From assembly GCA_031178065.1 (NCBI GenBank), contig JAPSJS010000013.1, positions 1 through 63,155 on the forward strand: 63,155 bases of DNA, written 5' to 3'. Made by a program: the position numbers and the translations under genes. The DNA comes from Altererythrobacter sp. (GTDB taxonomy: Bacteria; Pseudomonadota; Alphaproteobacteria; Sphingomonadales; Sphingomonadaceae). How positions within the stretch are numbered: position 1 is the stretch's first letter; every line of letters begins with the position of its first letter. The notes beneath the pieces were generated by a model. That model was given only the letters and a program-made list of their open reading frames with translations. It did not search any database and was not told the DNA's origin. Of this stretch, positions 1 to 63,155 are shown in pieces.

Positions 1-214
1 GGTCGGGCGCGAGTTCCTTGAGCGCGCCGACCGCCGCCAGCCCATCGCCGTCGCGCACGACATAGAACGTCACGTCCGGCGCGCGCAGCCGCTCGGCCGG
101 CAGGGCGTGGACCTTGCAGGCGGGCGACCAGCGGTGCATCTCGTCGAGGTGGAGCTGGAGGAGCGCGAGCACTTCGGCGTCCTCCAGCGGGTCTTGCGTG
201 ATCGCATATTTCAT
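1..214 (-). CDS. GNAT family N-acetyltransferase, partial at the window edge
   Basis: The first 71 codons of a GNAT acetyltransferase, read leftwards from the ATG whose complement is at 212-214. The N-terminal pattern (DPLEDAEVLALLQLHLDEM, then HALPAERLRAPD, then GALKEL) matches the family of small single-domain acetyltransferases in which a short helical N-terminus precedes the first strands of the acyl-CoA fold. The acetyl-CoA-binding half lies outside the window, so the substrate cannot be judged. It is separate from the RDD-led operon upstream: 42 bp lie between its start and the RDD stop codon. Confidence 0.75.
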   Translation of the reverse strand, partial: MKYAITQDPLEDAEVLALLQLHLDEMHRWSPACKVHALPAERLRAPDVTFYVVRDGDGLAAVGALKELAPD

Positions 215-256
215 CGCAGGCCTTCTGCGCTCCGCGGGGCGCGGATGGCAAGTGCC

Positions 257-1174
257 CTAGCTGAACTTGTCCGCCTTGCGCTTGCCGAAGCGCATGTCGC
301 GTTCGAGCCTGGCGCGGAGCTGCGCGTAGAACGCCTCGAGGAAGGCACGCTCGTCGCCGCTGCCGGGGTTCCAGCCGATCTTGCGGCAGATCGCGTCATG
401 GACCGATTCGAGCGCTTCGGGCCTGCCGTCGCGCAGCACGCGCTCGAGCGTCTGCAACTCGTATTCGCCGTATATCGCCAGCTCTGCCTCGCCGAACCGG
501 TATTCGGCGCCCGTCAGCGCGCTCGACCCCTCGCGCGCGGCACCTTCGGTCGAAAGCGTCTCGGCCAGCGCGGCGCGCGGCGCCTCGACCACCCAGGTGC
601 CGGCGATCAGATCGCCCGCGCGCAAGGCGTCGCGGTTGAAGAACGGGAACAGCAGGAACACGAGGAACCACGCCGCGGCCGCGATGCCGGCAGCACCGGT
701 CTCGCCGCTCGGTGCGCTCATCAGGAAGACGATCGGCAGGAACAGCTCGATGTCGCGCAGGAGGTTGCGCGCGACCACCGCCTCCGGCGTGAGCCGTCCA
801 CCGTCGCGCGAGGCGACCCGAATGCCGGTTGCGCGCTTGCCGAACGTCGCGCCTCGCGGCCCCATTTCCATGACCATGAAATAGCCGTTCCACAGGAGGA
901 ACCAGAACAGGGTCCAGAACACGGCGATGAACTCGATCGCTCCGTTCGTCCCGCCGGGGCCGCCGATGGCCTCGAACAGGCCGCCGGCGATCCAGATCAA
1001 CGCCAGCGTGACGACGATGCCGGTGACGAACATCAGGGTCAGGTCGAGCAGCAGCGCCCCGGCACGCGCGCTGCGGCTGGCGACGGTGAAGGGGAGCGCG
1101 ATCCCTTCGGGCGTGACGACGTCGCGGCGGCGCTTGGCGCGGTGCGCGAGATGCGGGGCCGCCCGGGCCGTCAT
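257..1174 (-). CDS. RDD family membrane protein
   Basis: A 305-residue protein whose first 150 residues form an RDD-type membrane domain: a start resembling SRSARAGALLLDLTLMF, two strong hydrophobic helices, then GKRATGIRV and a further hydrophobic hairpin. The C-terminal 120 residues are soluble and charged. RDD proteins are inner-membrane proteins of mostly unknown function. The ATG overlaps the stop of the SpoIIM-like gene (ATGA), making this the last gene of a six-gene operon. A longer reading frame runs upstream, but it is the antisense or out-of-frame shadow of the SpoIIM-like gene, so the start at 1174 is preferred. Confidence 0.85.
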   Translation of the reverse strand: MTARAAPHLAHRAKRRRDVVTPEGIALPFTVASRSARAGALLLDLTLMFVTGIVVTLALIWIAGGLFEAIGGPGGTNGAIEFIAVFWTLFWFLLWNGYFMVMEMGPRGATFGKRATGIRVASRDGGRLTPEAVVARNLLRDIELFLPIVFLMSAPSGETGAAGIAAAAWFLVFLLFPFFNRDALRAGDLIAGTWVVEAPRAALAETLSTEGAAREGSSALTGAEYRFGEAELAIYGEYELQTLERVLRDGRPEALESVHDAICRKIGWNPGSGDERAFLEAFYAQLRARLERDMRFGKRKADKFS

Positions 1175-2223
1175 GCCTTTCTTTCCCGCCCGAAGGCGAA
1201 GAAGTAGGCAAGCCAGAACAACAGCATGACGCAGCCGATGATCAGTCGCCCCTCCGTCCCGAACAGTTGACGCGGAAAGGCCTCCAGCAGCGCGGCGGCG
1301 ACCAGCATCAGCACTACCCCGACCATGACCTGCGCCCCGCGGCGCCCGCTCTCGGCAGCGGCAGTGAGGATCGAGCGGCTGCCGGGGAAGGCCATCGAGC
1401 GGCCGATGTGCATGCCCGCCGCGCCCGCGAGCAGGATCGCGAACAGCTCGGTCGTCCCGTGCACGCTCAGCCAGGCGGCGAATTCGAGCGTCAGCCCCGC
1501 ATCCGCATAGAGCCACAACATCGCACCGAGTATCGCCATGTTGTGGATCAGCAGCATCAGCGAGGGAATGCCGAAGGCGAAGCCGAGCGCGAAGGCGAGG
1601 ATCGAGACCCCGGCGTTGTTGCTGAACAGGAAGGCCGCGAAGGCGGACATGCCTTGCGCGTCCTTCTCCACCTGCAGGCTTTCGAGCAGCACCTCGCGGC
1701 TGGCGCCGGGCACGCGCGTGTCGGCGAACTGGACCGGGACGAAGGCGTAGTACCATTCCCTGTCCTGTGCGACGAGCAGCCAGCCCGTGATCGTGCCGGC
1801 CACCATCACCGCCAGCGCAATGCAGATGTCGAGCCAGATCGCACGGATCGCGCGGCTGAGCCCGCCGCCGAGAAATCGGCGCAGCCACCCGACGAACCCC
1901 TGACGCGGCCCGTAGACCTGGAACCAGGCACGCTGGACGAGCGAATCGAGATATTCGAGCGTTGCCGCGTCCAGCGAAGTCTCGCGTGCCACCGCCAGGC
2001 TGGAGGCGGCGGTGCGGTAAAGCGCCGGCAGCGCCAGGACGTCCTCGTCGGACAGGCCGCGCAGCCGCCCTTTCTCCATCCGCGCGACGATGTCCTCCAG
2101 CCGGCGCCAGTCGTGCTCGCGCTCCAGCCGGAAGCGGTCGGACCGGAGCGCGGCGGCCTCGATATCGGGCGGCGGCGCGACATCGGCCTTGCCGAACAGG
2201 GTCTTGAGAATGGGCGCCTTCAC
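1171..2223 (-). CDS. stage II sporulation protein M-like (SpoIIM/COG1300) integral membrane protein
   Basis: A 350-residue protein with a charged cytoplasmic N-terminus of about 120 residues, then roughly six hydrophobic segments. Family hallmarks are visible around FLFSNNAGVSILAFALGF and AWLSVHGTTELFAILLAGAAG. In non-sporulating bacteria this family occurs with MoxR, DUF58 and RDD genes, and its role is unknown. Translation begins at a GTG that shares bases with the DUF58 stop (GTGA), so the two genes are translationally coupled. I find no better upstream start. Confidence 0.85.
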   Translation of the reverse strand: MKAPILKTLFGKADVAPPPDIEAAALRSDRFRLEREHDWRRLEDIVARMEKGRLRGLSDEDVLALPALYRTAASSLAVARETSLDAATLEYLDSLVQRAWFQVYGPRQGFVGWLRRFLGGGLSRAIRAIWLDICIALAVMVAGTITGWLLVAQDREWYYAFVPVQFADTRVPGASREVLLESLQVEKDAQGMSAFAAFLFSNNAGVSILAFALGFAFGIPSLMLLIHNMAILGAMLWLYADAGLTLEFAAWLSVHGTTELFAILLAGAAGMHIGRSMAFPGSRSILTAAAESGRRGAQVMVGVVLMLVAAALLEAFPRQLFGTEGRLIIGCVMLLFWLAYFFAFGRERKA

Positions 2224-3548
2224 CCGATCGCCTCTGTGCGCTTGATTTCGAGATAGCGGTCGATCAGGCGATAGCCGATCCGGTCCCACGGCGTCTCGAT
2301 GATATCGACGCCCATCTGCCGCAGCCGTTGGAGCACCAGCGCGCGCTGGCGCAGCAGGGTATCGGCGGTGACGGCGGTGGCGAGCGCGTCGAGCGTGCCG
2401 GGCTCCGCGGCGGACATCGCAGCGAGGTCCTCGTCCTCCATGGTCACGAACAGCACCAGGTGCCTGTCGACCAGCCGGCCGACGCTCTCGATCATCAGTT
2501 CCGCGCCGGTCGGATCGGTGAAGTCGGAGAACAGCACGATCAGCGAGCGGCGCTGGAGCCGGGCGGAGAGCGTCGCCAGCGCGAGCGTGAAATTCGGCTC
2601 CTCCGCATGGTAGTCGAGCCCGGCGGCGGCGCGCTGGAGGCGGTGGAAGCTGCGCGAATCGCCGACGAAAGGCGTCGACAGCTCGGGACGCTGGGCGAAA
2701 CCGAACAGCGCCACGCGGTCGCCGCCCTTGAGCGCGACGTAGGATGCGGTGAGTGCCGCGGTGACCGCACGGTCGATCCGCGGCAGTCCGCCCACCGGTT
2801 CGCACATGGCCTGGCCGCAGTCGAAGGCGAAGACGATCTGGTTGTTGCGCTCGCTCTCGTTCTCGCGCGCGTAGAGGCGGGTGTGGCGCGCGCTTGCCTT
2901 CCAGTCGATCCGGCGGCGGTCCATGCCCGGCTCGTACTCGCTTAGTGCCTCGAACTGGGTGCCTTCGCCGCGGATGCGACGGGCGATGAGGCCGAACTGG
3001 GCGTCGCGCAGGAACGTCTGCAGCTCGGGGCTGCGGACCGGCGCGAGATCGGGCCAGATGCGGACCGTCCGGTCGAGTTCGTGGCTAACCTGCCGCGCGC
3101 CGAGGCCGAGTGGACCGGACCAGCGCAGCCAGACGCGCTCGACCGGTGCGGTCCCGCGGCGCGAGGGCGTGAGCGCGGCAGTGCCGTGCCAAGTGCCGGT
3201 AGCCGGGTCGAACGGAGCGGCGAATTGCACGCCGCCGCCCGGTTCGAGCCGCGGATCGACGGCGAGTGCGACCTCGACCGGCGTGCGCGCGGCACGCCCG
3301 GTGATCTCCGCCAGCACGGCGACGGTCAGCGGCTCGCCGACTTCGGCGTCGGCGGGCGCGTGAAGCCGCCAGTCCGTCATCCGCCCGGCCAGCACGCCGT
3401 CGAGCAGCGCGAGCACGAGCAGCGCCACCCCGGCGGCCGGTGCGATCACCCACGCCCCCGGGGCCGCCGCGGCGATCACCAGCGCCAGCGGCGCCGCCAG
3501 CGCAGCGAGCCACGCGGTGCGGGCCGTGGGGACGACGGGGAAAGTCAC
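2220..3548 (-). CDS. DUF58 domain-containing protein
   Basis: A 442-residue protein with two N-terminal membrane helices (about residues 11-55), a beta-rich middle, and the DUF58 core from about residue 200 (EGTQFEALSEYEPGMDRRRIDWKAS split across that region: YEPGxDxRRIDWxAxAR). The following part has a von Willebrand factor A-like fold (VFAFDCGQAM, LIVLFSDFTDP). DUF58 proteins accompany MoxR AAA ATPases and are thought to be their VWA-type partners. The preceding moxR stop is 58 bp upstream, the loosest junction in the operon. Confidence 0.88.
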   Translation of the reverse strand: MTFPVVPTARTAWLAALAAPLALVIAAAAPGAWVIAPAAGVALLVLALLDGVLAGRMTDWRLHAPADAEVGEPLTVAVLAEITGRAARTPVEVALAVDPRLEPGGGVQFAAPFDPATGTWHGTAALTPSRRGTAPVERVWLRWSGPLGLGARQVSHELDRTVRIWPDLAPVRSPELQTFLRDAQFGLIARRIRGEGTQFEALSEYEPGMDRRRIDWKASARHTRLYARENESERNNQIVFAFDCGQAMCEPVGGLPRIDRAVTAALTASYVALKGGDRVALFGFAQRPELSTPFVGDSRSFHRLQRAAAGLDYHAEEPNFTLALATLSARLQRRSLIVLFSDFTDPTGAELMIESVGRLVDRHLVLFVTMEDEDLAAMSAAEPGTLDALATAVTADTLLRQRALVLQRLRQMGVDIIETPWDRIGYRLIDRYLEIKRTEAIG

Positions 3549-3606
3549 GTCGAACGTCTTCCCCGTTTATGCTTCGTGAAAATGGGAAGGATCTGGGCTT
3601 CGCCTG

Positions 3607-4569
3607 TCACCGCGGGGCCTCGGTGCTCTCGACGAGGTCGGCAACCAGCGCCTCGACCTCGCGGCCTTCGATCTCGGCGGCGGGGCTCAGGACCAGGCGG
3701 TGACGGAGGACGGCGGTGGCGAGAGCCTTCACATCGTCGGGGATCACATAATCGCGCCCCTCCAGCGCAGCGCGGGCGCGGGCGGCATTCGCAAGGAGAA
3801 CGGCCGCTCGCGGGCTGGCGCCGCTCGACAAGTCCGTGCTCTCGCGCGTGGCGCGCACCAGCCGCACGACGTAGTCGACGATCTCCTTCGCGACGGCCAC
3901 CCCCTTGAGCGCCGCGCTCGCTTCACCCAGCCGCGCGGCATCGGTGACGGCGGCGACGCCGAACTCGGCCGGGCGCGGCGGTCCCTGCCGCTCGCCGAAA
4001 CGGGCGACGATCGCCGCTTCCTCTTCCTCGCTCGGATAGGGAACCAGCAGCTTGAACAGGAAGCGGTCGAGCTGCGCTTCGGGCAGCGGATAGACGCCCT
4101 GGTTCTCGATCGGGTTCTGCGTCGCGACGACCATGAAGCGGTCGGGCAGCGCATGCGTCTCCCCATCGAGGGTCACGCGGCGTTCCTGCATGGCTTCGAG
4201 CAGCGCGGCCTGCGTCTTCGGCGGGGTGCGGTTGATCTCGTCGGCCAGCAGCAGCTCGCAGAAGATCGGTCCGCGAGTAAGCGTGAACTGGCTGGTCTGG
4301 AAGTTGAACAGGTTGGAGCCGAGGATGTCGCCCGGCAGCAGGTCGGGGGTGAACTGGATGCGGCCGTAGTCGAGCCCCAGGGCACAGGCGAAGCACTGCG
4401 CGAGGAACGTCTTGGCCGTGCCGGGCGGCCCTTCGAGCAGGACATGCCCCTCGCTCACCAGCGCGACGAGCAGGTGATCGATCGTCGCGTCCTGGCCGAC
4501 GATCGCCTTGCCCACTTCGCCGCGGATCGCCTGCGCCATCGCGCGGACATCGTCGAGCGTCATCGTCAT
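3607..4569 (-). CDS. MoxR family AAA+ ATPase
   Basis: A 320-residue AAA+ protein with Walker A GPPGTAKT at residues 47-54, Walker [10 protein letters not shown] near residue 110, and sensor 1 [10 protein letters not shown], followed by the [10 protein letters not shown] motif typical of MoxR. The C-terminal lid helix domain ends at the stop. MoxR ATPases act as chaperones for VWA-domain partners; here the DUF58 gene directly downstream is the probable partner. The ATG at 4569 overlaps the DUF4350 stop (ATGA). A second ATG two codons later is the only alternative start. Confidence 0.92.
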
Positions 4570-5858
4570 CGGATCAGCTTCCTTTCGAGGGATTTGAGCG
4601 CGCTCGCGGCGCGCAGGATCTCGTTCGGGCGGGCCGCCTCGCGCAGCGCTGCGGCGCTCTCGGCGAAGCCCGGCGCATCGGGCAGGCGCGCGGCGATCGC
4701 GCGGTCGAGCGTCTCGTCGTCGGACCCCCGCAGGCGCAGGGCAGCGGCGAGGCGCTGCCGCATCGTCTCGATATAAGGTCCGGTCAGCAGATGCAGGCGC
4801 CGCGTGCGCAGAATGAAAGCTGCGCCGTTCGCCACCAGCCGCCGCTTGCCGAAGGCGATCGCGCGCGCTTCCGCAAGCGGCGGGCCGAACCGGCGGAAGG
4901 CACGCCAGGCGACCACGATCATCGCCAGCGCGAGGCACAGCGTGGCGGCGAGGAAGGGCGGTGCGAAGGCGAGCGTGAGCAGGTTCTGGGTCCGCCCGAG
5001 GCCGTTCAGCGTCAAGTCGAACACGATCGGCAGGTCTTCGCCCTCCATCGCCAGATCGACGATCTCGTGCGCCAGCGCAGCGCGCTCGCGATCGGCCATG
5101 CCGTAGTTGTCGAACAGATCGGGTTCGGCGACGATCGTGAAGTTCCAGCGGCTGGTGTCGAGATCCTCCTCGTCAGCCGGCGGCAGGCCCGCCGCCTCGT
5201 CGAGCACCGGATAGTATCCGCCGTCGTCGTAGTAGCCGACGAGAATGTTTCCGTTGCTGGCGGTTACCAGCGGGATCATCGTGGCATCGGCGATCGTCTG
5301 CACCTGTTTGGGATCGGGCAGCACGCCGCGCCGGGTGCCCGATTGCCAGTGCGGCCCTTGCGGCGGATCGAGCGGACCGAGCGCCAGCTTGGTCGCATAT
5401 TGCCTTTCGAATGCCTCGACCCACGACGGCATGCCGGCACCGCCGAGGATGACCCAGCCGTCCTCCTTCTCGACCGGGACGACCTCTGGTATCTCCATCG
5501 CGTACCACTTGGGCAGGACCAGGATCGTCGGGCCGACGTAGCGGCGATTGCCGATCAGCTCGGCGATATCCTCTCCGTCGGCGAAGGCAGGCGGGGTCAG
5601 GATCAGCAGGGCTTCGTCGTCGAGGGCCCCGGGACTGCGCGAGAGCGAGACCTCGTGCCCCTCGGCCTCGAGGATCTCGGCAAGGGCGGCGTACCCGGTC
5701 AGGCCCTTTGCCGCTGCGTGACTGCCGCCATCGTTGGGCCCGCGCGAGGTCTCCCCGGCACCGATGAAATAGAGCGTCGCGGCGAACGCGATGGCGCCGA
5801 ACAGCAGCAGGCCGAGCATCACCCCGGGGTTGAACGCAGGCGCGCCTTGACCGGTCAT
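4566..5858 (-). CDS. DUF4350 domain-containing membrane protein
   Basis: A 430-residue protein with an N-terminal membrane anchor (about residues 14-33), a long extracytoplasmic domain (DUF4350, a GATase-like fold with [15 protein letters not shown]), a second helix near residue 300 ([17 protein letters not shown]), and a basic C-terminal cytoplasmic tail. It stands in the standard order DUF4129-DUF4350-MoxR-DUF58. The start overlaps the DUF4129 stop by four bases. Its role is unknown beyond this conserved neighbourhood. Confidence 0.85.
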
Positions 5859-6514
5859 GCCGCACGGCCCGGAAGGCGCTGGAGCGCGAACTCGGCGTAA
5901 GCGGCGCGCGCAGCCTGCCAGTCCTCCGCTCCCAAGCTACGCAAGGCGAAGAGGCTGCGCTCGACCCGCTCGGCGATTGCGGCGAAGGCAGTGCGTGCCG
6001 CTTCGGGCAAGGCCGCCAGTGCGGCTAGCTCGCGCGCCGTGCTGGACGGCTCGACCCATTCGGGCCGGGCGGCGGCGATCTGGCCGACGCTGCGCTGGAG
6101 CAGCAAGTGCGTCGCCTCGTCGTAGCGGCCCTCGGCGGCGAGCCGGTCCGCGTCCTCGAGCAGCGCCAGCGCTTCGGCGCGGTCGGGCGCCCAGGCCTGC
6201 TCCTCCTCGGCCGGTCGTTCGCGCCGGGCCAGGGCAGGGGCGAGCAGCCGCCAGAGCAGGTAGCCGGCCAGCAGCACGCCGATGGCGAGCAGGACCCATT
6301 TGAACACCGGCCACGACATGCCGAGCGCGCGCCCGATCGGTGCGAACAGGTCGCCGAGCGCTTCGAGCAGGGCTGTCAGCCAGCCGGGTGGCTCCTGCCG
6401 TTCGGGCAGGTCGACCGGTGTGAACTGGATGGTGTCATCGGCGCGAACGGCGTCCCAGCCGGTCCCGGCTGGTTCCGTTCCGCCCTCTGCGATGTCCCCA
6501 GCGCCCCGTGCCAC
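5855..6514 (-). CDS. DUF4129 domain-containing protein
   Basis: A protein of about 219 residues with one membrane helix (WVLLAIGVLLAGYLLWRLLAP) and a C-terminal cytoplasmic DUF4129 region (ALALLEDADRLAAEGRYDEATHLLLQRSV, then ARELAAL). It begins the MoxR/DUF58 operon. The start is uncertain: the reading frame is open far upstream through the shadow of pheA. I use a GTG at 6514, the only common start codon in this frame between the pheA stop (6580) and the conserved part. No convincing ribosome-binding site is seen. Confidence 0.7.
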   Translation of the reverse strand: MARGAGDIAEGGTEPAGTGWDAVRADDTIQFTPVDLPERQEPPGWLTALLEALGDLFAPIGRALGMSWPVFKWVLLAIGVLLAGYLLWRLLAPALARRERPAEEEQAWAPDRAEALALLEDADRLAAEGRYDEATHLLLQRSVGQIAAARPEWVEPSSTARELAALAALPEAARTAFAAIAERVERSLFALRSLGAEDWQAARAAYAEFALQRLPGRAA

Positions 6515-6579
6515 GGGGACGAGTGGTGGCAGGTCGCCCGGCGCTGCGCAAGCGCGATCGGCCCCGTGCCGGCGCCGCG

Positions 6580-7488
6580 TCAGGGCCGCGAGCGCGCCTG
6601 GCGGTAGCTCCCGAGCAGGCGCAGGTCCTTGCAGTGGAACGCCAGTTCCTCGAATGCGCCGTCGACCCGTGGATCGCCCGGCGCGCCGACGATATCGGCG
6701 TAGAACATTGTTGCCGCGAAGCTCGCGCCCTGCTGGTAGCTTTCGAGTTTGGTCATGTTGACGCCGTTGGTCGCGAAGCAGCCGAGTGCCTTGTAGAGCG
6801 CGGCGGGCACGTTCTTCACTTCGAACACGAAGGTCGTCATGGCCGTGTCGCCATCGAGCGCGGCTGGATCGAGCGGCTCGCGCGCGAGGACGACGAAGCG
6901 CGTGGTGTTGTCGGCAGCGTCCTCGACCCGGTCCTCCACCACCTGCAATCCGTAGAGCTCCGCAGCGAGCTTCGGCGCGATCGCGGCGAGCCGGGGATTG
7001 CCCTTCTCCGCCACGAAGGCGGCCGAGCCGGCGGTGTCGGCATGGCTTAGCGGCACGATCCCGCGTTCGCGCAGGAACATCCGCGACTGGCCGAGCGCCT
7101 GCGGGTGGCTGTAGGCCGCCTCGAACGGGCCGAAGCTGCCGTCGGCATTGGGAATCGCCATCAGCGCGTGGGTGATCGGCATGAAGTGCTCGCCCACGAT
7201 CGACAGGCCGCTCTGGGGCAGCAGGAAGTGGATGTCGGCGACCCGGCCGTGCTGGCTGTTCTCGATCGGGATGATCGCGCAGCCGGCGCGCCCGTCCTTC
7301 ACCGCGTCGAGCGCGTCCTCGAATCCGAAGCACGGCAGAGGCAGGTAATCGGGCGCGGCCTCGCCCGCGGCGCGGTGGGAGTTGGCGCCGGGCGCGCCCT
7401 GAAAGGCGATCGCGCGCATCGGATTCTGCGCGGCTGCGGCGCGCATTCGCTCGACCATGGCGAGCGCGGGGGCGGGGAAGCTTTGCAT
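6580..7488 (-). CDS. pheA: prephenate dehydratase
   Basis: Converts prephenate to phenylpyruvate in phenylalanine synthesis. The 302-residue protein has a PDT domain starting at IAFQGAPGANSH, with PIENSQHGRV and DNTTRFVVL (the TRF substrate motif), then a C-terminal ACT regulatory domain (VKNVPAALYKALGCFATNGVNM, ESYQ). No chorismate mutase domain is fused, as usual in alphaproteobacteria. The ACT motif commonly written ESRP reads ESYQ here. It lies upstream of the DUF4129 operon on the same strand, 65 bp from the nearest plausible start. Confidence 0.93.
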   Translation of the reverse strand: MQSFPAPALAMVERMRAAAAQNPMRAIAFQGAPGANSHRAAGEAAPDYLPLPCFGFEDALDAVKDGRAGCAIIPIENSQHGRVADIHFLLPQSGLSIVGEHFMPITHALMAIPNADGSFGPFEAAYSHPQALGQSRMFLRERGIVPLSHADTAGSAAFVAEKGNPRLAAIAPKLAAELYGLQVVEDRVEDAADNTTRFVVLAREPLDPAALDGDTAMTTFVFEVKNVPAALYKALGCFATNGVNMTKLESYQQGASFAATMFYADIVGAPGDPRVDGAFEELAFHCKDLRLLGSYRQARSRP

Positions 7489-7610
7489 CGAGGCAGGGCC
7501 CTAAGCGCGCCCTGCGCGGCGGGCAAGAACTATGGCTTGCGCTTGGCTGGGGTGCCGATTAGAGCGGCGCGCGAAACAGCCACAATCGTATTCCTCGGAT
7601 CTCTTTGCGC

Positions 7611-8243
7611 ATGAACGACCGTTTCAACACCGCCGCCGGATGGCTTCTGTTCGCGGGGATCGTCGGCCTTGGCCTGTCGAGTGTGAGTTCGCGCTTTTTC
7701 GCGACGCATGCTCCGGAAGAAGGCGGTTATCCGATCGAAGGCGCGATTGAAGAAGGCGGCGGCGAGGAAGCGCTCGACATCGGCCTGCTGCTCGCGAATG
7801 CCGACCCGGCGGTGGGCGAAGCGGCCGCCACGGCGCGTTGCGGCACCTGCCACACGTTCAACCAGGGCGGCGCTACCGGCCAGGGTCCGAATCTCTACGC
7901 GATCATGGGCACGACGATCGGCGCGCATGCTCCGGGCTTCGCCTACAGCGATGCGCTCTCAAGCCATGGCGGCAACTGGACTTACGATAACATGTTCGCG
8001 TGGCTCGAAAGCCCGCGCTCGTTCGCGCCCGGCACGAAGATGAGCTTCGCCGGCCTCTCGAGCCCCGAAGACCGTGCGAACATCATCCGCTTCATGTACG
8101 AAAACGGCGGTGGCCCGGCACTTCCCGAACCCGCTCCGGTGGAAGAAGCCGAAACGGCCGCCACCGGCGAAACGGAAACGCCCGAGGCCGAAGAGATTGC
8201 GCCCGGCGCCGATCAGACCAACCCGGTCGGCGAAGGCGCCTAA
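7611..8243 (+). CDS. membrane-anchored class I cytochrome c
   Basis: A 210-residue protein with an N-terminal uncleaved anchor (about residues 10-25), a haem-binding CGTCH at residues 77-81, and a methionine axial ligand in GTKMSFAG. It matches the CycM/cytochrome c-552 type that carries electrons between the bc1 complex and terminal oxidases at the periplasmic face. The C-terminal 45 residues are rich in E, P and A and look disordered. The ATG at 7611 is used; a TTG two codons earlier is less likely. It is convergent with rlmE. Confidence 0.88.
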   Translation: MNDRFNTAAGWLLFAGIVGLGLSSVSSRFFATHAPEEGGYPIEGAIEEGGGEEALDIGLLLANADPAVGEAAATARCGTCHTFNQGGATGQGPNLYAIMGTTIGAHAPGFAYSDALSSHGGNWTYDNMFAWLESPRSFAPGTKMSFAGLSSPEDRANIIRFMYENGGGPALPEPAPVEEAETAATGETETPEAEEIAPGADQTNPVGEGA

Positions 8244-8256
8244 GGCGATTACTCGT

Positions 8257-8276
8257 ATCCCGGCCGCGGCCGGGAT
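8257..8276. terminator. 20-bp palindrome between convergent genes
   Basis: The perfect palindrome ATCCCGGCCGCGGCCGGGAT lies 13 bp after the cytochrome c stop and 36 bp beyond the rlmE stop. It has no T-run on either side, so it is a possible hairpin or palindromic repeat rather than a classical terminator. Confidence 0.45.
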
Positions 8277-8312
8277 CGCTCCAGCAGTCTCGCTTGCCGT
8301 TGCGGCCGTCCG

Positions 8313-8978
8313 CTAGTCGCGGCCCTTGAAGCCCTGAGCCACGACATACCATTCGGACGAGCCCTTGCGGCTCGCCGGCGGCTTGGCGTGCTTGACGGTG
8401 CGGAAGTGTTTCTTGAGCAGCGTGAGCAGTTCGGCGTCGGTGCCGCCGGCCAGCACTTTGGCCAGGAATGCGCCGCCTTCGGCCAGGTTCTCGACCGCGA
8501 ACCAGGCCGCAGCCTCGACCAGGCCCATGGTGCGCAAGTGGTCGGTCTGCTTGTGGCCCACGGTGTTCGCCGCCATGTCCGACATGATGAGATCGGGCGG
8601 GCCGTCGAGCGCGGCTTCGAGCGCGGCTGGCGCCTCGTCGGCCATGAAGTCCATCTGCAGGATCGCGACGCCTTCGATCGGTTCGACTTCGAGCAGGTCG
8701 ATGCCGACGATCGCCGCCTTGGGCACCTGTTTGCGCACGACTTGGCTCCATCCCCCTGGTGCGATGCCTAGATCGACCACACGGCGCACGCCTTTGAGCA
8801 GGCCGAACTTCTCGTCGAGCTCGATCAGCTTGTAGGCTGCGCGGCTGCGGTAGCCCTCGGCCTTCGCCTGCTGGACGTAGGGGTCGTTGAGCTGGCGTTC
8901 GAGCCAGCGGGTCGACGAGGCGGTGCGCCCGCGCGCGCTGCGTACGCGCTTGTCGGGATTGCGGCCTGAGCGTGCCAT
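8313..8978 (-). CDS. rlmE: 23S rRNA (uridine(2552)-2'-O)-methyltransferase
   Basis: A 221-residue RrmJ/FtsJ-type enzyme that methylates the A-loop of 23S rRNA. It has a basic N-terminus, then YRSRAAYKL (catalytic lysine), the SAM-binding VVDLGIAPGGWSQ, LIMSDMAANTVGH (catalytic aspartate), FLAKVLAGG and SSEWYVVA (catalytic glutamate), giving the complete K-D-K-E tetrad. The start overlaps the Ppx/GppA stop by one base (TGATG), so the two genes form an operon. Confidence 0.93.
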   Translation of the reverse strand: MARSGRNPDKRVRSARGRTASSTRWLERQLNDPYVQQAKAEGYRSRAAYKLIELDEKFGLLKGVRRVVDLGIAPGGWSQVVRKQVPKAAIVGIDLLEVEPIEGVAILQMDFMADEAPAALEAALDGPPDLIMSDMAANTVGHKQTDHLRTMGLVEAAAWFAVENLAEGGAFLAKVLAGGTDAELLTLLKKHFRTVKHAKPPASRKGSSEWYVVAQGFKGRD

Positions 8979-10189
8979 CAGACCCTCGCCGACGCTTGCG
9001 GTGCGCGGTCGGAGGCGGGCGCAACGCCGGCCGCCATCAGGCTGCGCAATATGCCCTCGCGTATCCCGCGGTCGGCGACTCCGAGCCGCTCGGCCGGCCA
9101 GATGTCGAGGATCGCCTCGAGAATCGCGCAGCCGGCCACGACCAGCTCCGCCCGGTCGTTGCCGATGCACGGCAGCCGGCCGCGCTCCTCCGCGCTCATC
9201 GCCGCGAGGCGCGCGCTGATGGCGCGCATGTCTCCCGACGGGACGATCAGTCCGTCCACCGCGCGCCTGTCGTACTGCGGCAGTTCGAGATGGACGCTGG
9301 CGAGCGTCGTCACCGTGCCGCTGGTACCGAGGAGCCGGATCTCGCGCTCGGTCTCCGCAGCGCCGGCGATCCGCTCGGCGAAAGGGGCGAAGCTTTCCGC
9401 GACGACGCGCCGCATTTCCGCATAGCGGGCGAGGCGCCCTTCCGGCGTCCTCTCGCCCCTCGCGACCATGTCCGTCAGTGAGACCACGCCCCAGGGCACG
9501 CTCTGCCAGTCGAGGATACGCGGCACCGGACCGTCGGGCTCGATCAGAACGAGCTCGGTCGAACCCCCGCCGATGTCGAAGATCACCGCCGGTCCTTGTC
9601 CGCGCTCGAGCAGGATGTGGCAGCCGAGCACGGCGAGCCGCGCTTCCTCCTGCGCCGAGATGACGTCGAGCACGATGCCGGTCTCCTGCCGGACGCGCTC
9701 GATGAACTCGGCGCCGTTGACCGCACGGCGGCAGGCCTCGGTCGCCACTGAACGGGCGAGATAGACGTGGCGCCGGCGCAGCTTCTCGGCGCAGACCCGC
9801 AGCGCGCCGAGCGCGCGCTCCATCGCCGCATCGCTGAGCCGCCCCGACATGGCGAGCCCTTCGCCGAGGCGCACCACGCGGCTGAAGGCGTCGATCACGG
9901 TGAAATTCTCACCTGCGGGCCGCGCGATCAGCAGGCGGCAGTTGTTGGTGCCGAGATCGAGCGCCGCGTAGGCCTGCCCCCGGTGCGGCGCTGCGGTGCG
10001 CGGCTCGCCTCCCCTCCCATTCGGATGGACATTCGAATGGGCGTCCGAGCGGCGGGCCGGGCGGGTCCCGGGCTTGGTCTTGTCGGTAGGCGCGGGGCGC
10101 TTGTAGCGGAAATCGGCTACCTTGCCGGACGTCTTGCCCCCTCGTGCGCCTTGTCTCCTGTCACTGTCCGGCGGAGAAAAATCCGCCAT
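8978..10189 (-). CDS. Ppx/GppA family phosphatase
   Basis: A 403-residue actin-like ATPase-fold phosphatase acting on exopolyphosphate or pppGpp. Residues 1-72 are a basic, low-complexity extension. The catalytic core begins at AALDLGTNNCRLLI, with SVATEACR, DVISAQEEARLA and the phosphate-binding DIGGGSTELV, and ends with DRGIREGILRSL. It lacks the long C-terminal HD domain of full-length E. coli Ppx, as is usual for the short alphaproteobacterial form. Which substrate it prefers cannot be told from sequence. Confidence 0.9.
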   Translation of the reverse strand: MADFSPPDSDRRQGARGGKTSGKVADFRYKRPAPTDKTKPGTRPARRSDAHSNVHPNGRGGEPRTAAPHRGQAYAALDLGTNNCRLLIARPAGENFTVIDAFSRVVRLGEGLAMSGRLSDAAMERALGALRVCAEKLRRRHVYLARSVATEACRRAVNGAEFIERVRQETGIVLDVISAQEEARLAVLGCHILLERGQGPAVIFDIGGGSTELVLIEPDGPVPRILDWQSVPWGVVSLTDMVARGERTPEGRLARYAEMRRVVAESFAPFAERIAGAAETEREIRLLGTSGTVTTLASVHLELPQYDRRAVDGLIVPSGDMRAISARLAAMSAEERGRLPCIGNDRAELVVAGCAILEAILDIWPAERLGVADRGIREGILRSLMAAGVAPASDRAPQASARV

Positions 10190-10291
10190 ACTTCAATACT
10201 TTCAATTCCACCCGCACGTGCTTGCGCGGGGACCTGGCACCGATGCTAGCGCGCGGAGCAGGCGGGGGCAAGCGCGCAGGCCAGAGCGGGC

Positions 10292-10320
10292 TTGACCTGG
10301 GCTCCGCGCAAAACTAGATG
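10292..10320 (+). promoter_or_regulatory. sigma70-type promoter of tRNA-Gln
   Basis: TTGACC (10292-10297), a 17-bp spacer and TAGATG (10315-10320). Transcription would start near 10327, about 20 bp before the tRNA. Confidence 0.6.
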
Positions 10321-10347
10321 CGCCCCCTCGCGACCACACTCGCGCAT

Positions 10348-10421
10348 TGCCCCGTCGTCTAATGGTAAGACTACGGACTCTGACTCCGTCAATTGAGGTT
10401 CGAATCCTCACGGGGCATCCA
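10348..10421 (+). tRNA. tRNA-Gln (anticodon CTG)
   Basis: Cloverleaf read directly: acceptor TGCCCCG pairs with CGGGGCA, D-stem GTCT/AGAC, anticodon stem ACGGA/TCCGT around the loop CTCTGAC (anticodon CTG, reading CAG), T-stem TGAGG/CCTCA around TTCGAAT, discriminator T, and an encoded CCA at 10419-10421. The 3' end is the integration target of the element that follows, and the tRNA stays intact because the element's core repeat restores it. Confidence 0.95.
10407..10421 (+). repeat. attL core (15-bp direct repeat, tRNA-Gln 3' end)
   Basis: CTCACGGGGCATCCA, covering the 3' half of the T-stem, the acceptor strand and CCA. It is identical to 39275-39289. Identity falls off immediately upstream (CGAATC versus GGATT) and downstream. 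Confidence 0.9.
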
Positions 10422-10437
10422 ACCTTCCAATCCGATA

Positions 10438-10502
10438 CTGTCCAGCCGGGTCCGTAATTGGCCCGTTTCCCGGAGGGGACAACTCTCCAGCCTGTCCAGC
10501 CG
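10438..10502 (+). repeat. 11-bp direct repeat pair near attL
   Basis: CTGTCCAGCCG occurs at 10438-10448 and again at 10492-10502, 54 bp apart, between the att core and the integrase. Possible integrase or excisionase binding sites. The copies are exact, but the role is inference. Confidence 0.35.
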
Positions 10503-10536
10503 CATCTATTGCAATCCAACCGCAGCCGCCCCATAG

Positions 10537-10557
10537 TGTGGGAGCGATTGTGGGAGC
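10537..10557 (+). repeat. left pair of TGTGGGAGC repeats (putative integrase arm sites)
   Basis: TGTGGGAGC at 10537-10545 and 10549-10557, spaced 12 bp start to start, ending just before the integrase start codon. The same pair with the same 12-bp spacing occurs near the right end (39214-39234). Matching pairs at both ends suit arm-type sites that bind the integrase N-terminal domain. The second copy may also serve as the integrase ribosome-binding site (GGGAGC). Confidence 0.55.
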
Positions 10558-10560
10558 GGC

Positions 10561-11745
10561 GTGGCGAAGCTAACCGCCTTGAAGGTCAAGAACGCAAAGC
10601 CCGGTCGTCACGGCGACGGAGCGGGCCTTTATCTGCTCGTCTCAAAGGCGGGGGCTAAGTCGTGGATGATCCGCGTCCAGGCTAACGGGCGGCGGCGTGA
10701 TATTGGGCTGGGCTCAGTTTCCGATCTGACTTTGGAGGAAGCCCGCGAAAAGGGGCGGGAGCTTCGCAAGGTGGCCCGCACGGGTGGCGATCCCATTGCG
10801 GCGCGGGACAAGCGCGAGCAAGCCCCCCCTTCGTTCAAAGAGGCGGCGGAAGCCTGCCACGAGGCGCTAGCGCCGGGTTGGTCCGACCGCCACGCCTCGG
10901 CATTTCTTTCGACGCTCAAGCTCCATGTGTTCCCGAAGATCGGCAACCTGCGGGTGGATTCGATAGACGAGAAGGACATCCTCGCGGTCCTCTCGCCCCT
11001 GTGGACCGCTAAGCCCGCTGCGGCGCGTAAGCTGCGCCAGCGCATCGGTGTAGTTCTAGACTACGCCAAGGGGCATGGCTGGCGCTCTACGGGCGCGCCT
11101 CGCGATGGTCTGCGCCCGCTGCTCTCCCGGCAGGTCGAGGCGGGCAACTTTGCCTCCATGCCTTATGAGGAATTGCCGCCGTTCGTGGTGAAGTTGAACG
11201 CTGGCAACGAAACCGTTGGGCGGCTGGCGCTGCTGTTCACGATCTACACGGCGGCCCGTAGCGGTGAAGTCCGCTCGGCCATGTGGTCGCATATCGACCT
11301 GGAGGCTGCCGAGTGGCACCGCCCCGGCGCTCTAATGAAGAATGGCAAGGCCCACACCGTCACGCTCTCACCGGAGGCTGTGGCGGTGCTTGAACGGGTG
11401 CGGGCGCGGCGGACCTCGCAAAAGGATTGCCTCGTCTTTCCCGGCGCTGCTGGTCGGCAGCTTAGCGATATGACGCTTGGCAAGATTGCTCGCCCCACCG
11501 GATACACGGTCCACGGCTTCCGCTCGACCTTCCGCACCTGGGCGGCGGAAAGGATGCCGAGCATTCCCGATGCCGTGGCCGAGGCGGCGCTGTCTCACAC
11601 GATCCCCGATCAAGTAATCCGGGCGTATCAGCGTGCTAAGTTTCTCGAAATGCGCCGCACCCTGCTTGATGCTTGGGGGCGCTATGCTGGCGGGACCTCC
11701 GGCGAGGTTGTCCAGATCCCTCTAAGGTTAGGGAGCGTGACGTGA
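10561..11745 (+). CDS. int: tyrosine recombinase, P4-type integrase with DUF4102 N-terminus
   Basis: Catalyses integration and excision at tRNA-Gln. The 394-residue protein has an N-terminal DUF4102 arm-binding domain (HGDGAGLYLLVSKAGAKSW, GLGSVSDLTLEEARE), a SAM-like core-binding domain (about 90-190), and a catalytic domain with R233 (ARSGE), K263, H318/R321 (HGFRSTFR), H346 and nucleophile Y356 (AYQR). The start is a GTG preceded by GGGAGC, and the stop overlaps the next gene (GTGA). The gene reads away from attL. Confidence 0.93.
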   Translation: MAKLTALKVKNAKPGRHGDGAGLYLLVSKAGAKSWMIRVQANGRRRDIGLGSVSDLTLEEAREKGRELRKVARTGGDPIAARDKREQAPPSFKEAAEACHEALAPGWSDRHASAFLSTLKLHVFPKIGNLRVDSIDEKDILAVLSPLWTAKPAAARKLRQRIGVVLDYAKGHGWRSTGAPRDGLRPLLSRQVEAGNFASMPYEELPPFVVKLNAGNETVGRLALLFTIYTAARSGEVRSAMWSHIDLEAAEWHRPGALMKNGKAHTVTLSPEAVAVLERVRARRTSQKDCLVFPGAAGRQLSDMTLGKIARPTGYTVHGFRSTFRTWAAERMPSIPDAVAEAALSHTIPDQVIRAYQRAKFLEMRRTLLDAWGRYAGGTSGEVVQIPLRLGSVT

Positions 11746-12488
11746 CCACCGCGCGGGGGCATGTGCCATCAAAGAGCATCGCTGATCTATATGCCCTTCA
11801 GCGAACATTCTCAGTTGAGACGGCGCGGCAGATTGCAAACCGTGTCGGCCTTCCTGCTCGCCTCGATCCAGATGAACACAATCCGGACATCGCGGCTGCT
11901 CCCGATGATATGCTTTTCGCGCAGCTCGCCTGGCGGCTAAACAGTGCTGCGGGTCGGTGGGCGTGGAATGAAAGATTGCAGACAAGCTCCAACCCAAGGA
12001 TGCGGGCTGAGCTTGCACGAAAAGTCGCGGTGCGAACCGCCGCTGTTCTGACGCTCCTGCGAGGTCCGAATGGTGATCTTCTCGAGAGTCTCGGTGCTGG
12101 TGGTCTGTGGGCGCAAGCGGCGTCAGAAGGTGCTGAAAGTGGCCACGAGGCTGTTGCCGAGAGCATTGCAGCACTGGACAACCTACAGCGCTGGGCGTCG
12201 GCGATGGCCGACCGGGACGCTAGCGGCATTAGGGACGAAAGCGTTGCTCGAAGAAGACCCGACGAGGCCTTCGCTGCCCTGATCGGTGAGTTGGGCGGCA
12301 TCTTCTTTATGTTCTGGCGGCACTTCCCTGGCCTGTCGCGTCCGGATCAAGTCAGTCCCGACGGGCCGTTCTTCCGCTTCGTCGCCGGTGTGATGGATGA
12401 GCTTGACGTTCGCAAAAGCGATGAGGCGCTGGCAACTGCTATAGCGCGCCACCCCATACTTAAGGCGCTGAGGGCAATGGGCGAATAG
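11742..12488 (+). CDS. hypothetical protein coupled to the integrase
   Basis: A 248-residue protein of unknown function, mostly helical by composition, without membrane segments or a signal peptide. The GTG start shares bases with the integrase stop (GTGA), so it is translated from the same message. The middle (WRLNSAAGRWAWNERL) and the end (ARHPILKALRAMGE) show no motif I recognise. An upstream in-frame start exists within the integrase shadow but is less likely. Confidence 0.65.
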   Translation: MTTARGHVPSKSIADLYALQRTFSVETARQIANRVGLPARLDPDEHNPDIAAAPDDMLFAQLAWRLNSAAGRWAWNERLQTSSNPRMRAELARKVAVRTAAVLTLLRGPNGDLLESLGAGGLWAQAASEGAESGHEAVAESIAALDNLQRWASAMADRDASGIRDESVARRRPDEAFAALIGELGGIFFMFWRHFPGLSRPDQVSPDGPFFRFVAGVMDELDVRKSDEALATAIARHPILKALRAMGE

Positions 12489-12587
12489 CTGCCGAAGTTT
12501 TCTAATTTGCCCATTTTTTCAGGCGGCGTCCAATCGGGCACCAAGGGCTCCTAGGCCGTCCAACGGGGACGGTAGTGGGAGGCCATA

Positions 12588-12785
12588 ATGACGGCTCAAC
12601 CTGTTCGATCCTTAGAGTCTCTGCGGGATGTGCAGCAGCGCGTTCCGTTTTCGCGATCAACGATTTACGCGAAAATCGCGCGGAATGAATTTCCCGCCCC
12701 AATCAGAATTTCAGACAACCGTGTAGCTTGGGATAGCGCTGCCATCGACGCCTGGATTGCCGCTAAGCTTGGTGAGGTCGCGTGA
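12588..12785 (+). CDS. AlpA-like helix-turn-helix regulator / excisionase
   Basis: A 65-residue winged-helix protein of the AlpA/MerR-like type: a short lead, RDVQQRVPFSRSTIYAKI as helix-turn-helix, NEFPAPIRISDNRVAWDSAAID as wing, and WIAAKLGE as last helix. In P4-like elements AlpA proteins activate or act as the excision factor for the neighbouring integrase. Its position between integrase and primase genes fits. It starts at an ATG preceded by GGGAGG. This is the first gene after a 99-bp gap that probably holds its promoter. Confidence 0.85.
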   Translation: MTAQPVRSLESLRDVQQRVPFSRSTIYAKIARNEFPAPIRISDNRVAWDSAAIDAWIAAKLGEVA

Positions 12786-12788
12786 TCG

Positions 12789-13139
12789 GTGGTCTGCATC
12801 AGGGATGGTTATTCGGCCAGCCGTAAAGGCCAAAGCCGCCCGATCCTGTCTTTGCAGAAGGGATCGCGCGGCTCCGAAAAGAATGCTCAGCTTGGCGGCG
12901 AAGAGCAAGGTGAAGATAGCGGAATCCTGCGCGAATTGCAACGCTTTGAGGCTGGGCTGTGGGCGTCTCGCAATGCGTGGGATGTGAAGCGCCGCGCCCT
13001 TCCTTCCGATGCTGATGGATGGCTTCGCGGTGTGGGCCTCTTCGGGCGAGGGCGGATCAAGCCTGCGGACGCCGACAAGTTGCTGCGTCAGGCATTCGCG
13101 GCTCTGGACGCTGAACCCCACCAGGTTGACGCGCTGTGA
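12789..13139 (+). CDS. hypothetical protein of the replication cluster
   Basis: A 116-residue protein read from a GTG just after the AlpA-like gene. The N-terminal 45 residues are basic and low in complexity (RKGQSRPILSLQKGSRGSEKN). The C-terminal part (WASRNAWDVKRRALPSD, GLFGRGRIKPADADKLLRQAF) looks folded. No family is recognised. Its stop overlaps the next start (GTGA). The true start could lie further in. Confidence 0.55.
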   Translation: MVCIRDGYSASRKGQSRPILSLQKGSRGSEKNAQLGGEEQGEDSGILRELQRFEAGLWASRNAWDVKRRALPSDADGWLRGVGLFGRGRIKPADADKLLRQAFAALDAEPHQVDAL

Positions 13140-13402
13140 GCGCCCGCAGCGGCTCGCCCGCCGAAGGGCTGCAACCGTGGGATGGCTTCTGGCGCCTGCC
13201 GTCTACTGCTGAACTGGATGGGGGGTTCTATGCCCTTCACCAGTTCACGGCAAAGCAATTGCTCCAGGCACGCGCTCCCCAAAGCCAATGGGAGGGCGAC
13301 TTTCTGCAAGTCGTCCTGCTGCAATCCGCTCCGCCCACCTCGGGGCAAAGCTACTGGCTGGACCGGCTCTCGGCACGGTTCGGGGAAAGGCTTGCGGCAT
13401 GA
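13136..13402 (+). CDS. small hypothetical protein before the primase
   Basis: An 88-residue protein rich in aromatic residues (WDGFWRLPSTAELDGGFYAL, SYWLDRL). No family is recognised. It starts at a GTG overlapping the previous stop and ends overlapping the primase ATG (ATGA), so the cluster from 12789 to about 17193 is a tightly coupled series. Confidence 0.6.
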   Translation: MSARSGSPAEGLQPWDGFWRLPSTAELDGGFYALHQFTAKQLLQARAPQSQWEGDFLQVVLLQSAPPTSGQSYWLDRLSARFGERLAA

Positions 13403-14301
13403 TCGACCTAGACGCGATTAAGCAATCCCATGCCCTGCCCGAAGTCGTGGGGGCTGTCGTGAAGCTCCAGCGCGCCGGGCGGGAGTGGAAAGCCTGCTGT
13501 CCGTTACATAACGACCGCTCCCCCTCGTTCACGATCTTTGACGATGGCAAGCGCTTCCAGTGCTTCGGCTGCGGCGCCAGCGGGGACGTTCTCGACTTCA
13601 TCGGGGCGCTGCATGGCGTCGGGCTGCGCGAAGCGGCGGAAATGCTGACCGGCGGGGATCTTCCAAAGGTCGAGTTGCCGCGCCTTCCGCCTGTCGACGA
13701 TGCGAGCGATCGGGTGGACGAGGCTCGTTCGATATGGCGCGCCGCGGGTCCGGTCGAGGGCACGCCCGGGGAAGCCTATCTGCGGTGGCGCGGTATCTCC
13801 ATCGCTGCGCCTCTCAGCGTCCGATACAGCGTTCTCCCGTATGGCAGGCGAGGAAGGACGCTCCCCTGCCTCGTTTGCTGCGTGTCGTCCCCTGACGGGC
13901 CGCTACAGGGCATTCAGCGAACCTACCTTGCCGACGACGGCCGGGGAAAGGCTGATGTCCCTGCGCCAAAGCTGAGCCTCGGGCGAGTGTCGGGCGGCGC
14001 TATCCGCCTTGCTGCGCTCGCTCCCAAGCTAGTTGTTTGCGAAGGTTTCGAGGATGGCATGGCTCTCCGCCAGGAACTCGGAGCGTCTGTCTGGGTCGCC
14101 GCTGGCTCTGCCATGCTCCCCTCGATGCGCTTTCCCGATCCGGTGCGGGAAGTGGCTGTGGGCGGCGACAATGACGACGCGGGGCGCGAGGCCGCGGCAA
14201 GGGCAGCGGAGGCGTTCTCGCTGCGAGGGCTGCGATCTAGCGTGTTCTTCCCGTCCGCGCCGCACAAAGACTTCAACGACCAACTTAGGGGGCGCGCATG
14301 A
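13399..14301 (+). CDS. CHC2 zinc finger and TOPRIM domain primase
   Basis: A 300-residue DnaG-like primase without the C-terminal helicase-binding domain. The CHC2 zinc finger lies at residues 33-70 (ligands C33 or C34, H37, C55 and C58 in CCPLHNDRSPSF and FQCFGCGASGDVLDF). The TOPRIM fold follows near residue 210 (LVVCEGFEDGMAL, then VGGDNDDAGREAA, the DxD-like metal site). It should make primers for replication of the excised element, together with the downstream DUF3987 ATPase, whose start overlaps its stop (ATGA). Confidence 0.9.
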   Translation: MIDLDAIKQSHALPEVVGAVVKLQRAGREWKACCPLHNDRSPSFTIFDDGKRFQCFGCGASGDVLDFIGALHGVGLREAAEMLTGGDLPKVELPRLPPVDDASDRVDEARSIWRAAGPVEGTPGEAYLRWRGISIAAPLSVRYSVLPYGRRGRTLPCLVCCVSSPDGPLQGIQRTYLADDGRGKADVPAPKLSLGRVSGGAIRLAALAPKLVVCEGFEDGMALRQELGASVWVAAGSAMLPSMRFPDPVREVAVGGDNDDAGREAAARAAEAFSLRGLRSSVFFPSAPHKDFNDQLRGRA

Positions 14302-15803
14302 CTGCTGCGACCATTCAAGAGGCGTTCGCGAACGCCGAGACAATCGACCTATGGCCCGCACCGGATATGACGCTCGTTAACAACGGGCGCCGGCCCGCCG
14401 TGTCCATGCCTGCTGAACTGTTCGGCCCCGCGTGGTCGGTCATCGAACAGGTTGCGGAATCGACCTCAACCGCGCCCGACTATGCCGCCATTGCCTACCT
14501 TTCGGCTGCCGCCAGCGTGGTTGGTGGCAAGCGCCGGGTGTCGCCCTACGGATTGGATTGGTCCGAACCATGTATCCTGTGGTGTGCTGCTCTGGGCGAT
14601 CCTAGCTCCCGCAAGTCGGCCCCGCTCGACGTAATGACGAAGCCCTTGTGGGCCATACGGCACGATGCGCGAGAGGATTACGAATCCGTCCGACGTTCCT
14701 GGCAGGCCGATTGCGAACGCGCGAAAGCTGAGCGGTCCAAATGGCAGGAGGAAGTCAAGAAGGTGGCCGGGACAACGGAACCGTGCCCACCGTTGCCACC
14801 GATGGCGGTCGAGCCTGACGAACCGCAAGAGCGATGCCCGATCATTTCGGACGTAACCCCGGAGGCGGCGGTTTCGGTGCTCGCAGGCAATCCCCAAGGG
14901 GTGCTTTGCTACAACGACGAGCTGGCCGGGTGGCTGGAGTCGTTCGACAAATACACCAGCGGGGGGCGTCCCTTCTGGCTTTCGGCATTCGGTGGTCGCC
15001 CCCATAGCGTCACGCGCAAGGGTTCGGGTTCGATCCATGTGGACTTCTGCGGAATCTCGGTTCTCGGCTCAATCCAGCCCGATAAAATCGTCCCGCTGCT
15101 GGGTGGGGCTAACGATGGGTTGGTGCCCCGCATCATTTGGGCATGGCCGGATAAGTTGCTGCCCCGCCGACCGAATGCCCGTGTGGATATATCGCGCCTC
15201 GAATCTGCATATCAGCGGCTCGAAATGCTCGGGTGGGGGACGGACGCTGATGGCAAGCAACAGGCTATCGTTCTGCCCCTCGCGCCTCGCGCGGCTGCGA
15301 TGTTCGAGAGGTGGGATGTTGATAACGCCTCAACATCGGGCGACGGTGGCAATCTCTACGAAGCGTTCGTAGGCAAGATGAGCGGTGCCGCGTTACGGCT
15401 GGCGCTTGTGTCTGAGTTGACGGCATGGGCATTCGCCGGCGGCGGCGGCGAGCCCGGCGAGATTTCCGACGCCTCCCTAGCGGCCGCGATCACATGGGTT
15501 GAAGATTACGCCAAGCCGATGGCGGCGCGGGTCTATGGGGATGCAGCGGTGCCGGAAGGCGAACGGAACGCGGCGCTGCTTGCCCGGTATATCTGCAAGG
15601 CGAACCTCGCGGTCGTCAATCTGCGCGATATGCGGCGCCACCCGCACAAGCCGCACCTCAAGCCGCTCCAGCCGAGAGGCGCGCTGGAAGAGGCGATGGA
15701 GCACTTGGAAAACGCTGGATGGCTTCGACCGGATTTCAGCCGTGAAGGCACGCCTGGTCAGCCCCGCAAAGATTACGCCGTCAATCCAAAGGTGCTGAAA
15801 TGA
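14298..15803 (+). CDS. DUF3987 domain ATPase (helicase-like replication protein)
   Basis: A 501-residue DUF3987 protein, a RecA-like family found beside primases in phages and plasmids. The nucleotide loop at residues 100-107 reads GDPSSRKS, where the canonical Walker A glycine before lysine is arginine. A coiled-coil insertion follows (about 120-150, RRSWQADCERAKAERSKWQ). Walker B is GVLCYNDELAGW near residue 205. The C-terminal 80 residues resemble a winged-helix tail. Its stop overlaps the next gene by four bases. Helicase activity is family inference. Confidence 0.82.
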   Translation: MTAATIQEAFANAETIDLWPAPDMTLVNNGRRPAVSMPAELFGPAWSVIEQVAESTSTAPDYAAIAYLSAAASVVGGKRRVSPYGLDWSEPCILWCAALGDPSSRKSAPLDVMTKPLWAIRHDAREDYESVRRSWQADCERAKAERSKWQEEVKKVAGTTEPCPPLPPMAVEPDEPQERCPIISDVTPEAAVSVLAGNPQGVLCYNDELAGWLESFDKYTSGGRPFWLSAFGGRPHSVTRKGSGSIHVDFCGISVLGSIQPDKIVPLLGGANDGLVPRIIWAWPDKLLPRRPNARVDISRLESAYQRLEMLGWGTDADGKQQAIVLPLAPRAAAMFERWDVDNASTSGDGGNLYEAFVGKMSGAALRLALVSELTAWAFAGGGGEPGEISDASLAAAITWVEDYAKPMAARVYGDAAVPEGERNAALLARYICKANLAVVNLRDMRRHPHKPHLKPLQPRGALEEAMEHLENAGWLRPDFSREGTPGQPRKDYAVNPKVLK

Positions 15804-16267
15804 GCGGCTGGCGTTCGATGGCAGAGGAAGCCCTGCGCCGTAAGGACAATAGGGACAATAGGGACAATACCCATCCGCAGGCGCCCGAGAACGGAGCTAG
15901 TGTCCCTAGTGTCCCTACTGCCCTCGCTCCACTAAGCGCCCTCAGGTTGTGGCGGGCGTCCCTGTCTGCGCTCGATCTGTGCCAGCCGCCCGAGGGCTTC
16001 ACAATGGGGCGGTGGCAAACGCTTTGCGACACCTCGTTCTGGTGGCTGGAGGGGTTTGGCCGGGCTGCCGCAATGGCGGGGTGGTCAACGTCAGATGTGT
16101 TCGGGATCTACCTTCCGGGCTCAGGCTGCGGGGGGTTGATTGATCGGCTGGGCGATAACCGCAGCCTCATCATGGACAGCGAGCAAGCGCGTTGGCGTTC
16201 GTGGGGTGTGTCCAAGCTATTCAACAGGACAGGCGCGGGCGACCTTCCCGCGCTCTGGGAGATATGA
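15800..16267 (+). CDS. hypothetical protein containing iteron-derived repeats
   Basis: A 155-residue protein. Its N-terminus is low complexity because the DNA there consists of repeated 9-mers (reading NRDNRDN and SVPSVP). The rest (TMGRWQTLCDTSFWWLEGFGRAAA split, then FGIYLPGSGCGGLIDRLGD) is folded in appearance, with many tryptophans. No family is recognised. Both ends overlap neighbours by four bases, strong support for translation. Confidence 0.7.
   Translation: MSGWRSMAEEALRRKDNRDNRDNTHPQAPENGASVPSVPTALAPLSALRLWRASLSALDLCQPPEGFTMGRWQTLCDTSFWWLEGFGRAAAMAGWSTSDVFGIYLPGSGCGGLIDRLGDNRSLIMDSEQARWRSWGVSKLFNRTGAGDLPALWEI
15842..15916 (+). repeat. iteron-like 9-mers (AGGGACAAT x3, then inverted AGTGTCCCT x2)
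   Basis: Three head-to-tail 9-mers at 15842-15850 (AAGGACAAT), 15851-15859 and 15860-15868 (both AGGGACAAT) are followed after 30 bp by two copies of AGTGTCCCT (15899-15907, 15908-15916), which is the inverted form AGGGACACT. All are in exact 9-bp register and lie directly after the primase and ATPase genes. A related inverted pair occurs at 38547-38563. Candidate replication-origin iterons. Confidence 0.55.
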
Positions 16268-17193
16268 CCATGACAGAGCACGAAGCGCCATCGAAGCGCG
16301 GGAAAACAAGCGCTGGTCGGAAGGTTGCGGCAACAGCCGCGAAACGGCGGGGCCGCAAGCGCGTGTCTGCCGGTGATGATACACCGAAGAAAACACCGAT
16401 AGCCTATTTGGTCTGGGCGGATGGGACCGACGAGCAAATTGCAGAGCGCTTCGCCGAGCAAATTCCTGATTGGGCCGAGTGGACCGAGCGGGAGAAGCGC
16501 GGGGCGGTGACACTCATGCGGGCCTTCTGGGAGCACCCTGTTGCGCCCACGCTGACAGTTGAGCGCATCGACGGCGTAGTGCGGCTGATCCCTGGCGGGG
16601 GAAAGGCGACGCTCCAAGTCCTGAGGCAGGCCGAGACGTTCGCCACCAACTCGCAAGATCTGATTGACGAGCGGCTGAACAACCTTGCGAGCTATCATGG
16701 ATCGTCGAGCCGTGGCGGCGCGACAAGTCAGAACATGTGTGCTTCGCTTGCCTTCGTTCGGGGCGGCAATCCGCAGGATACGGTGCAAAGCACGCTGCTA
16801 ACCCAGATGGCCGCAACTCACGATGCGGCAATGGCAGCGTTGGCTAAGGTCGGGAAGTCTGAGTTCGTCGAACAAATGAGCGCCTTCGGCAATCTCTCAA
16901 CGAAGCTGCTGAACCTCTACGCCCGACAGGCCGAAACCTTGGCCAAGCTCCAGCGGGGAGCGGAACAAACTGTGCGCCACGTCTATGTCGATGCGCGAAC
17001 GCAAACGGCGATCAATTGCCCCCCTCCTGCAACAGAAAGTCGGACACCAGCCCATGAACAGCATGAAGGCAGCGCATTCGGCTCCGCGATGCTTGGCTAT
17101 GACCCGTCGTGGAACGGCGTGCCAGCGACCGGCGATGAGAGGGAAGAAGCGCTGCAACCTGCACGGGGGGAAATCGACAGGGGCGCCCGGTAA
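16264..17193 (+). CDS. hypothetical protein of phage/plasmid element type
   Basis: A 309-residue protein with a lysine-rich N-terminus (SKRGKTSAGRKVAATAAKRRG), a middle with GGNPQDTVQSTLLTQMAATHD and AYGNL-like SAFGNLSTKLLNLYARQAETL, then GGAEQTVRHVYVD-like GAEQTVRHVYVD. I know this pattern from hypothetical proteins that precede small HGG/KHG-motif genes in alphaproteobacterial genomes; no function is established. It starts at an ATG overlapping the previous stop. The last 140 bp overlap the next gene in another frame. Confidence 0.68.
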   Translation: MTMTEHEAPSKRGKTSAGRKVAATAAKRRGRKRVSAGDDTPKKTPIAYLVWADGTDEQIAERFAEQIPDWAEWTEREKRGAVTLMRAFWEHPVAPTLTVERIDGVVRLIPGGGKATLQVLRQAETFATNSQDLIDERLNNLASYHGSSSRGGATSQNMCASLAFVRGGNPQDTVQSTLLTQMAATHDAAMAALAKVGKSEFVEQMSAFGNLSTKLLNLYARQAETLAKLQRGAEQTVRHVYVDARTQTAINCPPPATESRTPAHEQHEGSAFGSAMLGYDPSWNGVPATGDEREEALQPARGEIDRGAR

Positions 17194-17299
17194 CCGAAAC
17201 GCCCTCAAGCATGGGCGCTACAGTGCGGATACGCGTGCCCTTGAAAGAATGCTGCGAGCGGTCCTTGCTGACGGGGCGGCGGGGCTTGAGGGGCTGTGA
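17054..17299 (+). CDS. small HGGxSTGAP / KHG motif protein
   Basis: An 81-residue basic protein with the conserved run CNLHGGKSTGAPGNRNALKHG preceded by RRGTACQRPAMRGKKRC. Cysteines and a histidine are spaced like a small zinc site (C..C..C-x2-H). Such proteins follow the preceding gene in many alphaproteobacterial elements. The function is unknown and a nucleic-acid role is plausible. It overlaps the 3' end of the previous gene out of frame by 140 bp; the motif conservation argues that this frame is the translated one. Confidence 0.68.
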   Translation: MNSMKAAHSAPRCLAMTRRGTACQRPAMRGKKRCNLHGGKSTGAPGNRNALKHGRYSADTRALERMLRAVLADGAAGLEGL

Positions 17300-17315
17300 G
17301 GGGGCGCTCACGGCA

Positions 17316-18008
17316 TTAAGCGCTGCGCCCCAGGTCACGATCTAAAATTTCGGGATGCTGCCTTTGCAGCTGCTCCAACTTAGGGGGGTAGATGCTTATC
17401 GATTCCAGAGCCGAAACGGCAATCAGAACGCGTTTGAGGATCGGTCCCATATCTTGATACTCTGCGGGATAATCTATGCCCACCTTCTTCGTTAGGTGTG
17501 CTGGTCGGTCGTGGGTATCGTAGATGAATAGGATTGAACGGCCGTAGTGCTGTTCAACGACATCTCGCGCTCGCCTGAGCCATGCCAGAGGTGCTTCGCC
17601 TTTCCAGAAGTCGTAGCTTCCTTGTTCTTCATACATCCGACGCCCCTCCCAATAGAGCTCGTGGATTTGGGCCTCGACCTCTTCGGTCCGCGCATCTCGG
17701 GCCAGAATATTTTCCAGCTTGCGTGCCCTATCATACGTTTGGCGGTAGACCCGCGCCGGGGCTCTCAGCAGATCCACAAGGAAAAATCGTAGTGCTGCTG
17801 TCGCCATTACCGCGATCGCTGCGGCAGCAGTGGGCCCGAATTCGTCGCGCCAATTGCCCAATCTCGGTACCCAATAAAGAATTGTAAACACAATGGCGCT
17901 TGTGATCGCGAAACCGATGATGTGCTCCCGGCTGCTCTTGAGGTAGGAGAAATAGCTGCGCCAAGCTTGCCGCAGGACTTCCCGCCAGAATGACGATGGC
18001 TCCCCCAT
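17316..18008 (-). CDS. hypothetical two-helix membrane protein
   Basis: A 230-residue protein with two hydrophobic helices near the N-terminus (HIIGFAITSAIVFTILYWV and TAAAAIAVMATAALRFFLV), followed by a charged cytoplasmic domain of about 150 residues (ARKLENILARDARTEEVEAQ, RRARDVVEQHYGRSILFIYD). No family is recognised. It is the first cargo gene on the minus strand and is convergent with the replication cluster. The start ATG is near the end of a 75-bp stretch that could hold its promoter. Confidence 0.65.
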   Translation of the reverse strand: MGEPSSFWREVLRQAWRSYFSYLKSSREHIIGFAITSAIVFTILYWVPRLGNWRDEFGPTAAAAIAVMATAALRFFLVDLLRAPARVYRQTYDRARKLENILARDARTEEVEAQIHELYWEGRRMYEEQGSYDFWKGEAPLAWLRRARDVVEQHYGRSILFIYDTHDRPAHLTKKVGIDYPAEYQDMGPILKRVLIAVSALESISIYPPKLEQLQRQHPEILDRDLGRSA

Positions 18009-18082
18009 TCGCCCTTAGGTACAGTGCTGGCCGCAGCTGGTGAAGCTCGAATTGGCCATGCGCACCGCACAGCTTCAACGGA

Positions 18083-18286
18083 ATGGCCGCTCCGTGCGAG
18101 GATCGGATGGCCGAGTTGGAGGCGCAAAAGTTTGCGTACGGATCGCGTGCCCAGCGAAGTGCCATCAGTAAGTTACTCCATACGGTGCGCGAAATGCTGC
18201 GTTGGGCGAAGTCTTGCGCGGGCTATATCGATACGCCGGCCGATCTTGGGCTTAGTGCCCCTGCGGACGTGGAGGGTGAGCTATAA
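18083..18286 (+). CDS. possible small hypothetical protein
   Basis: A 67-residue frame (MAELEAQKFAYGSRAQRSA, then LLHTVREMLRWAKSCAGYID). It is helical in character but without a clear ribosome-binding site. The stretch 18009-18346 otherwise holds nothing I can identify. Low confidence. Confidence 0.25.
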   Translation: MAAPCEDRMAELEAQKFAYGSRAQRSAISKLLHTVREMLRWAKSCAGYIDTPADLGLSAPADVEGEL

Positions 18287-18346
18287 AGGGCTCCGTCGAA
18301 GCGGGCTTGCGGTCAGAGCCCCTTGGCAGGGTCTTACGCCACCCGC

Positions 18347-18592
18347 TCAGAAGCCCGCTGCTGGCCCGCAGCCCATTCCTTCTTGATCGTGCTTCGGACG
18401 GCAAAACCTAGCGATCCCGCGCCGTGTATCCAGGATGTAGATTCCTTCCGCATCTTTAGCTGGGAGCATTACGTATCGACCGGGAGGAGAGGTCGCCAAG
18501 GCACGGCGCTCTGATTTCAAAAGGACATTCTCTGGTTCTTCTTGGTTGCATCCCGCCAAGGCCAGCACCGCGATCAACAGAACTTTCCTCAT
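18347..18592 (-). CDS. small lipoprotein
   Basis: An 81-residue protein with a lipoprotein signal: MRKVLLIAVLALAGC, lipobox LAGC, cysteine at residue 15, followed by NQEEPEN. The mature part (GRYVMLPAKDAEGIYILDT, RRGIARFCRP) contains two further cysteines and may be a small beta structure. The ATG is preceded by the strong ribosome-binding site AGGAGGGGG, which decides the start over a longer frame. Function unknown. Confidence 0.68.
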   Translation of the reverse strand: MRKVLLIAVLALAGCNQEEPENVLLKSERRALATSPPGRYVMLPAKDAEGIYILDTRRGIARFCRPKHDQEGMGCGPAAGF

Positions 18593-18853
18593 ACCCCCTC
18601 CTGGCTCGCCCCACGTGCGATATGCCAGTGATGCTCTGTCACTACAATTCTCGCGAAGGGGCATTATCCCGAGAGTGCCAGCCCATATCCCACCCTCCCT
18701 CCGTGTCGCGCTCTATCCGTCACGAAGGGCAAGCACGGTCGCCAGCCACACGTCGTCCTGCGATGCTGCCGAGAACAGACGACGATCGCAAGCGGTGCAG
18801 GATGTGAGGCCGTCACCGAAGCTGGACTCACGTCCCTATCGCGAGGCGCCCGC

Positions 18854-19384
18854 TCAGTCGTCGTCTAGCCAATCAGCTGACCTGTCTGGTACCCTCACAG
18901 TTGCTTGAACGAACTGCGGTGGCATTGGGAAGCGGGGGAATCTCCGTACCTGCGGCACCTCGTCCTCATACTCATCTGCTTCGGGGTCTGCGTCCTCAGT
19001 GATGATCACCGGAGGTGAGTCAAACCGCCCCTCGACGTTCCCGGCCTCATCATAGCCGATCCAGCCATGCCCGCGGATCTCCAGCCTATGTCCGTTGGTA
19101 TGCCTGCCCGCGATCACAATTCTGCCGCTTACGCTCGTCGCCGCCAGCGGATCGCCGTCGTCGCGAGCCGAGAAGCTGAAGACGTACTCTAACTGGTGGC
19201 GGTCTCCCTCAGGCGTACCCTCGATGGAATAGAGACGGCCCTCGCTGCAGTGTAACCTCCGCAGGTTTTCGACGATGGCGCCGCCGTCGCTCCCAAGCGT
19301 AGCGACTATCCGCGCGCCCGTAATCTGAAAGTCCGCCGAAAAGCCCGCCCATGGTTCTGCGGATTGCTCGTTCTGTTCTCCCAT
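18854..19384 (-). CDS. hypothetical soluble protein
   Basis: A 176-residue acidic protein without signal peptide or membrane segment. It is rich in alternating beta-type sequence (ITGARIVATLGSDGGAIVEN, SVSGRIVIAGRHTNGHRLEI) and ends in a proline- and acid-rich tail (ADEYEDEVPQVRRFPRFPMP, ADWLDDD). It is not recognised. It belongs to the minus-strand cargo between 18.3 and 20.3 kb. Confidence 0.55.
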   Translation of the reverse strand: MGEQNEQSAEPWAGFSADFQITGARIVATLGSDGGAIVENLRRLHCSEGRLYSIEGTPEGDRHQLEYVFSFSARDDGDPLAATSVSGRIVIAGRHTNGHRLEIRGHGWIGYDEAGNVEGRFDSPPVIITEDADPEADEYEDEVPQVRRFPRFPMPPQFVQATVRVPDRSADWLDDD

Positions 19385-19525
19385 CCCCGATCAGTATCAC
19401 ACTGCATGGTGTCCGGGGGAACGAAAAAGCCATCCACAGCCGCGCCATCTCCCGAGATCCCTGGCGGAGCCCCAGACAAGAATGACCCCGCCGAAGCGGG
19501 GCCAAGGCTGCCAGGGGAGGGCTGG

Positions 19526-19978
19526 CTACGCTGCGCTTTGCCTGTGGAGGGATCGAAGCGCGCTTAGGATAATGCGCTCGTCCCAATCCAATTGGCTGTC
19601 GTTGTCTTCGAAGTGCGCAAGGTCACGATGCTTGGTCGCCTCGTGGTCTACGCGGTTGCTAACCGAACCTTCGAGGGCAAGCCAAAGCTGGATGGCGAGG
19701 CCATGCGGTGTTTCGGCAATCGTGTTCGTGATGAGCGTTTCCTCGCGCGCCCAAGCGTCCTCCAGCGCCTCTTCTTCCGGAGTGTCGCCGTTGACCATTA
19801 CGAGGTCGTAAGCGTCCAGCGCCTCGATCCTGCGCTGCCATGCTGCCTCCAATGCGGCGTCTGTCCTACTGACGGCTTGGAGCGCGATGGCACCATGGGT
19901 TAGGGGGAGTGCAGCAAGCGCTGCCCCCACTGCTGCGGTTCCGGCGATCAGGTCGCGGCGGTTGATCGGCTTTGCCAT
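19526..19978 (-). CDS. hypothetical protein with twin-arginine signal
   Basis: A 150-residue protein starting MAKPINRRDLIAGTAAVG, a twin-arginine motif followed by a hydrophobic stretch and a likely AXA-type cleavage region (GAIA). The mature part is helical and acidic (RIEALDAYDLVMVNGDTPEE, EDAWAREETLITNTIAET). Proteins of this layout are frequent in prophages of sphingomonads; their role is unknown. The ribosome-binding site GGGAGGG supports this ATG. It follows the next upstream gene with no real gap. Confidence 0.65.
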   Translation of the reverse strand: MAKPINRRDLIAGTAAVGAALAALPLTHGAIALQAVSRTDAALEAAWQRRIEALDAYDLVMVNGDTPEEEALEDAWAREETLITNTIAETPHGLAIQLWLALEGSVSNRVDHEATKHRDLAHFEDNDSQLDWDERIILSALRSLHRQSAA

Positions 19979-19980
19979 GT

Positions 19981-20322
19981 TCAAGCCCTCCCAACTTCGA
20001 AAGTGCCGGGAGTGTGGTTGAAGCTTCCGGCGAGGCAGGAACCGGCGATGCGCGCCGTCTCGCTTTTCCCCAGTGCGGCATCGCAAAGCGCCTTGCGCTT
20101 GATCTGCTGGCGGCCTTCGGGCGGTAGCACATTGATGATAGCGCTAAGTGTGTAAGCGAGGTATTCAATCCCGTCGATCTCGCGATGTGTGTTGAAGATT
20201 TCGATGTTCTCGGCGGTCGCGTCGTGCATGTTCATAGCGTGCATGCCTTCCGCACGCGCTCCGGTGGATTTGCGGACCCGGCCCTTGTTGCGCTGGGGGA
20301 ACTGTAGGATAGTCGCTGTCAT
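19981..20322 (-). CDS. hypothetical protein controlled by the operator pair
   Basis: A 113-residue protein with a basic N-terminus (MTATILQFPQRNKGRVRKS) and a helical remainder (EIDGIEYLAYTLSAIINVLP, PEGRQQIKRKALCDAALGKS). No family is recognised. The ATG is preceded by GAGG. It is the promoter-proximal gene of the minus-strand group starting from the switch region at 20407-20470 and is followed two bases later by the Tat-signal gene. Confidence 0.65.
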   Translation of the reverse strand: MTATILQFPQRNKGRVRKSTGARAEGMHAMNMHDATAENIEIFNTHREIDGIEYLAYTLSAIINVLPPEGRQQIKRKALCDAALGKSETARIAGSCLAGSFNHTPGTFEVGRA

Positions 20323-20406
20323 GTCTGACCTCGTACGCTGAGGTTGGAACAGGGCCGGGATGAAGGTTGCCGCCTTCGCTCGGCCCACCTTGGCTTCATG
20401 CCTTGG

Positions 20407-20470
20407 CTGATAGCTTTCTATCAGTCATCTTCTTGTTGCGTCAAGCCCCGATCTGATATATTTCTATCAG
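20407..20470. promoter_or_regulatory. double palindromic operator with divergent promoters
   Basis: Operator 1 CTGATAGCTTTCTATCAG (20407-20424) and operator 2 CTGATATATTTCTATCAG (20453-20470) have the same 18-bp form, 46 bp centre to centre. Rightward promoter: TTGTTG (20433-20438), 18 bp, TATATT (20457-20462) inside operator 2. Leftward promoter: TTGACG (complement of 20439-20444), 17-18 bp, TAGAAA or ATAGAA inside operator 1. Each operator therefore covers one -10 box. The layout is that of a repressor-controlled switch; the obvious ligand is the helix-turn-helix protein starting 2 bp after operator 2. Confidence 0.72.
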
Positions 20471-20471
20471 C

Positions 20472-20690
20472 ATGGACGCAAAGCAATGTAAGATGGCCCG
20501 CTCAGGCTTGGGCTGGCAGGCGAAGGAACTCGCCGAACGGGCGGGCGTGTCTTATCCGTCGTTGCACCGCTTCGAGGCGGGGCAGGCGGTGGCTGATGAA
20601 ACGCGCGGCAAGCTTGAACGGGCTCTGGCAGATGCCGGGGCGCAATTCTCTCGACGCTCTGGGCGTATCGGAGTCACTGTGCCGGGGTAA
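20472..20690 (+). CDS. helix-turn-helix transcriptional regulator (XRE type)
   Basis: A 72-residue single-domain regulator: QCKMARSGLGWQAKELAERA, GVSYPSLHRFEAGQAV, then KLERALADAGAQF, the standard XRE five-helix fold, with GVSYPSLHRF as recognition helix region. The ATG follows operator 2 directly, with no ribosome-binding site. The predicted rightward promoter would start transcription within a few bases of the ATG, suggesting a leaderless message, as for lambda cI from PRM. It is the probable repressor of both divergent promoters and of itself. Confidence 0.8.
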   Translation: MDAKQCKMARSGLGWQAKELAERAGVSYPSLHRFEAGQAVADETRGKLERALADAGAQFSRRSGRIGVTVPG

Positions 20691-20695
20691 TTCGG

Positions 20696-21004
20696 CTAGC
20701 CCTTGCGCTCAGTCTTGAGGTGGCGCAGCTCCGCGCCATAGGGCGATGGCGGCGGGTTGGTCCTGGCCATGCGCGCCAAGTGTCTCGCGAACGATGGCAG
20801 GAAGATCGGCAGAAACGGGACTGCGCAGAGCGCCCAAAGGCCTGCGGTTACTTCCCAGCTGAGCGCCAAGGATAACGCTGCCATGGCCCAGCCGCCAAGG
20901 AATGCAGCGCCAAGCAACGGCAAGGCGAGCATTACCATGACGCCCGCGCCCCAGCGCCAAGCCTCGATCTGATGGGCTAGCCAGTGCCTCATGTGCGAGA
21001 GCAT
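20696..21004 (-). CDS. small membrane protein, two helices
   Basis: A 102-residue protein with two or three hydrophobic segments (WGAGVMVMLALPLLGAAFLG, AMAALSLALSWEVTAGLWAL) and a basic, proline-containing C-terminus. No family is recognised. Convergent with the XRE regulator, 5 bp apart. The frame is supported by hydrophobic periodicity and basic ends. Confidence 0.5.
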   Translation of the reverse strand: MLSHMRHWLAHQIEAWRWGAGVMVMLALPLLGAAFLGGWAMAALSLALSWEVTAGLWALCAVPFLPIFLPSFARHLARMARTNPPPSPYGAELRHLKTERKG

Positions 21005-21145
21005 GCCCTAAACAGAGCGGATCGTCTATATGGCGAATTGCGCCCGCCTGGTCGGGAAGCTGGCGGACATAGGCGTCATGGACTCTGAGCCGAATATCAG
21101 GAACAAGATCAGCCGGGGCAAATTTGCGGCGGTGTTTCTGATACA

Positions 21146-22012
21146 ATGCTTGGAGGCAATTGGGGTAGATACGGTGCGATTGCGCTAGCGGCACTGGCCG
21201 CAATTGGGCTGCTCACTTTCTCCTATAGCCAGTACAGGGAGGCGGCGGCGGTACAGTCCCTAATCGAGAGGCAAGCAAGCAATCAGACTCAAATAGAGGG
21301 TGAAGCTGCCCGCAGAGAGGGCCAGCGCTGCACCGAGATCATCCCTACGACGGAGCGCATTGATTGCGAGTATCGCGCCAAGGAGGGAGGTAAGGCCTCC
21401 CGGCGCGCGATACGCGACCTTGAAGCGCAGAAGGTCATGGCGCTGTGGACGCGCTATATGGGCCTCGCAGCGATCATTGGCACCGCTGTTGGCGTGATTG
21501 GCATTGGGCTGGTTTTTGTGACGTTCTATGAGGCTCGCAAGGCTAATAGGATTGCGAGAGAGTCCAACGAGCGGCAACTGAGAGCGTATCTCGCTGTTGA
21601 TGACGCCAGCATCGGATTGCACCCTGAAGAGGGGGAAATCGTGCTCCAGATCCGATTGAAGAACTGCGGACAGACGCCAGCATACAAGGCTTGCATCATG
21701 GGAGAAAGTTATGTTGCTCCCTATCCTTTGAAGGAGGAGCGGCCATTCCTGCCCGTTGATGAAGGGTGGACGACCACCATCGGTCCTGGCCTCGAACTCG
21801 GATGTGCGAAGCGCATCTTTACCGATGATGTTGCTTACGCCGTCGAAGAGGCCAAGGCGCGGAGGTCTGCCCTTTATATCCAAGGTGTCTGCCAATACGA
21901 GGACGCTTTCGGAGAAAAGCGCGAAACTTATTTCCGCTATGCTTTCGCGGGTATAGCCAGTGAGCACGGACTGCTTATGCAACCCGCGCCCACTGGCAAC
22001 TCCGCCACCTAA
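21146..22012 (+). CDS. hypothetical membrane protein with RAYLAVD motif
   Basis: A 288-residue protein with one helix at residues 10-26, a 75-residue charged loop with two cysteines (RCTEIIPTTERIDCEY), a second helix near 105-127 (AAIIGTAVGVIGIGLVFVTF), then a short linker (EARKANRIARESNERQLRAY) into a beta domain of about 140 residues. Two-helix proteins with RQLRAYL and such a C-terminal beta domain are common unnamed bacterial proteins. No ribosome-binding site is evident before the ATG, so the start is uncertain. Confidence 0.6.
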   Translation: MLGGNWGRYGAIALAALAAIGLLTFSYSQYREAAAVQSLIERQASNQTQIEGEAARREGQRCTEIIPTTERIDCEYRAKEGGKASRRAIRDLEAQKVMALWTRYMGLAAIIGTAVGVIGIGLVFVTFYEARKANRIARESNERQLRAYLAVDDASIGLHPEEGEIVLQIRLKNCGQTPAYKACIMGESYVAPYPLKEERPFLPVDEGWTTTIGPGLELGCAKRIFTDDVAYAVEEAKARRSALYIQGVCQYEDAFGEKRETYFRYAFAGIASEHGLLMQPAPTGNSAT

Positions 22013-22083
22013 CACTCCACAAACGATGACACCCACCACCATCAGCGTAGATACCATCTACGCATTGGTGGGCTTGCTACATA

Positions 22084-22287
22084 ATGCCGGAGTTCTGCTT
22101 CGAGTGGGTTGAACCTAGGCGATCCCCGCCTTTTCCACGTTTCTACATGACGCCTAGCGGGTTAGCGGCTGGTATGCGCCCCGATCCAGACCGATCCGAA
22201 TTTGAGTTCGCGCTCCTGTTCTTCCTGCTCGTGATTTCAGTAGGATACTGGATGCTACAAGCATTGTTCGCCGTCGTCGGCTTGTAG
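22084..22287 (+). CDS. possible small single-helix membrane protein
   Basis: A 67-residue frame with a C-terminal hydrophobic segment (FALLFFLLVISVGYWMLQAL). It lies in an otherwise empty 396-bp gap (22013-22408). No ribosome-binding site is seen; plausible but unproven. Confidence 0.35.
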   Translation: MPEFCFEWVEPRRSPPFPRFYMTPSGLAAGMRPDPDRSEFEFALLFFLLVISVGYWMLQALFAVVGL

Positions 22288-22408
22288 CAGGATGGCTGCC
22301 GTGGCCCCTGTCCAATAGGCGCAAAAGGAGATTCTTCTGGAATTTCTCTGAATTTCTTGCACTATCCCTCACGAGCGCTTGGGGAAGCGTTCGCTTATTG
22401 GGGGTATC

Positions 22409-23089
22409 ATGAAAATCACGCTCTTGGCGGCGACTGCCGCTGTCGTTGCTGTGCCGCTTGCTGCGCAGAGCACTCAATCACCGCTGCCGATCCAAGCTGT
22501 CCGTGCCGCTCCGCAGCCCGCGACGGTGCTGCCCGCGGGGACCGAGATCGCACTAAAGATGACGCAGGAAGTGACCACAAAGGGCAGAGGCTGGGAGGAA
22601 GGAGATCAATTCAACCTCGCCGTCGCCGCTCCGGTAATGTTGGGCGACTTCGTTGTCATTCCTGAGGGCACGAAAGCAATCGGTCGGATCACTTGGCTGA
22701 CAAGCCGAGGCGCTTTTGGCAAGTCCGGCAAGATGGATATCGAGCTCGAATATCTTGAGTTCGCCGGGCGACGCATCAATGTCGATGGCACATATCGTCA
22801 GGAAGGAAACGGCGCCACTCTCGCCACGGTAGGCGGCGTGATCGCAGCAGGCATTTTCGCTGGGTTCATTACGGGTCGGAGCGGTGTGATCCCTCAAGGT
22901 CGCGAACTCATGGCCACGCTCGAATCCGATTTGCCAGTCGCGCTGCCGGAAGGAGCTAGCCTCGCGCCTGTACCGGTCCAGGCAAGAGCGGTTCAGCCGG
23001 TCGAAGCCGTGGCACCTCCCGCCATTGATCCGGGTCCGCTGGTCGATGACCCCGATCCGACCCGGGAAGATGATGGGACCTCGCAATAG
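22409..23089 (+). CDS. exported protein of unknown function
   Basis: A 226-residue protein with a signal peptide (KITLLAATAAVVAVPLAAQS). The domain LPAGTEIALKMTQEVTTKG, EGDQFNLAVAAPVMLGDFVV, IPEGTKAIGRITWLTSRGAF resembles a beta-barrel cap as in OB- or TrbI-like envelope proteins. There is a glycine-rich hydrophobic segment (GGVIAAGIFAGFITG) and a proline-rich acidic tail. An upstream in-frame ATG at 22379 would bury the signal, so 22409 is used. It lies immediately before the HhH-type gene. Confidence 0.65.
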   Translation: MKITLLAATAAVVAVPLAAQSTQSPLPIQAVRAAPQPATVLPAGTEIALKMTQEVTTKGRGWEEGDQFNLAVAAPVMLGDFVVIPEGTKAIGRITWLTSRGAFGKSGKMDIELEYLEFAGRRINVDGTYRQEGNGATLATVGGVIAAGIFAGFITGRSGVIPQGRELMATLESDLPVALPEGASLAPVPVQARAVQPVEAVAPPAIDPGPLVDDPDPTREDDGTSQ

Positions 23090-23107
23090 GTGGTTGGTAG
23101 TCTCCAA

Positions 23108-23701
23108 ATGTCGCCTGCTCAGCAGATGCTTTGCTCCGCCATAACCGGGCATCCGATTCTGTTTCGTACGTTTCAGAGCTTGCAGAGCGGAGCGACGGAT
23201 GTCGTCGAGGTTCTCTCCGGCACGAAGGCTCGAAATGAGATCGGCTTGGATGAGCTACTCATCATTGGTCACGCGAAGCTATTCAAGGTGCAGGATCGTG
23301 CGCGGATTGAGCGCAATCTTCGCGCAAATTCGGAAGCAGCCGTGCGCGCTGCTTCGCGCGCTGCCTTCGCCGCTGAGGATGATCAATCTGCCATCACGAA
23401 CCTGATCACCCTTAACGGTGTGGGGGTCGCCGTCGCTTCGGCCGTACTTGCGTGGTGTTTACCAGATCGATGGCCTGTCATCGACAGGCACGCTTGGCGT
23501 ACGCTCACGATGTTCGGCGTGCTACGATCTCGTTCCGATCGGGCTCCCTTCCGAGTAGCTGATTACACCGAGTATTGCGACGCTGTGCGCCCCATCGCGA
23601 GCCAAGTGGATCGCTCACCACAGGCGATAGATACTTGGCTCTATTCGTTCGCGAGGTGTGGCCTCTCCCCTGCCGATGCCATACCGGCCACAACCCCCTG
23701 A
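23108..23701 (+). CDS. HhH-type (DNA glycosylase-like) protein
   Basis: A 197-residue protein. The central part LNGVGVAVASAVLAWCLPDR followed by WPVIDRHAWRTL matches the helix-hairpin-helix plus aspartate arrangement seen in HhH-GPD-related proteins (L-x-GVG-x-x-x-ASA ... P-x-x-x-x-x-D-x-R). In true glycosylases the loop aspartate after the hairpin is catalytic; D in VIDR would be the candidate. Substrate and biological role are unknown. A GTG at 23090, directly after the previous stop, is an alternative start. Confidence 0.55.
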   Translation: MSPAQQMLCSAITGHPILFRTFQSLQSGATDVVEVLSGTKARNEIGLDELLIIGHAKLFKVQDRARIERNLRANSEAAVRAASRAAFAAEDDQSAITNLITLNGVGVAVASAVLAWCLPDRWPVIDRHAWRTLTMFGVLRSRSDRAPFRVADYTEYCDAVRPIASQVDRSPQAIDTWLYSFARCGLSPADAIPATTP

Positions 23702-23868
23702 TCTTCGCCGCACCCTGATCAGCTGTTCGCCGGACTTGTAGGCAACCGCGCCATCGAAGCACTTCGCCATCGACAGAGAAATTGCGAACGCCGCAATGTA
23801 GTTGACGCCATTGGGCCCCCTACCTACCCTGCGAGTCTTGAAGTAATAAATGACAGGAGAGGTATGAT

Positions 23869-24081
23869 ATGAAGGCTATTCGTCTCTCGGCCCTTGCTGC
23901 ATTCGGTGCGTTAGGTAGCCTTGGACTAATTTCGGCTACGCCGGCATCTGCCACGCCGGGTCAGTGCGCCACTATTCACTCGAGCGAAATGGCAGGCTGC
24001 GGTCAGGATGTCGGCTGCCAGGCAGGCGCTACCATGCGGTACTTCCAGTGCCTTCAAGAAGAGGCCAGGGAGAACAGTTAA
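23869..24081 (+). CDS. small exported four-cysteine protein
   Basis: A 70-residue precursor with a signal peptide ending near ATPASA. The mature part of about 42 residues has four cysteines (GQCATIHSSEMAGCGQDVGC and YFQCLQ), enough for two disulphides in the periplasm. The ribosome-binding site AGGAGAGG precedes the ATG. The family is not recognised. Confidence 0.68.
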   Translation: MKAIRLSALAAFGALGSLGLISATPASATPGQCATIHSSEMAGCGQDVGCQAGATMRYFQCLQEEARENS

Positions 24082-24089
24082 TTCATGTT

Positions 24090-24111
24090 GCGGGTCCCGT
24101 GCGGGACCCGC
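24090..24111 (+). terminator. hairpin after the small cysteine-rich gene
   Basis: GCGGGTCCC (24090-24098), loop GTGC, GGGACCCGC (24103-24111): nine perfect base pairs, followed by TCATACTTTC, a weak T-rich tail. Probable terminator. Confidence 0.6.
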
Positions 24112-24155
24112 TCATACTTTCATCGGAGGGGGCGGCTGCGCTAGCAGCGTAGTCC

Positions 24156-24509
24156 ATGATCTTCGCTGCGATTGCCCTAACCCTCTGCGCGCCGGGCCCG
24201 CGCGATAACTGCGTGGTCGACGGTGATACCTTCTGGCTTGCCGGCGAGAAGGTGCGGATTGCCGACATCGACACGCCCGAGCTCAAGGGTGAGTGCCCAA
24301 GCGAGATAGCCCGCGCGCGCCAGGCGCGTGATCGGCTGCTCGCAATCCTCAACTCCGCGCCGTTCCAGATCCAGCGCGAGCGCGAGGACCGCTACGGCCG
24401 CACGCTCGCGATTATCACGAACGGCCGCGGCTCTGTCGGCAATCAGCTTGTCACGAAAGGCCTCGCGCGGACGTGGAGCGGACACAGGGAAGGGTGGTGC
24501 GGGGAATAG
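24156..24509 (+). CDS. thermonuclease-family (SNase fold) protein
   Basis: A 117-residue SNase-like protein with a short hydrophobic N-terminus, probably exported. Key residues: CVVDGDTFWLAGEKVRIADI (DGDT), DTPEL, and REREDRYGRTLAII (catalytic arginine region), plus GLARTWSGHREGWC. The set D-R-D-E-R for calcium-dependent nuclease activity seems present. Small exported nucleases of this type are common on mobile elements. A second SNase-like domain lies in the 1,619-residue protein of the same element. Confidence 0.8.
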   Translation: MIFAAIALTLCAPGPRDNCVVDGDTFWLAGEKVRIADIDTPELKGECPSEIARARQARDRLLAILNSAPFQIQREREDRYGRTLAIITNGRGSVGNQLVTKGLARTWSGHREGWCGE

Positions 24510-24571
24510 CTGCAATTGCAGGAATGCTTTGACCGCCGCGTCAGTTAACAGCATCCTACCGGTGCTGGGCC

Positions 24572-25063
24572 ATGCAGAACGATCCGATCGAAACCCTCAC
24601 CGACAAGCAGTCGGAAGTGCTGGAGCTCGTGCTCCGGCGCATGTCGTCCAAAGAGATCGCGCGCGAGCTCGGCATCTCGCACAAGTCCGTCGACAAGCGG
24701 CTCGATGCCGCGCGGATCAAGCTCGGGGCCGCCACACGCCAGGAAGCGGCGCGGATCTACGGCCTCGCCAAATACGGGGAATCGTTCCCCGGGCAGACGC
24801 TCCCCGTCACGCCGCTGGTCGATTCCGTGGAACCACCTACCGGCGCTTCGCAGGGCGGGGCAGAGGGAGGCGGGTCGCAATCATCCTCATCTCCCGCAGT
24901 TGAAAGTCCGCCCGTCCTGCGGAGCGCATCGTGGCTGGATCCAAAGGCGATTGGAACGGCAGGGAGATTGGGCCTCATCATCGCAGGAACGCTGTCGATT
25001 GGCGCGCTTCTGCTGGTCGGGCTCGGGATCGCGAACGGTCTCCAATCTCTGTTCGAACCGTAG
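24572..25063 (+). CDS. LuxR-type helix-turn-helix protein with C-terminal membrane anchor
   Basis: A 163-residue protein. The N-terminal LuxR/GerE domain (LTDKQSEVLELVLRRMSSKE, IARELGISHKSVDKRLDAAR) is at residues 8-60, then a proline- and serine-rich linker, then one C-terminal membrane helix (LGLIIAGTLSIGALLLVGLG). There is no receiver domain. DNA binding from the membrane is implied. It heads a run of plus-strand genes (24572-26692) that includes a receiver-like regulator. Confidence 0.78.
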   Translation: MQNDPIETLTDKQSEVLELVLRRMSSKEIARELGISHKSVDKRLDAARIKLGAATRQEAARIYGLAKYGESFPGQTLPVTPLVDSVEPPTGASQGGAEGGGSQSSSSPAVESPPVLRSASWLDPKAIGTAGRLGLIIAGTLSIGALLLVGLGIANGLQSLFEP

Positions 25064-25113
25064 GACCGATGGGCCGCCACGAGCGAAGCAACGCTCTCGG
25101 GGGGAGGCCCACT

Positions 25114-25449
25114 ATGCTTACGGTAGATGTCGCGACGATGCGGCTCCAGAAGGCAGTTACGGAAACGGAGATTGCGGTCGACGAGGCCGTCCTGAAAGTT
25201 ACTTCACTGATCCAGGAGATCGTGAACGCCCGATCCGAGTATCGGTCGCACGAAGCGGCTGTTTGCGCGCAGCCCGCGCTTCTCCGAGCGCAGCGTGCTC
25301 TCGCGAATCTGAACTCTGCGCAGGGCGAAGTCGCGCGAGCGCACGGCGAAATGCGCAGCGCGCATAAAATCATCGCCGGACCAGAGGAGCCCAATTGCCC
25401 CGATCTGCCGAGTATCCATACCGGCGCCCAACTTGCAGAGGCGAGTTAG
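25114..25449 (+). CDS. hypothetical coiled-coil protein
   Basis: A 111-residue, almost wholly helical protein (TMRLQKAVTETEIAVDEAVL, VTSLIQEIVNARSEYRSHEA, ALANLNSAQGEVARAHGEMR), probably coiled coil. The start at 25114 is chosen because GGGGGGAGG precedes it; the frame is open further upstream. No family is recognised. Confidence 0.62.
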   Translation: MLTVDVATMRLQKAVTETEIAVDEAVLKVTSLIQEIVNARSEYRSHEAAVCAQPALLRAQRALANLNSAQGEVARAHGEMRSAHKIIAGPEEPNCPDLPSIHTGAQLAEAS

Positions 25450-25485
25450 ATTGACCCTTTCGATCGTTCGGGTGAATGCCACCCG

Positions 25486-25926
25486 ATGCTCTACGTGCTC
25501 CAACTGGCGCTTCTAGCGGTCGCTACAGCGATTGCATTCTGGCGCGGGGGCTGGCCCGAACGATCGATCGCAACGATCATGATCGCCTGGGTGGTGATCG
25601 ATCGAGTGTTCCACCTGATCTTTCCTGGCGCCGAGACATATCGCGTCGTCGACCTCTGGCACTTCGGAATCGATCTGTGCGGCCTTGCGGCGTTCCTCTT
25701 CGTCGCTCTGAAGGCCGACAGGATTTGGACCTTATGGGTATGCTCACTTCAATTGATCTCGGTCCTGGGTCACATCTTGCGCCTCATCGACGAGGCCATG
25801 TTCGAGATCGTTTACGCAATCTTCCTCAGGTTTCCTTTTTGGATCGCCATCGCCTTGCTCCTGTGGGCGTCCGTGCGTCGCGCATGGAGCGCTCCTCGTG
25901 AACGCGCCGCAGGTCGCTCCCCTTGA
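25486..25926 (+). CDS. hypothetical four-helix membrane protein
   Basis: A 146-residue protein with four hydrophobic segments (YVLQLALLAVATAIAFW, SIATIMIAWVVIDRVFHLIF, FGIDLCGLAAFLFVALKA, FEIVYAIFLRFPFWIAIALL) and a basic C-terminus. Not recognised. The 3' end overlaps the start of the following regulator by 29 bp. Confidence 0.62.
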   Translation: MLYVLQLALLAVATAIAFWRGGWPERSIATIMIAWVVIDRVFHLIFPGAETYRVVDLWHFGIDLCGLAAFLFVALKADRIWTLWVCSLQLISVLGHILRLIDEAMFEIVYAIFLRFPFWIAIALLLWASVRRAWSAPRERAAGRSP

Positions 25927-26560
25927 GGATGCAGCGGCTTCTCCCGCCTGTTCAGGGCCACCGCGGCCCGCATTTCATATTGTTGAGCCCGATCCAACGA
26001 TCGGGGCGGCACTTCGGGAGACCGCGGCCGGTCATGGCCACCATGTGCATGTCTATGCCAGCGTCTGGGAGATGAGGCACGGCGGACCGATGGATGGCGT
26101 GTTATTGATTCGCGAGGCTGGCGAATGGGAGGGCGGCGAGGGAACCCTTCGAGACATCAGGGCGATGGCCGAGCGACTGCCAATCGTCATGACCTCGACT
26201 GAAGTCCGCGCAGATAAGGTCGTAGCAGCCATGAAGGCGGGCGCCTTAGATTACTTGGACTTGAGGCTGCCGCCGGCCGCGTGGCGCGAAGTGATTGCGC
26301 GCATCGTCGGCGAGGCCAAGGCGCATGCAGAGGCGTGGGAGCGTTTGTCCATTGCGCAGCGGCGTCTGAGTGCGCTGACCAGGCGAGAAAAGGAGGTCTT
26401 TGAGCAGCTGGCTCAGGGAAGCGTCAACAAAGAGGTAGCGCAAGCCCTCGGGATAAGCCCCCGCACCGTCGAGATCCATCGCGCTAATTTGCTGGCGAAA
26501 CTTCGGGTCAAGAACATGGTTGAGGCCATGCATTTGCGCTACGCTTCCGGCAGGGGGTAA
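25898..26560 (+). CDS. FixJ-like regulator with degenerate receiver domain
   Basis: A 220-residue protein: a receiver-like domain at about 25-140 and a LuxR DNA-binding domain at about 150-215 (LTRREKEVFEQLAQGSVNKE, VAQALGISPRTVEIHRANLL). The receiver starts FHIVEPDPTIGAALRE, but the strand that should end in the phospho-accepting aspartate reads GVLLIREAG, and the conserved lysine region reads DLRLPP. Phosphorylation therefore looks impossible, and the domain may bind a protein or act constitutively. Translated from a GTG inside the preceding gene. Confidence 0.75.
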   Translation: MNAPQVAPLEDAAASPACSGPPRPAFHIVEPDPTIGAALRETAAGHGHHVHVYASVWEMRHGGPMDGVLLIREAGEWEGGEGTLRDIRAMAERLPIVMTSTEVRADKVVAAMKAGALDYLDLRLPPAAWREVIARIVGEAKAHAEAWERLSIAQRRLSALTRREKEVFEQLAQGSVNKEVAQALGISPRTVEIHRANLLAKLRVKNMVEAMHLRYASGRG

Positions 26561-26563
26561 CGC

Positions 26564-26692
26564 ATGAAGCCTTGGGGTGACGAGCCGGAGGAGCGCGCCG
26601 GCCTTGCGCAGCGGATCGAGCGGCTGATCTTCGGTGCGCTGATCGGCGCTTCATTTTTCGTTCTGGTCGCATCGCTGTTCAACGCGATTTGA
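26564..26692 (+). CDS. small single-pass membrane protein (42 aa)
   Basis: Starts 3 bp after the regulator stop. Charged N-terminus (MKPWGDEPEERAGLAQRIER), then a hydrophobic helix (LIFGALIGASFFVLVASLF) to the end. The close spacing and the clean charged-then-hydrophobic pattern support a real gene. Function unknown. Confidence 0.55.
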   Translation: MKPWGDEPEERAGLAQRIERLIFGALIGASFFVLVASLFNAI

Positions 26693-26800
26693 TCTCAGAA
26701 TCCGCCGGCCGCGCGAGTAAAGGCAGGCGCAGGATGTTGGGGAACATAGCTGGAACAAGAGTGCTTGACCGACTCGGGTGGCGGCGCGCATCGCGAGGGC

Positions 26801-27154
26801 ATGGCCCGCCGCTCCACACTCCCGCGCGTGATCGACGAACGCGCCTTTCCTATTCGGGTGCTGATCAGGGACCGACCATCGGATTTCCTCCGCTGGTCGG
26901 CCGAGGAGATCTGGCTTCACGAAAATCTCGGTGCTGGCCAGTTCGCCATGCACGGGCGAGACGGCTATAATGGCCACACGAAGGCGTTCTACTTCTGCAT
27001 GATCGACGCGGCGCAGCGCTTCCTTGATGCGCACCCGCATCATGAACTGGCAGACGGAACATCGATGGCGCAGCATGTCGTCGAGGCGCGTCGCTGGGCT
27101 GCCAAGCCCGAGAGGGAGCGGATCGCTTTCGGATTCGGCTATCCAAGCAAGTGA
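26801..27154 (+). CDS. hypothetical protein
   Basis: A 117-residue protein (IRVLIRDRPSDFLRWSAEEI, WLHENLGAGQFAMHGRDGYN, FYFCMIDAAQRFLDAHPHHE). A mix of aromatic and charged residues suggests a folded soluble protein. I do not recognise the family. The frame is open upstream to a TTG at 26765; the ATG at 26801 is preferred. Confidence 0.5.
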   Translation: MARRSTLPRVIDERAFPIRVLIRDRPSDFLRWSAEEIWLHENLGAGQFAMHGRDGYNGHTKAFYFCMIDAAQRFLDAHPHHELADGTSMAQHVVEARRWAAKPERERIAFGFGYPSK

Positions 27155-27503
27155 GGCTTCGAGATTTGTAACCTCTACCGCATGACCCGCTCGAACGATG
27201 AGGTCGCCCGCGTCTTCCGCGTCGACAGCACAATCGACAACGCGGCCGAGGCGCCTCGAGCATGTATTGGCCGGAGCTGCGCTCGTCACCAAAACATATT
27301 TAGCTGGAGTTTTGTTCGGCTTTTATCGTGCGCGCAGTGCTACTTGTGCGGCGATTCCGCGCCTGCAGTTGACATCCTTAGCCTCGTCCACAAGTCTCGG
27401 GCCCCGTGGGGCATCTATTGCGGCAATCCAGCACGCAGGTTGCGGGAGCGAGAAAGAAGAATCCAAGCGCTTGAAAAGCAGCTGGTCGGCCGATTGACAG
27501 CAC
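27155..27503. other. stretch without a recognised gene
   Basis: About 350 bp between the hypothetical gene ending at 27154 and the hairpin before the minus-strand tail spike. Open frames here are short, lack ribosome-binding sites and show no protein-like pattern. It may be decayed sequence. Confidence 0.5.
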
Positions 27504-27529
27504 ACCCCGCCTGACGTCGACGGCGGGGT
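27504..27529 (-). terminator. hairpin at the 3' end of the Tat-signal tail spike gene
   Basis: ACCCCGCC (27504-27511), 10-base loop, GGCGGGGT (27522-27529), eight perfect base pairs reaching the stop codon. No T-run follows on the minus strand, so any termination would not be of the classical intrinsic type. Confidence 0.45.
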
Positions 27530-29250
27530 CATGCTTCAATCGACCCGAAATTCTTCCAAGAACCCGGATTGCCGCTCGCGACACATACAGCACCGACGTG
27601 ACCGCCGGCAGCGGGGTTTGTGAAATACACGATGTCGCCACGCGTCCAGGTGCCCGTTGTTGGAGCGGCCGAGGCCTGCCAGGTAACCTTCTTCGTGCCG
27701 TTGTGGACGGTCCATGTGCCCGCAGCCGGGATGGCAACTGCTGCGTTGCCGGCTGGGCCTTCCACCACGATGGCGGGATTTGAACCCGAAGACGCATTTT
27801 TCGCCACCACACCCGGCCCGGTACCGGTGTTCGTCCCTCGAACCGCGGGCCCTGACGAACTGGTCGTCTCGAAGTTCTGAGCTTGTGACTGCATCTTCTT
27901 GTAGCCGGCCATCCCAAGGACGATCGGGCGGGTTGCTCCAGATACATCGATGCGCTGGCCCGGGCCGGCATTCGGATCATATCCTTCGATATAGGGCACA
28001 TTGTCGCTGTCGATCCGGTTCTCGACGCCGGTATCGACAATCCAAGTGGTGTCGGCGCCGAAGCACTCGCAGCGCTTGGGAGAAAAGCGATTACGCGTAC
28101 CTGCCAGCCGCGCCAGCTTAAAGCCTTGCCCAACCCACTCTAGCGAGTTGTCAGTGAACCAGTTGCCATTCGGTGCGTAGACAGAGTCGTCGATGTAGAT
28201 GTGGCCCGCCTGCGGTTCGTAAAGCGCTCCGGCAAAGGAGAAACCGTCATCGCCGCCGAACCACCGGCCACTGATGAACTCGTTCGAGTTGACCCAGCTC
28301 TCAGAAGTCTCAGCGGAAAGCCAGACGCCAACGTTGTGGTGGTGCATCTCGCCGAAGATGAACCGATTATACACGCAGCCTTTGCCATTGGCGTGAAGCC
28401 AGACCCCTCTCGTGGCATACGAGCCTGAGATCTCAAAGTGGCCGTGATAGACGTTCTGAAAGTAGAACCCCACGCGGTCCTTGGTGAAGTCGTAATTCGG
28501 CCACTGGACCTTCAGTCCCCCGGTAATGCGAGGGCCGAGCAGTCGCTGCCCAGGGGGCGCAGCGTATCGCACGGCGATCCCATCGTGCAGCGGGACGAGT
28601 TCGGAGTTCTGTGCTCGTACGACCGGCACTTCTGAAAGGTCGATCGTGTTGCTCGCCGCATACCGCCTGTTCTGGAAGACGAGAGCACATCCAGGATTGG
28701 CAGCGACTGCCGCCGCAGCCCTGGTGATGGCAAGGAGATCGTCAGTTTTGCCATCGCCGACGGCGCCAAACTGCTCAGGGTAGATGCCTTGCCTACGTAC
28801 CGCGCTCTGCAGCGTCTCAGTGATTGCATCGACCCCGGCCTGTACGAAGCCGAGTACCGTCGCGCCGACGGAGGACCGAAGATAGCCGATGAAGCCCGCG
28901 ATGGTGCTCCAGAGAGCGCCACCGTGCCCGTCATCGGAACCTATCATCGTGTCACCGTCGGGTGACGCGAGGGCGGCGGCGGTTCTCTCGTTGTAGAGAA
29001 GATCAGAGCCGTCCGCTGTGCGCTGGCGAACTTCTGCCAGGCCGGCGCTAGAATCGACCCGCTTGAAGAATGCACCATTAGGCGTAGCCCCTTCGGCTTC
29101 TGCCAAAGGTAAGTCCACGAAGATACGCTGAAACTCAACGATATCCGAGACTCGATCGCGCGCCAGTTCTGCGGCTGCGACAGAGGGGACGGCGGCGGCG
29201 CCGACGATGCCACCAAGCGCAGCACGGCGCGTAACGTTTCGTTTGACCAT
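27529..29250 (-). CDS. pectate-lyase-fold tail-spike homologue with twin-arginine signal
   Basis: A 573-residue protein. It starts with a Tat-like signal (KRNVTRRAALGGIVGAAAVP, AAA cleavage region). Residues of about 95-170 resemble the linker of phage tail spikes (SSVGATVLGFVQAGVDAI, then QFGAVGDGKTDD). The right-handed beta-helix follows (GCVYNRFIFGEMHHHNVGVW, DTTWIVDTGVENRIDS), ending with GTWTRGDIVYFTNP. From residue 165 on it is homologous to the tail spike at 30251-32104, which is on the opposite strand and has no signal. An ATG-less extension upstream to 29367 is unlikely. Export to the periplasm or beyond is inferred. Confidence 0.82.
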   Translation of the reverse strand: MVKRNVTRRAALGGIVGAAAVPSVAAAELARDRVSDIVEFQRIFVDLPLAEAEGATPNGAFFKRVDSSAGLAEVRQRTADGSDLLYNERTAAALASPDGDTMIGSDDGHGGALWSTIAGFIGYLRSSVGATVLGFVQAGVDAITETLQSAVRRQGIYPEQFGAVGDGKTDDLLAITRAAAAVAANPGCALVFQNRRYAASNTIDLSEVPVVRAQNSELVPLHDGIAVRYAAPPGQRLLGPRITGGLKVQWPNYDFTKDRVGFYFQNVYHGHFEISGSYATRGVWLHANGKGCVYNRFIFGEMHHHNVGVWLSAETSESWVNSNEFISGRWFGGDDGFSFAGALYEPQAGHIYIDDSVYAPNGNWFTDNSLEWVGQGFKLARLAGTRNRFSPKRCECFGADTTWIVDTGVENRIDSDNVPYIEGYDPNAGPGQRIDVSGATRPIVLGMAGYKKMQSQAQNFETTSSSGPAVRGTNTGTGPGVVAKNASSGSNPAIVVEGPAGNAAVAIPAAGTWTVHNGTKKVTWQASAAPTTGTWTRGDIVYFTNPAAGGHVGAVCVASGNPGSWKNFGSIEA

Positions 29251-29483
29251 CACGACAGTTTCGCTGGCGCCTGGATTCGCTGCAAGGGATAGTTTGGAAA
29301 TCTGCCAGCAGAAACTGTCCTGCGACGCAGCCGCCTTTCCCCATGGTCGCGACGTGCCGAGAACCAACTCGCCATAATCGCGCGGGAGCCTGGCCGGCGA
29401 GTTCGCTGCGGCGATCTACGCTCGGGCTGAGGCGTTCAGACTCGCTTACGCGCCTGCATTCTGGGCGCTTTGCTGCCACTTCG

Positions 29484-29861
29484 TCAATCGTCTATCGGCC
29501 ATCCCAGATCCCTGTAGGCATCGAACGTAGCCCGCGTCAGCCGAAACGTAAGCGCGATCACGTCCGCCTGCTCAAACACCGCGAACAGTTGATCGGCCTT
29601 AAACAGGCCGTCCCGACGTTGGGTCTCGAAGTCAGGCGTCCTGCTCTCACCGCGGCGCATCGCCTCCACGGCCTCGATCCGCTCAGCTGCGCTATCCACT
29701 TCCGCAAACTCACCGATCAGGCGTTGCTCATACCACTCTGCACCAACGGTCTCGCCCTTGATGCAGACTGCGCCAAACTCTCCGGCCTGTGCGTCCGTGA
29801 CTTGTGCGTAGACCGTGCCCGCTGGCAGCAAGAGAAATGTCTGTCGATCGACGATGTTCAC
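29484..29861 (-). CDS. hypothetical phage-type protein
   Basis: A 125-residue protein (FLLLPAGTVYAQVTDAQAGE, FGAVCIKGETVGAEWYEQRL, DQLFAVFEQADVIALTFRLT). It is located 233 bp upstream of the Tat-signal tail spike on the same strand, and I recognise only its phage-like setting. The 29251-29483 gap holds no gene. Confidence 0.58.
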   Translation of the reverse strand: MNIVDRQTFLLLPAGTVYAQVTDAQAGEFGAVCIKGETVGAEWYEQRLIGEFAEVDSAAERIEAVEAMRRGESRTPDFETQRRDGLFKADQLFAVFEQADVIALTFRLTRATFDAYRDLGWPIDD

Positions 29862-30061
29862 GAAGCCTCCTCCTGCCCCACAACTTGCGGTCGCTGGTTT
29901 CCCCCCAGGCTACTGAAGGCTTGCCTCGAAGCAAAGCGGGTGTTCGGCATGGCGTACATAGGAGGATCAAAGCAGGGTATAATCAGATACATTCGTTGAC
30001 TTTTTGAGGAACATGTGCTACGGACGCATCACACATCGTCGGGATGACAGAGGTGTAAGCA

Positions 30062-30196
30062 ATGCAGGACGTTCACGTAAGTTTTCGGGCCAACTCTGCT
30101 GTCGTGGCGGAGTTGGCCCGGCGCGCCGAGAAGGCGGGCTGCTCTGTGTCCGAGTACCTGCGTGCCGTTGTGCGCGAGAAGGTCGGGCTCCAATGA
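30062..30196 (+). CDS. ribbon-helix-helix small protein (44 aa)
   Basis: Pattern of a ribbon-helix-helix DNA-binding protein: strand DVHVSFRANS, helix 1 VVAELARRAEKAGC, turn SVSEY, helix 2 LRAVVREKV. A perfect TATAAT stands at 29978-29983 upstream, though without a clear -35. Between two divergently oriented late gene groups, it is well placed to regulate them. A 24-residue frame overlapping its stop (ATGA at 30193) is probably not a gene. Confidence 0.65.
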   Translation: MQDVHVSFRANSAVVAELARRAEKAGCSVSEYLRAVVREKVGLQ

Positions 30197-30220
30197 GCCG
30201 CGCTTCATCTGCACCGAAGT

Positions 30221-30244
30221 CCCCGATGCTCACGAACATCGGGG
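30221..30244 (+). promoter_or_regulatory. 8-bp hairpin covering the tail spike ribosome-binding site
   Basis: CCCCGATG (30221-30228), loop CTCACGAA, CATCGGGG (30237-30244). The right arm ends in the G-run that should act as ribosome-binding site for the ATG at 30251. Folding would hide it, suggesting translational control of the late genes. Confidence 0.55.
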
Positions 30245-30250
30245 GCTGCT

Positions 30251-32104
30251 ATGAACAAATTCTATGAGACTCTGACGAACCTGCGCGGTGACGTGCTGTT
30301 CGGATACCGCACTCAGGTGGTCGACCCAACGGGCGCGATCGTCGATATCTACAAGGATCGCAACGGCACGCGGTTCACCGATAGCAGCGGCAACATCGTC
30401 AACTATGCCGAGGCCAGTACCGATACAGGCATGGCCGAGTTCTACTGGACGGCTGCGACCGGACATATCCTCCAGATCACTGATAGCAGTGGCGAACTAG
30501 CCCGTCCTCCGATCATCGGTGTCGGTGACAACTATGTGCTGGGCAACCTCTCGGGCGACCTCCCCACGACCGCAATTGACGGACTGGATGCCACGCTCGC
30601 GGCGAAGGCAGACACCACCTACGTTGACACCGGCCTTGCTGAAAAGGTCCCCACTGCCGACCTCGCCTCTACCGATACCGGCAAGGGGGCGGCGATGGTC
30701 AAGCTGACTTCCGGCGGGGACGTTCAGGAGGCCATTCAATACGTCACCCCCGAAATGTTCGGTGCGGCAGCAGACGGCATCACTGACGACAAGATCGCGA
30801 TCGACGCGGCGATTGCGTTCGTCGCGGCTAATTCCGGCACGCATCTTCTATTCAATCAGAAGAGCTACGCCACCAGCGGAACGGTGGACCTCACGACGGT
30901 GAAGGTCACAGTTTCGCGGGGAGCAACGATCGTCCCCACTCACGATGGAACCGCTGTGCAGTACGCCGGAGCCTCCGGCACGATCATTCAGTCTCCGCGC
31001 TTAGAAGGTAATCTCCGTGTTGCTTGGGCGACAGTTGATTGGACCAAGGACCGTCTCGCGTTCCTTATCCAGAACTGTTACTTTGGCGTGTTCGGTGTTT
31101 CGTGGTACAACGCCACGCGCGGCATCAAGGTTCATGGCAACGGCACCGGCTGCGTTTACAACGAGATCACCATTGGTGAAGGCTTCCGGGCCAATGTAGG
31201 CATCTGGCTGTCCAGTGAGACGGCAACGGGATGGTCGAACGCGAACAAGTTCTCTGGCGGGCGTCTGTATGGCGCGAGAGCCGTGGCAGGCTCTCTTTAC
31301 GAAGCGCAGGCCGGTCACATTTGTTTCGATGACAGCTTGTATCAATCGAATGGTAACGAATTTGACCTGTCCCTTGAATGGTCCGGAACAGGCTTCCGGC
31401 TAGCCCGCATGGGCGGCATTCGAAACCGGCTCTATCCGCGGTATGCGGAGTTGGACAGCGGCGACACCACCTGGATTGTCGATACCGGTACCGAAAATCT
31501 GATCGACTGCGAAGGCGTGGCCTACCTCGCTGGCTACGACCCGTCTCTCGCAGGTTCAGCGAACCGAGTGGACGTCTCCGGCGCAACCAGGCCGATGGTT
31601 CGCGGGCAACAGTCGTACTTCGATGCTGGCGGCACGGGCGCTGACATTCGTAAAGTCCAAAGCACGACCAGACCGGCGATATGGGCGCAAAACTCTGGCT
31701 CGGGCGCGGCTGTTCGGGCGCAGAACACCAGTAGTGGGGCCAACCCGGCCCTTGAGGTGGTTGGGGCGTCCGGCGGGGCCGGGGTTTCCATTCCGGCGGC
31801 GGGGACGTGGACCGTCTTTAACGGCACAAAAAAGGTTGCATGGTCCAGCGCCATCGCCCCCTCGACAGGAGCGTGGACGAGAGGCGATATCGCGTGGATC
31901 ACGAATCCCTCCACGGGGGGCCCTGTGGGCTGGATTTGCACCGCCAGCGGAACGCCCGGCACGTGGGTTCCTTTGGGGATTGCCGGAGCAAGCCGCGCTG
32001 CGGCGGTCACAGACCCTGCGGGCGGCACTACCGTAGACACTGAGTGTCGGGCCCAACTAGCGGCGCTGATCGACTCCCTGCAAGCTGCGGGACTGATGGC
32101 ATGA
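30251..32104 (+). CDS. phage tail spike protein, pectate-lyase fold
   Basis: A 617-residue protein. The N-terminal 150 residues form a virion-attachment region (KFYETLTNLRGDVLFGYRTQ, DPTGAIVDIYKDRNGTRFTD, FYWTAATGHILQI), with the typical layout of short-tail phage spikes. A beta-helix starts at VTPEMFGAAADGITDDKIAI and runs to about 480, with GTWTRGDI-like GAWTRGDIAWITNP, then a C-terminal helix (ECRAQLAALIDSLQAAGLMA). It should bind or cut a surface polysaccharide. It heads a coupled late cluster; its stop overlaps the next start (ATGA). Confidence 0.85.
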   Translation: MNKFYETLTNLRGDVLFGYRTQVVDPTGAIVDIYKDRNGTRFTDSSGNIVNYAEASTDTGMAEFYWTAATGHILQITDSSGELARPPIIGVGDNYVLGNLSGDLPTTAIDGLDATLAAKADTTYVDTGLAEKVPTADLASTDTGKGAAMVKLTSGGDVQEAIQYVTPEMFGAAADGITDDKIAIDAAIAFVAANSGTHLLFNQKSYATSGTVDLTTVKVTVSRGATIVPTHDGTAVQYAGASGTIIQSPRLEGNLRVAWATVDWTKDRLAFLIQNCYFGVFGVSWYNATRGIKVHGNGTGCVYNEITIGEGFRANVGIWLSSETATGWSNANKFSGGRLYGARAVAGSLYEAQAGHICFDDSLYQSNGNEFDLSLEWSGTGFRLARMGGIRNRLYPRYAELDSGDTTWIVDTGTENLIDCEGVAYLAGYDPSLAGSANRVDVSGATRPMVRGQQSYFDAGGTGADIRKVQSTTRPAIWAQNSGSGAAVRAQNTSSGANPALEVVGASGGAGVSIPAAGTWTVFNGTKKVAWSSAIAPSTGAWTRGDIAWITNPSTGGPVGWICTASGTPGTWVPLGIAGASRAAAVTDPAGGTTVDTECRAQLAALIDSLQAAGLMA

Positions 32105-32199
32105 CCGATCGTCGCTCCATCACCCTCATGGCCCTGCTGGCCCTTTCGGTCATCAGCAGCGCGCCCTCTGCCTTCTACGTGTGGAGGCGGTGCAGATGA
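32101..32199 (+). CDS. 32-residue single-pass membrane peptide
   Basis: Sits between the tail spike and the next gene with four-base ATGA overlaps on both sides (32101-32104 and 32196-32199), so it is almost certainly translated. Short charged start (MTDRRS), hydrophobic helix (ITLMALLALSVISSAPSAF), then YVWRRCR with a terminal basic cluster and one cysteine. The topology suits a small lysis-related or assembly membrane protein, but no family is recognised. Confidence 0.7.
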   Translation: MTDRRSITLMALLALSVISSAPSAFYVWRRCR

Positions 32200-32633
32200 C
32201 CACGCGAGCAAACACAGGGGTTTACTCGGCCAGCTTCAATCCCTTCCGCTATCTCTCTGCCGCCGCGTCAGGAGATATCGAGGCACAGCGAACCCTCGCT
32301 GAGCGGGGCATCGAACTCGCCATAGCGCAAGGCGATCTGCTTACAGCGCTGGACTCTGCAGTTTTCGCCCGGCTGGCAGCGGCGCAGGGCTCGCGCGGCG
32401 ACAAGGGGCGACTGCTCTCGATCCTGGCGTTGGCAAGCTCCCTCACCTCCGAGGATGAGGGGGACTTACGCGAAAGCCTTACGGCCGAAAGCCTCGCGCT
32501 AGTCTCGCTCCTTGCCGATGACGGCGAGGAATGTGCCGATCAGTTTCTGCTCAGCATAGCGGAGCATTCCACGCCCACCGCTGTCGAGCTCTCCAAACAT
32601 TTGCGAGCTGCGATGCTCGACAAGGGGGAATAA
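32196..32633 (+). CDS. hypothetical late phage protein
   Basis: A 145-residue protein, entirely helical in appearance (AAASGDIEAQRTLAERGIEL, ALDSAVFARLAAAQGSRGDK, SIAEHSTPTAVELSKHLRAA), with the flavour of a TPR- or Sel1-like repeat though no clear repeat unit is seen. Coupled at both ends: ATGA with the peptide before it, TAATG with the ejection-type protein after it. Confidence 0.68.
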   Translation: MTTRANTGVYSASFNPFRYLSAAASGDIEAQRTLAERGIELAIAQGDLLTALDSAVFARLAAAQGSRGDKGRLLSILALASSLTSEDEGDLRESLTAESLALVSLLADDGEECADQFLLSIAEHSTPTAVELSKHLRAAMLDKGE

Positions 32634-33664
32634 TGTACCAGCTAGCACAGGGTGCCCAACCCGATCCCATGCTTGCGGCGTCCTTTCGCAGGGCCAAGCC
32701 CGGACTTTTCGGCTCCAGAAGGAAGAGCCCCAGCAGATACCTTGAGTTGCCTCAAGGGCAGGACGGCCAGCCGGTAGTCCCGGGTCCGATTAGCGGGTTC
32801 GGTGGCGGAACGTGGAATCTCGATGGCAGCCAGGCCACCGCGCCCGATGGTGCGTCGGCCATGGCGCAGCCGAGTGCACACCCGTCACAAGACGCCGGCA
32901 ACATCGGAATGGATAACCCGGCACCGAACACTGGCCCGCTTGGTGGTTCGATGCGCCAGCCGTTCGACTATGAGCGGGCGCTTGAGGTCCTAAAAGGCGA
33001 CCAGGGCAAGCCGAAGGCGTGGCAATACGCGCTTGCTGCTGTGGGCGATGCTCTGGCTATGAACAGCGGTTACCAGCCTTACGCGGTCCAGAACCTCACC
33101 GCAGCGCGCAACGAGCAGGCTCAGCGCCAGCGCGAGGCTGCCGCGCAAGTCCTTGGTTGGCGGTATAACGATTACGCTCGCAACCAGGAGGCGGACCTTC
33201 GGGCGGCAGCACCGTTCTCCAGCGGTCGGGATCGGGTGCAGTTCGATCCGGCCACCGGGCAGTCGCGCGTCATCCACGATGGTGCCGAGGACTTCCAGAC
33301 CTATGCCGACGAACTTGGCCTTGCGCCGGGCAGCGAGGAATATTCCAAGGCCGTCGAGGACTTTGTCCTGCGCTCCGCTGGCCCCTCTGCCTACGAGCGC
33401 GACGTACAGTTGGACGACCACCGAACCGGCAACGATGCCGAGCTTGAGCGCATCCGCAATGGCTTCCGTGTCGGCCTCGAGCAGCTGCGCCAGGGCAACC
33501 GCCGGGGCATGGTCGATTACCGCAATGCCAACCCGGCCCCACTCCGGTCGCGGAGTAAGGCGGGTTCTAACTCGTTGGTGACGGTCAAGACTCCTGCGGA
33601 GGCTGCGAAGCTTCCCAAGGGGACGCGGTATCGTGGCCCCGATGGGGTGGTGCGCGAACGATGA
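32633..33664 (+). CDS. phage ejection-type structural protein
   Basis: A 343-residue protein rich in Q, P and G in the first 110 residues, then helical (RALEVLKGDQGKPKAWQYAL, NLTAARNEQAQRQREAAAQV), ending with VKTPAEAAKLPKGTRYRGPD, GVVRER. This C-terminal motif (EAAKLPxGTxYRxPDG) is common in phage virion proteins ejected with DNA. Its stop overlaps the start of the giant protein, matching the order of internal proteins in short-tailed phages. Confidence 0.68.
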   Translation: MYQLAQGAQPDPMLAASFRRAKPGLFGSRRKSPSRYLELPQGQDGQPVVPGPISGFGGGTWNLDGSQATAPDGASAMAQPSAHPSQDAGNIGMDNPAPNTGPLGGSMRQPFDYERALEVLKGDQGKPKAWQYALAAVGDALAMNSGYQPYAVQNLTAARNEQAQRQREAAAQVLGWRYNDYARNQEADLRAAAPFSSGRDRVQFDPATGQSRVIHDGAEDFQTYADELGLAPGSEEYSKAVEDFVLRSAGPSAYERDVQLDDHRTGNDAELERIRNGFRVGLEQLRQGNRRGMVDYRNANPAPLRSRSKAGSNSLVTVKTPAEAAKLPKGTRYRGPDGVVRER

Positions 33665-36600
33665 GCGATCCGTGGCCGGGCCGCGTGGTCGATACCCCCG
33701 AGTCGAGGTGGCCCGGCACGGTCGTAGCGCCCACCCCAACAGCTTCTCCCCGGCGGAGCCGCACGATCTTCGGTGCACGCCCCCGCACGCCTGCACCGCT
33801 GGATAGCGCGACGGCAACGGATGGCGACACGATCCGCTCGGGCGATTTGCGTGTGCGCCTGTGGGGCGTTGATGCACCTGAACTCAATCAACCGGGCTTC
33901 GACCGGCAGGGCAACGCAGTGTCGATCGGTCAAGCATCACGCGACTACCTCCAGGGACAGATCTCTGATGCCCGTACGGCGCGCCTCGATGATGTTGCGG
34001 GTATGTCTTGGGGCCGCCCTGTCGGTCCTGTCTCGCTAGATGGCAGGGACGCGGGGCTTGGCTCGATCCGGTCGGGCAATGCACGTGCTGCGCCTGACTA
34101 CTTGGAGGGCGACCCTAGCCGACGGTTTGACTACATGCAGGCCGAACGGCTGGCGCGTGTGAACCAGCTCGGGCCGATGAATGACACGATGGCGCAGAAC
34201 CCCGCGGCTTTCCGCAGGGGTGTCGCGCCTCGGCAAACGGTTGCGCAGTTCTGGGATACGCCCACCCCGTTTCAGGGGATGCGGCCGGAAGCCGAAAAGC
34301 AATATCTCCAGCTGCTCGATAGTGCGCCCGCTGCCGAGATTGCGGCCTTTGCAGAATCGCAGGGGCTTAGCCTCGATCCCAAGTATCTCGCATCATGGGT
34401 GGAGGATCGCGACAAGCGGAAGGCGAAGGGCCTGCCCTACACCGTCGCGGCCCGATACAGCGAAACCCCTCTGGCTACGCAGGAACTTGGCGACGGCGCG
34501 ATAGGGGCTGGCGTGCGTGGGTATAGTGACGGCTTTGTGGCCGGCGCCCTGGGCGAGCTTGGCGCGGTGGCTGATACACTCGGCGGCACCGAGGGGCGGG
34601 AGAACATCTGGAACAGCGATCGACGCCTCGCCGATATTTGGGCGAACAACGAGTATCAGAATGCGGCCATCCTCCGAGGTGATGAAGTCGCTCATCCGAC
34701 TGCTTCCACGGTTGGGCAGATTGGCGGCGCTCTCACCTCGGGCTTTGTCATTCCCTACGGGCAAGGCGCTCGCACCATTCCCCAGCTTGCCCGCGTGGGT
34801 GCCGTCTATGGCGGGACCGAGGGCTTCATGGGGACTGATGGTACCGTGCCGCAGCGCCTTACTGGAGCGGCCATAGGGGCTCCAGCGGGCGCGATCATCA
34901 ACGCAGCGGGAGGCAAGGCTCTCGAAGCCGCCGCTCCGCTGCTCGGTCACGCTGCGGACGTTGTGCGTGGCCGTCTTGGCCGTGAGGCTTCCCCCACGGC
35001 CGTTGCTGCTGCCGAAACGGCTGGCGAAGCCGGAATAGACTACGCGGACGACACGGCGCGCGGTGCCGTGGAAGATGCAGCCTTGGGCGCTGCCGATGGA
35101 TGGCCGGGCCGCGTCGTAGACGAACGCACGATTGCGATGAATGCTGCCCCCGAACCATCGCTGTCCGCCCCGGCGCGTGTGCGCGATTACCTCGATGTGC
35201 AGGCGGTGCGTCCCACGCTTCTTTCCGATCCCCTTAGCGATGCCCAGCGCATGGCTGCCGCCGCCAACGTCCAGCCGAGCGATGTGTTGCCCCTGCCTGC
35301 GAACACGCTTGGCGGGGTTGAGGAGGCGATTGCCAAAGATGCCGGGCGCTTCGTGACAGCGAAGACTCCCGACGAACGGGCAGAGCTCTCCCGCACGACG
35401 ATTAGGAATTACATGGGTGCGCCGGTCCCCAAGATCGGACCCATGGATATGGTCGGCTGGCTCCGCACGCGGGGTGGCTTAGTCGATCAGGGCGGCGAAC
35501 TCTCCGCGATCGGGATCACGTCGAACGCCGCCCGCAAGGGAATGGATTTCGTCGGGCAAGAGACGCGCTTTGGCCCGATGGTGAACGACAATGGCCTGAC
35601 GCTGGACGAAGCCGCGTTGCAGGCATGGGAAGCTGGGTTCTTCCCCGAGCGCCTAGGGCGCCCTGATGTGAACACGTTCCTGGATGCGCTGCGCGAAACC
35701 TACGACGGCACGCGCGGGCGCCGGTTCCTGCCCGACGATCTGCCGGAGCTTGAACGCTACTACAGTATGCAAGGTGATCGCTACGATCTGGAGCAGCGCC
35801 AAGAGGAAGTCGGCGGGCCGGTCTATGAAGATGCTGCAACCCCGGCTGGCGAACCCCTGCCGTTCCCGCCGGCTGAAGCCTATGACGATTGGGCAGGGGT
35901 CAACGCGGTCCAGCAAGTCGGCAATATCGATGTCACCAAGCTGGACTCGCCGCAGGATATCAGCCGGGCGCTGAAGGCAACGGGCGATATGATGGGCGGC
36001 TTCGACGCTGCCACGCGCGGACGGATCACTCAGGCCGAAACCGGATTGCTCGCGTCTGACCTGAACATGACGCCCGAACAACTGCTGTCGCGCCGCAAGG
36101 GGCAGGCGATGAACGCAGAGGAAGCACTGGCCGCGCGCCGGATCCTCGCGAAGTCGGGCAACGAATTGGTCAACCTCGCCAAGCGTGTGAAGCAAGCGGG
36201 CGAATATCCTGATGGCGAGCTGCTGGCGCAATTTCGGCAAGCGCTGGTGCGGCATTCGGCCATTCAGGAACAGGTCGCAGGTGCCACGGCAGAGGCCGGG
36301 CGTGCACTCGGGCAATTTCGCATGGCTGCCGATAGCCGAGAGGTCCAGCGCCACGTTCTTGCCGCATTCGTCCGCGGTGGCGGAGGGCAGGATCGGCTTG
36401 AGGAAGCCGCAAACGTGCTGCTCGATGCCGTCGAGATGGGGCCGGGCAGGTTCAACGCGGTGGCCGAGAAGATCGCGAAGCCCAAGTGGCGCGACAAGGT
36501 CGCGGAGATCTACATCAACTTCCTCCTGTCGTGGCCGCAGACGCACGCGGTCAACGTCACGTCGAACACGCTCACGTCGCTGGCGCAGATTCCCGAATAT

Positions 36601-38520
36601 GCGGTGGGTGCCGCTATCGGTGGCCTGCGTCGGGCGGCGTCGTCGAGTGCGATCGATCGGGTGACGGCTTCGGAAGTCGGGGCGCGCGCCTTCGGTCTGC
36701 TGCAGGGCGCAAAGGAAGGCGCTCGAATGTTCGCCAAGGGCCTCCGGACGGGCGAAGCTTCTGACTTTGCCTCCAAGGTCGAGGGCGATCAATATCGCGC
36801 TGTCAGCGGGCTCAAGGGCGAAGTCCTGCGGCTGCCGACACGCTTCCTCACGGCGGAAGACGAGTTCTTCAAGGGCGTGGCCCGTCGCATGGAGTTGAAC
36901 GCTCAGGCGGTGCGGAAGGCGCACAAAGAAGGCTTGAAGGGTGAGGCTGCAACACGCCGCATTGCCGAGTTGTCCGCCGATCCCACCGATGACATGCTGG
37001 AGCAGGCGCTCGACTACGGACGGTATCTGACCTTTCAGCAAAAGCTCGGGCCGCTGGGAAGCAAGATTTCAGGGATCACGAACGACTCGCTGGTGCTGAA
37101 GGCGTTTCTGCCGTTCGTCCGCACGCCGACCAACCTGCTCAAGTTCGCGACCGAGCGTTCGCCGGCTGCACCGCTGCTGAAGGAATGGCGGGCGGACTTC
37201 ACGGCGGGTGGAGCGCGCCGAGACATGGCTATCGCTCGGGCCTCCATTGGGACCGGGTTCGGGATCGCGCTTTACGAGGCGGCGCAGAGCGGCTTGATTA
37301 CTGGCTCGCCGCCCTCCGATCCGAAGAAATCCCGCCTGCTCTATGCTGACGGCTGGAAGCCTTACAGCATCAAGCTTGGTGACACCTATTACAGTTACAA
37401 GCGGCTCGATCCGTTCTCGACCACCATTGGCGTGGCGGCGGATATGGCAACGCTGCCTGAGGGTATGAGTGAGCGCCAGCGCGAGGATAAGGCGCTGCTG
37501 TTCACCGCCTCGATCATGGGCAACCTCGCCAGCAAGACTTGGCTTTCCGGGATCTCGGACTTGGTCAGTGCCTTGCACGAGCCCGACCGCTATGCGGACA
37601 ACATGCTTCAGCGGCTGGTGGGGTCGTTTCTCGTACCAAACCTTGTTGCAGGCACCGCCCGAACAATGGATCCGGTTGCACGCGAGGCCGAGACGGTCGG
37701 CGAGGCGCTGCAATCGAGACTGCCCGGCCTGAAGGACGATCTTCTACCCCGCCGCGATATCTGGGGGCGCGAGATACGCAACGAAGGCGGGGTGGGACCT
37801 GATTGGCTGTCGCCAGTTTGGGTCTCGGAACAGATGAACGATCCGGTGAACAGCGAGCTTCTGCAACTCGACTACGCGCCGGGCTATCCTTCCAAGAAGG
37901 TCGGCGGTCGCGAGCTGACGCCTGAAGAATATGACCGCTACAGCGAGCTTGCCGGGAGGGCGGCTCACGAAGCCCTCGGCTATCTCGTCGTGTCGTCCGA
38001 TTGGCAGGGCATGGACGACGCGGCACGGGTCAAGGCGGCACGCAGGATCGTCGCCGCTGCTCGCCGGGGTGCCAGGTCGAAGCTGTTCAACGACAACACG
38101 GCAGAGGCGGACGATTGGCCCGGCGATCCTGTGGATGGGGACGAATGGCCGGGCGAGGTCCTGGAGCCCGCCAGTGGAGCGGCTTCCGAGCAATGGCCGG
38201 GAAAGTCTGTTGCCAGCCGCGATGTCGTCTCCGACCTAGAGCAGCGTATCCCCGGCATTCGGTTTACCTCGGGCTATCGTGATCCGGCTTACAACGCTTC
38301 GCTGCGGGCGCAGGGATACAACCCTTCGGACACCAGCGAGCATATGGACGGGGCTGCGCTCGATATGCTGCCGCCGCCGGGCAAGTCGCTTGGCTGGCTG
38401 CAAGCCCAGGTTCGGCAATACGATCCTAGCGCCCGGCTGCTCGTCCATGATGGTCATCTCCACGCGGGGTTTGATGACTACTCCAACGCGCCGCTGCTCG
38501 GCGGGATGGCTGCGCGCTGA
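33661..38520 (+). CDS. 1,619-residue polyvalent ejection protein with SNase and M15 peptidase domains
   Basis: N-terminal SNase-like domain (about 50-150: TDGDTIRSGDLRVRLWGVDA, PEL). A glycine/alanine-rich region follows (250-480), then a long helical body (500-1480) with SWPQTHAVNVTSNTLTSLAQ, KAFLPFVRTPTNLLKFATER and GDTYYSYKRLDPFSTTIGVA, seen in giant internal virion proteins. The C-terminal M15-type peptidase (about 1520-1610) has SEHMDGAALD (H1561, D1568) and DGHLHAGF (H1599/H1601). Six WPG motifs (W5, 17, 481, 1486, 1496, 1512) mark the borders of these parts. It probably enters the host with the DNA, cutting peptidoglycan on the way. Overlaps the previous gene by ATGA. Confidence 0.8.
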   Translation: MSDPWPGRVVDTPESRWPGTVVAPTPTASPRRSRTIFGARPRTPAPLDSATATDGDTIRSGDLRVRLWGVDAPELNQPGFDRQGNAVSIGQASRDYLQGQISDARTARLDDVAGMSWGRPVGPVSLDGRDAGLGSIRSGNARAAPDYLEGDPSRRFDYMQAERLARVNQLGPMNDTMAQNPAAFRRGVAPRQTVAQFWDTPTPFQGMRPEAEKQYLQLLDSAPAAEIAAFAESQGLSLDPKYLASWVEDRDKRKAKGLPYTVAARYSETPLATQELGDGAIGAGVRGYSDGFVAGALGELGAVADTLGGTEGRENIWNSDRRLADIWANNEYQNAAILRGDEVAHPTASTVGQIGGALTSGFVIPYGQGARTIPQLARVGAVYGGTEGFMGTDGTVPQRLTGAAIGAPAGAIINAAGGKALEAAAPLLGHAADVVRGRLGREASPTAVAAAETAGEAGIDYADDTARGAVEDAALGAADGWPGRVVDERTIAMNAAPEPSLSAPARVRDYLDVQAVRPTLLSDPLSDAQRMAAAANVQPSDVLPLPANTLGGVEEAIAKDAGRFVTAKTPDERAELSRTTIRNYMGAPVPKIGPMDMVGWLRTRGGLVDQGGELSAIGITSNAARKGMDFVGQETRFGPMVNDNGLTLDEAALQAWEAGFFPERLGRPDVNTFLDALRETYDGTRGRRFLPDDLPELERYYSMQGDRYDLEQRQEEVGGPVYEDAATPAGEPLPFPPAEAYDDWAGVNAVQQVGNIDVTKLDSPQDISRALKATGDMMGGFDAATRGRITQAETGLLASDLNMTPEQLLSRRKGQAMNAEEALAARRILAKSGNELVNLAKRVKQAGEYPDGELLAQFRQALVRHSAIQEQVAGATAEAGRALGQFRMAADSREVQRHVLAAFVRGGGGQDRLEEAANVLLDAVEMGPGRFNAVAEKIAKPKWRDKVAEIYINFLLSWPQTHAVNVTSNTLTSLAQIPEYAVGAAIGGLRRAASSSAIDRVTASEVGARAFGLLQGAKEGARMFAKGLRTGEASDFASKVEGDQYRAVSGLKGEVLRLPTRFLTAEDEFFKGVARRMELNAQAVRKAHKEGLKGEAATRRIAELSADPTDDMLEQALDYGRYLTFQQKLGPLGSKISGITNDSLVLKAFLPFVRTPTNLLKFATERSPAAPLLKEWRADFTAGGARRDMAIARASIGTGFGIALYEAAQSGLITGSPPSDPKKSRLLYADGWKPYSIKLGDTYYSYKRLDPFSTTIGVAADMATLPEGMSERQREDKALLFTASIMGNLASKTWLSGISDLVSALHEPDRYADNMLQRLVGSFLVPNLVAGTARTMDPVAREAETVGEALQSRLPGLKDDLLPRRDIWGREIRNEGGVGPDWLSPVWVSEQMNDPVNSELLQLDYAPGYPSKKVGGRELTPEEYDRYSELAGRAAHEALGYLVVSSDWQGMDDAARVKAARRIVAAARRGARSKLFNDNTAEADDWPGDPVDGDEWPGEVLEPASGAASEQWPGKSVASRDVVSDLEQRIPGIRFTSGYRDPAYNASLRAQGYNPSDTSEHMDGAALDMLPPPGKSLGWLQAQVRQYDPSARLLVHDGHLHAGFDDYSNAPLLGGMAAR

Positions 38521-38546
38521 TTGGAAAAGCCAATGCAAAAGGGGTT

Positions 38547-38563
38547 TTGTCCCTAGTGTCCCT
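38547..38563 (-). repeat. second iteron-like pair
   Basis: TTGTCCCT (38547-38554) followed directly by AGTGTCCCT (38555-38563): the inverted form of the 9-mers at 15842-15916, in the same 9-bp register, 27 bp after the giant gene. On the circular excised element it lies about 6 kb from the first cluster. Confidence 0.45.
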
Positions 38564-38751
38564 GCTTCGCGCCTTCCAGTCGTGCCGCCGTACTTCGGCG
38601 AGGCTTTACGACCTTGGACACTCGCGAGAATCGCGCTCGGAGCGAGCCCGTGATGTTCGTCGATCTGAGTAAGTTGGATTAGACGAATCCGCGAGCGGCT
38701 CCCACCATCAGGGCCGATGGATACCGAAGCGCAGAAGTTGCGACCTTAAAT

Positions 38752-39057
38752 TTATAGCTTTCTTGACTGCTTATCCCGGGTTTCCCGGAGGCGGCGATAT
38801 TCATCAGCGCGGGCGTGGGTATGTCGATCCCAGGCAGTCTTAGAGTCGAATCGAGACATAAGATATACGAGAACAAGTGCAACGGCGGCAGAGACGAACT
38901 CCTCCAGACCCGTCTCCCTTAGTAGCCACACAATGCCAAATCCGATGGCTGTGTAACTGGCTGCCTTCCACGCAGAGGTCGTGTAGAACTCGGCCTTCGG
39001 CCGTAGATGCTCCGTCCGCAGCTCCGCCTCTCGCCAATCCTCCTCACTTCTATCCAT
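38752..39057 (-). CDS. hypothetical membrane-associated protein at the right end
   Basis: A 101-residue protein with two hydrophobic segments (AASYTAIGFGIVWLLRE, FVSAAVALVLVYLMSRF) and charged ends (MDRSEEDWREAELRTEHLRP, DEYRRLRETRDKQSRKL). No family is recognised. The frame extends upstream to a GTG at 39126. It is the last gene before the right arm sites and attR. Confidence 0.55.
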   Translation of the reverse strand: MDRSEEDWREAELRTEHLRPKAEFYTTSAWKAASYTAIGFGIVWLLRETGLEEFVSAAVALVLVYLMSRFDSKTAWDRHTHARADEYRRLRETRDKQSRKL

Positions 39058-39213
39058 TATGGCATTCTCTAATGCTTGCAGCACGAGAGCAAGGGCATTG
39101 GGCGCTCGCGGGGCGAGGGACACCACGCGTCTGGCTCATTTGAAAAGGGAGAGCAACTAGATCTGTGGCGGGGGTTTGCGAAGCGCGCTGGCCACAGCCT
39201 TCCCTGATCGGCG

Positions 39214-39234
39214 TGTGGGAGCAAATGTGGGAGC
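39214..39234 (+). repeat. right pair of TGTGGGAGC repeats (putative integrase arm sites)
   Basis: TGTGGGAGC at 39214-39222 and 39226-39234, spaced 12 bp start to start, 41 bp before the att core. The same sequence and spacing occur at 10537-10557. Confidence 0.55.
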
Positions 39235-39274
39235 AGTGCGCAGCTTGTCGTCCCTTACGGATGGAGTATGGATT

Positions 39275-39289
39275 CTCACGGGGCATCCA
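39275..39289 (+). repeat. attR core (15-bp direct repeat)
   Basis: CTCACGGGGCATCCA, identical to the 3' end of tRNA-Gln at 10407-10421. Marks the right end of the element. Confidence 0.9.
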
Positions 39290-39387
39290 TCTTTTCGCTG
39301 AGCTACGCCGCCCTGTGGCGGCTGGACGCGACTATCGAGTGCGTCCATGGTCCGGTCTCGCCCCACGAGCCCGGTTTCAGCCCGTCC

Positions 39388-40098
39388 ATGCTTCTTTACC
39401 AGCGCAGCCGACTGCAACCTTCCGTCATCGAACGCCATCGCCATACGCGGCCGTATGCGACGGTGATCCTGTCCGGGCGGTACGAGGAGGCCGGCGACGC
39501 CGGACGGTTCAAGGTCGAGCCCGGCGATGTGCTGCTCCATCGGCCGTTCTCGGCGCACCTCGACCGCATTTCCGGCGAGGCGGCGATCGTCTTGGACTTG
39601 CCGCTGCCGTTCCAGGCGTCGCTCGGGCCGGCGAAGGGGCGAATTGCGGACCCCGATGAACTGGTCCGCCTCTCGCAAACCGATCGGCGGAGCGCCGTCG
39701 AATATGTCCTGAACGAGTTTCGGGCGCTTCGCAGCGAAGAGGGCGACCTGCCCGATCTGCTGGCCCAGGCTCTTGCGGGCGTAGAGCCTCCCGCGATCGG
39801 CGGATGGGCCGAAGCCATGGGCCGAACGCGAGAGCACGTCTCCCGCGCGTTCCGTACCGTTTATGGCGTATCGCCGGCGCGCTACCGGAGCGAGGCCCGG
39901 GCGAGAAACGCCTGGCAGATGATCCTCGCGGGACACGCCAGCCTCGCGGCTATCGCGGCCGACACCGGATTTGCGGACCAGGCGCACATGGCGCGGGCGA
40001 TCCGGAACTTCACTGGCTCGACCCCGACCGCTTGGCGGAAGTGGGCGCATCGTTCCCCATCGAAGCGAGGCCCGACGGGCAATATGCCGGCGATCTAG
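39388..40098 (+). CDS. AraC family transcriptional regulator
   Basis: A 236-residue regulator from the ATG at 39388: an N-terminal cupin-like part (ERHRHTRPYATVILSGRYEE, GDVLLHRPFSAHLDRISG), then a C-terminal AraC domain (WAEAMGRTREHVSRAFRTVY, GVSPARYRSEARARNAWQMI, IAADTGFADQAHMARAIRNF). The frame is open to an ATG at 39268, but that extension starts inside the element and runs through the att core, so it can only exist since integration. It precedes the CPBP protease gene by 48 bp. Confidence 0.83.
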   Translation: MLLYQRSRLQPSVIERHRHTRPYATVILSGRYEEAGDAGRFKVEPGDVLLHRPFSAHLDRISGEAAIVLDLPLPFQASLGPAKGRIADPDELVRLSQTDRRSAVEYVLNEFRALRSEEGDLPDLLAQALAGVEPPAIGGWAEAMGRTREHVSRAFRTVYGVSPARYRSEARARNAWQMILAGHASLAAIAADTGFADQAHMARAIRNFTGSTPTAWRKWAHRSPSKRGPTGNMPAI

Positions 40099-40146
40099 AT
40101 CACATTCGTTCAAGACAATCGCAGCGGCGGTCATGAAAGGGGGCGT

Positions 40147-40920
40147 ATGACCCAGATCACCGCTCCCACCATCCCGTTCGTCCAGCTCTACGGTTTCCGG
40201 TTCCGGCTTTGGCCCATTCTGTTGGCCGCCATCCTGATGCAAGGGATCCTCACCGGCGGACAGGAAATCGCCAAATGGATCTACAAGGGCGGTCCGGCAG
40301 CATGGAGCGGCCACGTTTCGATCTTCCTGCTCCTGGCGATTGCGTTTCAAGCGCTACTCGGCTTGGCCGGCATCGCGGTCGTAAAACGCCTGGTGCCCGA
40401 GATGGATGCGCACCTGCGCTGGCCTCCGGGGCGCACATATGTCGGCCCAGCGCTCCTGATCGGCGTGGCCATGGGCCTGATAATGCTGATTGCCGACTAC
40501 TGGCCGGCGCTGCTGAGCCAGACCCCGCCCACCACGCAATACTCTACGACACCACTCGATTCGGCCGGCTTTCTTCTGGGAATGCTTACGACCGGCCTGG
40601 CCGAGGAGACCATCTTTCGCGGGCTCCTCGTCGGCCTGCTGGTCGTGCTGGTGCCGGGGCGGCTCCGGATCGGGGCCGTCGATCTCCCGGTGGCCGCCTA
40701 CATCGTCGCGCTGCTCTTCGCCCTGGCACACTGGAAATCGTTCGTCGTGAGTCCCTTCCACCAGGCACTTGCCCAGCAGAGCTATGCGTTCGTGTGGGGA
40801 CTGACCTACGTCTGGCTTATGGAGCGCTCCAAGAGCTTGCTCGCGCCCATCGTGGCGCACGGCGTGGGTAACTTCACCGAAGTCGGTATCATCATCTTAC
40901 TCGCGGCTGCATGGGCCTGA
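40147..40920 (+). CDS. CPBP family intramembrane metalloprotease
   Basis: A 257-residue membrane protein with about eight helices and the three CPBP (Abi/CAAX protease) motifs: AEETIFRGLLVG (EExxxR), FALAHW and AHGVGNF. Active-site residues are intact. Substrate unknown. Preceded by GGGGGC and by the AraC regulator, which may control it. Confidence 0.88.
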   Translation: MTQITAPTIPFVQLYGFRFRLWPILLAAILMQGILTGGQEIAKWIYKGGPAAWSGHVSIFLLLAIAFQALLGLAGIAVVKRLVPEMDAHLRWPPGRTYVGPALLIGVAMGLIMLIADYWPALLSQTPPTTQYSTTPLDSAGFLLGMLTTGLAEETIFRGLLVGLLVVLVPGRLRIGAVDLPVAAYIVALLFALAHWKSFVVSPFHQALAQQSYAFVWGLTYVWLMERSKSLLAPIVAHGVGNFTEVGIIILLAAAWA

Positions 40921-40935
40921 GCAGAACCGCACGAT

Positions 40936-42246
40936 CTACGCCGGCAGGGGCTGCGCACGGGCCTGTTTGCGCGAGGCTGCGAGGATCGAGGCGGCGATGT
41001 AGAGCGCGAGGCCGACCCAGAAGATCGCCACCAATGGCGCTTCGTTGCCGATCGTGAAGCGCGCCACGACCGTCGCCGCGAGCGCGGCCGGGCTGCCGAC
41101 GATCACCCCGGTCCAGGCGGCGCGCAGGCGCGGTTCCTCGATCCCGCGGCGGCGGCGCTTGCCGAGCCAGATATAAGTGCCGGTGGCGCAGATCGCGGTC
41201 AGCGCCGCGCCGAAGATCACATAGGCGACCTTGACCCAGAACCCGCCGAAATTGCCGAAGTGCAGCTTGTAGGTCGAGGCCGCGGCCTGCTGGCCCAGCG
41301 CGCCGTCGGCAAGACCCGCGGTGCCTTCGAAGCGGCCTTCGCTGTCGAACGTGTAGTATTCGCCGAAGATCAGCCGCCGCTCGTGTTCGCCCACCATCTG
41401 CACGTGCTGGCTAGCGGTGAGCGGATCGTGGAGCACGGCGTAAGTCAGCCGCACGTCGGGATACTCGACGGCCATGTGGCGCAGGGCCGCGGCGAGATCG
41501 GGCGCCGGGGCGGGGCCGGCGTCGTGCGCGCCTTCTTCGCCGAAGATCGGGCCGTAGACCGCCTCGACATCGCCGTCGTAGGCGGTCCCGGCGACGCCAT
41601 AAGCCGTCACGACTGCGAGCCCGATCAGGGCGCCGGTCAGCGCGATCGCGACGGTGAAAGGCAATGTCCAGACGCTCAGGCGGTTGTGCCAGTCGACCAG
41701 GCCCACCCCGCCCTTGTCGCGGGCGCGCAGGCGGAAGGCGTCGCGAAAGATGCGCGGATGGGCAATCACGCCCGAGAGCGCCAGCGCCAGCATCATCACG
41801 CCCAGTACCCCGACGATCGTCAGCCCGACGAGGCTCGGCAGATTGAGCGTGTAGTGGAGCTGGACGAGGAAATCGTTCCACGCGATCTCCTCGGGCATGG
41901 CGAGATTGCCTCGCGCGTCGAGATGGAACGCCTGGGTATCGGTGGTGACGGTCGCGCGCGGCAGTTCCTCTACCGGGATATGAACGTAGAGGTGGGTGGT
42001 CGTCGGCAGCCCGGCCGCGTCCTCGGCCGCGAGCACGCGCTCGACGCCGCGCTGGACGGCATCGGGCGCGATCGAGGTCATCTCGGGCGCGCCGGGCTGT
42101 TCGAACCGCTGGAGCTCGACATAGAACACCGCGATCGTGCCGGTCAGCGAAAGGATATAGAGCAGGGCTCCGGCGATCAGGCCGATGGCGGCATGGGCGG
42201 ACAGCGCACGCTTCACGGTGCCCGGTTCGATGGTTGGGCTCATCAT
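40936..42246 (-). CDS. PepSY-associated TM protein (siderophore-iron reductase type)
   Basis: A 436-residue protein with four or more membrane helices and two PepSY-like extracytoplasmic regions. The N-terminus HAAIGLIAGALLYILSLTGT is the family start, and VDWHNRLSVWTLPFTVAIAL and YKLHFGNFGGFWVKVAYVI follow, with conserved histidines suitable for haem ligands. Such proteins are encoded next to TonB siderophore receptors and are thought to help reduce or release iron at the inner membrane. The ATG overlaps the preceding stop (ATGA). Confidence 0.85.
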   Translation of the reverse strand: MMSPTIEPGTVKRALSAHAAIGLIAGALLYILSLTGTIAVFYVELQRFEQPGAPEMTSIAPDAVQRGVERVLAAEDAAGLPTTTHLYVHIPVEELPRATVTTDTQAFHLDARGNLAMPEEIAWNDFLVQLHYTLNLPSLVGLTIVGVLGVMMLALALSGVIAHPRIFRDAFRLRARDKGGVGLVDWHNRLSVWTLPFTVAIALTGALIGLAVVTAYGVAGTAYDGDVEAVYGPIFGEEGAHDAGPAPAPDLAAALRHMAVEYPDVRLTYAVLHDPLTASQHVQMVGEHERRLIFGEYYTFDSEGRFEGTAGLADGALGQQAAASTYKLHFGNFGGFWVKVAYVIFGAALTAICATGTYIWLGKRRRRGIEEPRLRAAWTGVIVGSPAALAATVVARFTIGNEAPLVAIFWVGLALYIAASILAASRKQARAQPLPA

Positions 42247-42818
42247 ACGGCTCCCAGGAGGAGCGCGGGCAGGGCCGCGCAGGCGGTGACGGCGAGGTAG
42301 ACGATCTGGCGCTTCCGGCTTGCGGTCATGAGTAGCGTGAAGGCGAGCACGGTCCACACCACGGGCGTCGCGAAAAGGGCGAGGACGTTCGCATTCGCCT
42401 CACCCGCGCCCATCGCTGCAGCGAGCCAGCGGACACCCACGGCGAAGGCGATCGAGCTCAGCAAGGCGGCCACGGCGACGAGAGCGCAGGTCGTCAGCCG
42501 CGCACCGATCCTCAGCGGGGCGGGGCCTTCGGGCATCATGCCGGCGCGGCGATTGGACGCCTTGGCGCGGCTCGCCGGCGCGCGGAAGCCCTCCCAGGCC
42601 AGGATCGCGCAGGCCGCGCCCATGGCCCAGAGCGAGATCACGGTGGCTCCCCAGGCCCCGGCGGCCGCCCATCCAAGGATGAGCGCGGCGAGGCAGAAGC
42701 CCCATCCGGCTGCGTTGAGTGCCGCGGAGCGCCCCTTCTGTGCCCACGAGAAACGCAGGACCGCGACCGCCACGATCGCCAGCGCCGATCCGGCGACGAT
42801 GCTCCCCGCGGCGCCCAT
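42243..42818 (-). CDS. hypothetical inner-membrane protein of the siderophore cluster
   Basis: A 191-residue protein with five or six hydrophobic helices (SIVAGSALAIVAVAVLRF, GWGFCLAALILGWAAAGAWG, VVWTVLAFTLLMTA) and short loops. I do not recognise the family. Coupled at its start to the TonB receptor (TGATG) and at its end to the PepSY gene, so its role is very likely in iron uptake. Confidence 0.7.
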   Translation of the reverse strand: MGAAGSIVAGSALAIVAVAVLRFSWAQKGRSAALNAAGWGFCLAALILGWAAAGAWGATVISLWAMGAACAILAWEGFRAPASRAKASNRRAGMMPEGPAPLRIGARLTTCALVAVAALLSSIAFAVGVRWLAAAMGAGEANANVLALFATPVVWTVLAFTLLMTASRKRQIVYLAVTACAALPALLLGAV

Positions 42819-45013
42819 CAGAAGCGGTAGCTCACGGTGCCGAACACGTTGCGCTCGCTGCCCATGAAGCAGTCGCCGCGTGCGAGGCAGGCGGAGTAAT
42901 AGCGCTTGTCGAACAGGTTCGTCGCGTTGATCGCGAAGCTCCAGCGGTTCCAGCTCACCTCCGCAAAGGCATCGGCGAGCGTGAACGCGGGCGTGACAAT
43001 CCCCTCCGGGAAGGCCGGTCCATGCGACCGGTTCTTCCCGACATGGCGCATACCGCCGCCGAGCAGGAGCGAGGCTTGGTCGGACAGGGCGAACTGCTTG
43101 GTCGCCCAGAGCGAGGCGTTGAACTTCGGCACGTTGTCGAGCTGCTGGTCCGTGCCGGCGATCTCAGCCTCGTTGTAGCTGGCGTTGGCGATCAGGTTCA
43201 GGTTGCCGGGCAGGGTGGCGTTGCCCTCGAACTCGATGCCCTTGGAGGTCATCGAACCGATCTGGATTTGGTCGAACGGATCGGGCGTGCTGTCGTCGGA
43301 GACGGGACGGTTGGTCTCCTTGATGTGATAGCCGGTGACGGTCACCAGGATCGCATCGGTCGGATGAAACTTGATCCCGGCCTCGTACTGATGGCCTTGC
43401 TTGGGCACGAAGGGGTTGCCGTTGCTGGCGGTGCCAGCGATGGGCTCGAAGCTTTCGGTATAGCTGACGAAGGGCGAGAGGCCCGGTACGATCTCGGCGA
43501 TCAGACCGGCGCGGAAAGTGGTCGCGGCGTCTTCCTGCCGTGCATTGTTGAAGCTGCGCGAGCTGGTCCAGTCGCGCCGCGCGCCGAGCACCAGGGAGAC
43601 CCGGTCGAAGAAGCGGATCTGGTCCTGCAGATAGACGCCGATCTGGTCCTGCTTCACGTCCTCCGACGGGCCGGACGGCTGCGGCAGGTCGCCGCCGAAG
43701 TCCGACAGCGCCTCGTAATCGATGTCGTAGATGTCGATGTATTCCATCCCGAAACCACCGACCTTGCGGACCCGGTTGAAGCTGAAATCGACACCGGCAA
43801 GCACGACGTGCTCCACGTTCGCGCCGGTGTTGAAGTTGAACTGGACGTTGTTGTCGGTCGAAAAGATTTCCATCCGCGCGCGCGTGCCGTCGGCATAGAG
43901 GCCGATCGTGCGCTGGTCCGGGTCGGCGAAGGGGCAGCCGGTGGCCGGATCGATGATCGTGTCGCCGTCTGCGTCCACAGGAGGGCGCCCGGTGGTGGGG
44001 TCCAACAGGACGAAGGGGTTTGCGGGGTTGCAGTAGCTGTCTGGATAGTGCGTCAGGTAGATCACATCGCTGTCGATGTAGCGGGCCTTGAGATTGAGCC
44101 GCGCGGTGTCGCCGAAGCGATGCTCGAACAGTGCAGTGCCCTGCAGCAGGCGGCCATCGTAGCGGTCCCAGCCGGGCTTGCCGATGAACAAGTCGTTTGG
44201 AAGCTGTCCGTTCGGATTGGGCAAAATCGTGCCGACGAGCGGGAGGAACTGCACCGTCGAACCGCCGTCGTCCTCCTGATAGAGGCCGATCAGTGTGAAA
44301 TCGGTGTCGGGTGAAGGCTGGAAAGTCAGCGAGGGTGAGACGAGCACCCGGTCGTCGGGCACGAAGTCGGTCTGCGTGCCCGAATCGCGCACGCGGGCGA
44401 CGATGCGTGCTGCGAGGTTGTCGGTCAGCGGTCCGGTGAGGTCGGCGAGCGCTTCCTTACGGTCGTAGGAGCCGTAGCGGACCGAGACCTCGCCCCCGGC
44501 CGTAAACTCGGGCCGCTTGGAAACGAGATTCATGATCCCGCCCAGCGCGCCCTGGCCGAACAGAACCGAGGCGGGGCCGCGCACCAGCTCGACCTGGTCG
44601 AAGTTGTACGGATCGGCACGGATTGTCGCGTAATAGCTGAACACGTCACGCATGCCGTCGCGGAACTGGAGCGCGTTGATCCCGCGGACGAACGCGCCAT
44701 CGGTGCGGCTGTCGGGCCCGTAAGGATTGGCAGTGACGCCCGAGACGTAGTTGAGCGTGTCGCTGACCGAGATGGCACCCTGGGCGAGATAGAGCTCGTC
44801 GTCGATGATCGTGATCGGCTGGGGCGTCTCGATGATCGGCGTGTCGGTCTTGGTTGCGGTGCTGCTTTCCTGGCGCGCGCCGGTGACGACGATCTGGCGC
44901 TGCTCGTCGGCCGCGTAGGCCGCCTCCGCCGCGGCATCGTCGGCCGCGAGGGCAGGCACTGGCACCAGAGCGGTCGCACAGAGAACGGAAAGCCGGAAAA
45001 GTCGCATGAACAC
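42818..45013 (-). CDS. TonB-dependent siderophore receptor (ferrichrome/hydroxamate type)
   Basis: A 731-residue outer-membrane receptor. Signal peptide (FRLSVLCATALVPVPALA), TonB box region QIVVTGAR, plug domain (TPQPITIIDDELY, DTLNYVSGVTANPYGPDSRT, FVRGINALQFRDGMRD, VELVRGPASVLFGQGALGGI), then a 22-strand barrel ending in aromatic F (VFGTVSYRF). The plug pattern is that of FhuA/FhuE-like siderophore receptors. First gene of a three-gene operon with a Fur box in its promoter. A second ATG two codons in is possible. Confidence 0.9.
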   Translation of the reverse strand: MFMRLFRLSVLCATALVPVPALAADDAAAEAAYAADEQRQIVVTGARQESSTATKTDTPIIETPQPITIIDDELYLAQGAISVSDTLNYVSGVTANPYGPDSRTDGAFVRGINALQFRDGMRDVFSYYATIRADPYNFDQVELVRGPASVLFGQGALGGIMNLVSKRPEFTAGGEVSVRYGSYDRKEALADLTGPLTDNLAARIVARVRDSGTQTDFVPDDRVLVSPSLTFQPSPDTDFTLIGLYQEDDGGSTVQFLPLVGTILPNPNGQLPNDLFIGKPGWDRYDGRLLQGTALFEHRFGDTARLNLKARYIDSDVIYLTHYPDSYCNPANPFVLLDPTTGRPPVDADGDTIIDPATGCPFADPDQRTIGLYADGTRARMEIFSTDNNVQFNFNTGANVEHVVLAGVDFSFNRVRKVGGFGMEYIDIYDIDYEALSDFGGDLPQPSGPSEDVKQDQIGVYLQDQIRFFDRVSLVLGARRDWTSSRSFNNARQEDAATTFRAGLIAEIVPGLSPFVSYTESFEPIAGTASNGNPFVPKQGHQYEAGIKFHPTDAILVTVTGYHIKETNRPVSDDSTPDPFDQIQIGSMTSKGIEFEGNATLPGNLNLIANASYNEAEIAGTDQQLDNVPKFNASLWATKQFALSDQASLLLGGGMRHVGKNRSHGPAFPEGIVTPAFTLADAFAEVSWNRWSFAINATNLFDKRYYSACLARGDCFMGSERNVFGTVSYRF

Positions 45014-45044
45014 CCCTTGAACCTGAACTTGGCGGCACGGCTAA

Positions 45045-45059
45045 TGCGAGTCACTCGCA
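45045..45059 (-). promoter_or_regulatory. Fur box in the siderophore receptor promoter
   Basis: TGCGAGT-C-ACTCGCA, a perfect 7-1-7 inverted repeat. On the minus strand it fills the spacer between TTGCAA and TAGCCG (17-bp spacing), where Fur-Fe would block RNA polymerase. Confidence 0.68.
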
Positions 45060-45125
45060 CTTGCAAGTACGATGTTGGATTTTTATGGGCAGGATTGGTT
45101 GTGCGCCTCTCGATTCCGCACACAA

Positions 45126-45153
45126 GAAGGGCGGCGCAGGACGCCGCCCCTTC
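45126..45153 (-). terminator. hairpin after the DUF6607 gene
   Basis: GAAGGGCGGCG (45126-45136) and CGCCGCCCCTTC (45142-45153) around a 5-base loop, with one bulged base. It lies 33 bp after the DUF6607 stop. No strong T-run. Confidence 0.5.
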
Positions 45154-45185
45154 AGTTCGCGCTCGCGCGTGTATCTTCCGCGCGG

Positions 45186-46178
45186 TCAGAGCGTGCCGGT
45201 ATGCGTCTCGATCAGGCCGCTTGCCTCGGCGATCGCATCGCTTGCGGTAACGGTGCCGTCCTGGATCTCGTCTGCGAGCTCGAGCAAGCGCCCGCTGATG
45301 ACCGTCCCGGTGTTTGCCTCTTCTTCGATGGCAATCCCGCCCTTCGTTCCCGCGACTTCGTCCCACTTGGTGCGCACCGCGGCCCAGTAATCCTTGGTTG
45401 CGGTCCAGTACGCGTCGGCGGCCGAAACTTCATAGCCGTCGAACTTGGTATAAGTGTTGAGCACGTATTCCTGCACCACCGGTTGCAGCTCGTCGGCACC
45501 GCCTTCGGCGGGCATCATCTTGGTGTTGTCCTGCCAGTGGATCCAGCCGGTCGGGGTGAGCTGGTGCCGGTTGATCGCCGCGTAGCGGTCGTAAATCGGA
45601 TCACGCACCGCATCGCGACGGGCGAGCGGGCGCCAAGTCCAGTTGGAGCGCCAGCGGCGAATGCCGTGGGTCGTCTCCCATTCGCCCCAGCCGGCGTAGC
45701 GCGGGCTGTCGTCGACCTGGTAGACGGTCTGAGACCAGCGGCCGTTGCGCATGCGCTCGGGCACGTCGGTCCACTCCCAGCGGCCGGGGCCGGCGTAGGC
45801 GAGGATCTTGGCCGGCTCGTATTCCCAGTCCTGCCGCCAGTGCTTGATGACGAAGGTCTCGCCCTCGTGCTCGGCAACGAGCAGGTGCTGGAGCACGATC
45901 TTCGTGCCGGTATCCTCGATAACGCGGACGGATTCATGCCCGCCGGAGATCTTGCGATCGAGCGGCTGATAGCTCTCCGTCCACGGCGTCGACTCCTGCA
46001 TGTCGAAGCGTACCTTGTAGTCGCCCGCCATCGCGAGGATTGTCGCGCGGTCCTGCTCGAACATCGCCGTCTCCACCGCCTCGCCGCGGTCGGCGATCGG
46101 GCCGTCGGCGAGCGCCGGCGAGGTCACGAGTGCAATGGCGAGCAGCGCGGAGCCGATGAAAGTCCTGGTCTTGGTCAT
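45186..46178 (-). CDS. DUF6607 family exported protein, haem-uptake partner
   Basis: A 330-residue protein with a signal peptide (RTFIGSALLAIALVTSPALA). The mature part is rich in tryptophan (FVIKHWRQDWEYEPAKILAY, WEWTDVPERMRNGRWSQTVY, GIRRWRSNWTWRPLARRD), as in DUF6607. These genes regularly follow TonB-dependent haem-type receptors; here the receptor stop is 14 bp upstream. A periplasmic or outer-membrane role in haem or iron handling is inferred from context. Confidence 0.8.
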   Translation of the reverse strand: MTKTRTFIGSALLAIALVTSPALADGPIADRGEAVETAMFEQDRATILAMAGDYKVRFDMQESTPWTESYQPLDRKISGGHESVRVIEDTGTKIVLQHLLVAEHEGETFVIKHWRQDWEYEPAKILAYAGPGRWEWTDVPERMRNGRWSQTVYQVDDSPRYAGWGEWETTHGIRRWRSNWTWRPLARRDAVRDPIYDRYAAINRHQLTPTGWIHWQDNTKMMPAEGGADELQPVVQEYVLNTYTKFDGYEVSAADAYWTATKDYWAAVRTKWDEVAGTKGGIAIEEEANTGTVISGRLLELADEIQDGTVTASDAIAEASGLIETHTGTL

Positions 46179-46192
46179 GTTCGTTTCCCCTC

Positions 46193-48463
46193 TTAGAATT
46201 GGAAGCTGAGCGAGATGCTCGCGTTGCGGCCGGGCCGCGTGTAGGCGTCTATGGCGCGCGCATCGGCCGCCAGTCCGCGCACGTCCGACCAGTAGGCGTA
46301 TGTCTCGTCGGTCAGGTTGAAGACACCGGCGCGCAGCTTGATGGCGTCGGTCAGCGCGATGAAGGCGGTGGCGTCGAGAATGGTGAAGGCGCCCGGCCGG
46401 TAGCACTCCGCCGAACAGACACCTGCCGCATCGTCGCGCGACTTGCGCGCATGGTGCGTCGCGATCAGCTCCGCACCGAAGCGGCCCGCCGGCTCGCGGT
46501 AGCCCAGGCCTGCGACGAAATTGAGCGGGTCGACCGTATCGAGCGGACGCCGCGCCTCACCCGGTGAGAGGATGTCGCCATCGGCATAGGCGATAGCGAA
46601 CCGGCCATAGACGCCGCTGTCCATGGTGTAAGTGGCCTTAGCCTCAAGCCCTTCGATCTCGACGCGGTCGTAATTGACGAACTGGTAGATCGCGGGATCG
46701 GCGGGCGTGAACGATCCGCTCACGACCTGCTGACTGATGAAGTCGTCGTAGTCGGCATGGAAGGCGGCCAGGGAGAGCGAGACCGCGTCGCTGGTGAAAC
46801 GGACGCCGGCTTCCCAGCTTTCGCTGCGCTCCGGGCCGAGGTCCGAGTTCGGCGCGGAGATGTAGCCGTGCGCGAGATTGCCGAAGAAGTTGTTCACCTG
46901 GCTGGGCGTCGGGGCGCGGAAACCCTGCGCATAGTTGCCGAACAGCAGCACGCCCTCCGCCAGCCGAGCGGTCACGCCGAGCTTGGGCGACAGGCGGCTG
47001 TCCTTCTGCCCGGCGCCCTGGAAGTCGGGCAGTAGCGGGTCGTCCGACGGGTCGAGCTCGTAGAAGTCGAAACGGAGCGCGGGGAAGATCGTGAGCGCGC
47101 CGCCGAACAGCGCGATCTCGTCGGCAAGGAACACACCGCCCAGCGTGAAGTCGGTGACCGGGAAGGCGCGGGTCGGGAACGTCTCGCCCGCCGGCGGTTC
47201 GGTGCCGTCGCGCAGACCTTCCTGGCGGGTGAAGCTGACGTCACCCCCGAAGGCCAGCGTGTGCGTGAGCGGCCCGGTCGGGAACGTGCTGCGCGCTTCG
47301 GCAGCGGCGCCGTAAACACGGTTCTCGAATGTGTTGAGGCGCTCGCGGTCGGGCACCGGCGTGCGCACCTCGCGGGTGAACTGCACGTCCTCACCGTCCT
47401 GAAAGTAAACGGCGACGTGGGCGTAGTCGATCGCGCCTGTACCTTCGCCCGTGAAGGTCCAGTCGAGCGAGAGGCGGGTGCGGTCGGTCTTGTCGTGCGC
47501 GTTCAGATCGTCGACGTTCCACACCGGCGTCGGTCCGAAGAGGTATGCCGGCCCTTCGCCCGAGAGAATATCGCTGAACAGCTCGCTCTCAAGGTACTCG
47601 CCCGTCAGCCGCACGCGGTGCGCGCCGCTTTCCCACACGAGCTTGCCGAGCAGCGCGTTCGAGTGGCCGTCCTGCGGGTTAGGGAGCGTCCGCTCCTCGC
47701 CGATGCCGCCGACGGTGCCCTTGTTGTCGAGTTCCTCGAAGTCGCGGCGAGTGTAGGCAACCAGCGCCGACCAGTCGCCGCTGCGGCCTGCCAGCGCGGC
47801 GGTTTCGGCGAACTCCTCGTCGGCGCTCGAGTATGAGGCGCGCACGAAGCCGCCAACCGACTTGCCCGCATCGATCAGATCCGCGGGATCGCTGGTGGTG
47901 AAACTGACTGCGCCGGCCAAGCCGTCGCTGCCGTAGAGCGCCGAGGCCGGGCCGCGCAGGATTTCGACCGACTTGACCAGCGAGACGTCGGTATAGCCGC
48001 CGCGGCCGGCTTCCTGCGCGCCGAAGGTGAAGCCTTGCGGACTGCGTATGCCGTCTACCTGGATCAGCACGCGGTTGCCGCCGATCCCGCGGATCACGAA
48101 GTCCTCGTTGCGGGCGCGGCCCGTGGTGCCCAGCGCTGCACCAAAGCGAGCCGGGGCGCGGCGGACCGAGACGCCGGGCTCGTAGCGGACCAGGTCCTTG
48201 ATGTCGGTCGCGATCGTAGCCGCTATCTCCTCGTCGGTGATGACGGTCACGGTCGCCGGCACGTCGTCGATCGAGACGGGGGTGCGGGTCGCCGTGACCA
48301 CGATGTGCGGATCGCGCTCGGCGCTTGTGGAGTCGTTCGCCGTATCTTCGGCCGCCAGCGCAGCGCCCGCGCCGAGCACCGTCAGCGCAATCCCCGCCGA
48401 TGCACACAACCACCTGCCGGATCGCGCCGCGATCCGCAGCCCGTTCCTCGAACCTTCTCTCAT
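46193..48463 (-). CDS. TonB-dependent haem/haemoglobin-type receptor
   Basis: A 756-residue outer-membrane receptor. Signal peptide, HIVVTATRTPVSIDDVPATV at the TonB box and plug start, GIGGNRVLIQVDGIRSPQGF, VEILRGPASALYGSDGLAGA, then a barrel containing GFRAPTPSQVNNFFGNLAHG (the FRAP box with a nearby histidine) and a terminal SLSFQF. FRAP boxes mark haem and haemoglobin receptors (HemR/HmuR family). The ATG at 48463 has AGGGG upstream; a longer frame would break the signal. Forms an operon with the DUF6607 gene and is Fur-controlled. Confidence 0.88.
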   Translation of the reverse strand: MREGSRNGLRIAARSGRWLCASAGIALTVLGAGAALAAEDTANDSTSAERDPHIVVTATRTPVSIDDVPATVTVITDEEIAATIATDIKDLVRYEPGVSVRRAPARFGAALGTTGRARNEDFVIRGIGGNRVLIQVDGIRSPQGFTFGAQEAGRGGYTDVSLVKSVEILRGPASALYGSDGLAGAVSFTTSDPADLIDAGKSVGGFVRASYSSADEEFAETAALAGRSGDWSALVAYTRRDFEELDNKGTVGGIGEERTLPNPQDGHSNALLGKLVWESGAHRVRLTGEYLESELFSDILSGEGPAYLFGPTPVWNVDDLNAHDKTDRTRLSLDWTFTGEGTGAIDYAHVAVYFQDGEDVQFTREVRTPVPDRERLNTFENRVYGAAAEARSTFPTGPLTHTLAFGGDVSFTRQEGLRDGTEPPAGETFPTRAFPVTDFTLGGVFLADEIALFGGALTIFPALRFDFYELDPSDDPLLPDFQGAGQKDSRLSPKLGVTARLAEGVLLFGNYAQGFRAPTPSQVNNFFGNLAHGYISAPNSDLGPERSESWEAGVRFTSDAVSLSLAAFHADYDDFISQQVVSGSFTPADPAIYQFVNYDRVEIEGLEAKATYTMDSGVYGRFAIAYADGDILSPGEARRPLDTVDPLNFVAGLGYREPAGRFGAELIATHHARKSRDDAAGVCSAECYRPGAFTILDATAFIALTDAIKLRAGVFNLTDETYAYWSDVRGLAADARAIDAYTRPGRNASISLSFQF

Positions 48464-48486
48464 CGGAGCCCCTGTTCTTCTATTAT

Positions 48487-48527
48487 TGATAATGATTCGC
48501 ACTAGAATCAGTGTAGGCGTGCGTCAA
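48487..48527 (-). promoter_or_regulatory. promoter and Fur box of the haem receptor operon
   Basis: Minus strand: TTGACG (complement of 48522-48527), 17 bp, TAGTGC (complement of 48499-48504). The 7-1-7 box TGATAAT-G-ATTCGCA (48487-48501) overlaps the -10 element and start site, as expected for Fur repression. Confidence 0.65.
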
Positions 48528-48693
48528 GCATGATCATTGCTGGCAGGGGCGGACCTCGCGCGTGTCTCAGCAAGGCCTTGATAATTACGGTTTTGTAGGA
48601 GGGCCAAGCCTAGAGAGCTCCTCTCACAAAAACCTGTGGTCCGTCGCTTCTCGGGAATTTTCTGCACAGACACCCTTGCATTCAGTCTGCTAA

Positions 48694-48708
48694 TGCGAAT
48701 AATTCTCA
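48694..48708 (+). promoter_or_regulatory. Fur box of the divergent small gene
   Basis: TGCGAAT-A-ATTCTCA, one position off the 7-1-7 Fur consensus. It overlaps a possible promoter TTGCAT (48677-48682), 17 bp, ATAATT, and lies 20 bp before the start codon at 48729. Confidence 0.62.
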
Positions 48709-48728
48709 ACAATGCTAAGGAGAGTAAT

Positions 48729-49199
48729 GTGGCGATAGGCAGGGACACGTTCGCGCAAGGCGTCATCATCAGGCTCTTCCGCGCCTGGTCGGCACAGGTC
48801 GAAGCCGGGCATGCGCCGATGGAGCGTCTGCAGGAAATCGTCGCGCCGCTCGGCTTGCCGGATGAGACCGCGATCGCCTGTGCAAGCCTGTTCGAGCTCA
48901 TTGAGGGGCATCTGGGGCGGCGGCTCGTCCGCGAATCCTGCTGCAGCCGGCGGCTGTCGCCCGATGAAAGCGCGCTGCTCGGCGTGCTTCGTGTGGCTCC
49001 GTCGCTCTCGGCCGTTGCCGGCACCACGGCGGTTCCCCATGGGCTCCCCGGCGCGATTATCTGGGCGGTGATCTCCGTGCGCCAGGCGCTCGGCATGACG
49101 GAGCCGGACGACGGCCCGGACGAGGCGTCGCAGGGGCGGTTCCCAGCCTGCCCGTTCTCCCCGCGCGTTCATACCGCGGAGGCGCTTCATGGCCTTTGA
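48729..49199 (+). CDS. hypothetical protein resembling DUF6628, Fur-controlled
   Basis: A 156-residue protein (MAIGRDTFAQGVIIRLFRAW, then CCSRRLSPDESALLGVLRVA). The double-cysteine followed by an RxLSPDE-type helix resembles small sphingomonad proteins of the DUF6628 type; the match is from memory of the pattern and is not certain. GTG start with AAGGAGAG 4 bp before it. The Fur box and its place opposite the haem receptor suggest iron-related regulation or metabolism. Overlaps the next gene by 11 bp. Confidence 0.62.
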   Translation: MAIGRDTFAQGVIIRLFRAWSAQVEAGHAPMERLQEIVAPLGLPDETAIACASLFELIEGHLGRRLVRESCCSRRLSPDESALLGVLRVAPSLSAVAGTTAVPHGLPGAIIWAVISVRQALGMTEPDDGPDEASQGRFPACPFSPRVHTAEALHGL

Positions 49200-49602
49200 T
49201 CTCGCCGCACTGACCAGCACGCCCGACTTGCGCGAGGTGTCGCCAATCCACGCCCGGCTGGTCGGAGCGATGCGCTACACCCACGTTGCGCGCCGGGTGG
49301 ACACCTACTCGCATGCGGACCTTGCCCGGTGGCTCGGGACCCCGTGCGCGGTGCAGAGCTTTCACGTCTTCCTCGATGAGGCGGGCCGCTCCTGGCCCGA
49401 TCCGATCGCGCTCAATCCGCCGTGCCAGCCGCTCTTCAGCTACGACGAGATGCTGCTCGTCGATCTCGCAACCGCCGCCGCGCGCAACGATCGCGACGCA
49501 TTCGACGCCTTCGTACGCGACATGGTCGGCCTGAGTGGCCGCAACGCCCTCTGGAGCGCCGCACGCCGGCTGATGCGCTATCTCACGACAGTGGTCGGCT
49601 GA
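49189..49602 (+). CDS. hypothetical protein co-transcribed with the Fur-controlled gene
   Basis: A 137-residue protein (AMRYTHVARRVDTYSHADLA, CAVQSFHVFLDEAGRSWPDP, YDEMLLVDLATAAARNDRDA, LMRYLTTVVG). No family recognised. The start overlaps the end of the preceding gene, so it shares its Fur-controlled message. Confidence 0.62.
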   Translation: MAFDLAALTSTPDLREVSPIHARLVGAMRYTHVARRVDTYSHADLARWLGTPCAVQSFHVFLDEAGRSWPDPIALNPPCQPLFSYDEMLLVDLATAAARNDRDAFDAFVRDMVGLSGRNALWSAARRLMRYLTTVVG

Positions 49603-49664
49603 TCGCGCTCCGTATCGGCGCATCGTGCTTGCCCGCCGGGGGCGGCGGGCCTAGGGCGCTGGCA

Positions 49665-50585
49665 ATGGCAGACGAAGAAACGAAGAAGAGCGAACGCGAT
49701 CTCGCCGATCGCAAGTTCTACCCCGCCGACCAGGAAGCCGCTTTCTCCGACCGGGCCTCGCCCGACACGCCGCAGACGCGCCATCCGGCCTATCGCCTGG
49801 CGTTCCGCGACACGGACTTCCTGCTGCGCGACGAGCTCCGGCCAGTGCGCTTCCAGCTCGAGCTGCTGAAGCCCGAGATGCTGCTCGACGAGGCCGGAGT
49901 CGGGTCGACCCTGGTCATGTACGGCTCCGCTCGTATCCCCCCGCCCGAGTCGGTGGCCGAGGCGATGGAGGGTGCGGCGAAGCTGCCCGAGGCGGAGCGG
50001 CGCGTGGTCGAGAACCTCGCCAAGAAGGCGAAGTATTACGGTGAGGCCTACAAGCTGGCCAAGCTGGCCTCCGAAAAGTCGATCATCGAGGACGGCAAGC
50101 GGCAGTTCGTGATCTGCTCGGGCGGAGGCCCGTCGATCATGGAAGCGGCCAACAAGGGTGCGAGCGACGCGGGCGCGGAGTCGATCGGGCTCAACATCGT
50201 GCTACCGCACGAGCAGGCCCCCAACTCCTACGTCACGCCCTATCTCTCGTTCCAGTTCCACTACTTCGCGCTACGCAAGATGCACTTCCTGCTGCGAGCG
50301 AAGGCCGTGGCGGTCTTCCCTGGCGGGTTCGGCACGTTCGACGAGTTCTTCGAACTGCTCACGCTGATCCAGACCGGCAAGATGAAGCCGATGCCGATCC
50401 TGCTGTTCGGCAAGGATTTCTGGAACCGCGTGGTCGATTTCGAAGCGCTGGCGGACGAAGGTACGATCAACCACAAGGATCTCGAGCTGTTCCGCTGGTG
50501 CGAGACGGCCGAGGAAGCGTGGGAGAAGATCGCCGGCTTCTACCAGCTCGACGACTACAGTCCTCCGGGTGTCGAACCCGCTTAG
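49665..50585 (+). CDS. LOG family protein (TIGR00730 type)
   Basis: A 306-residue protein with an N-terminal extension of about 90 residues, then the Rossmann-like LOG fold: MYGSARIPPPES, FVICSGGGPSIMEAANKGA, and PGGFGTFDEFFELLTLIQTG (PGGxGTxxE). LOG proteins hydrolyse nucleotide 5'-monophosphates to free base and ribose phosphate. The bacterial role is usually nucleotide salvage. The ATG at 49665 has a weak ribosome-binding site; the open frame upstream is non-coding. Confidence 0.88.
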   Translation: MADEETKKSERDLADRKFYPADQEAAFSDRASPDTPQTRHPAYRLAFRDTDFLLRDELRPVRFQLELLKPEMLLDEAGVGSTLVMYGSARIPPPESVAEAMEGAAKLPEAERRVVENLAKKAKYYGEAYKLAKLASEKSIIEDGKRQFVICSGGGPSIMEAANKGASDAGAESIGLNIVLPHEQAPNSYVTPYLSFQFHYFALRKMHFLLRAKAVAVFPGGFGTFDEFFELLTLIQTGKMKPMPILLFGKDFWNRVVDFEALADEGTINHKDLELFRWCETAEEAWEKIAGFYQLDDYSPPGVEPA

Positions 50586-50599
50586 AGCGGACGCTGACC

Positions 50600-51397
50600 T
50601 CAGCCGCCTCCGCGCACTGCCTGGTGGCCGAGCGGGCCGCTGCCCGCGCCGAAGCCAGGCGCCTTGTGCAGCGCCTCGATGACGAACCGCCGCGCGAGGC
50701 GAATGGCATGGTCGAGCGGCTGGCCGTGGCCGAGAAGCGTCGCGATCGCGGATGCGAGCGTGCAGCCGGTACCGTGGGTGTGGCGCGTGTCGATGCGCGC
50801 ATCGTCGAACGAGGCGAAATCTCCGCTGGTATAGACGAGGCGGTCGACCACCCGCTCGCCGACTGCATGGCCGCCCTTGGCGAGCACTGCGCAGCCGTGT
50901 TCCGCCGCAAGGCTGTGCGCCGCAGCCGCGATCTCGTCCGGCGTGTCGCACGGCATGCCCGTGAGAGCAGCGAGTTCGGGCAGGTTCGGGGTTGCCAAGG
51001 TCGCGCACTTCATGAGCGCGGCGAAGGCGGCGATGGTCTCCTCGCTTGCGAGCACAGCGCCGCTGGTCGAGACCATCACCGGGTCGAACACCACGTGCCC
51101 GTCGAACCCGGCGAGCCGCTCGGCGACGGCATGGGCAGTCTCGGGCGAGCCGAGCATGCCGATCTTGATCGAGTCTGCGCCGATGTCGGACAGGCAGCTT
51201 TCGATCTGCTTCTCGACGAAGGTGACGGGGAGCAGTTCGACGCCCTGCACGCCGGTCGTGTTCTGCGCGGTGATCGCGGTGATCGCGGTCATGGCATAGC
51301 CGCCGAGCATGGTGATCGTCTTGATGTCGGCCTGGATGCCGGCGCCGCCCGAGCTGTCGGACCCGGCGATGGCGAGAATGCGGGGAGGTGTGGTCAT
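50600..51397 (-). CDS. thiD: hydroxymethylpyrimidine/phosphomethylpyrimidine kinase
   Basis: A 265-residue ribokinase-fold kinase for the pyrimidine branch of thiamine synthesis. Motifs: AIAGSDSSGGAGIQADIKTI at the N-terminus, KIGMLGS, VFDPVMVSTSGA, TPNLPELAALTG, AKGGHAVGE, and the anion hole HTHGTGCTLASAIA. Last gene of an operon after glmM and the DUF1272 gene (67 bp gap). Confidence 0.93.
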   Translation of the reverse strand: MTTPPRILAIAGSDSSGGAGIQADIKTITMLGGYAMTAITAITAQNTTGVQGVELLPVTFVEKQIESCLSDIGADSIKIGMLGSPETAHAVAERLAGFDGHVVFDPVMVSTSGAVLASEETIAAFAALMKCATLATPNLPELAALTGMPCDTPDEIAAAAHSLAAEHGCAVLAKGGHAVGERVVDRLVYTSGDFASFDDARIDTRHTHGTGCTLASAIATLLGHGQPLDHAIRLARRFVIEALHKAPGFGAGSGPLGHQAVRGGG

Positions 51398-51464
51398 GCG
51401 CGACGCCTTGCCCCCGGTACGGGGCGAAGTCGAGATGCGTCTCGCCTGCCGGTGCGGACGGCGA

Positions 51465-51689
51465 TCAGCCCTTGAATCTGCGCTCCGTGCCGGGCGGATA
51501 CTTGTCGTGCAGCGCCTTCGCGCGGATCGGGCGGTCCATCAGCTCGCCGCCGCAGTTCGGGCAGACGTCGTCGAGCGCCTCGGCGCAAGGGGCGCAGAAG
51601 GTGCACTCGAAGCTGCAGATGAACGCCCCCGGCACTTCGGCCGGCAGGTCCGCGCCGCAGCGTTCGCAATCGGGACGCATCTCGAGCAT
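51465..51689 (-). CDS. DUF1272 domain-containing small zinc protein
   Basis: A 74-residue protein with paired cysteines typical of DUF1272: CERCGADLP, FICSFECTFCAPCAEAL, CPNCGGEL. These suggest one or two structural zinc sites. The start overlaps the glmM stop by one base (TGATG). Function unknown. Confidence 0.88.
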   Translation of the reverse strand: MLEMRPDCERCGADLPAEVPGAFICSFECTFCAPCAEALDDVCPNCGGELMDRPIRAKALHDKYPPGTERRFKG

Positions 51690-53026
51690 CAGGCGGCTTC
51701 CTGCACCGCGGCGCAGATCCGGTCGACCACCTGTTCGACCTGCTGCCCGTCGTCGCCTTCGGCCATGACGCGGATCAGCGGCTCGGTGCCCGAAGCTCGG
51801 ATCACGAGGCGTCCCTTGCCGGAAAGCTCCGCCTCCGCCGCGGCGATGCAGGCCTTCACGCGCTCCGCCTCGAGTGGTGCCCCGCCGTTGTAGCGCACGT
51901 TCTTGAGCAGTTGCGGCACGGGATCGAACAAGTGCAGCAACTCGCTCGCCCGCTTGCCGGAGCGCACGAGCCCGGCGAGTACCCTCAGCGCAGCGAGCGT
52001 GCCGTCGCCGGTGGTCGCATGATCAAGCAGGATCATGTGCCCCGACTGCTCGCCGCCGACGTTGAATCCGCCGGACTGCATCCGCGCGAGCACGTGGCGG
52101 TCGCCGACCTTGGTCCGCTCGAGCGACAGGCCCTTGCCCGCGAGATAGCGCTCGAGCCCGAGATTCGACATGACCGTCGCGACGACTCCGCCGCCGCGCA
52201 GAGCGCCTTTCTCGGCCATACGCGTGGCTATCAGCGCCATGATCTGGTCGCCGTCGACCGTGCGGCCTTTCTCGTCGACGACGATCAGGCGGTCCGCGTC
52301 GCCATCCAGCGCGATGCCGACGTCGGCGCCTTCGCGCACGACCGCTTCGCAGATCGCGTCGAGCGAGGTCGAACCGACGCCGTCGTTGATGTTGGTGCCG
52401 TTGGGCGCGTCACCGAGCGTGATCACTTCCGCGCCCAGCTCCCAGATTGCGGAGGGCGCCACCTGGTAGGCGGCGCCGTTCGCGCAGTCGACCACGACCT
52501 TGAGCCCGTCGAAACGGGTCTCGTTCGACACCGATTGCTTGACTGCGTGGATATAGCGTCCGCGGGCGTCCTCGATCCGCCGGGCGCGGCCGATCATCGC
52601 GGCGGCGGCGAGCGGCGGTTCGCATTCGAGCAGCGCCTCTATCGCCATTTCGTCCTCGTCGGACAGCTTGAAGCCGTCGGGGCCGAACAGCTTGATCCCG
52701 TTGTCCTCGAACTTGTTGTGGCTGGCCGAAATCATCACGCCCAGATCCGCCCGCATTTCGCGCGTGAGCAGTGCGATCGCGGGCGTGGGCAAGGGCCCGG
52801 TCGTCACCACGTCCATGCCCACGCTGGTGAAGCCCGCGACCAGCGCGCTTTCCATCATGTAGCCCGAAAGCCGCGTATCCTTGCCGATCACCACGCGGTG
52901 GCGATGGTCGCCGCGCAGGAAGTGTCGGCCCGCGGCTTGGCCCACACGCATCGCGGTGGCGGCGGTCATGACGCCATCGTTGGTGCGGCCGCGGATGCCG
53001 TCGGTGCCGAAAAACTTGCGTGTCAT
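51689..53026 (-). CDS. glmM: phosphoglucosamine mutase
   Basis: Converts glucosamine-6-phosphate to glucosamine-1-phosphate for UDP-GlcNAc and cell-wall synthesis. The 445-residue protein starts [15 protein letters not shown], then the active-site serine in [20 protein letters not shown], the metal loop ALDGDADRL, the sugar-binding GGEQSGH, and the phosphate-binding [12 protein letters not shown]. Complete. It is divergent from the DAACS symporter. Confidence 0.95.
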
Positions 53027-53104
53027 GTTCGAAATCTATCCCGATGCGATTTGCCACGCAGTTCTGGCGCGGTTAGGCGACGAATGGAAGGGACCCGCAA
53101 TCGG

Positions 53105-54364
53105 ATGGCCGTCGAAAAGGCAGAATCGAACGAACTCCTGGCGATCCGCCTGCCGGTCTGGTGGACCTTCGGCGGGCTGGTTGCCGGTCTGCTGGCGGGG
53201 CTGGTCCTCGCCGGTACCGATGCGCTCGCCCCGGTGCTCGCGATAACCGAGCCTGCCGGCACCCTGTGGCTGCGCGCACTGCAGATGACGATCATCCCGC
53301 TCGTCGCCGCGCTGCTGGTGATCGGCATCGCGCAGATGGTCCGCGCAGCACGCGCCGGCGCGGCCGCGCGGCGAATGCTCGGTTGGGTCTTCGCGGTGCT
53401 CGTCTTCTCGGGCCTGGTCGCGGCCGTCTTCATGCCGCTGCTGCTGAGCGTCTTTCCGATTCCCGCGGCCGCCGACACGCTGCTGGAGACCGGCGGCATC
53501 GCGCCGCAGGAAGTGCCCGGCGTCAGCGAGTTCGTCACTTCGCTGATCGCGCCTAACGTGATCGCCGCAGCGGCGGAAACGACGATGCTGCCGCTCACGA
53601 TCTTCTTCGCGCTGTTCGCGGTTGCTGTCGCGCGCTTGCCAGAAACGCAGCGGGCCACGCTGCTCGGCGTGTTCCAGGCCCTTGCCAATGCGATGCTGAC
53701 GATCATCGGCTGGGTGCTGTGGATCGCGCCGGCGGGCGTCTTCGCGCTCGCCCTCGGCGTCGCGGCGCGGGCGGGCGGAGGCGCCTTCACCACGCTGGTG
53801 CACTACATCCTGGTCGTTTCCGCGATGGGCGGGGTGATCCTGATCGCCGGATATGTCCTCGCGTGGATCGCGGGCGGGATCGGCCCACTGCGCTTCGCCA
53901 AGGCGATGATCCCCGCGCAGGCCGTTGCGGTCTCGACTCAGAGCTCGCTGGCGAGCCTGCCTGCCATGCTTGCCAGCGCGCGGCGGCTGTCGCTGCGTGA
54001 GAGCACCGCCGATTTCGTGCTGCCGCTGGCGGTCGCGATCTTTCGCGCCACGAGCCCTGCCATGAACATGGGCGTGGCCATTTATGTCGCCACTCTGGCC
54101 GGCGTCGAGCTGACGCCCGCGATCCTCGCGGCCGGCATTGCGGTGGCGCTGGTGATCAGCGTCGGGTCGGTCAGCCTGCCCGGGTCGATCAGCTTCGTCG
54201 TCTCGATCGGCCCCATCGCGCTGGCGATGGGCGTTCCGGTGGAGCCGCTCGCGCTGCTGGTGGCAGTCGAGATGCTGCCCGATCTCATGCGCACCCTCGC
54301 CAACGTCACGATGGATGTGGCAGTGACGGCCGCGACCGATCACACGGACGAGGAGTCGGACTGA
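53105..54364 (+). CDS. dicarboxylate/amino acid:cation symporter (DAACS family)
   Basis: A 419-residue membrane transporter of the GltP/DctA family with about eight helices. Motifs: LWLRALQMTIIPLVAALLVI, AVSTQSSLASLPAML (serine-rich hairpin) and ATSPAMNMGVAIYVATLAG in place of the usual NMDGT region. The serine-rich loop is kept, while the sodium-binding NMDG motif reads NMGV, so the coupling ion or substrate may differ. A slightly earlier ATG at 53084 is an alternative start. Confidence 0.85.
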   Translation: MAVEKAESNELLAIRLPVWWTFGGLVAGLLAGLVLAGTDALAPVLAITEPAGTLWLRALQMTIIPLVAALLVIGIAQMVRAARAGAAARRMLGWVFAVLVFSGLVAAVFMPLLLSVFPIPAAADTLLETGGIAPQEVPGVSEFVTSLIAPNVIAAAAETTMLPLTIFFALFAVAVARLPETQRATLLGVFQALANAMLTIIGWVLWIAPAGVFALALGVAARAGGGAFTTLVHYILVVSAMGGVILIAGYVLAWIAGGIGPLRFAKAMIPAQAVAVSTQSSLASLPAMLASARRLSLRESTADFVLPLAVAIFRATSPAMNMGVAIYVATLAGVELTPAILAAGIAVALVISVGSVSLPGSISFVVSIGPIALAMGVPVEPLALLVAVEMLPDLMRTLANVTMDVAVTAATDHTDEESD

Positions 54365-54444
54365 AACATGCAACGCATCCGCCGCCCGCGCGTTGGTCGG
54401 GCGAGCCGGGAACCCTTCACCACTGAACCTTAGAGGAGCCAACC

Positions 54445-55056
54445 ATGGCATTCAGACTGATCGATCTGCCTTATCCCAGCGACGGCCTCGCGCCTGCGGT
54501 ATCGGCCGAGACGCTGTCGTATCATCACGGCAAGCATCACCAGGCCTATCTCGATAAGACCAACGCCGCGATCGCCGGCACCGACCTCGAAGGGCAGCCG
54601 CTCGAAACGGTCGTCGCCTCGGCACGCGGCAGCAACCAGGGCCTGTTCAACAACGCCGCGCAGAGCTGGAACCACGGGTTCTACTGGCACTCAATGGCGC
54701 CCGACGGGGGCGAACCTTCGGCCGAGCTGGCGCAGATGATCGACGCGGCGTTCGGTTCGCTCGACGATCTCAAGACCAAGCTGGCAGAGCGCGGCGCGGG
54801 CCACTTTGCGAGCGGCTGGGTCTGGCTGGCGGAAAAGGGCGGCCAGCTCTCGATCGAGGAGACTCACGACGGGGACACGCTGGCCGACCTCGACTTCAAT
54901 CCGCTGCTGACGGTCGATGTGTGGGAGCACGCCTACTACCTCGATCATCAGAACCGGCGCCCGGATTACCTCGACAAGGTGATCAACGAGAAGCTCAACT
55001 GGGGCTTCGCTTCGGAGAACCTCGCGCGCGGCGAGACCTGGAAGTATCCGGCCTGA
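54445..55056 (+). CDS. sodB: superoxide dismutase, Fe type
   Basis: A 203-residue Fe/Mn-family enzyme. Metal ligands H27 (LSYHHGKHHQAY), H77 (SWNHGFYW), D158 and H162 (DVWEHAYYLDHQN). Residues such as the AAQSWNHGFYW context favour the iron form. The ribosome-binding site AGAGGAG precedes the ATG. A strong terminator follows. Confidence 0.95.
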   Translation: MAFRLIDLPYPSDGLAPAVSAETLSYHHGKHHQAYLDKTNAAIAGTDLEGQPLETVVASARGSNQGLFNNAAQSWNHGFYWHSMAPDGGEPSAELAQMIDAAFGSLDDLKTKLAERGAGHFASGWVWLAEKGGQLSIEETHDGDTLADLDFNPLLTVDVWEHAYYLDHQNRRPDYLDKVINEKLNWGFASENLARGETWKYPA

Positions 55057-55077
55057 TCCGCCGCCAAGGAAGTGAGA

Positions 55078-55110
55078 GGCCCGTCCCGCATCATGCGGGG
55101 CGGGCCTTTT
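55078..55110 (+). terminator. intrinsic terminator of sodB
   Basis: GGCCCGTCCCGC (55078-55089), loop ATCAT, GCGGGGCGGGCC (55095-55106), then TTTT. Twelve pairs with one G-T. It also separates sodB from the convergent AI-2E-family gene. Confidence 0.88.
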
Positions 55111-56304
55111 CTATGCCGGCTCTTCCTCGTGCCCCATTTCCATGAGATTGGCAGCGAACAGCGGCTCACCGAAGATGAATCCAACCAGGTTGGGTCGTCC
55201 GACATGGTCGAAGAAGGCGGTCAGCATCAGCAGGATCGGTACGGATAGCAGCGCGCCGAACACGCCCCAGACCCATGAGAAATAGCTGAGCGCGATCAGG
55301 ATCAGCACCGGGTTCATCGTGAACCGCGCGCCGAGTATCGACGGGGTGACGATGTTCGATTCGACCGTGTGCAGGCCCAGGTAGGCCGCCGCGGGCACGA
55401 TCCCCAACAGCACCGTCTCCGCTGTACCGATCCCGAACAGCGCGAGCAGCGCAGTCATCGCCAGCGGCCCGATGTAGGGCAAGAAGTTGAGGATCGCGGC
55501 GAGGCCGCCCCACATGACCGGCGCCTCCACGCCCAGCGCCCAGGCGCCGAGGGCGACGATCACGCCGACGCCGGCGTTGATCCAGGCGACCGTGAGGATG
55601 TAGGCGGCGACCCTGTCCTGAACCTCGCGCATCACGCGCGCGGCCTTGATGCTGGTGCCGAAGCTCGCCCGGTCGAACAGCAGGTGGCGGCGTAGCCGGA
55701 CCCGCGCCTCGATCATGAAGAAAGTCATCAGGAAGGTCAGCAGCACTTCCAGCACGACGCTCGGCGTGGCGAAGGCGAGCTGCTCGATGACCGAAGGACT
55801 GGCGAGGACGACTTCGCGGCCCGAGCGGCCCATGAGCCCGGCCAGCCGCTCGTTCGCCAGCGCGATCCAGGCGAACTGATCGCGCAGTTCCGCAAAGCGC
55901 GCGCCAACCTGATCGGCCATGCGCGGCAGCGAATCGAACAGCGTGATCGCCGGCTGCAGGATCAGCGCGAGGGCGAGCAGCAGAACGCCGAAGAACGCCG
56001 CCAGCGCGATCAGCGACGCGAGTACGTTGGGCAGGCCCCAACCCGCGAGCTTGTCAGCCAGCGGCGCGAGGATGATCGTCAGCACCAGCGCCGTCACGAG
56101 CGGCAGGAACACGACCGAACCGATCGAGAGAACGAAGGGCAGGGCCAGGAACAGGCCGAGGCCGATCAGCAGCACGAGCGTGGAGATCAGCCGCAGTTCC
56201 TGCTCGGCAAACGCCGTGCGCCGCAACCGTCGCACGGGCTGCATGTCGCTCCCGGCGCGAGTGTCAGGTGGCACGTCGGTCATGCGGCTGTCGGATCCCG
56301 TCAT
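55111..56304 (-). CDS. AI-2E transporter family permease
   Basis: A 397-residue membrane protein with about eight helices: two or three at the N-terminus (RLISTLVLLIGLGLFLALPF), a long soluble segment, then helices with GVIVALGAWALGVEAPVMWG, LNFLPYIGPLAM and ESNIVTPSILGARFTMNPVL. This is the PerM/TqsA/YdiK family; most members do not transport AI-2 and the substrate here is unknown. It begins at 56304; 56283 is an alternative ATG. Adjacent to ecfG, 47 bp from its stop. Confidence 0.87.
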   Translation of the reverse strand: MTGSDSRMTDVPPDTRAGSDMQPVRRLRRTAFAEQELRLISTLVLLIGLGLFLALPFVLSIGSVVFLPLVTALVLTIILAPLADKLAGWGLPNVLASLIALAAFFGVLLLALALILQPAITLFDSLPRMADQVGARFAELRDQFAWIALANERLAGLMGRSGREVVLASPSVIEQLAFATPSVVLEVLLTFLMTFFMIEARVRLRRHLLFDRASFGTSIKAARVMREVQDRVAAYILTVAWINAGVGVIVALGAWALGVEAPVMWGGLAAILNFLPYIGPLAMTALLALFGIGTAETVLLGIVPAAAYLGLHTVESNIVTPSILGARFTMNPVLILIALSYFSWVWGVFGALLSVPILLMLTAFFDHVGRPNLVGFIFGEPLFAANLMEMGHEEEPA

Positions 56305-56350
56305 TGGCTGCTGCGGAGCTTTGCCGCTGCGGGGCTGCGCAATCAAGCGC

Positions 56351-56962
56351 TCACCGCGTCGGCGAGGTCTCGCCGCGGCCGGCGGCCACCTCATCGAGCT
56401 CCTCGAGGATCGCGCGATGGGCCACTTCGTCGCCGATCGCGCGTTGCGGGATCGAGCCATCCTCGAGCATGGTGTTGAGCGCAGCGCGCGCTCGGCCCAC
56501 GCGGCTCTTGATCGTGCCGACCGCACAGCCGCAGATCGTGGCGGCCTCTTCGTAGGAGAACCCGCCCGCGCCGACGAGCAGCAGCGCTTCGCGCCGCTCG
56601 GGCGGCAGGGTCAGCAGCGCGCGGTGCATATCGGACAGGTGGATCGGCTCCTCCTGTCCGGCTGGCTGGGTCAGCAGCCGCTCAGCGACGTTCTCGTCGT
56701 ATTCGCCGCGGAAGCGGTTGCGCCGCATGTCCGTGAGATAGGCATTGCGCAGAATCACGAAGGTCCAAGCACGCATGCTGGTGCCGGGTTCGAACCGCTC
56801 CTGCGCCGCCCATGCCTTCAGCAGCGTTTCCTGCACGAGATCATCGGCCATGTCGGGACGGCCGCACAAGCCCCGGGCGAACGCCCGCAAATGCGGTACG
56901 ACCTCGGTCAGCTCACGTTTGAAGTCGGCCTTCTGCGAGGCCGTCCGCTCGTGTCTTGCCAT
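56351..56962 (-). CDS. ecfG: general stress response ECF sigma factor EcfG
   Basis: A 203-residue sigma factor. Region 2 (LRAFARGLCGRPDMADDLVQ, ETLLKAWAAQERFEPGTSMR, AWTFVILRNAYLTDMRR) and region 4 (LPPERREALLLVGAGGFSYE, EAATICGCAVGTIKSRVGRA) are separated by a short linker, in the EcfG pattern of alphaproteobacteria. Held inactive by NepR until PhyR~P takes NepR away. The start overlaps the nepR stop by one base (TGATG). Confidence 0.93.
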   Translation of the reverse strand: MARHERTASQKADFKRELTEVVPHLRAFARGLCGRPDMADDLVQETLLKAWAAQERFEPGTSMRAWTFVILRNAYLTDMRRNRFRGEYDENVAERLLTQPAGQEEPIHLSDMHRALLTLPPERREALLLVGAGGFSYEEAATICGCAVGTIKSRVGRARAALNTMLEDGSIPQRAIGDEVAHRAILEELDEVAAGRGETSPTR

Positions 56963-57138
56963 CAGGATTTGTCGTCCAGCTTGGCCAAAAGATCCTTGAA
57001 ACTATCCGGAAGGGGTTCGTCGACAACCGAATCGTAAAGCTGGCGCAGGCCTTGGGCCCACCCCGGATTCTCGCCGCTTTTCGATTTTGCGTCGCCCCCC
57101 CGGGCCGCCCCCGTGCCTCGATCCCTGTCAGTGTGCAT
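56962..57138 (-). CDS. nepR: anti-sigma factor NepR
   Basis: A 58-residue protein. A variable, charged, glycine-rich N-terminus is followed by the conserved NepR core GLRQLYDSVVDEPLPDSFKD with LLAKLD: two helices that bind EcfG, or PhyR when phosphorylated. Encoded directly before ecfG with TGATG coupling, the standard nepR-ecfG order. It is easily missed because of its length. Transcribed from the bidirectional EcfG promoter at 57225-57251, with a leader of about 80 bp. Confidence 0.92.
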   Translation of the reverse strand: MHTDRDRGTGAARGGDAKSKSGENPGWAQGLRQLYDSVVDEPLPDSFKDLLAKLDDKS

Positions 57139-57224
57139 GCAGGTTCACAAATCCTTTAATGAAAGTCATACAACGCACCTAACCGTAGTTCGCGTTGCCG
57201 AAATTTTCCAGTTTCGATGTCTGG

Positions 57225-57251
57225 GGAACGAAGGCGGCTTTTCTTGGTTCC
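57225..57251. promoter_or_regulatory. bidirectional EcfG promoter (nepR-ecfG left, phyK right)
   Basis: Plus strand: GGAAC (57225-57229), 16 bp, GGTT (57246-57249). Minus strand: GGAAC (complement of 57247-57251), 16 bp, CGTT (complement of 57227-57230). The two promoters share the same 27 bp, so the -35 of one is the -10 region of the other. Confidence 0.82.
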
Positions 57252-57319
57252 CGCAAGGCAATGGGGGTCTACGCGATCATGATAGAGATACATCGGATCG
57301 GGGGTAACGGCGCGGGTTG

Positions 57320-58996
57320 ATGCGGATTCAAGGGCCTCGAAGAACCAGAAGGCGCCGATGGTTGGTTGAATATCCTCGCGCAGCTCCGGTCGGAATATTT
57401 CTCCTCATCGCGGCGATCACGGCGCTCAGCGTCTTCGCGATCGAGCGTGGGGAGGCGGAGCGCGAAGCCGCCACGCTCAACGAGCGAGCGCGGGCAGTGG
57501 CTTCGGCGCTCGAGCGGCGGGGCAATGCGAGTGCAGCTTACCTGCGCGCGGGATCGGCCATGTTCGCCGCAGTCGACCGGGTGGACGAGAACCTGTTCGA
57601 CCGATTCGTTTCCGAGCTGCAGCTCGACTTCGACTATCGCGGCGCGGAGGGGATCGGCTGGGCGCAGAGTCTCCGCCCGTTCGAACTCGACCAGTTCCGC
57701 CTCGGCGCCGACGAAGGCGTGAGCCGCCCGGTGAGGATCCGCCCAACGCCGACGAGCGTGACTGGGCGCGTCGTACCGGTCACGTTCCTGCGCCCGCTGA
57801 CCGAGCGCAATCACCGCATGCTCGGCTACGACATGTATTCGGAGCCGGTCCGCAGGGCAGCGATGGAGGAGGCGGAGAAGTCGGGCCAGCCGACGGCGAG
57901 CGGCAAGCTCGTCCTACCGCGCGGCGGCGTGGATGCGCCGGGCTTCGTCATCTACATGCCGGTGTTTCAGGACGGCCAGGGCGTCGGCCGCCGGCTGCGC
58001 GGCTTCGTTTTCAGCCCGTTCGATGCCGAGGATTTCCTTACCGCCGCGCTGGAGCTGGCCGACGCGGGCGAGCGCGGCGTGCGGCTCTACGATGGCGAGG
58101 CAACGCCCGACCGGCTGCTCGCGCAGATCGAGCCCGTCACCGGCTCCGGCATTATTGCGCAGAAGCAGATCACGATCGCCGACCGTCCGATGGTGGTCGA
58201 GGTGGAATCGGCCGGCTCCTATTCGCTCTCCACCCTGTCGATGCTGACCCTGCTGTTCGGGCTGCTGGTGGCGAGCCTGCTGCTGGTAGTGGCGCGGCTG
58301 GTGACCCAGCAGGCGCGCGAGGATCAACTCAAGCTCGAATGGCTGGAGGAGCAGGATTCGATCCGCAATTCGCTCACCCGCGAACTCAACCACCGGGTCA
58401 AGAATACGCTCGCCAACGTGCTGTCGATCGTTGCGCTCACCCGCCGGCGCTCGGAAACGCTCGACGAGTTTGCCGACGGGCTCGACGGCCGCATTCGGGC
58501 GATCTCGGCGACGCACGATCTGCTCACGCAGTCCGAATGGGGCACCACTCCGGTCCGCGCCGTCGTAGCGGCCGAGCTGGCGCCGCACGTCAGCGACAGC
58601 GGCCAGGACTTCGTCATCGCCGGGCCCGAAGTCGAGCTAGCGCCGAACGATGCGTTGACGCTGGGTCTTGCGATCCACGAGCTCGCGACCAATGCCTCGA
58701 AATTCGGCGCCCTGAGCGAGCCCGAGGGGCGCGTTTCGGTCACCTGGGAGCTGGAAGGCAAGGATATCGTGCGGATGGAGTGGGTCGAGACCGGCGGTCC
58801 GCGGCTGACGGGCCGGCCACAGGGGCGCGGCTTCGGCCTGGATCTGATCGAGAAGATCGTCGCGCACGAGCTCAACGAGAAGGTCGAGCTCGACTTCCCG
58901 CCGGAAGGGGTGCGCTGCACCCTGCGCATTCCCGTGCGCCGGCCGAGCGAATTCGCCATCCGCGCAGCGCGGCGGCGGACCGTGATGGAAGGCTGA
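57320..58996 (+). CDS. phyK: CHASE-domain HisKA_2 sensor kinase of the general stress response (PhyK-like)
   Basis: A 558-residue membrane kinase: helix 1 at about 22-42, a periplasmic CHASE-type domain (45-305), helix 2 (LSMLTLLFGLLVASLLLVVA), then HisKA_2 with H358 (ELNHRVKNTLANVLSIVAL) and an HATPase domain with HELATNASKFGALS and GRGFGLDLIEKIV. Kinases of this class phosphorylate PhyR. The gene is divergent from nepR-ecfG and shares its EcfG promoter, so it is under positive feedback. A TTG one codon upstream is the only other start. Confidence 0.9.
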   Translation: MRIQGPRRTRRRRWLVEYPRAAPVGIFLLIAAITALSVFAIERGEAEREAATLNERARAVASALERRGNASAAYLRAGSAMFAAVDRVDENLFDRFVSELQLDFDYRGAEGIGWAQSLRPFELDQFRLGADEGVSRPVRIRPTPTSVTGRVVPVTFLRPLTERNHRMLGYDMYSEPVRRAAMEEAEKSGQPTASGKLVLPRGGVDAPGFVIYMPVFQDGQGVGRRLRGFVFSPFDAEDFLTAALELADAGERGVRLYDGEATPDRLLAQIEPVTGSGIIAQKQITIADRPMVVEVESAGSYSLSTLSMLTLLFGLLVASLLLVVARLVTQQAREDQLKLEWLEEQDSIRNSLTRELNHRVKNTLANVLSIVALTRRRSETLDEFADGLDGRIRAISATHDLLTQSEWGTTPVRAVVAAELAPHVSDSGQDFVIAGPEVELAPNDALTLGLAIHELATNASKFGALSEPEGRVSVTWELEGKDIVRMEWVETGGPRLTGRPQGRGFGLDLIEKIVAHELNEKVELDFPPEGVRCTLRIPVRRPSEFAIRAARRRTVMEG

Positions 58997-59038
58997 GGCC
59001 AAGCGGGCTGCTGGCAGTCCGCGCCAGTCCACCATCGC

Positions 59039-59109
59039 ATCCCAGCGAAAATGGGATCGCTCTCCGCCGGGTGGGACGATACTGCACGCGATCCCGGCTT
59101 ATGCCGGGA
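59039..59109. repeat. two palindromic repeats between phyK and phyR
   Basis: ATCCCAGCGAAAATGGGAT (59039-59057) and TCCCGGCTTATGCCGGGA (59092-59109). Hairpins of the sequence type ATCCCAGCnnnnGCTGGGAT/CCCGGC..GCCGGG are frequent extragenic repeats in sphingomonads. They may also end transcription of the convergent genes. Confidence 0.55.
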
Positions 59110-59178
59110 CGACGGAGACCGGGAAATATCCCGAGATTGCGGGGCGGCTGGCTAGCCGGCCGCCCGCAACCGGCCCGA

Positions 59179-59973
59179 TCAGGCGATCGGGCGGCTCGAG
59201 TTGAAGAACAGCGCCTGGCTGATTGCCGTGCGGACCGTGGCTTCCTTGAACGGCTTGGTGACCAGATAGGTCGGCTCGGGGCGGTCGCCCGTCAGCAGCC
59301 GTTCGGGGTAGGCGGTGATGAAGATCACCGGCACGCTGTCGATCGCGAGGATGTCGTCGACCGCATCGAGCCCCGACGAACCGTCCGCAAGCTGGATATC
59401 CGCGAGCACGAGCCCGGGCGTGCGCTGGGCAACCACTTCCTGCGCCTGCGTACGCGTCGCGGCGGTCCCGCAGATCTCGTGGCCGAGCGAGGTGACGAGG
59501 TCTTCCAGTTGCATCGAGATGAGCGGCTCGTCCTCGATGATCAGGACGCTCGTGGCCGATTCACGGTCGATCTCCTCGACCGCTTCCTGGACCAGCTTCT
59601 GCACCGAGTCGCTGTCGAGATTCATGATCTCGGCCGCTTGATCGATGCTGAAATCCTCCAGCGTCGTCAGCAGCAGCGCCTGCCGGTTGAGCGGCGTGAT
59701 CGTGCTGAGGCGGTCGTGCGCGGCGGCTTCGTGATCGCTCGCACCCATTCCCGCACCCGCGACTTCCATGTGGGCGCTGGCCCAGATCTTGTTGAACGCG
59801 CGGTACAATGGCACCCGTCCGTCGGCGAGCGACGCTTTGAGATCGTCGTCGGCGAGCGCGGCTTCGAGCGTCTGGCGCACGAACGCGTCTCCGGTCGATT
59901 GCGACCCCGTCAGCGCGCGGGCATAACGGCGCAGGTAAGGCAGATTGTTGGCGACTTGCTCTCCAAGCGGCAT
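59179..59973 (-). CDS. phyR: PhyR, anti-anti-sigma response regulator
   Basis: A 264-residue protein with an N-terminal EcfG-like sigma mimic (about 1-135: LPYLRRYARALTGSQSTGDA, LNRQALLLTTLEDFSIDQAA) and a C-terminal receiver domain (acidic E147/D148, phospho-acceptor D192 in VLADIQLADGSSG, T220, K240 in VTKPF). On phosphorylation it binds NepR and frees EcfG. It has its own EcfG promoter at 60004-60028. It is convergent with phyK. Confidence 0.94.
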   Translation of the reverse strand: MPLGEQVANNLPYLRRYARALTGSQSTGDAFVRQTLEAALADDDLKASLADGRVPLYRAFNKIWASAHMEVAGAGMGASDHEAAAHDRLSTITPLNRQALLLTTLEDFSIDQAAEIMNLDSDSVQKLVQEAVEEIDRESATSVLIIEDEPLISMQLEDLVTSLGHEICGTAATRTQAQEVVAQRTPGLVLADIQLADGSSGLDAVDDILAIDSVPVIFITAYPERLLTGDRPEPTYLVTKPFKEATVRTAISQALFFNSSRPIA

Positions 59974-60003
59974 GAATTCCCTTCCCTAGATAGGCGTCGC
60001 TAG

Positions 60004-60028
60004 AACGCACGCGCGCAGGCATGGTTCC
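60004..60028 (-). promoter_or_regulatory. EcfG promoter of phyR
   Basis: Minus strand: GGAAC (complement of 60024-60028), 16 bp, CGTT (complement of 60004-60007), ending 31 bp before the phyR ATG. Confidence 0.8.
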
Positions 60029-60125
60029 AATGAGCCCGTCTGGTGGACGATAAGCGCTTGTTGTGCAACCATTACGCTTGATCCGAAGCCGTCGTGAAAA
60101 TTTTCGAAATTTTTTCTGAGGGCGG

Positions 60126-60150
60126 GGAACCGGATTTCAGGACGAACATT
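60126..60150 (+). promoter_or_regulatory. near-match EcfG promoter before the candidate sRNA
   Basis: GGAAC (60126-60130), 16 bp, CATT (60147-60150): one base off CGTT. Rightward, about 7 bp before the proposed RNA start. Confidence 0.4.
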
Positions 60151-60156
60151 ATCCCA

Positions 60157-60246
60157 GTGTCACCGCCGAGACCCCCCTCCCGTCCAAGCGGCTGGTGATA
60201 CGATCCCGAAGGGCCTCCGTTCGAATTTCGAGCGGAGGCCTTTTTT
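60157..60246 (+). ncRNA. candidate stress-controlled small RNA with C-rich loop (GsrN-like architecture)
   Basis: About 90 nt. The first hairpin is TCACCGCCG (60160-60168) paired with CGGCTGGTGA (60189-60198, one bulged T). Its 20-nt loop contains CCCCCCTCCC (60172-60181 region), complementary to Shine-Dalgarno sequences. The second hairpin is GGCCTCCG (60212-60219) paired with CGGAGGCC (60233-60240), followed by TTTTTT: a full intrinsic terminator facing right, with no protein-coding gene before it. A 5' hairpin with a C-rich loop plus terminator next to EcfG-system genes is the layout known for GsrN of Caulobacter. Homology cannot be shown here. Confidence 0.5.
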
Positions 60247-60301
60247 CTTGCTCTCCGCACGTGCGGGATGCCTGTCCGATCGGCCACGGGTCGACGCGGC
60301 G

Positions 60302-60712
60302 TCAGCGTGCGATAAGGCGGAAGCGGGAGAGCAGGCCACGCGGATGCTGCTCGCGGACAGCACGGACGAGCGCCGCCGGTTCGTACGGTTTCACCAGTAC
60401 AGGGCCCAGCGCGGCGATGTCGGGGGGGATCCTTTCGGGGGCGCCGGTGGAGAAGACGATCCCCGGCGGCTTGGGTCCGATGCCGTCGACCAGTTCGGCG
60501 ACCGCCCACCCATCGTCGCGATCGGCCAAATGGACGTCTAGCACGATCACGTCCGGCCGGGCGCGGCGCAGCGCCGCCAGCGCGGCATCGGTGGTATGGC
60601 AGATCTCGACTTCCGCCGCGCCGGCGTCGATCAGCGCGCCTTCCATGCCCAGCGCGACCATCGCATCGTCCTCGACGATCAGAATGCGTCCGAGCTTGTG
60701 CGTCGTCTCCAT
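60302..60712 (-). CDS. single-domain response regulator
   Basis: A 136-residue receiver protein: ILIVEDDAMVALGMEGALID (acidic pair), phospho-acceptor D59 in VIVLDVHLADRDDG, S89/T90-type switch in VFSTGAP, and K108 in VLVKPYEP. There is no output domain. Related single-domain regulators feed phosphate to or from HisKA_2 kinases of the stress response. Its position beyond phyR and its EcfG-type promoter place it in this network. Confidence 0.85.
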   Translation of the reverse strand: METTHKLGRILIVEDDAMVALGMEGALIDAGAAEVEICHTTDAALAALRRARPDVIVLDVHLADRDDGWAVAELVDGIGPKPPGIVFSTGAPERIPPDIAALGPVLVKPYEPAALVRAVREQHPRGLLSRFRLIAR

Positions 60713-60763
60713 GATGTTGGCATAGTCCGTTGGGCCCGGCCCGTTGCCGTGCGCTGGCTGTTC

Positions 60764-60789
60764 AACGGCAGGGGCGATGGCGGGGTTCC
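60764..60789 (-). promoter_or_regulatory. EcfG-type promoter of the single-domain response regulator
   Basis: Minus strand: GGAAC (complement of 60785-60789), 17 bp, CGTT (complement of 60764-60767), about 50 bp before the ATG. Confidence 0.65.
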
Positions 60790-60825
60790 CACATTGGCCT
60801 GCCATCGGCGTGGTTCGGCCGCGGA

Positions 60826-61983
60826 TTACAGCGTCTTGCGGTAGATCGCGTATTCGCGGTTGATCTCGCTTTCGATAGCGTCGGCGATCGCGATCATTCC
60901 CTGGTTGTCTTCCAGGATCCAGCCGATCTCGCCCCGGGTCGTCCCGTTCGCACGGGTTGTGTCCTCGCGGATGTCGCTGATCATCATGAAGGCGAGCTGG
61001 CTGGCCAGCCGCGAGCTGTGATACTCTTTCAGCACGCCCATCAGCGGGACGCGCGCGGTCCGCGCCCGCGGCTTGCGCAGCCAGCGCAGCATGGTGATCC
61101 AGCCGAAGGGGAACAGCTTTCCCCCGATCCGCGCCAGCGGCTCGTTCACGTCGGGCAGTGCGAGCATGAAGGCGACCGGCTTGCCGTCCAGCTCGGCGAT
61201 GCGGGTCAGTTCCTCGCGCACCAGCGGCTTCAGCTTCTTCGCGCCGTATTCGATCTCGCGCTCGGTGAAGGGCACGAAGCCCCAGTTGTTCGACCACGCG
61301 TCGTTGAGGATGTGCAGCACCGTGCGCACGTCCTGCGTGTAGTTCGCGTGGTCGACCGGGCGGATGCGGATGCGCGGATTGCGCTTGCCCGACTGGACGA
61401 TGCGCCGGATCAGCGGCGGGAAATCCTCGCTGACGTCGAGCTCGTAAGTGAACAGCCGCTTGGCGACTTCGTACCCCGCGTTCTCGATATAGCCCTGGTA
61501 GCGCGCGGGATGATGGCCCATCAGCACCGTCGGCGCCTGGTCGTGGCCGGCGACGAGCAGCCCGGGCTCTTCCCACATGGACAGCGAGATCGGGCCGAGC
61601 ACGCGGGTCATGCCCCGCGCGCGCAGCCAGCCTTCGGCGGCCGCCAGAAGCGCCAGCGCCGCGGTTTGGTCCTCCGCGTCGAAGTACCCGAAGATGCCGG
61701 TGCCGGCGCCGAACCCCTGCTCCGGCCGCATCTCCAGCATTATCCGGTCGACACAGGCTGCGATCCGGCCGACGGGCTTGCCGTCACGCCGGGCGATGAA
61801 GAGCTGGACCTCGGCATGCTCGAACAGCGGATTGCGCTCGGGATCGAGCAGCTCGAGCTGCTCGGAGCGCAATTGCGGCACCGAATTCGGCGTCTCGTCC
61901 GCGAATCGGCGGCCCACGTCGACGAAGGCCGCGCGCCCCGTCTTGCCGTGGACGGGTTCGATCACTATTTCGGCGTCGGTCAC
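60826..61983 (-). CDS. GNAT-fold protein of unknown specificity
   Basis: A 385-residue protein with two acyltransferase-like halves: FIARRDGKPVGRIAACVDRI, GIFGYFDAEDQTAALALLAA, ARGMTRVLGPISLSMWEEPG, and a second domain with NWGFVPFTEREIEYGAKKLK and LDGKPVAFMLALPDVN. Proteins of this length and pattern are common in alphaproteobacteria and often carry inconsistent names. Substrate unknown. Divergent from the desaturase gene. Confidence 0.78.
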   Translation of the reverse strand: MTDAEIVIEPVHGKTGRAAFVDVGRRFADETPNSVPQLRSEQLELLDPERNPLFEHAEVQLFIARRDGKPVGRIAACVDRIMLEMRPEQGFGAGTGIFGYFDAEDQTAALALLAAAEGWLRARGMTRVLGPISLSMWEEPGLLVAGHDQAPTVLMGHHPARYQGYIENAGYEVAKRLFTYELDVSEDFPPLIRRIVQSGKRNPRIRIRPVDHANYTQDVRTVLHILNDAWSNNWGFVPFTEREIEYGAKKLKPLVREELTRIAELDGKPVAFMLALPDVNEPLARIGGKLFPFGWITMLRWLRKPRARTARVPLMGVLKEYHSSRLASQLAFMMISDIREDTTRANGTTRGEIGWILEDNQGMIAIADAIESEINREYAIYRKTL

Positions 61984-62120
61984 GGGGTATCCTGTTCAGC
62001 TTGGGTTAGCCCTGTGTTTGCTTGTTGCAGATTGTCAAGCGACAGCGCCAATGGCTCCGCCACCGGACGTGATTGTTCCGCAAGGCGGTTTTTTGCTGTA
62101 GGGCGCGGTTTCCGGGAAAT

Positions 62121-63155
62121 ATGGCCATGAACATGCATCAGAGCATAGATTCCATTGCCCTCGCGCGCGCGGCAACGACGGTGCCGCCGAAGCAGGCGAT
62201 CGCGGACGACAAGGCCATGCTGCGCGCCGCCCGCGACCTGACCAAGGATCTGATCGTCGCCAGGCCGGCGATCTACTGGACCGACATGCTGCTCTCGGCA
62301 GGGCTCGGCTATGCCGCGCTGGCCGGGGCGATCCTGGTCGGCAGCGTGCCGCTGGCCGTGATCCTGGGCGTCGTCGCCGCGCTCTCGCTCTACCGCGCGC
62401 TGCTGTTCATCCACGAGCTGTCGCACATCCACCGCGACGCGCTGCCGGGCTTCAGGCTGGCGTGGAACCTGCTTGTCGGCATTCCGATGCTCACGCCCTC
62501 GTTCATGTACGAAGGCGTGCACACGCTGCACCACGCGCGCACGCGCTACGGCACGGCGGATGACCCCGAGTACCTGCCGCTGGCGCTGATGAAGCCCTGG
62601 TCGCTGCCGCTGTTCGTGCTCATCGCGCTGCTCCTGCCCTTCGCGCTCCTGTTCCGTTTCGCGGTGCTGGTGCCGCTGGGCGCGGTGATCCCGCCCATCC
62701 GCACGATCGTGTGGCAGCGGTTCTCCTCGCTTTCGATCAATCCGCAGTTCCGCCGCCGCCCGCCCGAGGGCGAGCTTCGCCCGCGCGTGTTCTGGCAGGA
62801 GCTGGGCGGCAGCGTCTGGGCTCTGGCCCTGCTCGGCAGCACGTTCCTGATCGGCTGGCAGCCGCTGCTGATAGCGCTCACCGTGTTCTCGGCGGCGGCA
62901 GTGCTCAACCAGCTGCGCACGCTGGTGGCGCACTTGTGGGAGAACGACGGCGAACCGATGACGGTGACCGCGCAGTTCCTCGACTCGGTGAACGTGCCCC
63001 CGCCCGGGCGGATCGCGGAGATCTGGGCGCCGGTGGGCCTGCGCTACCATGCGCTGCACCACCTGCTGCCAAGCATGCCCTACCACTCGCTGGGCGAGGC
63101 GCACCGGCGGCTCGCAGCGCATCTCGGCACGGGTTCGCCCCGTCGTAGGTCGAAC
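62121..63155 (+). CDS. fatty acid desaturase, partial at the window edge
   Basis: 345 codons without a stop up to the window end. A membrane desaturase with the three histidine boxes: HELSHIHRDA, HTLHHARTRYG and YHALHHLLPSMPYH, and helices around LLSAGLGYAALAGAILVGSV, LPLFVLIALLLPFALLFRF and LLGSTFLIGWQPLLIALTVF. It should place double bonds in membrane lipid acyl chains. The start at 62121 (MAMNMHQSID) has a weak ribosome-binding site; nearby in-frame ATGs are alternatives. Only the extreme C-terminus is missing. Confidence 0.85.
   Translation, partial: MAMNMHQSIDSIALARAATTVPPKQAIADDKAMLRAARDLTKDLIVARPAIYWTDMLLSAGLGYAALAGAILVGSVPLAVILGVVAALSLYRALLFIHELSHIHRDALPGFRLAWNLLVGIPMLTPSFMYEGVHTLHHARTRYGTADDPEYLPLALMKPWSLPLFVLIALLLPFALLFRFAVLVPLGAVIPPIRTIVWQRFSSLSINPQFRRRPPEGELRPRVFWQELGGSVWALALLGSTFLIGWQPLLIALTVFSAAAVLNQLRTLVAHLWENDGEPMTVTAQFLDSVNVPPPGRIAEIWAPVGLRYHALHHLLPSMPYHSLGEAHRRLAAHLGTGSPRRRSN

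What the first reader, a model, noticed from the sequence alone, without database searches (positions are those of the whole stretch)
27529..32104. Divergent pair of homologous tail spikes, one given a twin-arginine export signal
The proteins at 27529-29250 (minus) and 30251-32104 (plus) are homologous over about 450 residues (shared GCVYN, DTTWIVDTG, VDVSGATRP, GTWTV, NGTKKV, TRGDI). The plus copy has a virion-attachment N-terminus. The minus copy starts with TRRAALGG plus a hydrophobic stretch and an AAA cleavage site. A lysogen could export this spike to cut or cover the same surface polysaccharide the phage binds, giving superinfection exclusion or surface remodelling. This would be a new use of a receptor-binding protein. 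The export role is inference.
Basis: partly seen in the sequence, partly recalled or inferred. Interest (0 to 1): 0.75.

Follow-up and report, generated by a model that had tools for sequence, protein, structure and literature searches.

The report
Stranded tail-spike gene, doubtful export signal
A bacterial mobile element carries, beside its own phage tail-spike gene, a second spike gene taken from another kind of phage; what looked like a protein-export signal is the middle of that phage's attachment leader, so export is possible but unproven.

Summary
Both proteins are there and are homologous: 51% identity over 425 residues, E = 1e-144. The plus copy looks like the element's own spike: a related element in the same genus has the same N-terminus on another beta-helix (by eye). 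The minus copy is foreign. In two related elements an intact SRAP gene lies beside the small phage gene (window 29484-29861); in the window about 2.2 kb, holding only the minus gene, lies between an SRAP stump and that gene. The "Tat signal" is inherited phage sequence: the 18 codons directly upstream of ATG 29250 match a tail-spike leader (KISxLP...ExVV), rank 1 of 92,717 six-frame windows. In the nearest prophage spikes RR stands at residues 28-29. The leader's start codon is missing here, ATG 29250 has no Shine-Dalgarno pairing, and two curated Tat models stay silent while both pass another product of this element. Most likely a stranded, decaying or hardly expressed spike gene. Not excluded: re-start at the inner Met and export. 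Two exopolysaccharide-locus proteins have this module with Met at the same place, and a Tat-signal-bearing tailspike-fold enzyme, WceF, is known (PMC7949094).

The parts
10407..39289 (.). integrated element between 15-bp direct repeats (10407-10421, 3' end of tRNA-Gln; 39275-39289); integrase 10561-11745, primase 13288-14301, helicase-like 14298-15803, spike and internal virion protein genes; no capsid, portal or terminase match among 20 ORF products scanned against PHROGs
27529..29250 (-). minus spike gene from ATG 29250: 573 codons, tail-spike-type receptor-binding part, homologous to the plus copy
29251..29304 (-). vestigial phage leader in frame directly upstream of ATG 29250 (QISKLSLAANPGASETVV); no start codon at the leader's start
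29173..29250 (-). Tat-like stretch MVKRNVTRRAALGGIVGAAAVPSVAA; in phage relatives an internal part of the spike leader
   Evidence: not reported by PF10518 or TIGR01409; no Shine-Dalgarno pairing
27252..29455 (.). approximate extent of the foreign segment, absent from related elements of the same genus; borders by eye from alignments
27164..27251 (+). stump of an SRAP (SOS response associated peptidase) gene cut off at the segment's left border; approximate
   Evidence: the family name comes from Pfam on the C81 copy
29484..29861 (-). small phage gene (phrog_11827, function unknown) at the right border; 86% (G001) and 82% (G003, 96 residues) identical in related elements
30251..32104 (+). plus spike gene: probably the element's own spike; adaptor MNKFYETLTNLRGDVLFGYR shared with the related element in G003 (by eye)
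33661..38520 (+). internal virion protein (phrog_6651), 87% identical in G006

Best explanation
The minus gene is one tail-spike gene from another kind of phage that was inserted into this element and cut off its SRAP gene. Its TRRAALGG...AAA stretch is the inner part of that spike's virion-attachment leader. The leader continues in frame upstream, but its start codon is gone and the remaining inner ATG has no ribosome-binding signal. I infer that the gene is now mostly silent or decaying: a stranded receptor-binding domain of the same family as the element's own spike, serving at most as a donor for recombination. The foreign origin and the leader are shown by sequence; low expression is inferred.
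For: Leader: 18 codons just upstream of ATG 29250 score 24.6 bits against a profile of 9 phage leaders, rank 1 of 92,717 six-frame windows in the 63 kb, runner-up 11.4. A prophage spike (L124) aligns without internal gaps from ISQLALVAEPDGSETIPMVKDGQTRR through the IFVD module. Single-gene insertion: two related elements have SRAP and the small gene side by side without it. Adaptor unlike that of the element's own spike type. No Shine-Dalgarno pairing at ATG 29250 (-0.5 kcal/mol), weaker than all 8 other element starts (-3.0 to -12.1) and all 19 host starts (-1.7 to -9.5) tested. Tat profiles negative with a working control.
Against: The 573-codon frame is intact, and the beta-helix part shows past constraint against the plus copy (pN 0.34, pS 0.69 over 412 codons; old divergence that does not date any decay). 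In two other genomes the leader is likewise disabled while the frame behind it is intact, which would be odd for plain decay. The weak pairing at GTG 29253 (-2.5) and TTG 29367 (-2.3) still lies within the range of host starts.
Confidence: 0.55

Rival explanations
1. Re-started and exported: with the leader start lost, translation begins at ATG 29250 and the former leader works as a Tat signal; the lysogen exports the spike domain, which trims or masks the polysaccharide that this element's own spike and the C81 prophage's spike also bind.
For: Two relatives inside exopolysaccharide loci (G106, G229) have the module with Met at the same place, RR at residues 8-9, aligned without gaps through residue 100. 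G413 (beside polysaccharide genes) and G390 have disabled leaders and intact frames behind them. RR is present in these four and the window, but in only 3 of the 9 phage leaders (the search model favoured RR, so this is biased). TatC is present. Three beta-helix paralogues occur in this one genome. The gene stands alone against the late genes, as cargo genes often do (recalled).
Against: PF10518 and TIGR01409 do not report this N-terminus; they are silent on G106, G229, G088, G390 and G413 too, so their silence does not separate the readings. No Shine-Dalgarno pairing at ATG 29250. The N-terminus is closer to phage forms (56% and 47% over 36 columns) than to the exopolysaccharide-locus forms (44%, 44%), and the true phage L124 looks by eye just as Tat-like from its inner Met, so the resemblance alone proves nothing.
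Confidence: 0.3
2. Still a virion spike: the whole leader is translated from TTG 29367 or another start, and the protein is packed into particles of some helper phage.
For: The frame is open to TTG 29367 and the leader is still recognisable. The C81 prophage encodes matches to terminase, head-tail adaptor and tail proteins that could serve a partial element.
Against: A TTG start would put about 21 residues before the leader that the nine phage leaders do not have. The leader type differs from the spikes of this element type and of C81. The gene lies on the strand opposite to the late genes.
Confidence: 0.1

Closest known systems
Prophage tail spikes with a KISxLP leader (e.g. L124 of IMGVR_UViG_2636415534; Blastomonas sp. 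CACIA14H2 contig AYSC01000033.1; no family name found)
   Same: Leader, TRR stretch and IFVD...LYxExTAxAL module in the same order; L124 aligned without internal gaps
   Different: They have a start codon at the leader and, for 8 of the 9 used here, a tail-fibre-like gene within about 1 kb upstream (by eye, not profile-searched); here the start is gone and the gene stands alone on the opposite strand; the beta-helix differs. TRR itself is in 2 of the 9, RR in 3 of the 9
WceF of Pantoea stewartii (PMC7949094)
   Same: Tailspike-type protein with an RR-bearing N-terminus; the paper reports a Tat signal, a tailspike-like crystal structure and activity on the exopolysaccharide stewartan (passages)
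   Different: WceF lies in an exopolysaccharide gene cluster; here the gene is in a mobile element, the Tat profiles are negative, and no structure or activity is known. No sequence comparison with WceF was made; it was not among the PDB hits
Exopolysaccharide-locus beta-helix-type proteins of G229 (Croceibacterium selenioxidans LX-88) and G106
   Same: Same ~105-residue N-terminal module with Met at the same position
   Different: Chromosomal polysaccharide loci, no match to the window protein beyond the module, no leader seen upstream in G106 (by eye)

Membership tests
Tat-exported tailspike-fold exopolysaccharide enzyme (WceF type) | N-terminus recognised as a Tat signal | tested here: not met
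   PF10518 and TIGR01409 silent on the whole protein and on its first 80 residues; both pass their cut-offs on the 19526-19978 product. By eye the n-, h- and c-regions look Tat-like.
Tat-exported tailspike-fold exopolysaccharide enzyme (WceF type) | translation starts just before the RR motif | tested here: inconclusive
   ATG 29250 exists but has no Shine-Dalgarno pairing (-0.5); phage leader in frame upstream
Tat-exported tailspike-fold exopolysaccharide enzyme (WceF type) | right-handed beta-helix fold | tested here: inconclusive
   AlphaFold2 model unusable (mean pLDDT 31.6); Pfam pectate-lyase-like match 14.4 bits, below cut-off 27; one weak PDB hit for the three-paralogue profile, 7chu_A, E 0.0013
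Tat-exported tailspike-fold exopolysaccharide enzyme (WceF type) | gene in a polysaccharide locus | tested here: not met
   Inside a tRNA-Gln-integrated element
Tat-exported tailspike-fold exopolysaccharide enzyme (WceF type) | host has a Tat translocon | tested here: met
   TatC on C10, E 1.2e-71; TatA/B not searched
Phage tail spike with KISxLP leader | leader sequence | tested here: met
   rank 1 of 92,717 windows
Phage tail spike with KISxLP leader | receptor-binding part of the tail-spike kind | tested here: met
   8 of the 9 PHROG families matched at E below 0.001 are annotated as tail; homologous to the plus copy and to the C81 spike, whose N-terminus weakly matches Phage_T7_tail (19.8 bits, below cut-off 25.2)
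Phage tail spike with KISxLP leader | leader is translated from its own start | tested here: not met
   no start codon at the leader's start; only TTG 29367 further upstream in the open frame
Phage tail spike with KISxLP leader | present in virions | not testable with these tools
   needs proteomics

The most novel reading that the evidence does not exclude
The virion-attachment leader of a family of sphingomonad phage spikes is a latent Tat signal. Whenever its outer start is lost, the inner Met seven residues before RR yields an exportable protein. Hosts and mobile elements have used this repeatedly to turn captured spikes into secreted polysaccharide-directed proteins (G106, G229, perhaps G413, G390), and the window shows the step caught inside a mobile element.
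Probability: 0.25. Interest if true: 0.75.

Novelty: new variant of a known kind. Interest (0 to 1): 0.42.

Why it matters
If the gene is only stranded, it warns that Tat-like N-termini can be phage leader pieces. If the novel reading holds, it gives a one-step route from receptor-binding protein to secreted surface-modifying protein, and could explain the origin of some tailspike-fold exopolysaccharide enzymes. A reporter fusion would test it directly.

Tried and rejected
Structure: one AlphaFold2 job on a two-row alignment gave pLDDT 31.6, so no fold search was run. Relatives of the full minus protein: none in phage records, plasmids, IMG/VR or GTDB contigs (reach close relatives only); in 197 relative genomes the only other homologues of the receptor-binding part over its length are in the own genome. 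A tblastn of the G360 leader and module found nothing in phage records, so the leader's phage nature rests on prophages and IMG/VR contigs. Invertible-cassette idea: the inverted homologies of 20 nt or more are 71-76% alike and at most 86 nt, so no sign of recent inversion by homologous recombination. Repeats at the borders of the foreign segment: nothing longer than 9 nt in two 140-nt stretches. Hits put aside by eye: G077 and G603 (other genes), G472 (module-like, no leader), G218 and G255 (spikes with other leaders), G088 (RR N-terminus without the module), L126 of Novosphingobium clariflavum (different leader, same module). Tree building was not attempted (few, short sequences); pairwise identities only. 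The lesion-position estimate (three of three disabling changes in the first 20 of 600 codons, 3.7e-5) is post hoc, rests on an assumed uniform rate and my own count of lesions, and is not used as proof. Slips mended: the G229 protein was given one codon late, and L124 was given two codons inside its inner Met; repeat the Tat scan with the right ends and the same outcome.
Full report
Observation. The two ORFs exist at the stated coordinates and are homologous over 425 residues at 51% identity. A third paralogue lies on contig C81 of the same genome; its prophage also encodes matches to a terminase, a head-tail adaptor and tail proteins. Phage records, plasmids, IMG/VR and GTDB contigs gave no relative of the minus protein at those sensitivities. 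In 197 relative genomes 5, counting the own one, had any match; the four others match only in part.

The element. A 15-bp direct repeat at the 3' end of tRNA-Gln (10407-10421) and at 39275-39289 bounds an element with integrase, primase, helicase-like protein, spike and internal virion protein. Among 20 ORF products of the element scanned against PHROGs (10, 10) there is no capsid, portal or terminase match; about ten further predicted genes were not scanned there. In the genus, the internal virion protein has matches in 5 of 7 genomes, the own one included (87% over full length in G006, long parts in G001 and G003, a short stretch in G005), and the integrase is 78-79% identical in G006 and G001. 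In G003 the spike starts with the same adaptor as the window's plus copy (MNKFYETLTNLRGDVLFGYR, by eye) and continues with a different beta-helix; in G006 I saw no spike ORF at that place. So the plus copy is probably the element's own spike type.

The minus gene is an insertion. In G001 and G003 an SRAP gene of 196 codons lies next to the phrog_11827 gene; G006 has SRAP too but no match to the small gene. In the window, homology to SRAP stops near 27251 and homology to the region of the small gene resumes near 29455 (borders read by eye). The only predicted gene in between is the minus spike.

The Tat-like stretch is a phage leader. A search with the first 150 residues hit 9 of 397 genomes of the family; an alignment model hit 13 of 397 and, over the order, 9 of 396; counts include the own genome, and several hits are weak (listed under Tried and rejected). 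Nine such leaders were aligned. Eight have a Met at the leader's first residue (one row was cut one codon short in the alignment); in G206 the ORF's Met is five codons further upstream. A tail-fibre-like gene lies within about 1 kb upstream of eight of the nine (by eye); G206 is at a contig end. TRR occurs in 2 and RR in 3 of the nine. The window's open frame reads on upstream of ATG 29250 as ISKLSLAANPGASETVV. A profile of 18 columns from the nine leaders ranks exactly those codons first of 92,717 stop-free six-frame windows (24.6 bits, next 11.4; leave-one-out scores of the nine run from 30.1 to 45.7, so the window is weaker than each of them).

Is the inner ATG used? Against: pairing of the 20 bases upstream with the anti-Shine-Dalgarno sequence is -0.5 kcal/mol at ATG 29250, -2.5 at GTG 29253 just before it and -2.3 at TTG 29367, against -3.0 to -12.1 for the eight other element genes tested; nineteen host starts range from -1.7 to -9.5, and the median of 824 plus-strand ATGs is -3.0. 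PF10518 and TIGR01409 report none of seven N-terminal 80-mers (window, L124 inner Met, G106, G229, G088, G390, G413) at E up to 10, while both pass their cut-offs on the 19526-19978 product (whole proteins gave the same picture, with PF10518 just under its cut-off on that control, 22.5 vs 22.7). As the exopolysaccharide-locus relatives are missed too, this does not exclude export. For: in G229 (Croceibacterium selenioxidans LX-88) and G106 the same module begins with a Met at the same place and lies in loci with Poly_export and Wzz/GNVR genes, plus sugar-transferase and O-antigen ligase genes (G229) or a flippase-type gene (G106). In G413 the leader is interrupted by a stop codon and in G390 it is out of frame, but the frames behind it are intact, and G413 lies beside polysaccharide genes. 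The signal region of the window is nearer to phage forms (56% and 47% of 36 columns) than to G229 and G106 (44% each), and these two are only 28% identical to each other there, so they may be separate captures; the opposite direction of transfer is not excluded.

Judgement. Origin as a foreign phage spike with an inherited RR stretch: about 0.93. Present state: relic or hardly expressed 0.55, re-started and exported 0.3, still virion-borne 0.1, other 0.05. Superinfection exclusion is a possible effect of the second reading and has no evidence here. The beta-helix fold is inferred from PHROG tail families and motif, not from a model.

Literature. Seven searches (listed of found: 3 of 3, 7 of 7, 2 of 2, 2 of 2, 10 of 38, 10 of 35, 8 of 31) gave one direct precedent, WceF (PMC7949094; passages and one section read): a Tat-signal-bearing, tailspike-fold enzyme of an exopolysaccharide cluster. 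None of the listed titles and abstract starts describes a phage leader turned into a Tat signal; that statement covers only those listings.

Noticed in passing
19526-19978 (-): A 150-aa product inside the element that both curated Tat models recognise (TIGR01409 21.4 vs 16.7, PF10518 24.0 vs 22.7 bits on its first 80 residues): a better candidate for an element-encoded exported protein than the minus spike.
   Followed up: partly
10407-39289: The element has integration, primase and helicase-like genes, spike and internal virion protein but no capsid, portal or terminase match in the 20 products scanned; related elements occur in G001, G003, G006. Phage satellite or deletion derivative?
   Followed up: partly
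L008:9683-11635 (contig C81, own genome): Third paralogue of the same receptor-binding part on a spike whose N-terminus weakly matches Phage_T7_tail (19.8 bits, below cut-off), in a prophage with terminase and tail protein matches.
   Followed up: partly
24156-24509 and 33661-38520: The nuclease-like gene and the N-terminal part of the 1619-aa internal virion protein match the same PHROG (phrog_18798).
   Followed up: no
24572-25063 and 25898-26560: Two LuxR-type (GerE) regulator genes in the middle of the element, which struck me as unusual neighbours for phage late genes.
   Followed up: no
L037:1522-3090 (G088): A pectate-lyase-like protein starting MIRDSVTRRGALGGLVATSAV beside an aminotransferase-like gene (named by eye): same RR placement but without the phage module; convergent or stripped.
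   Followed up: no
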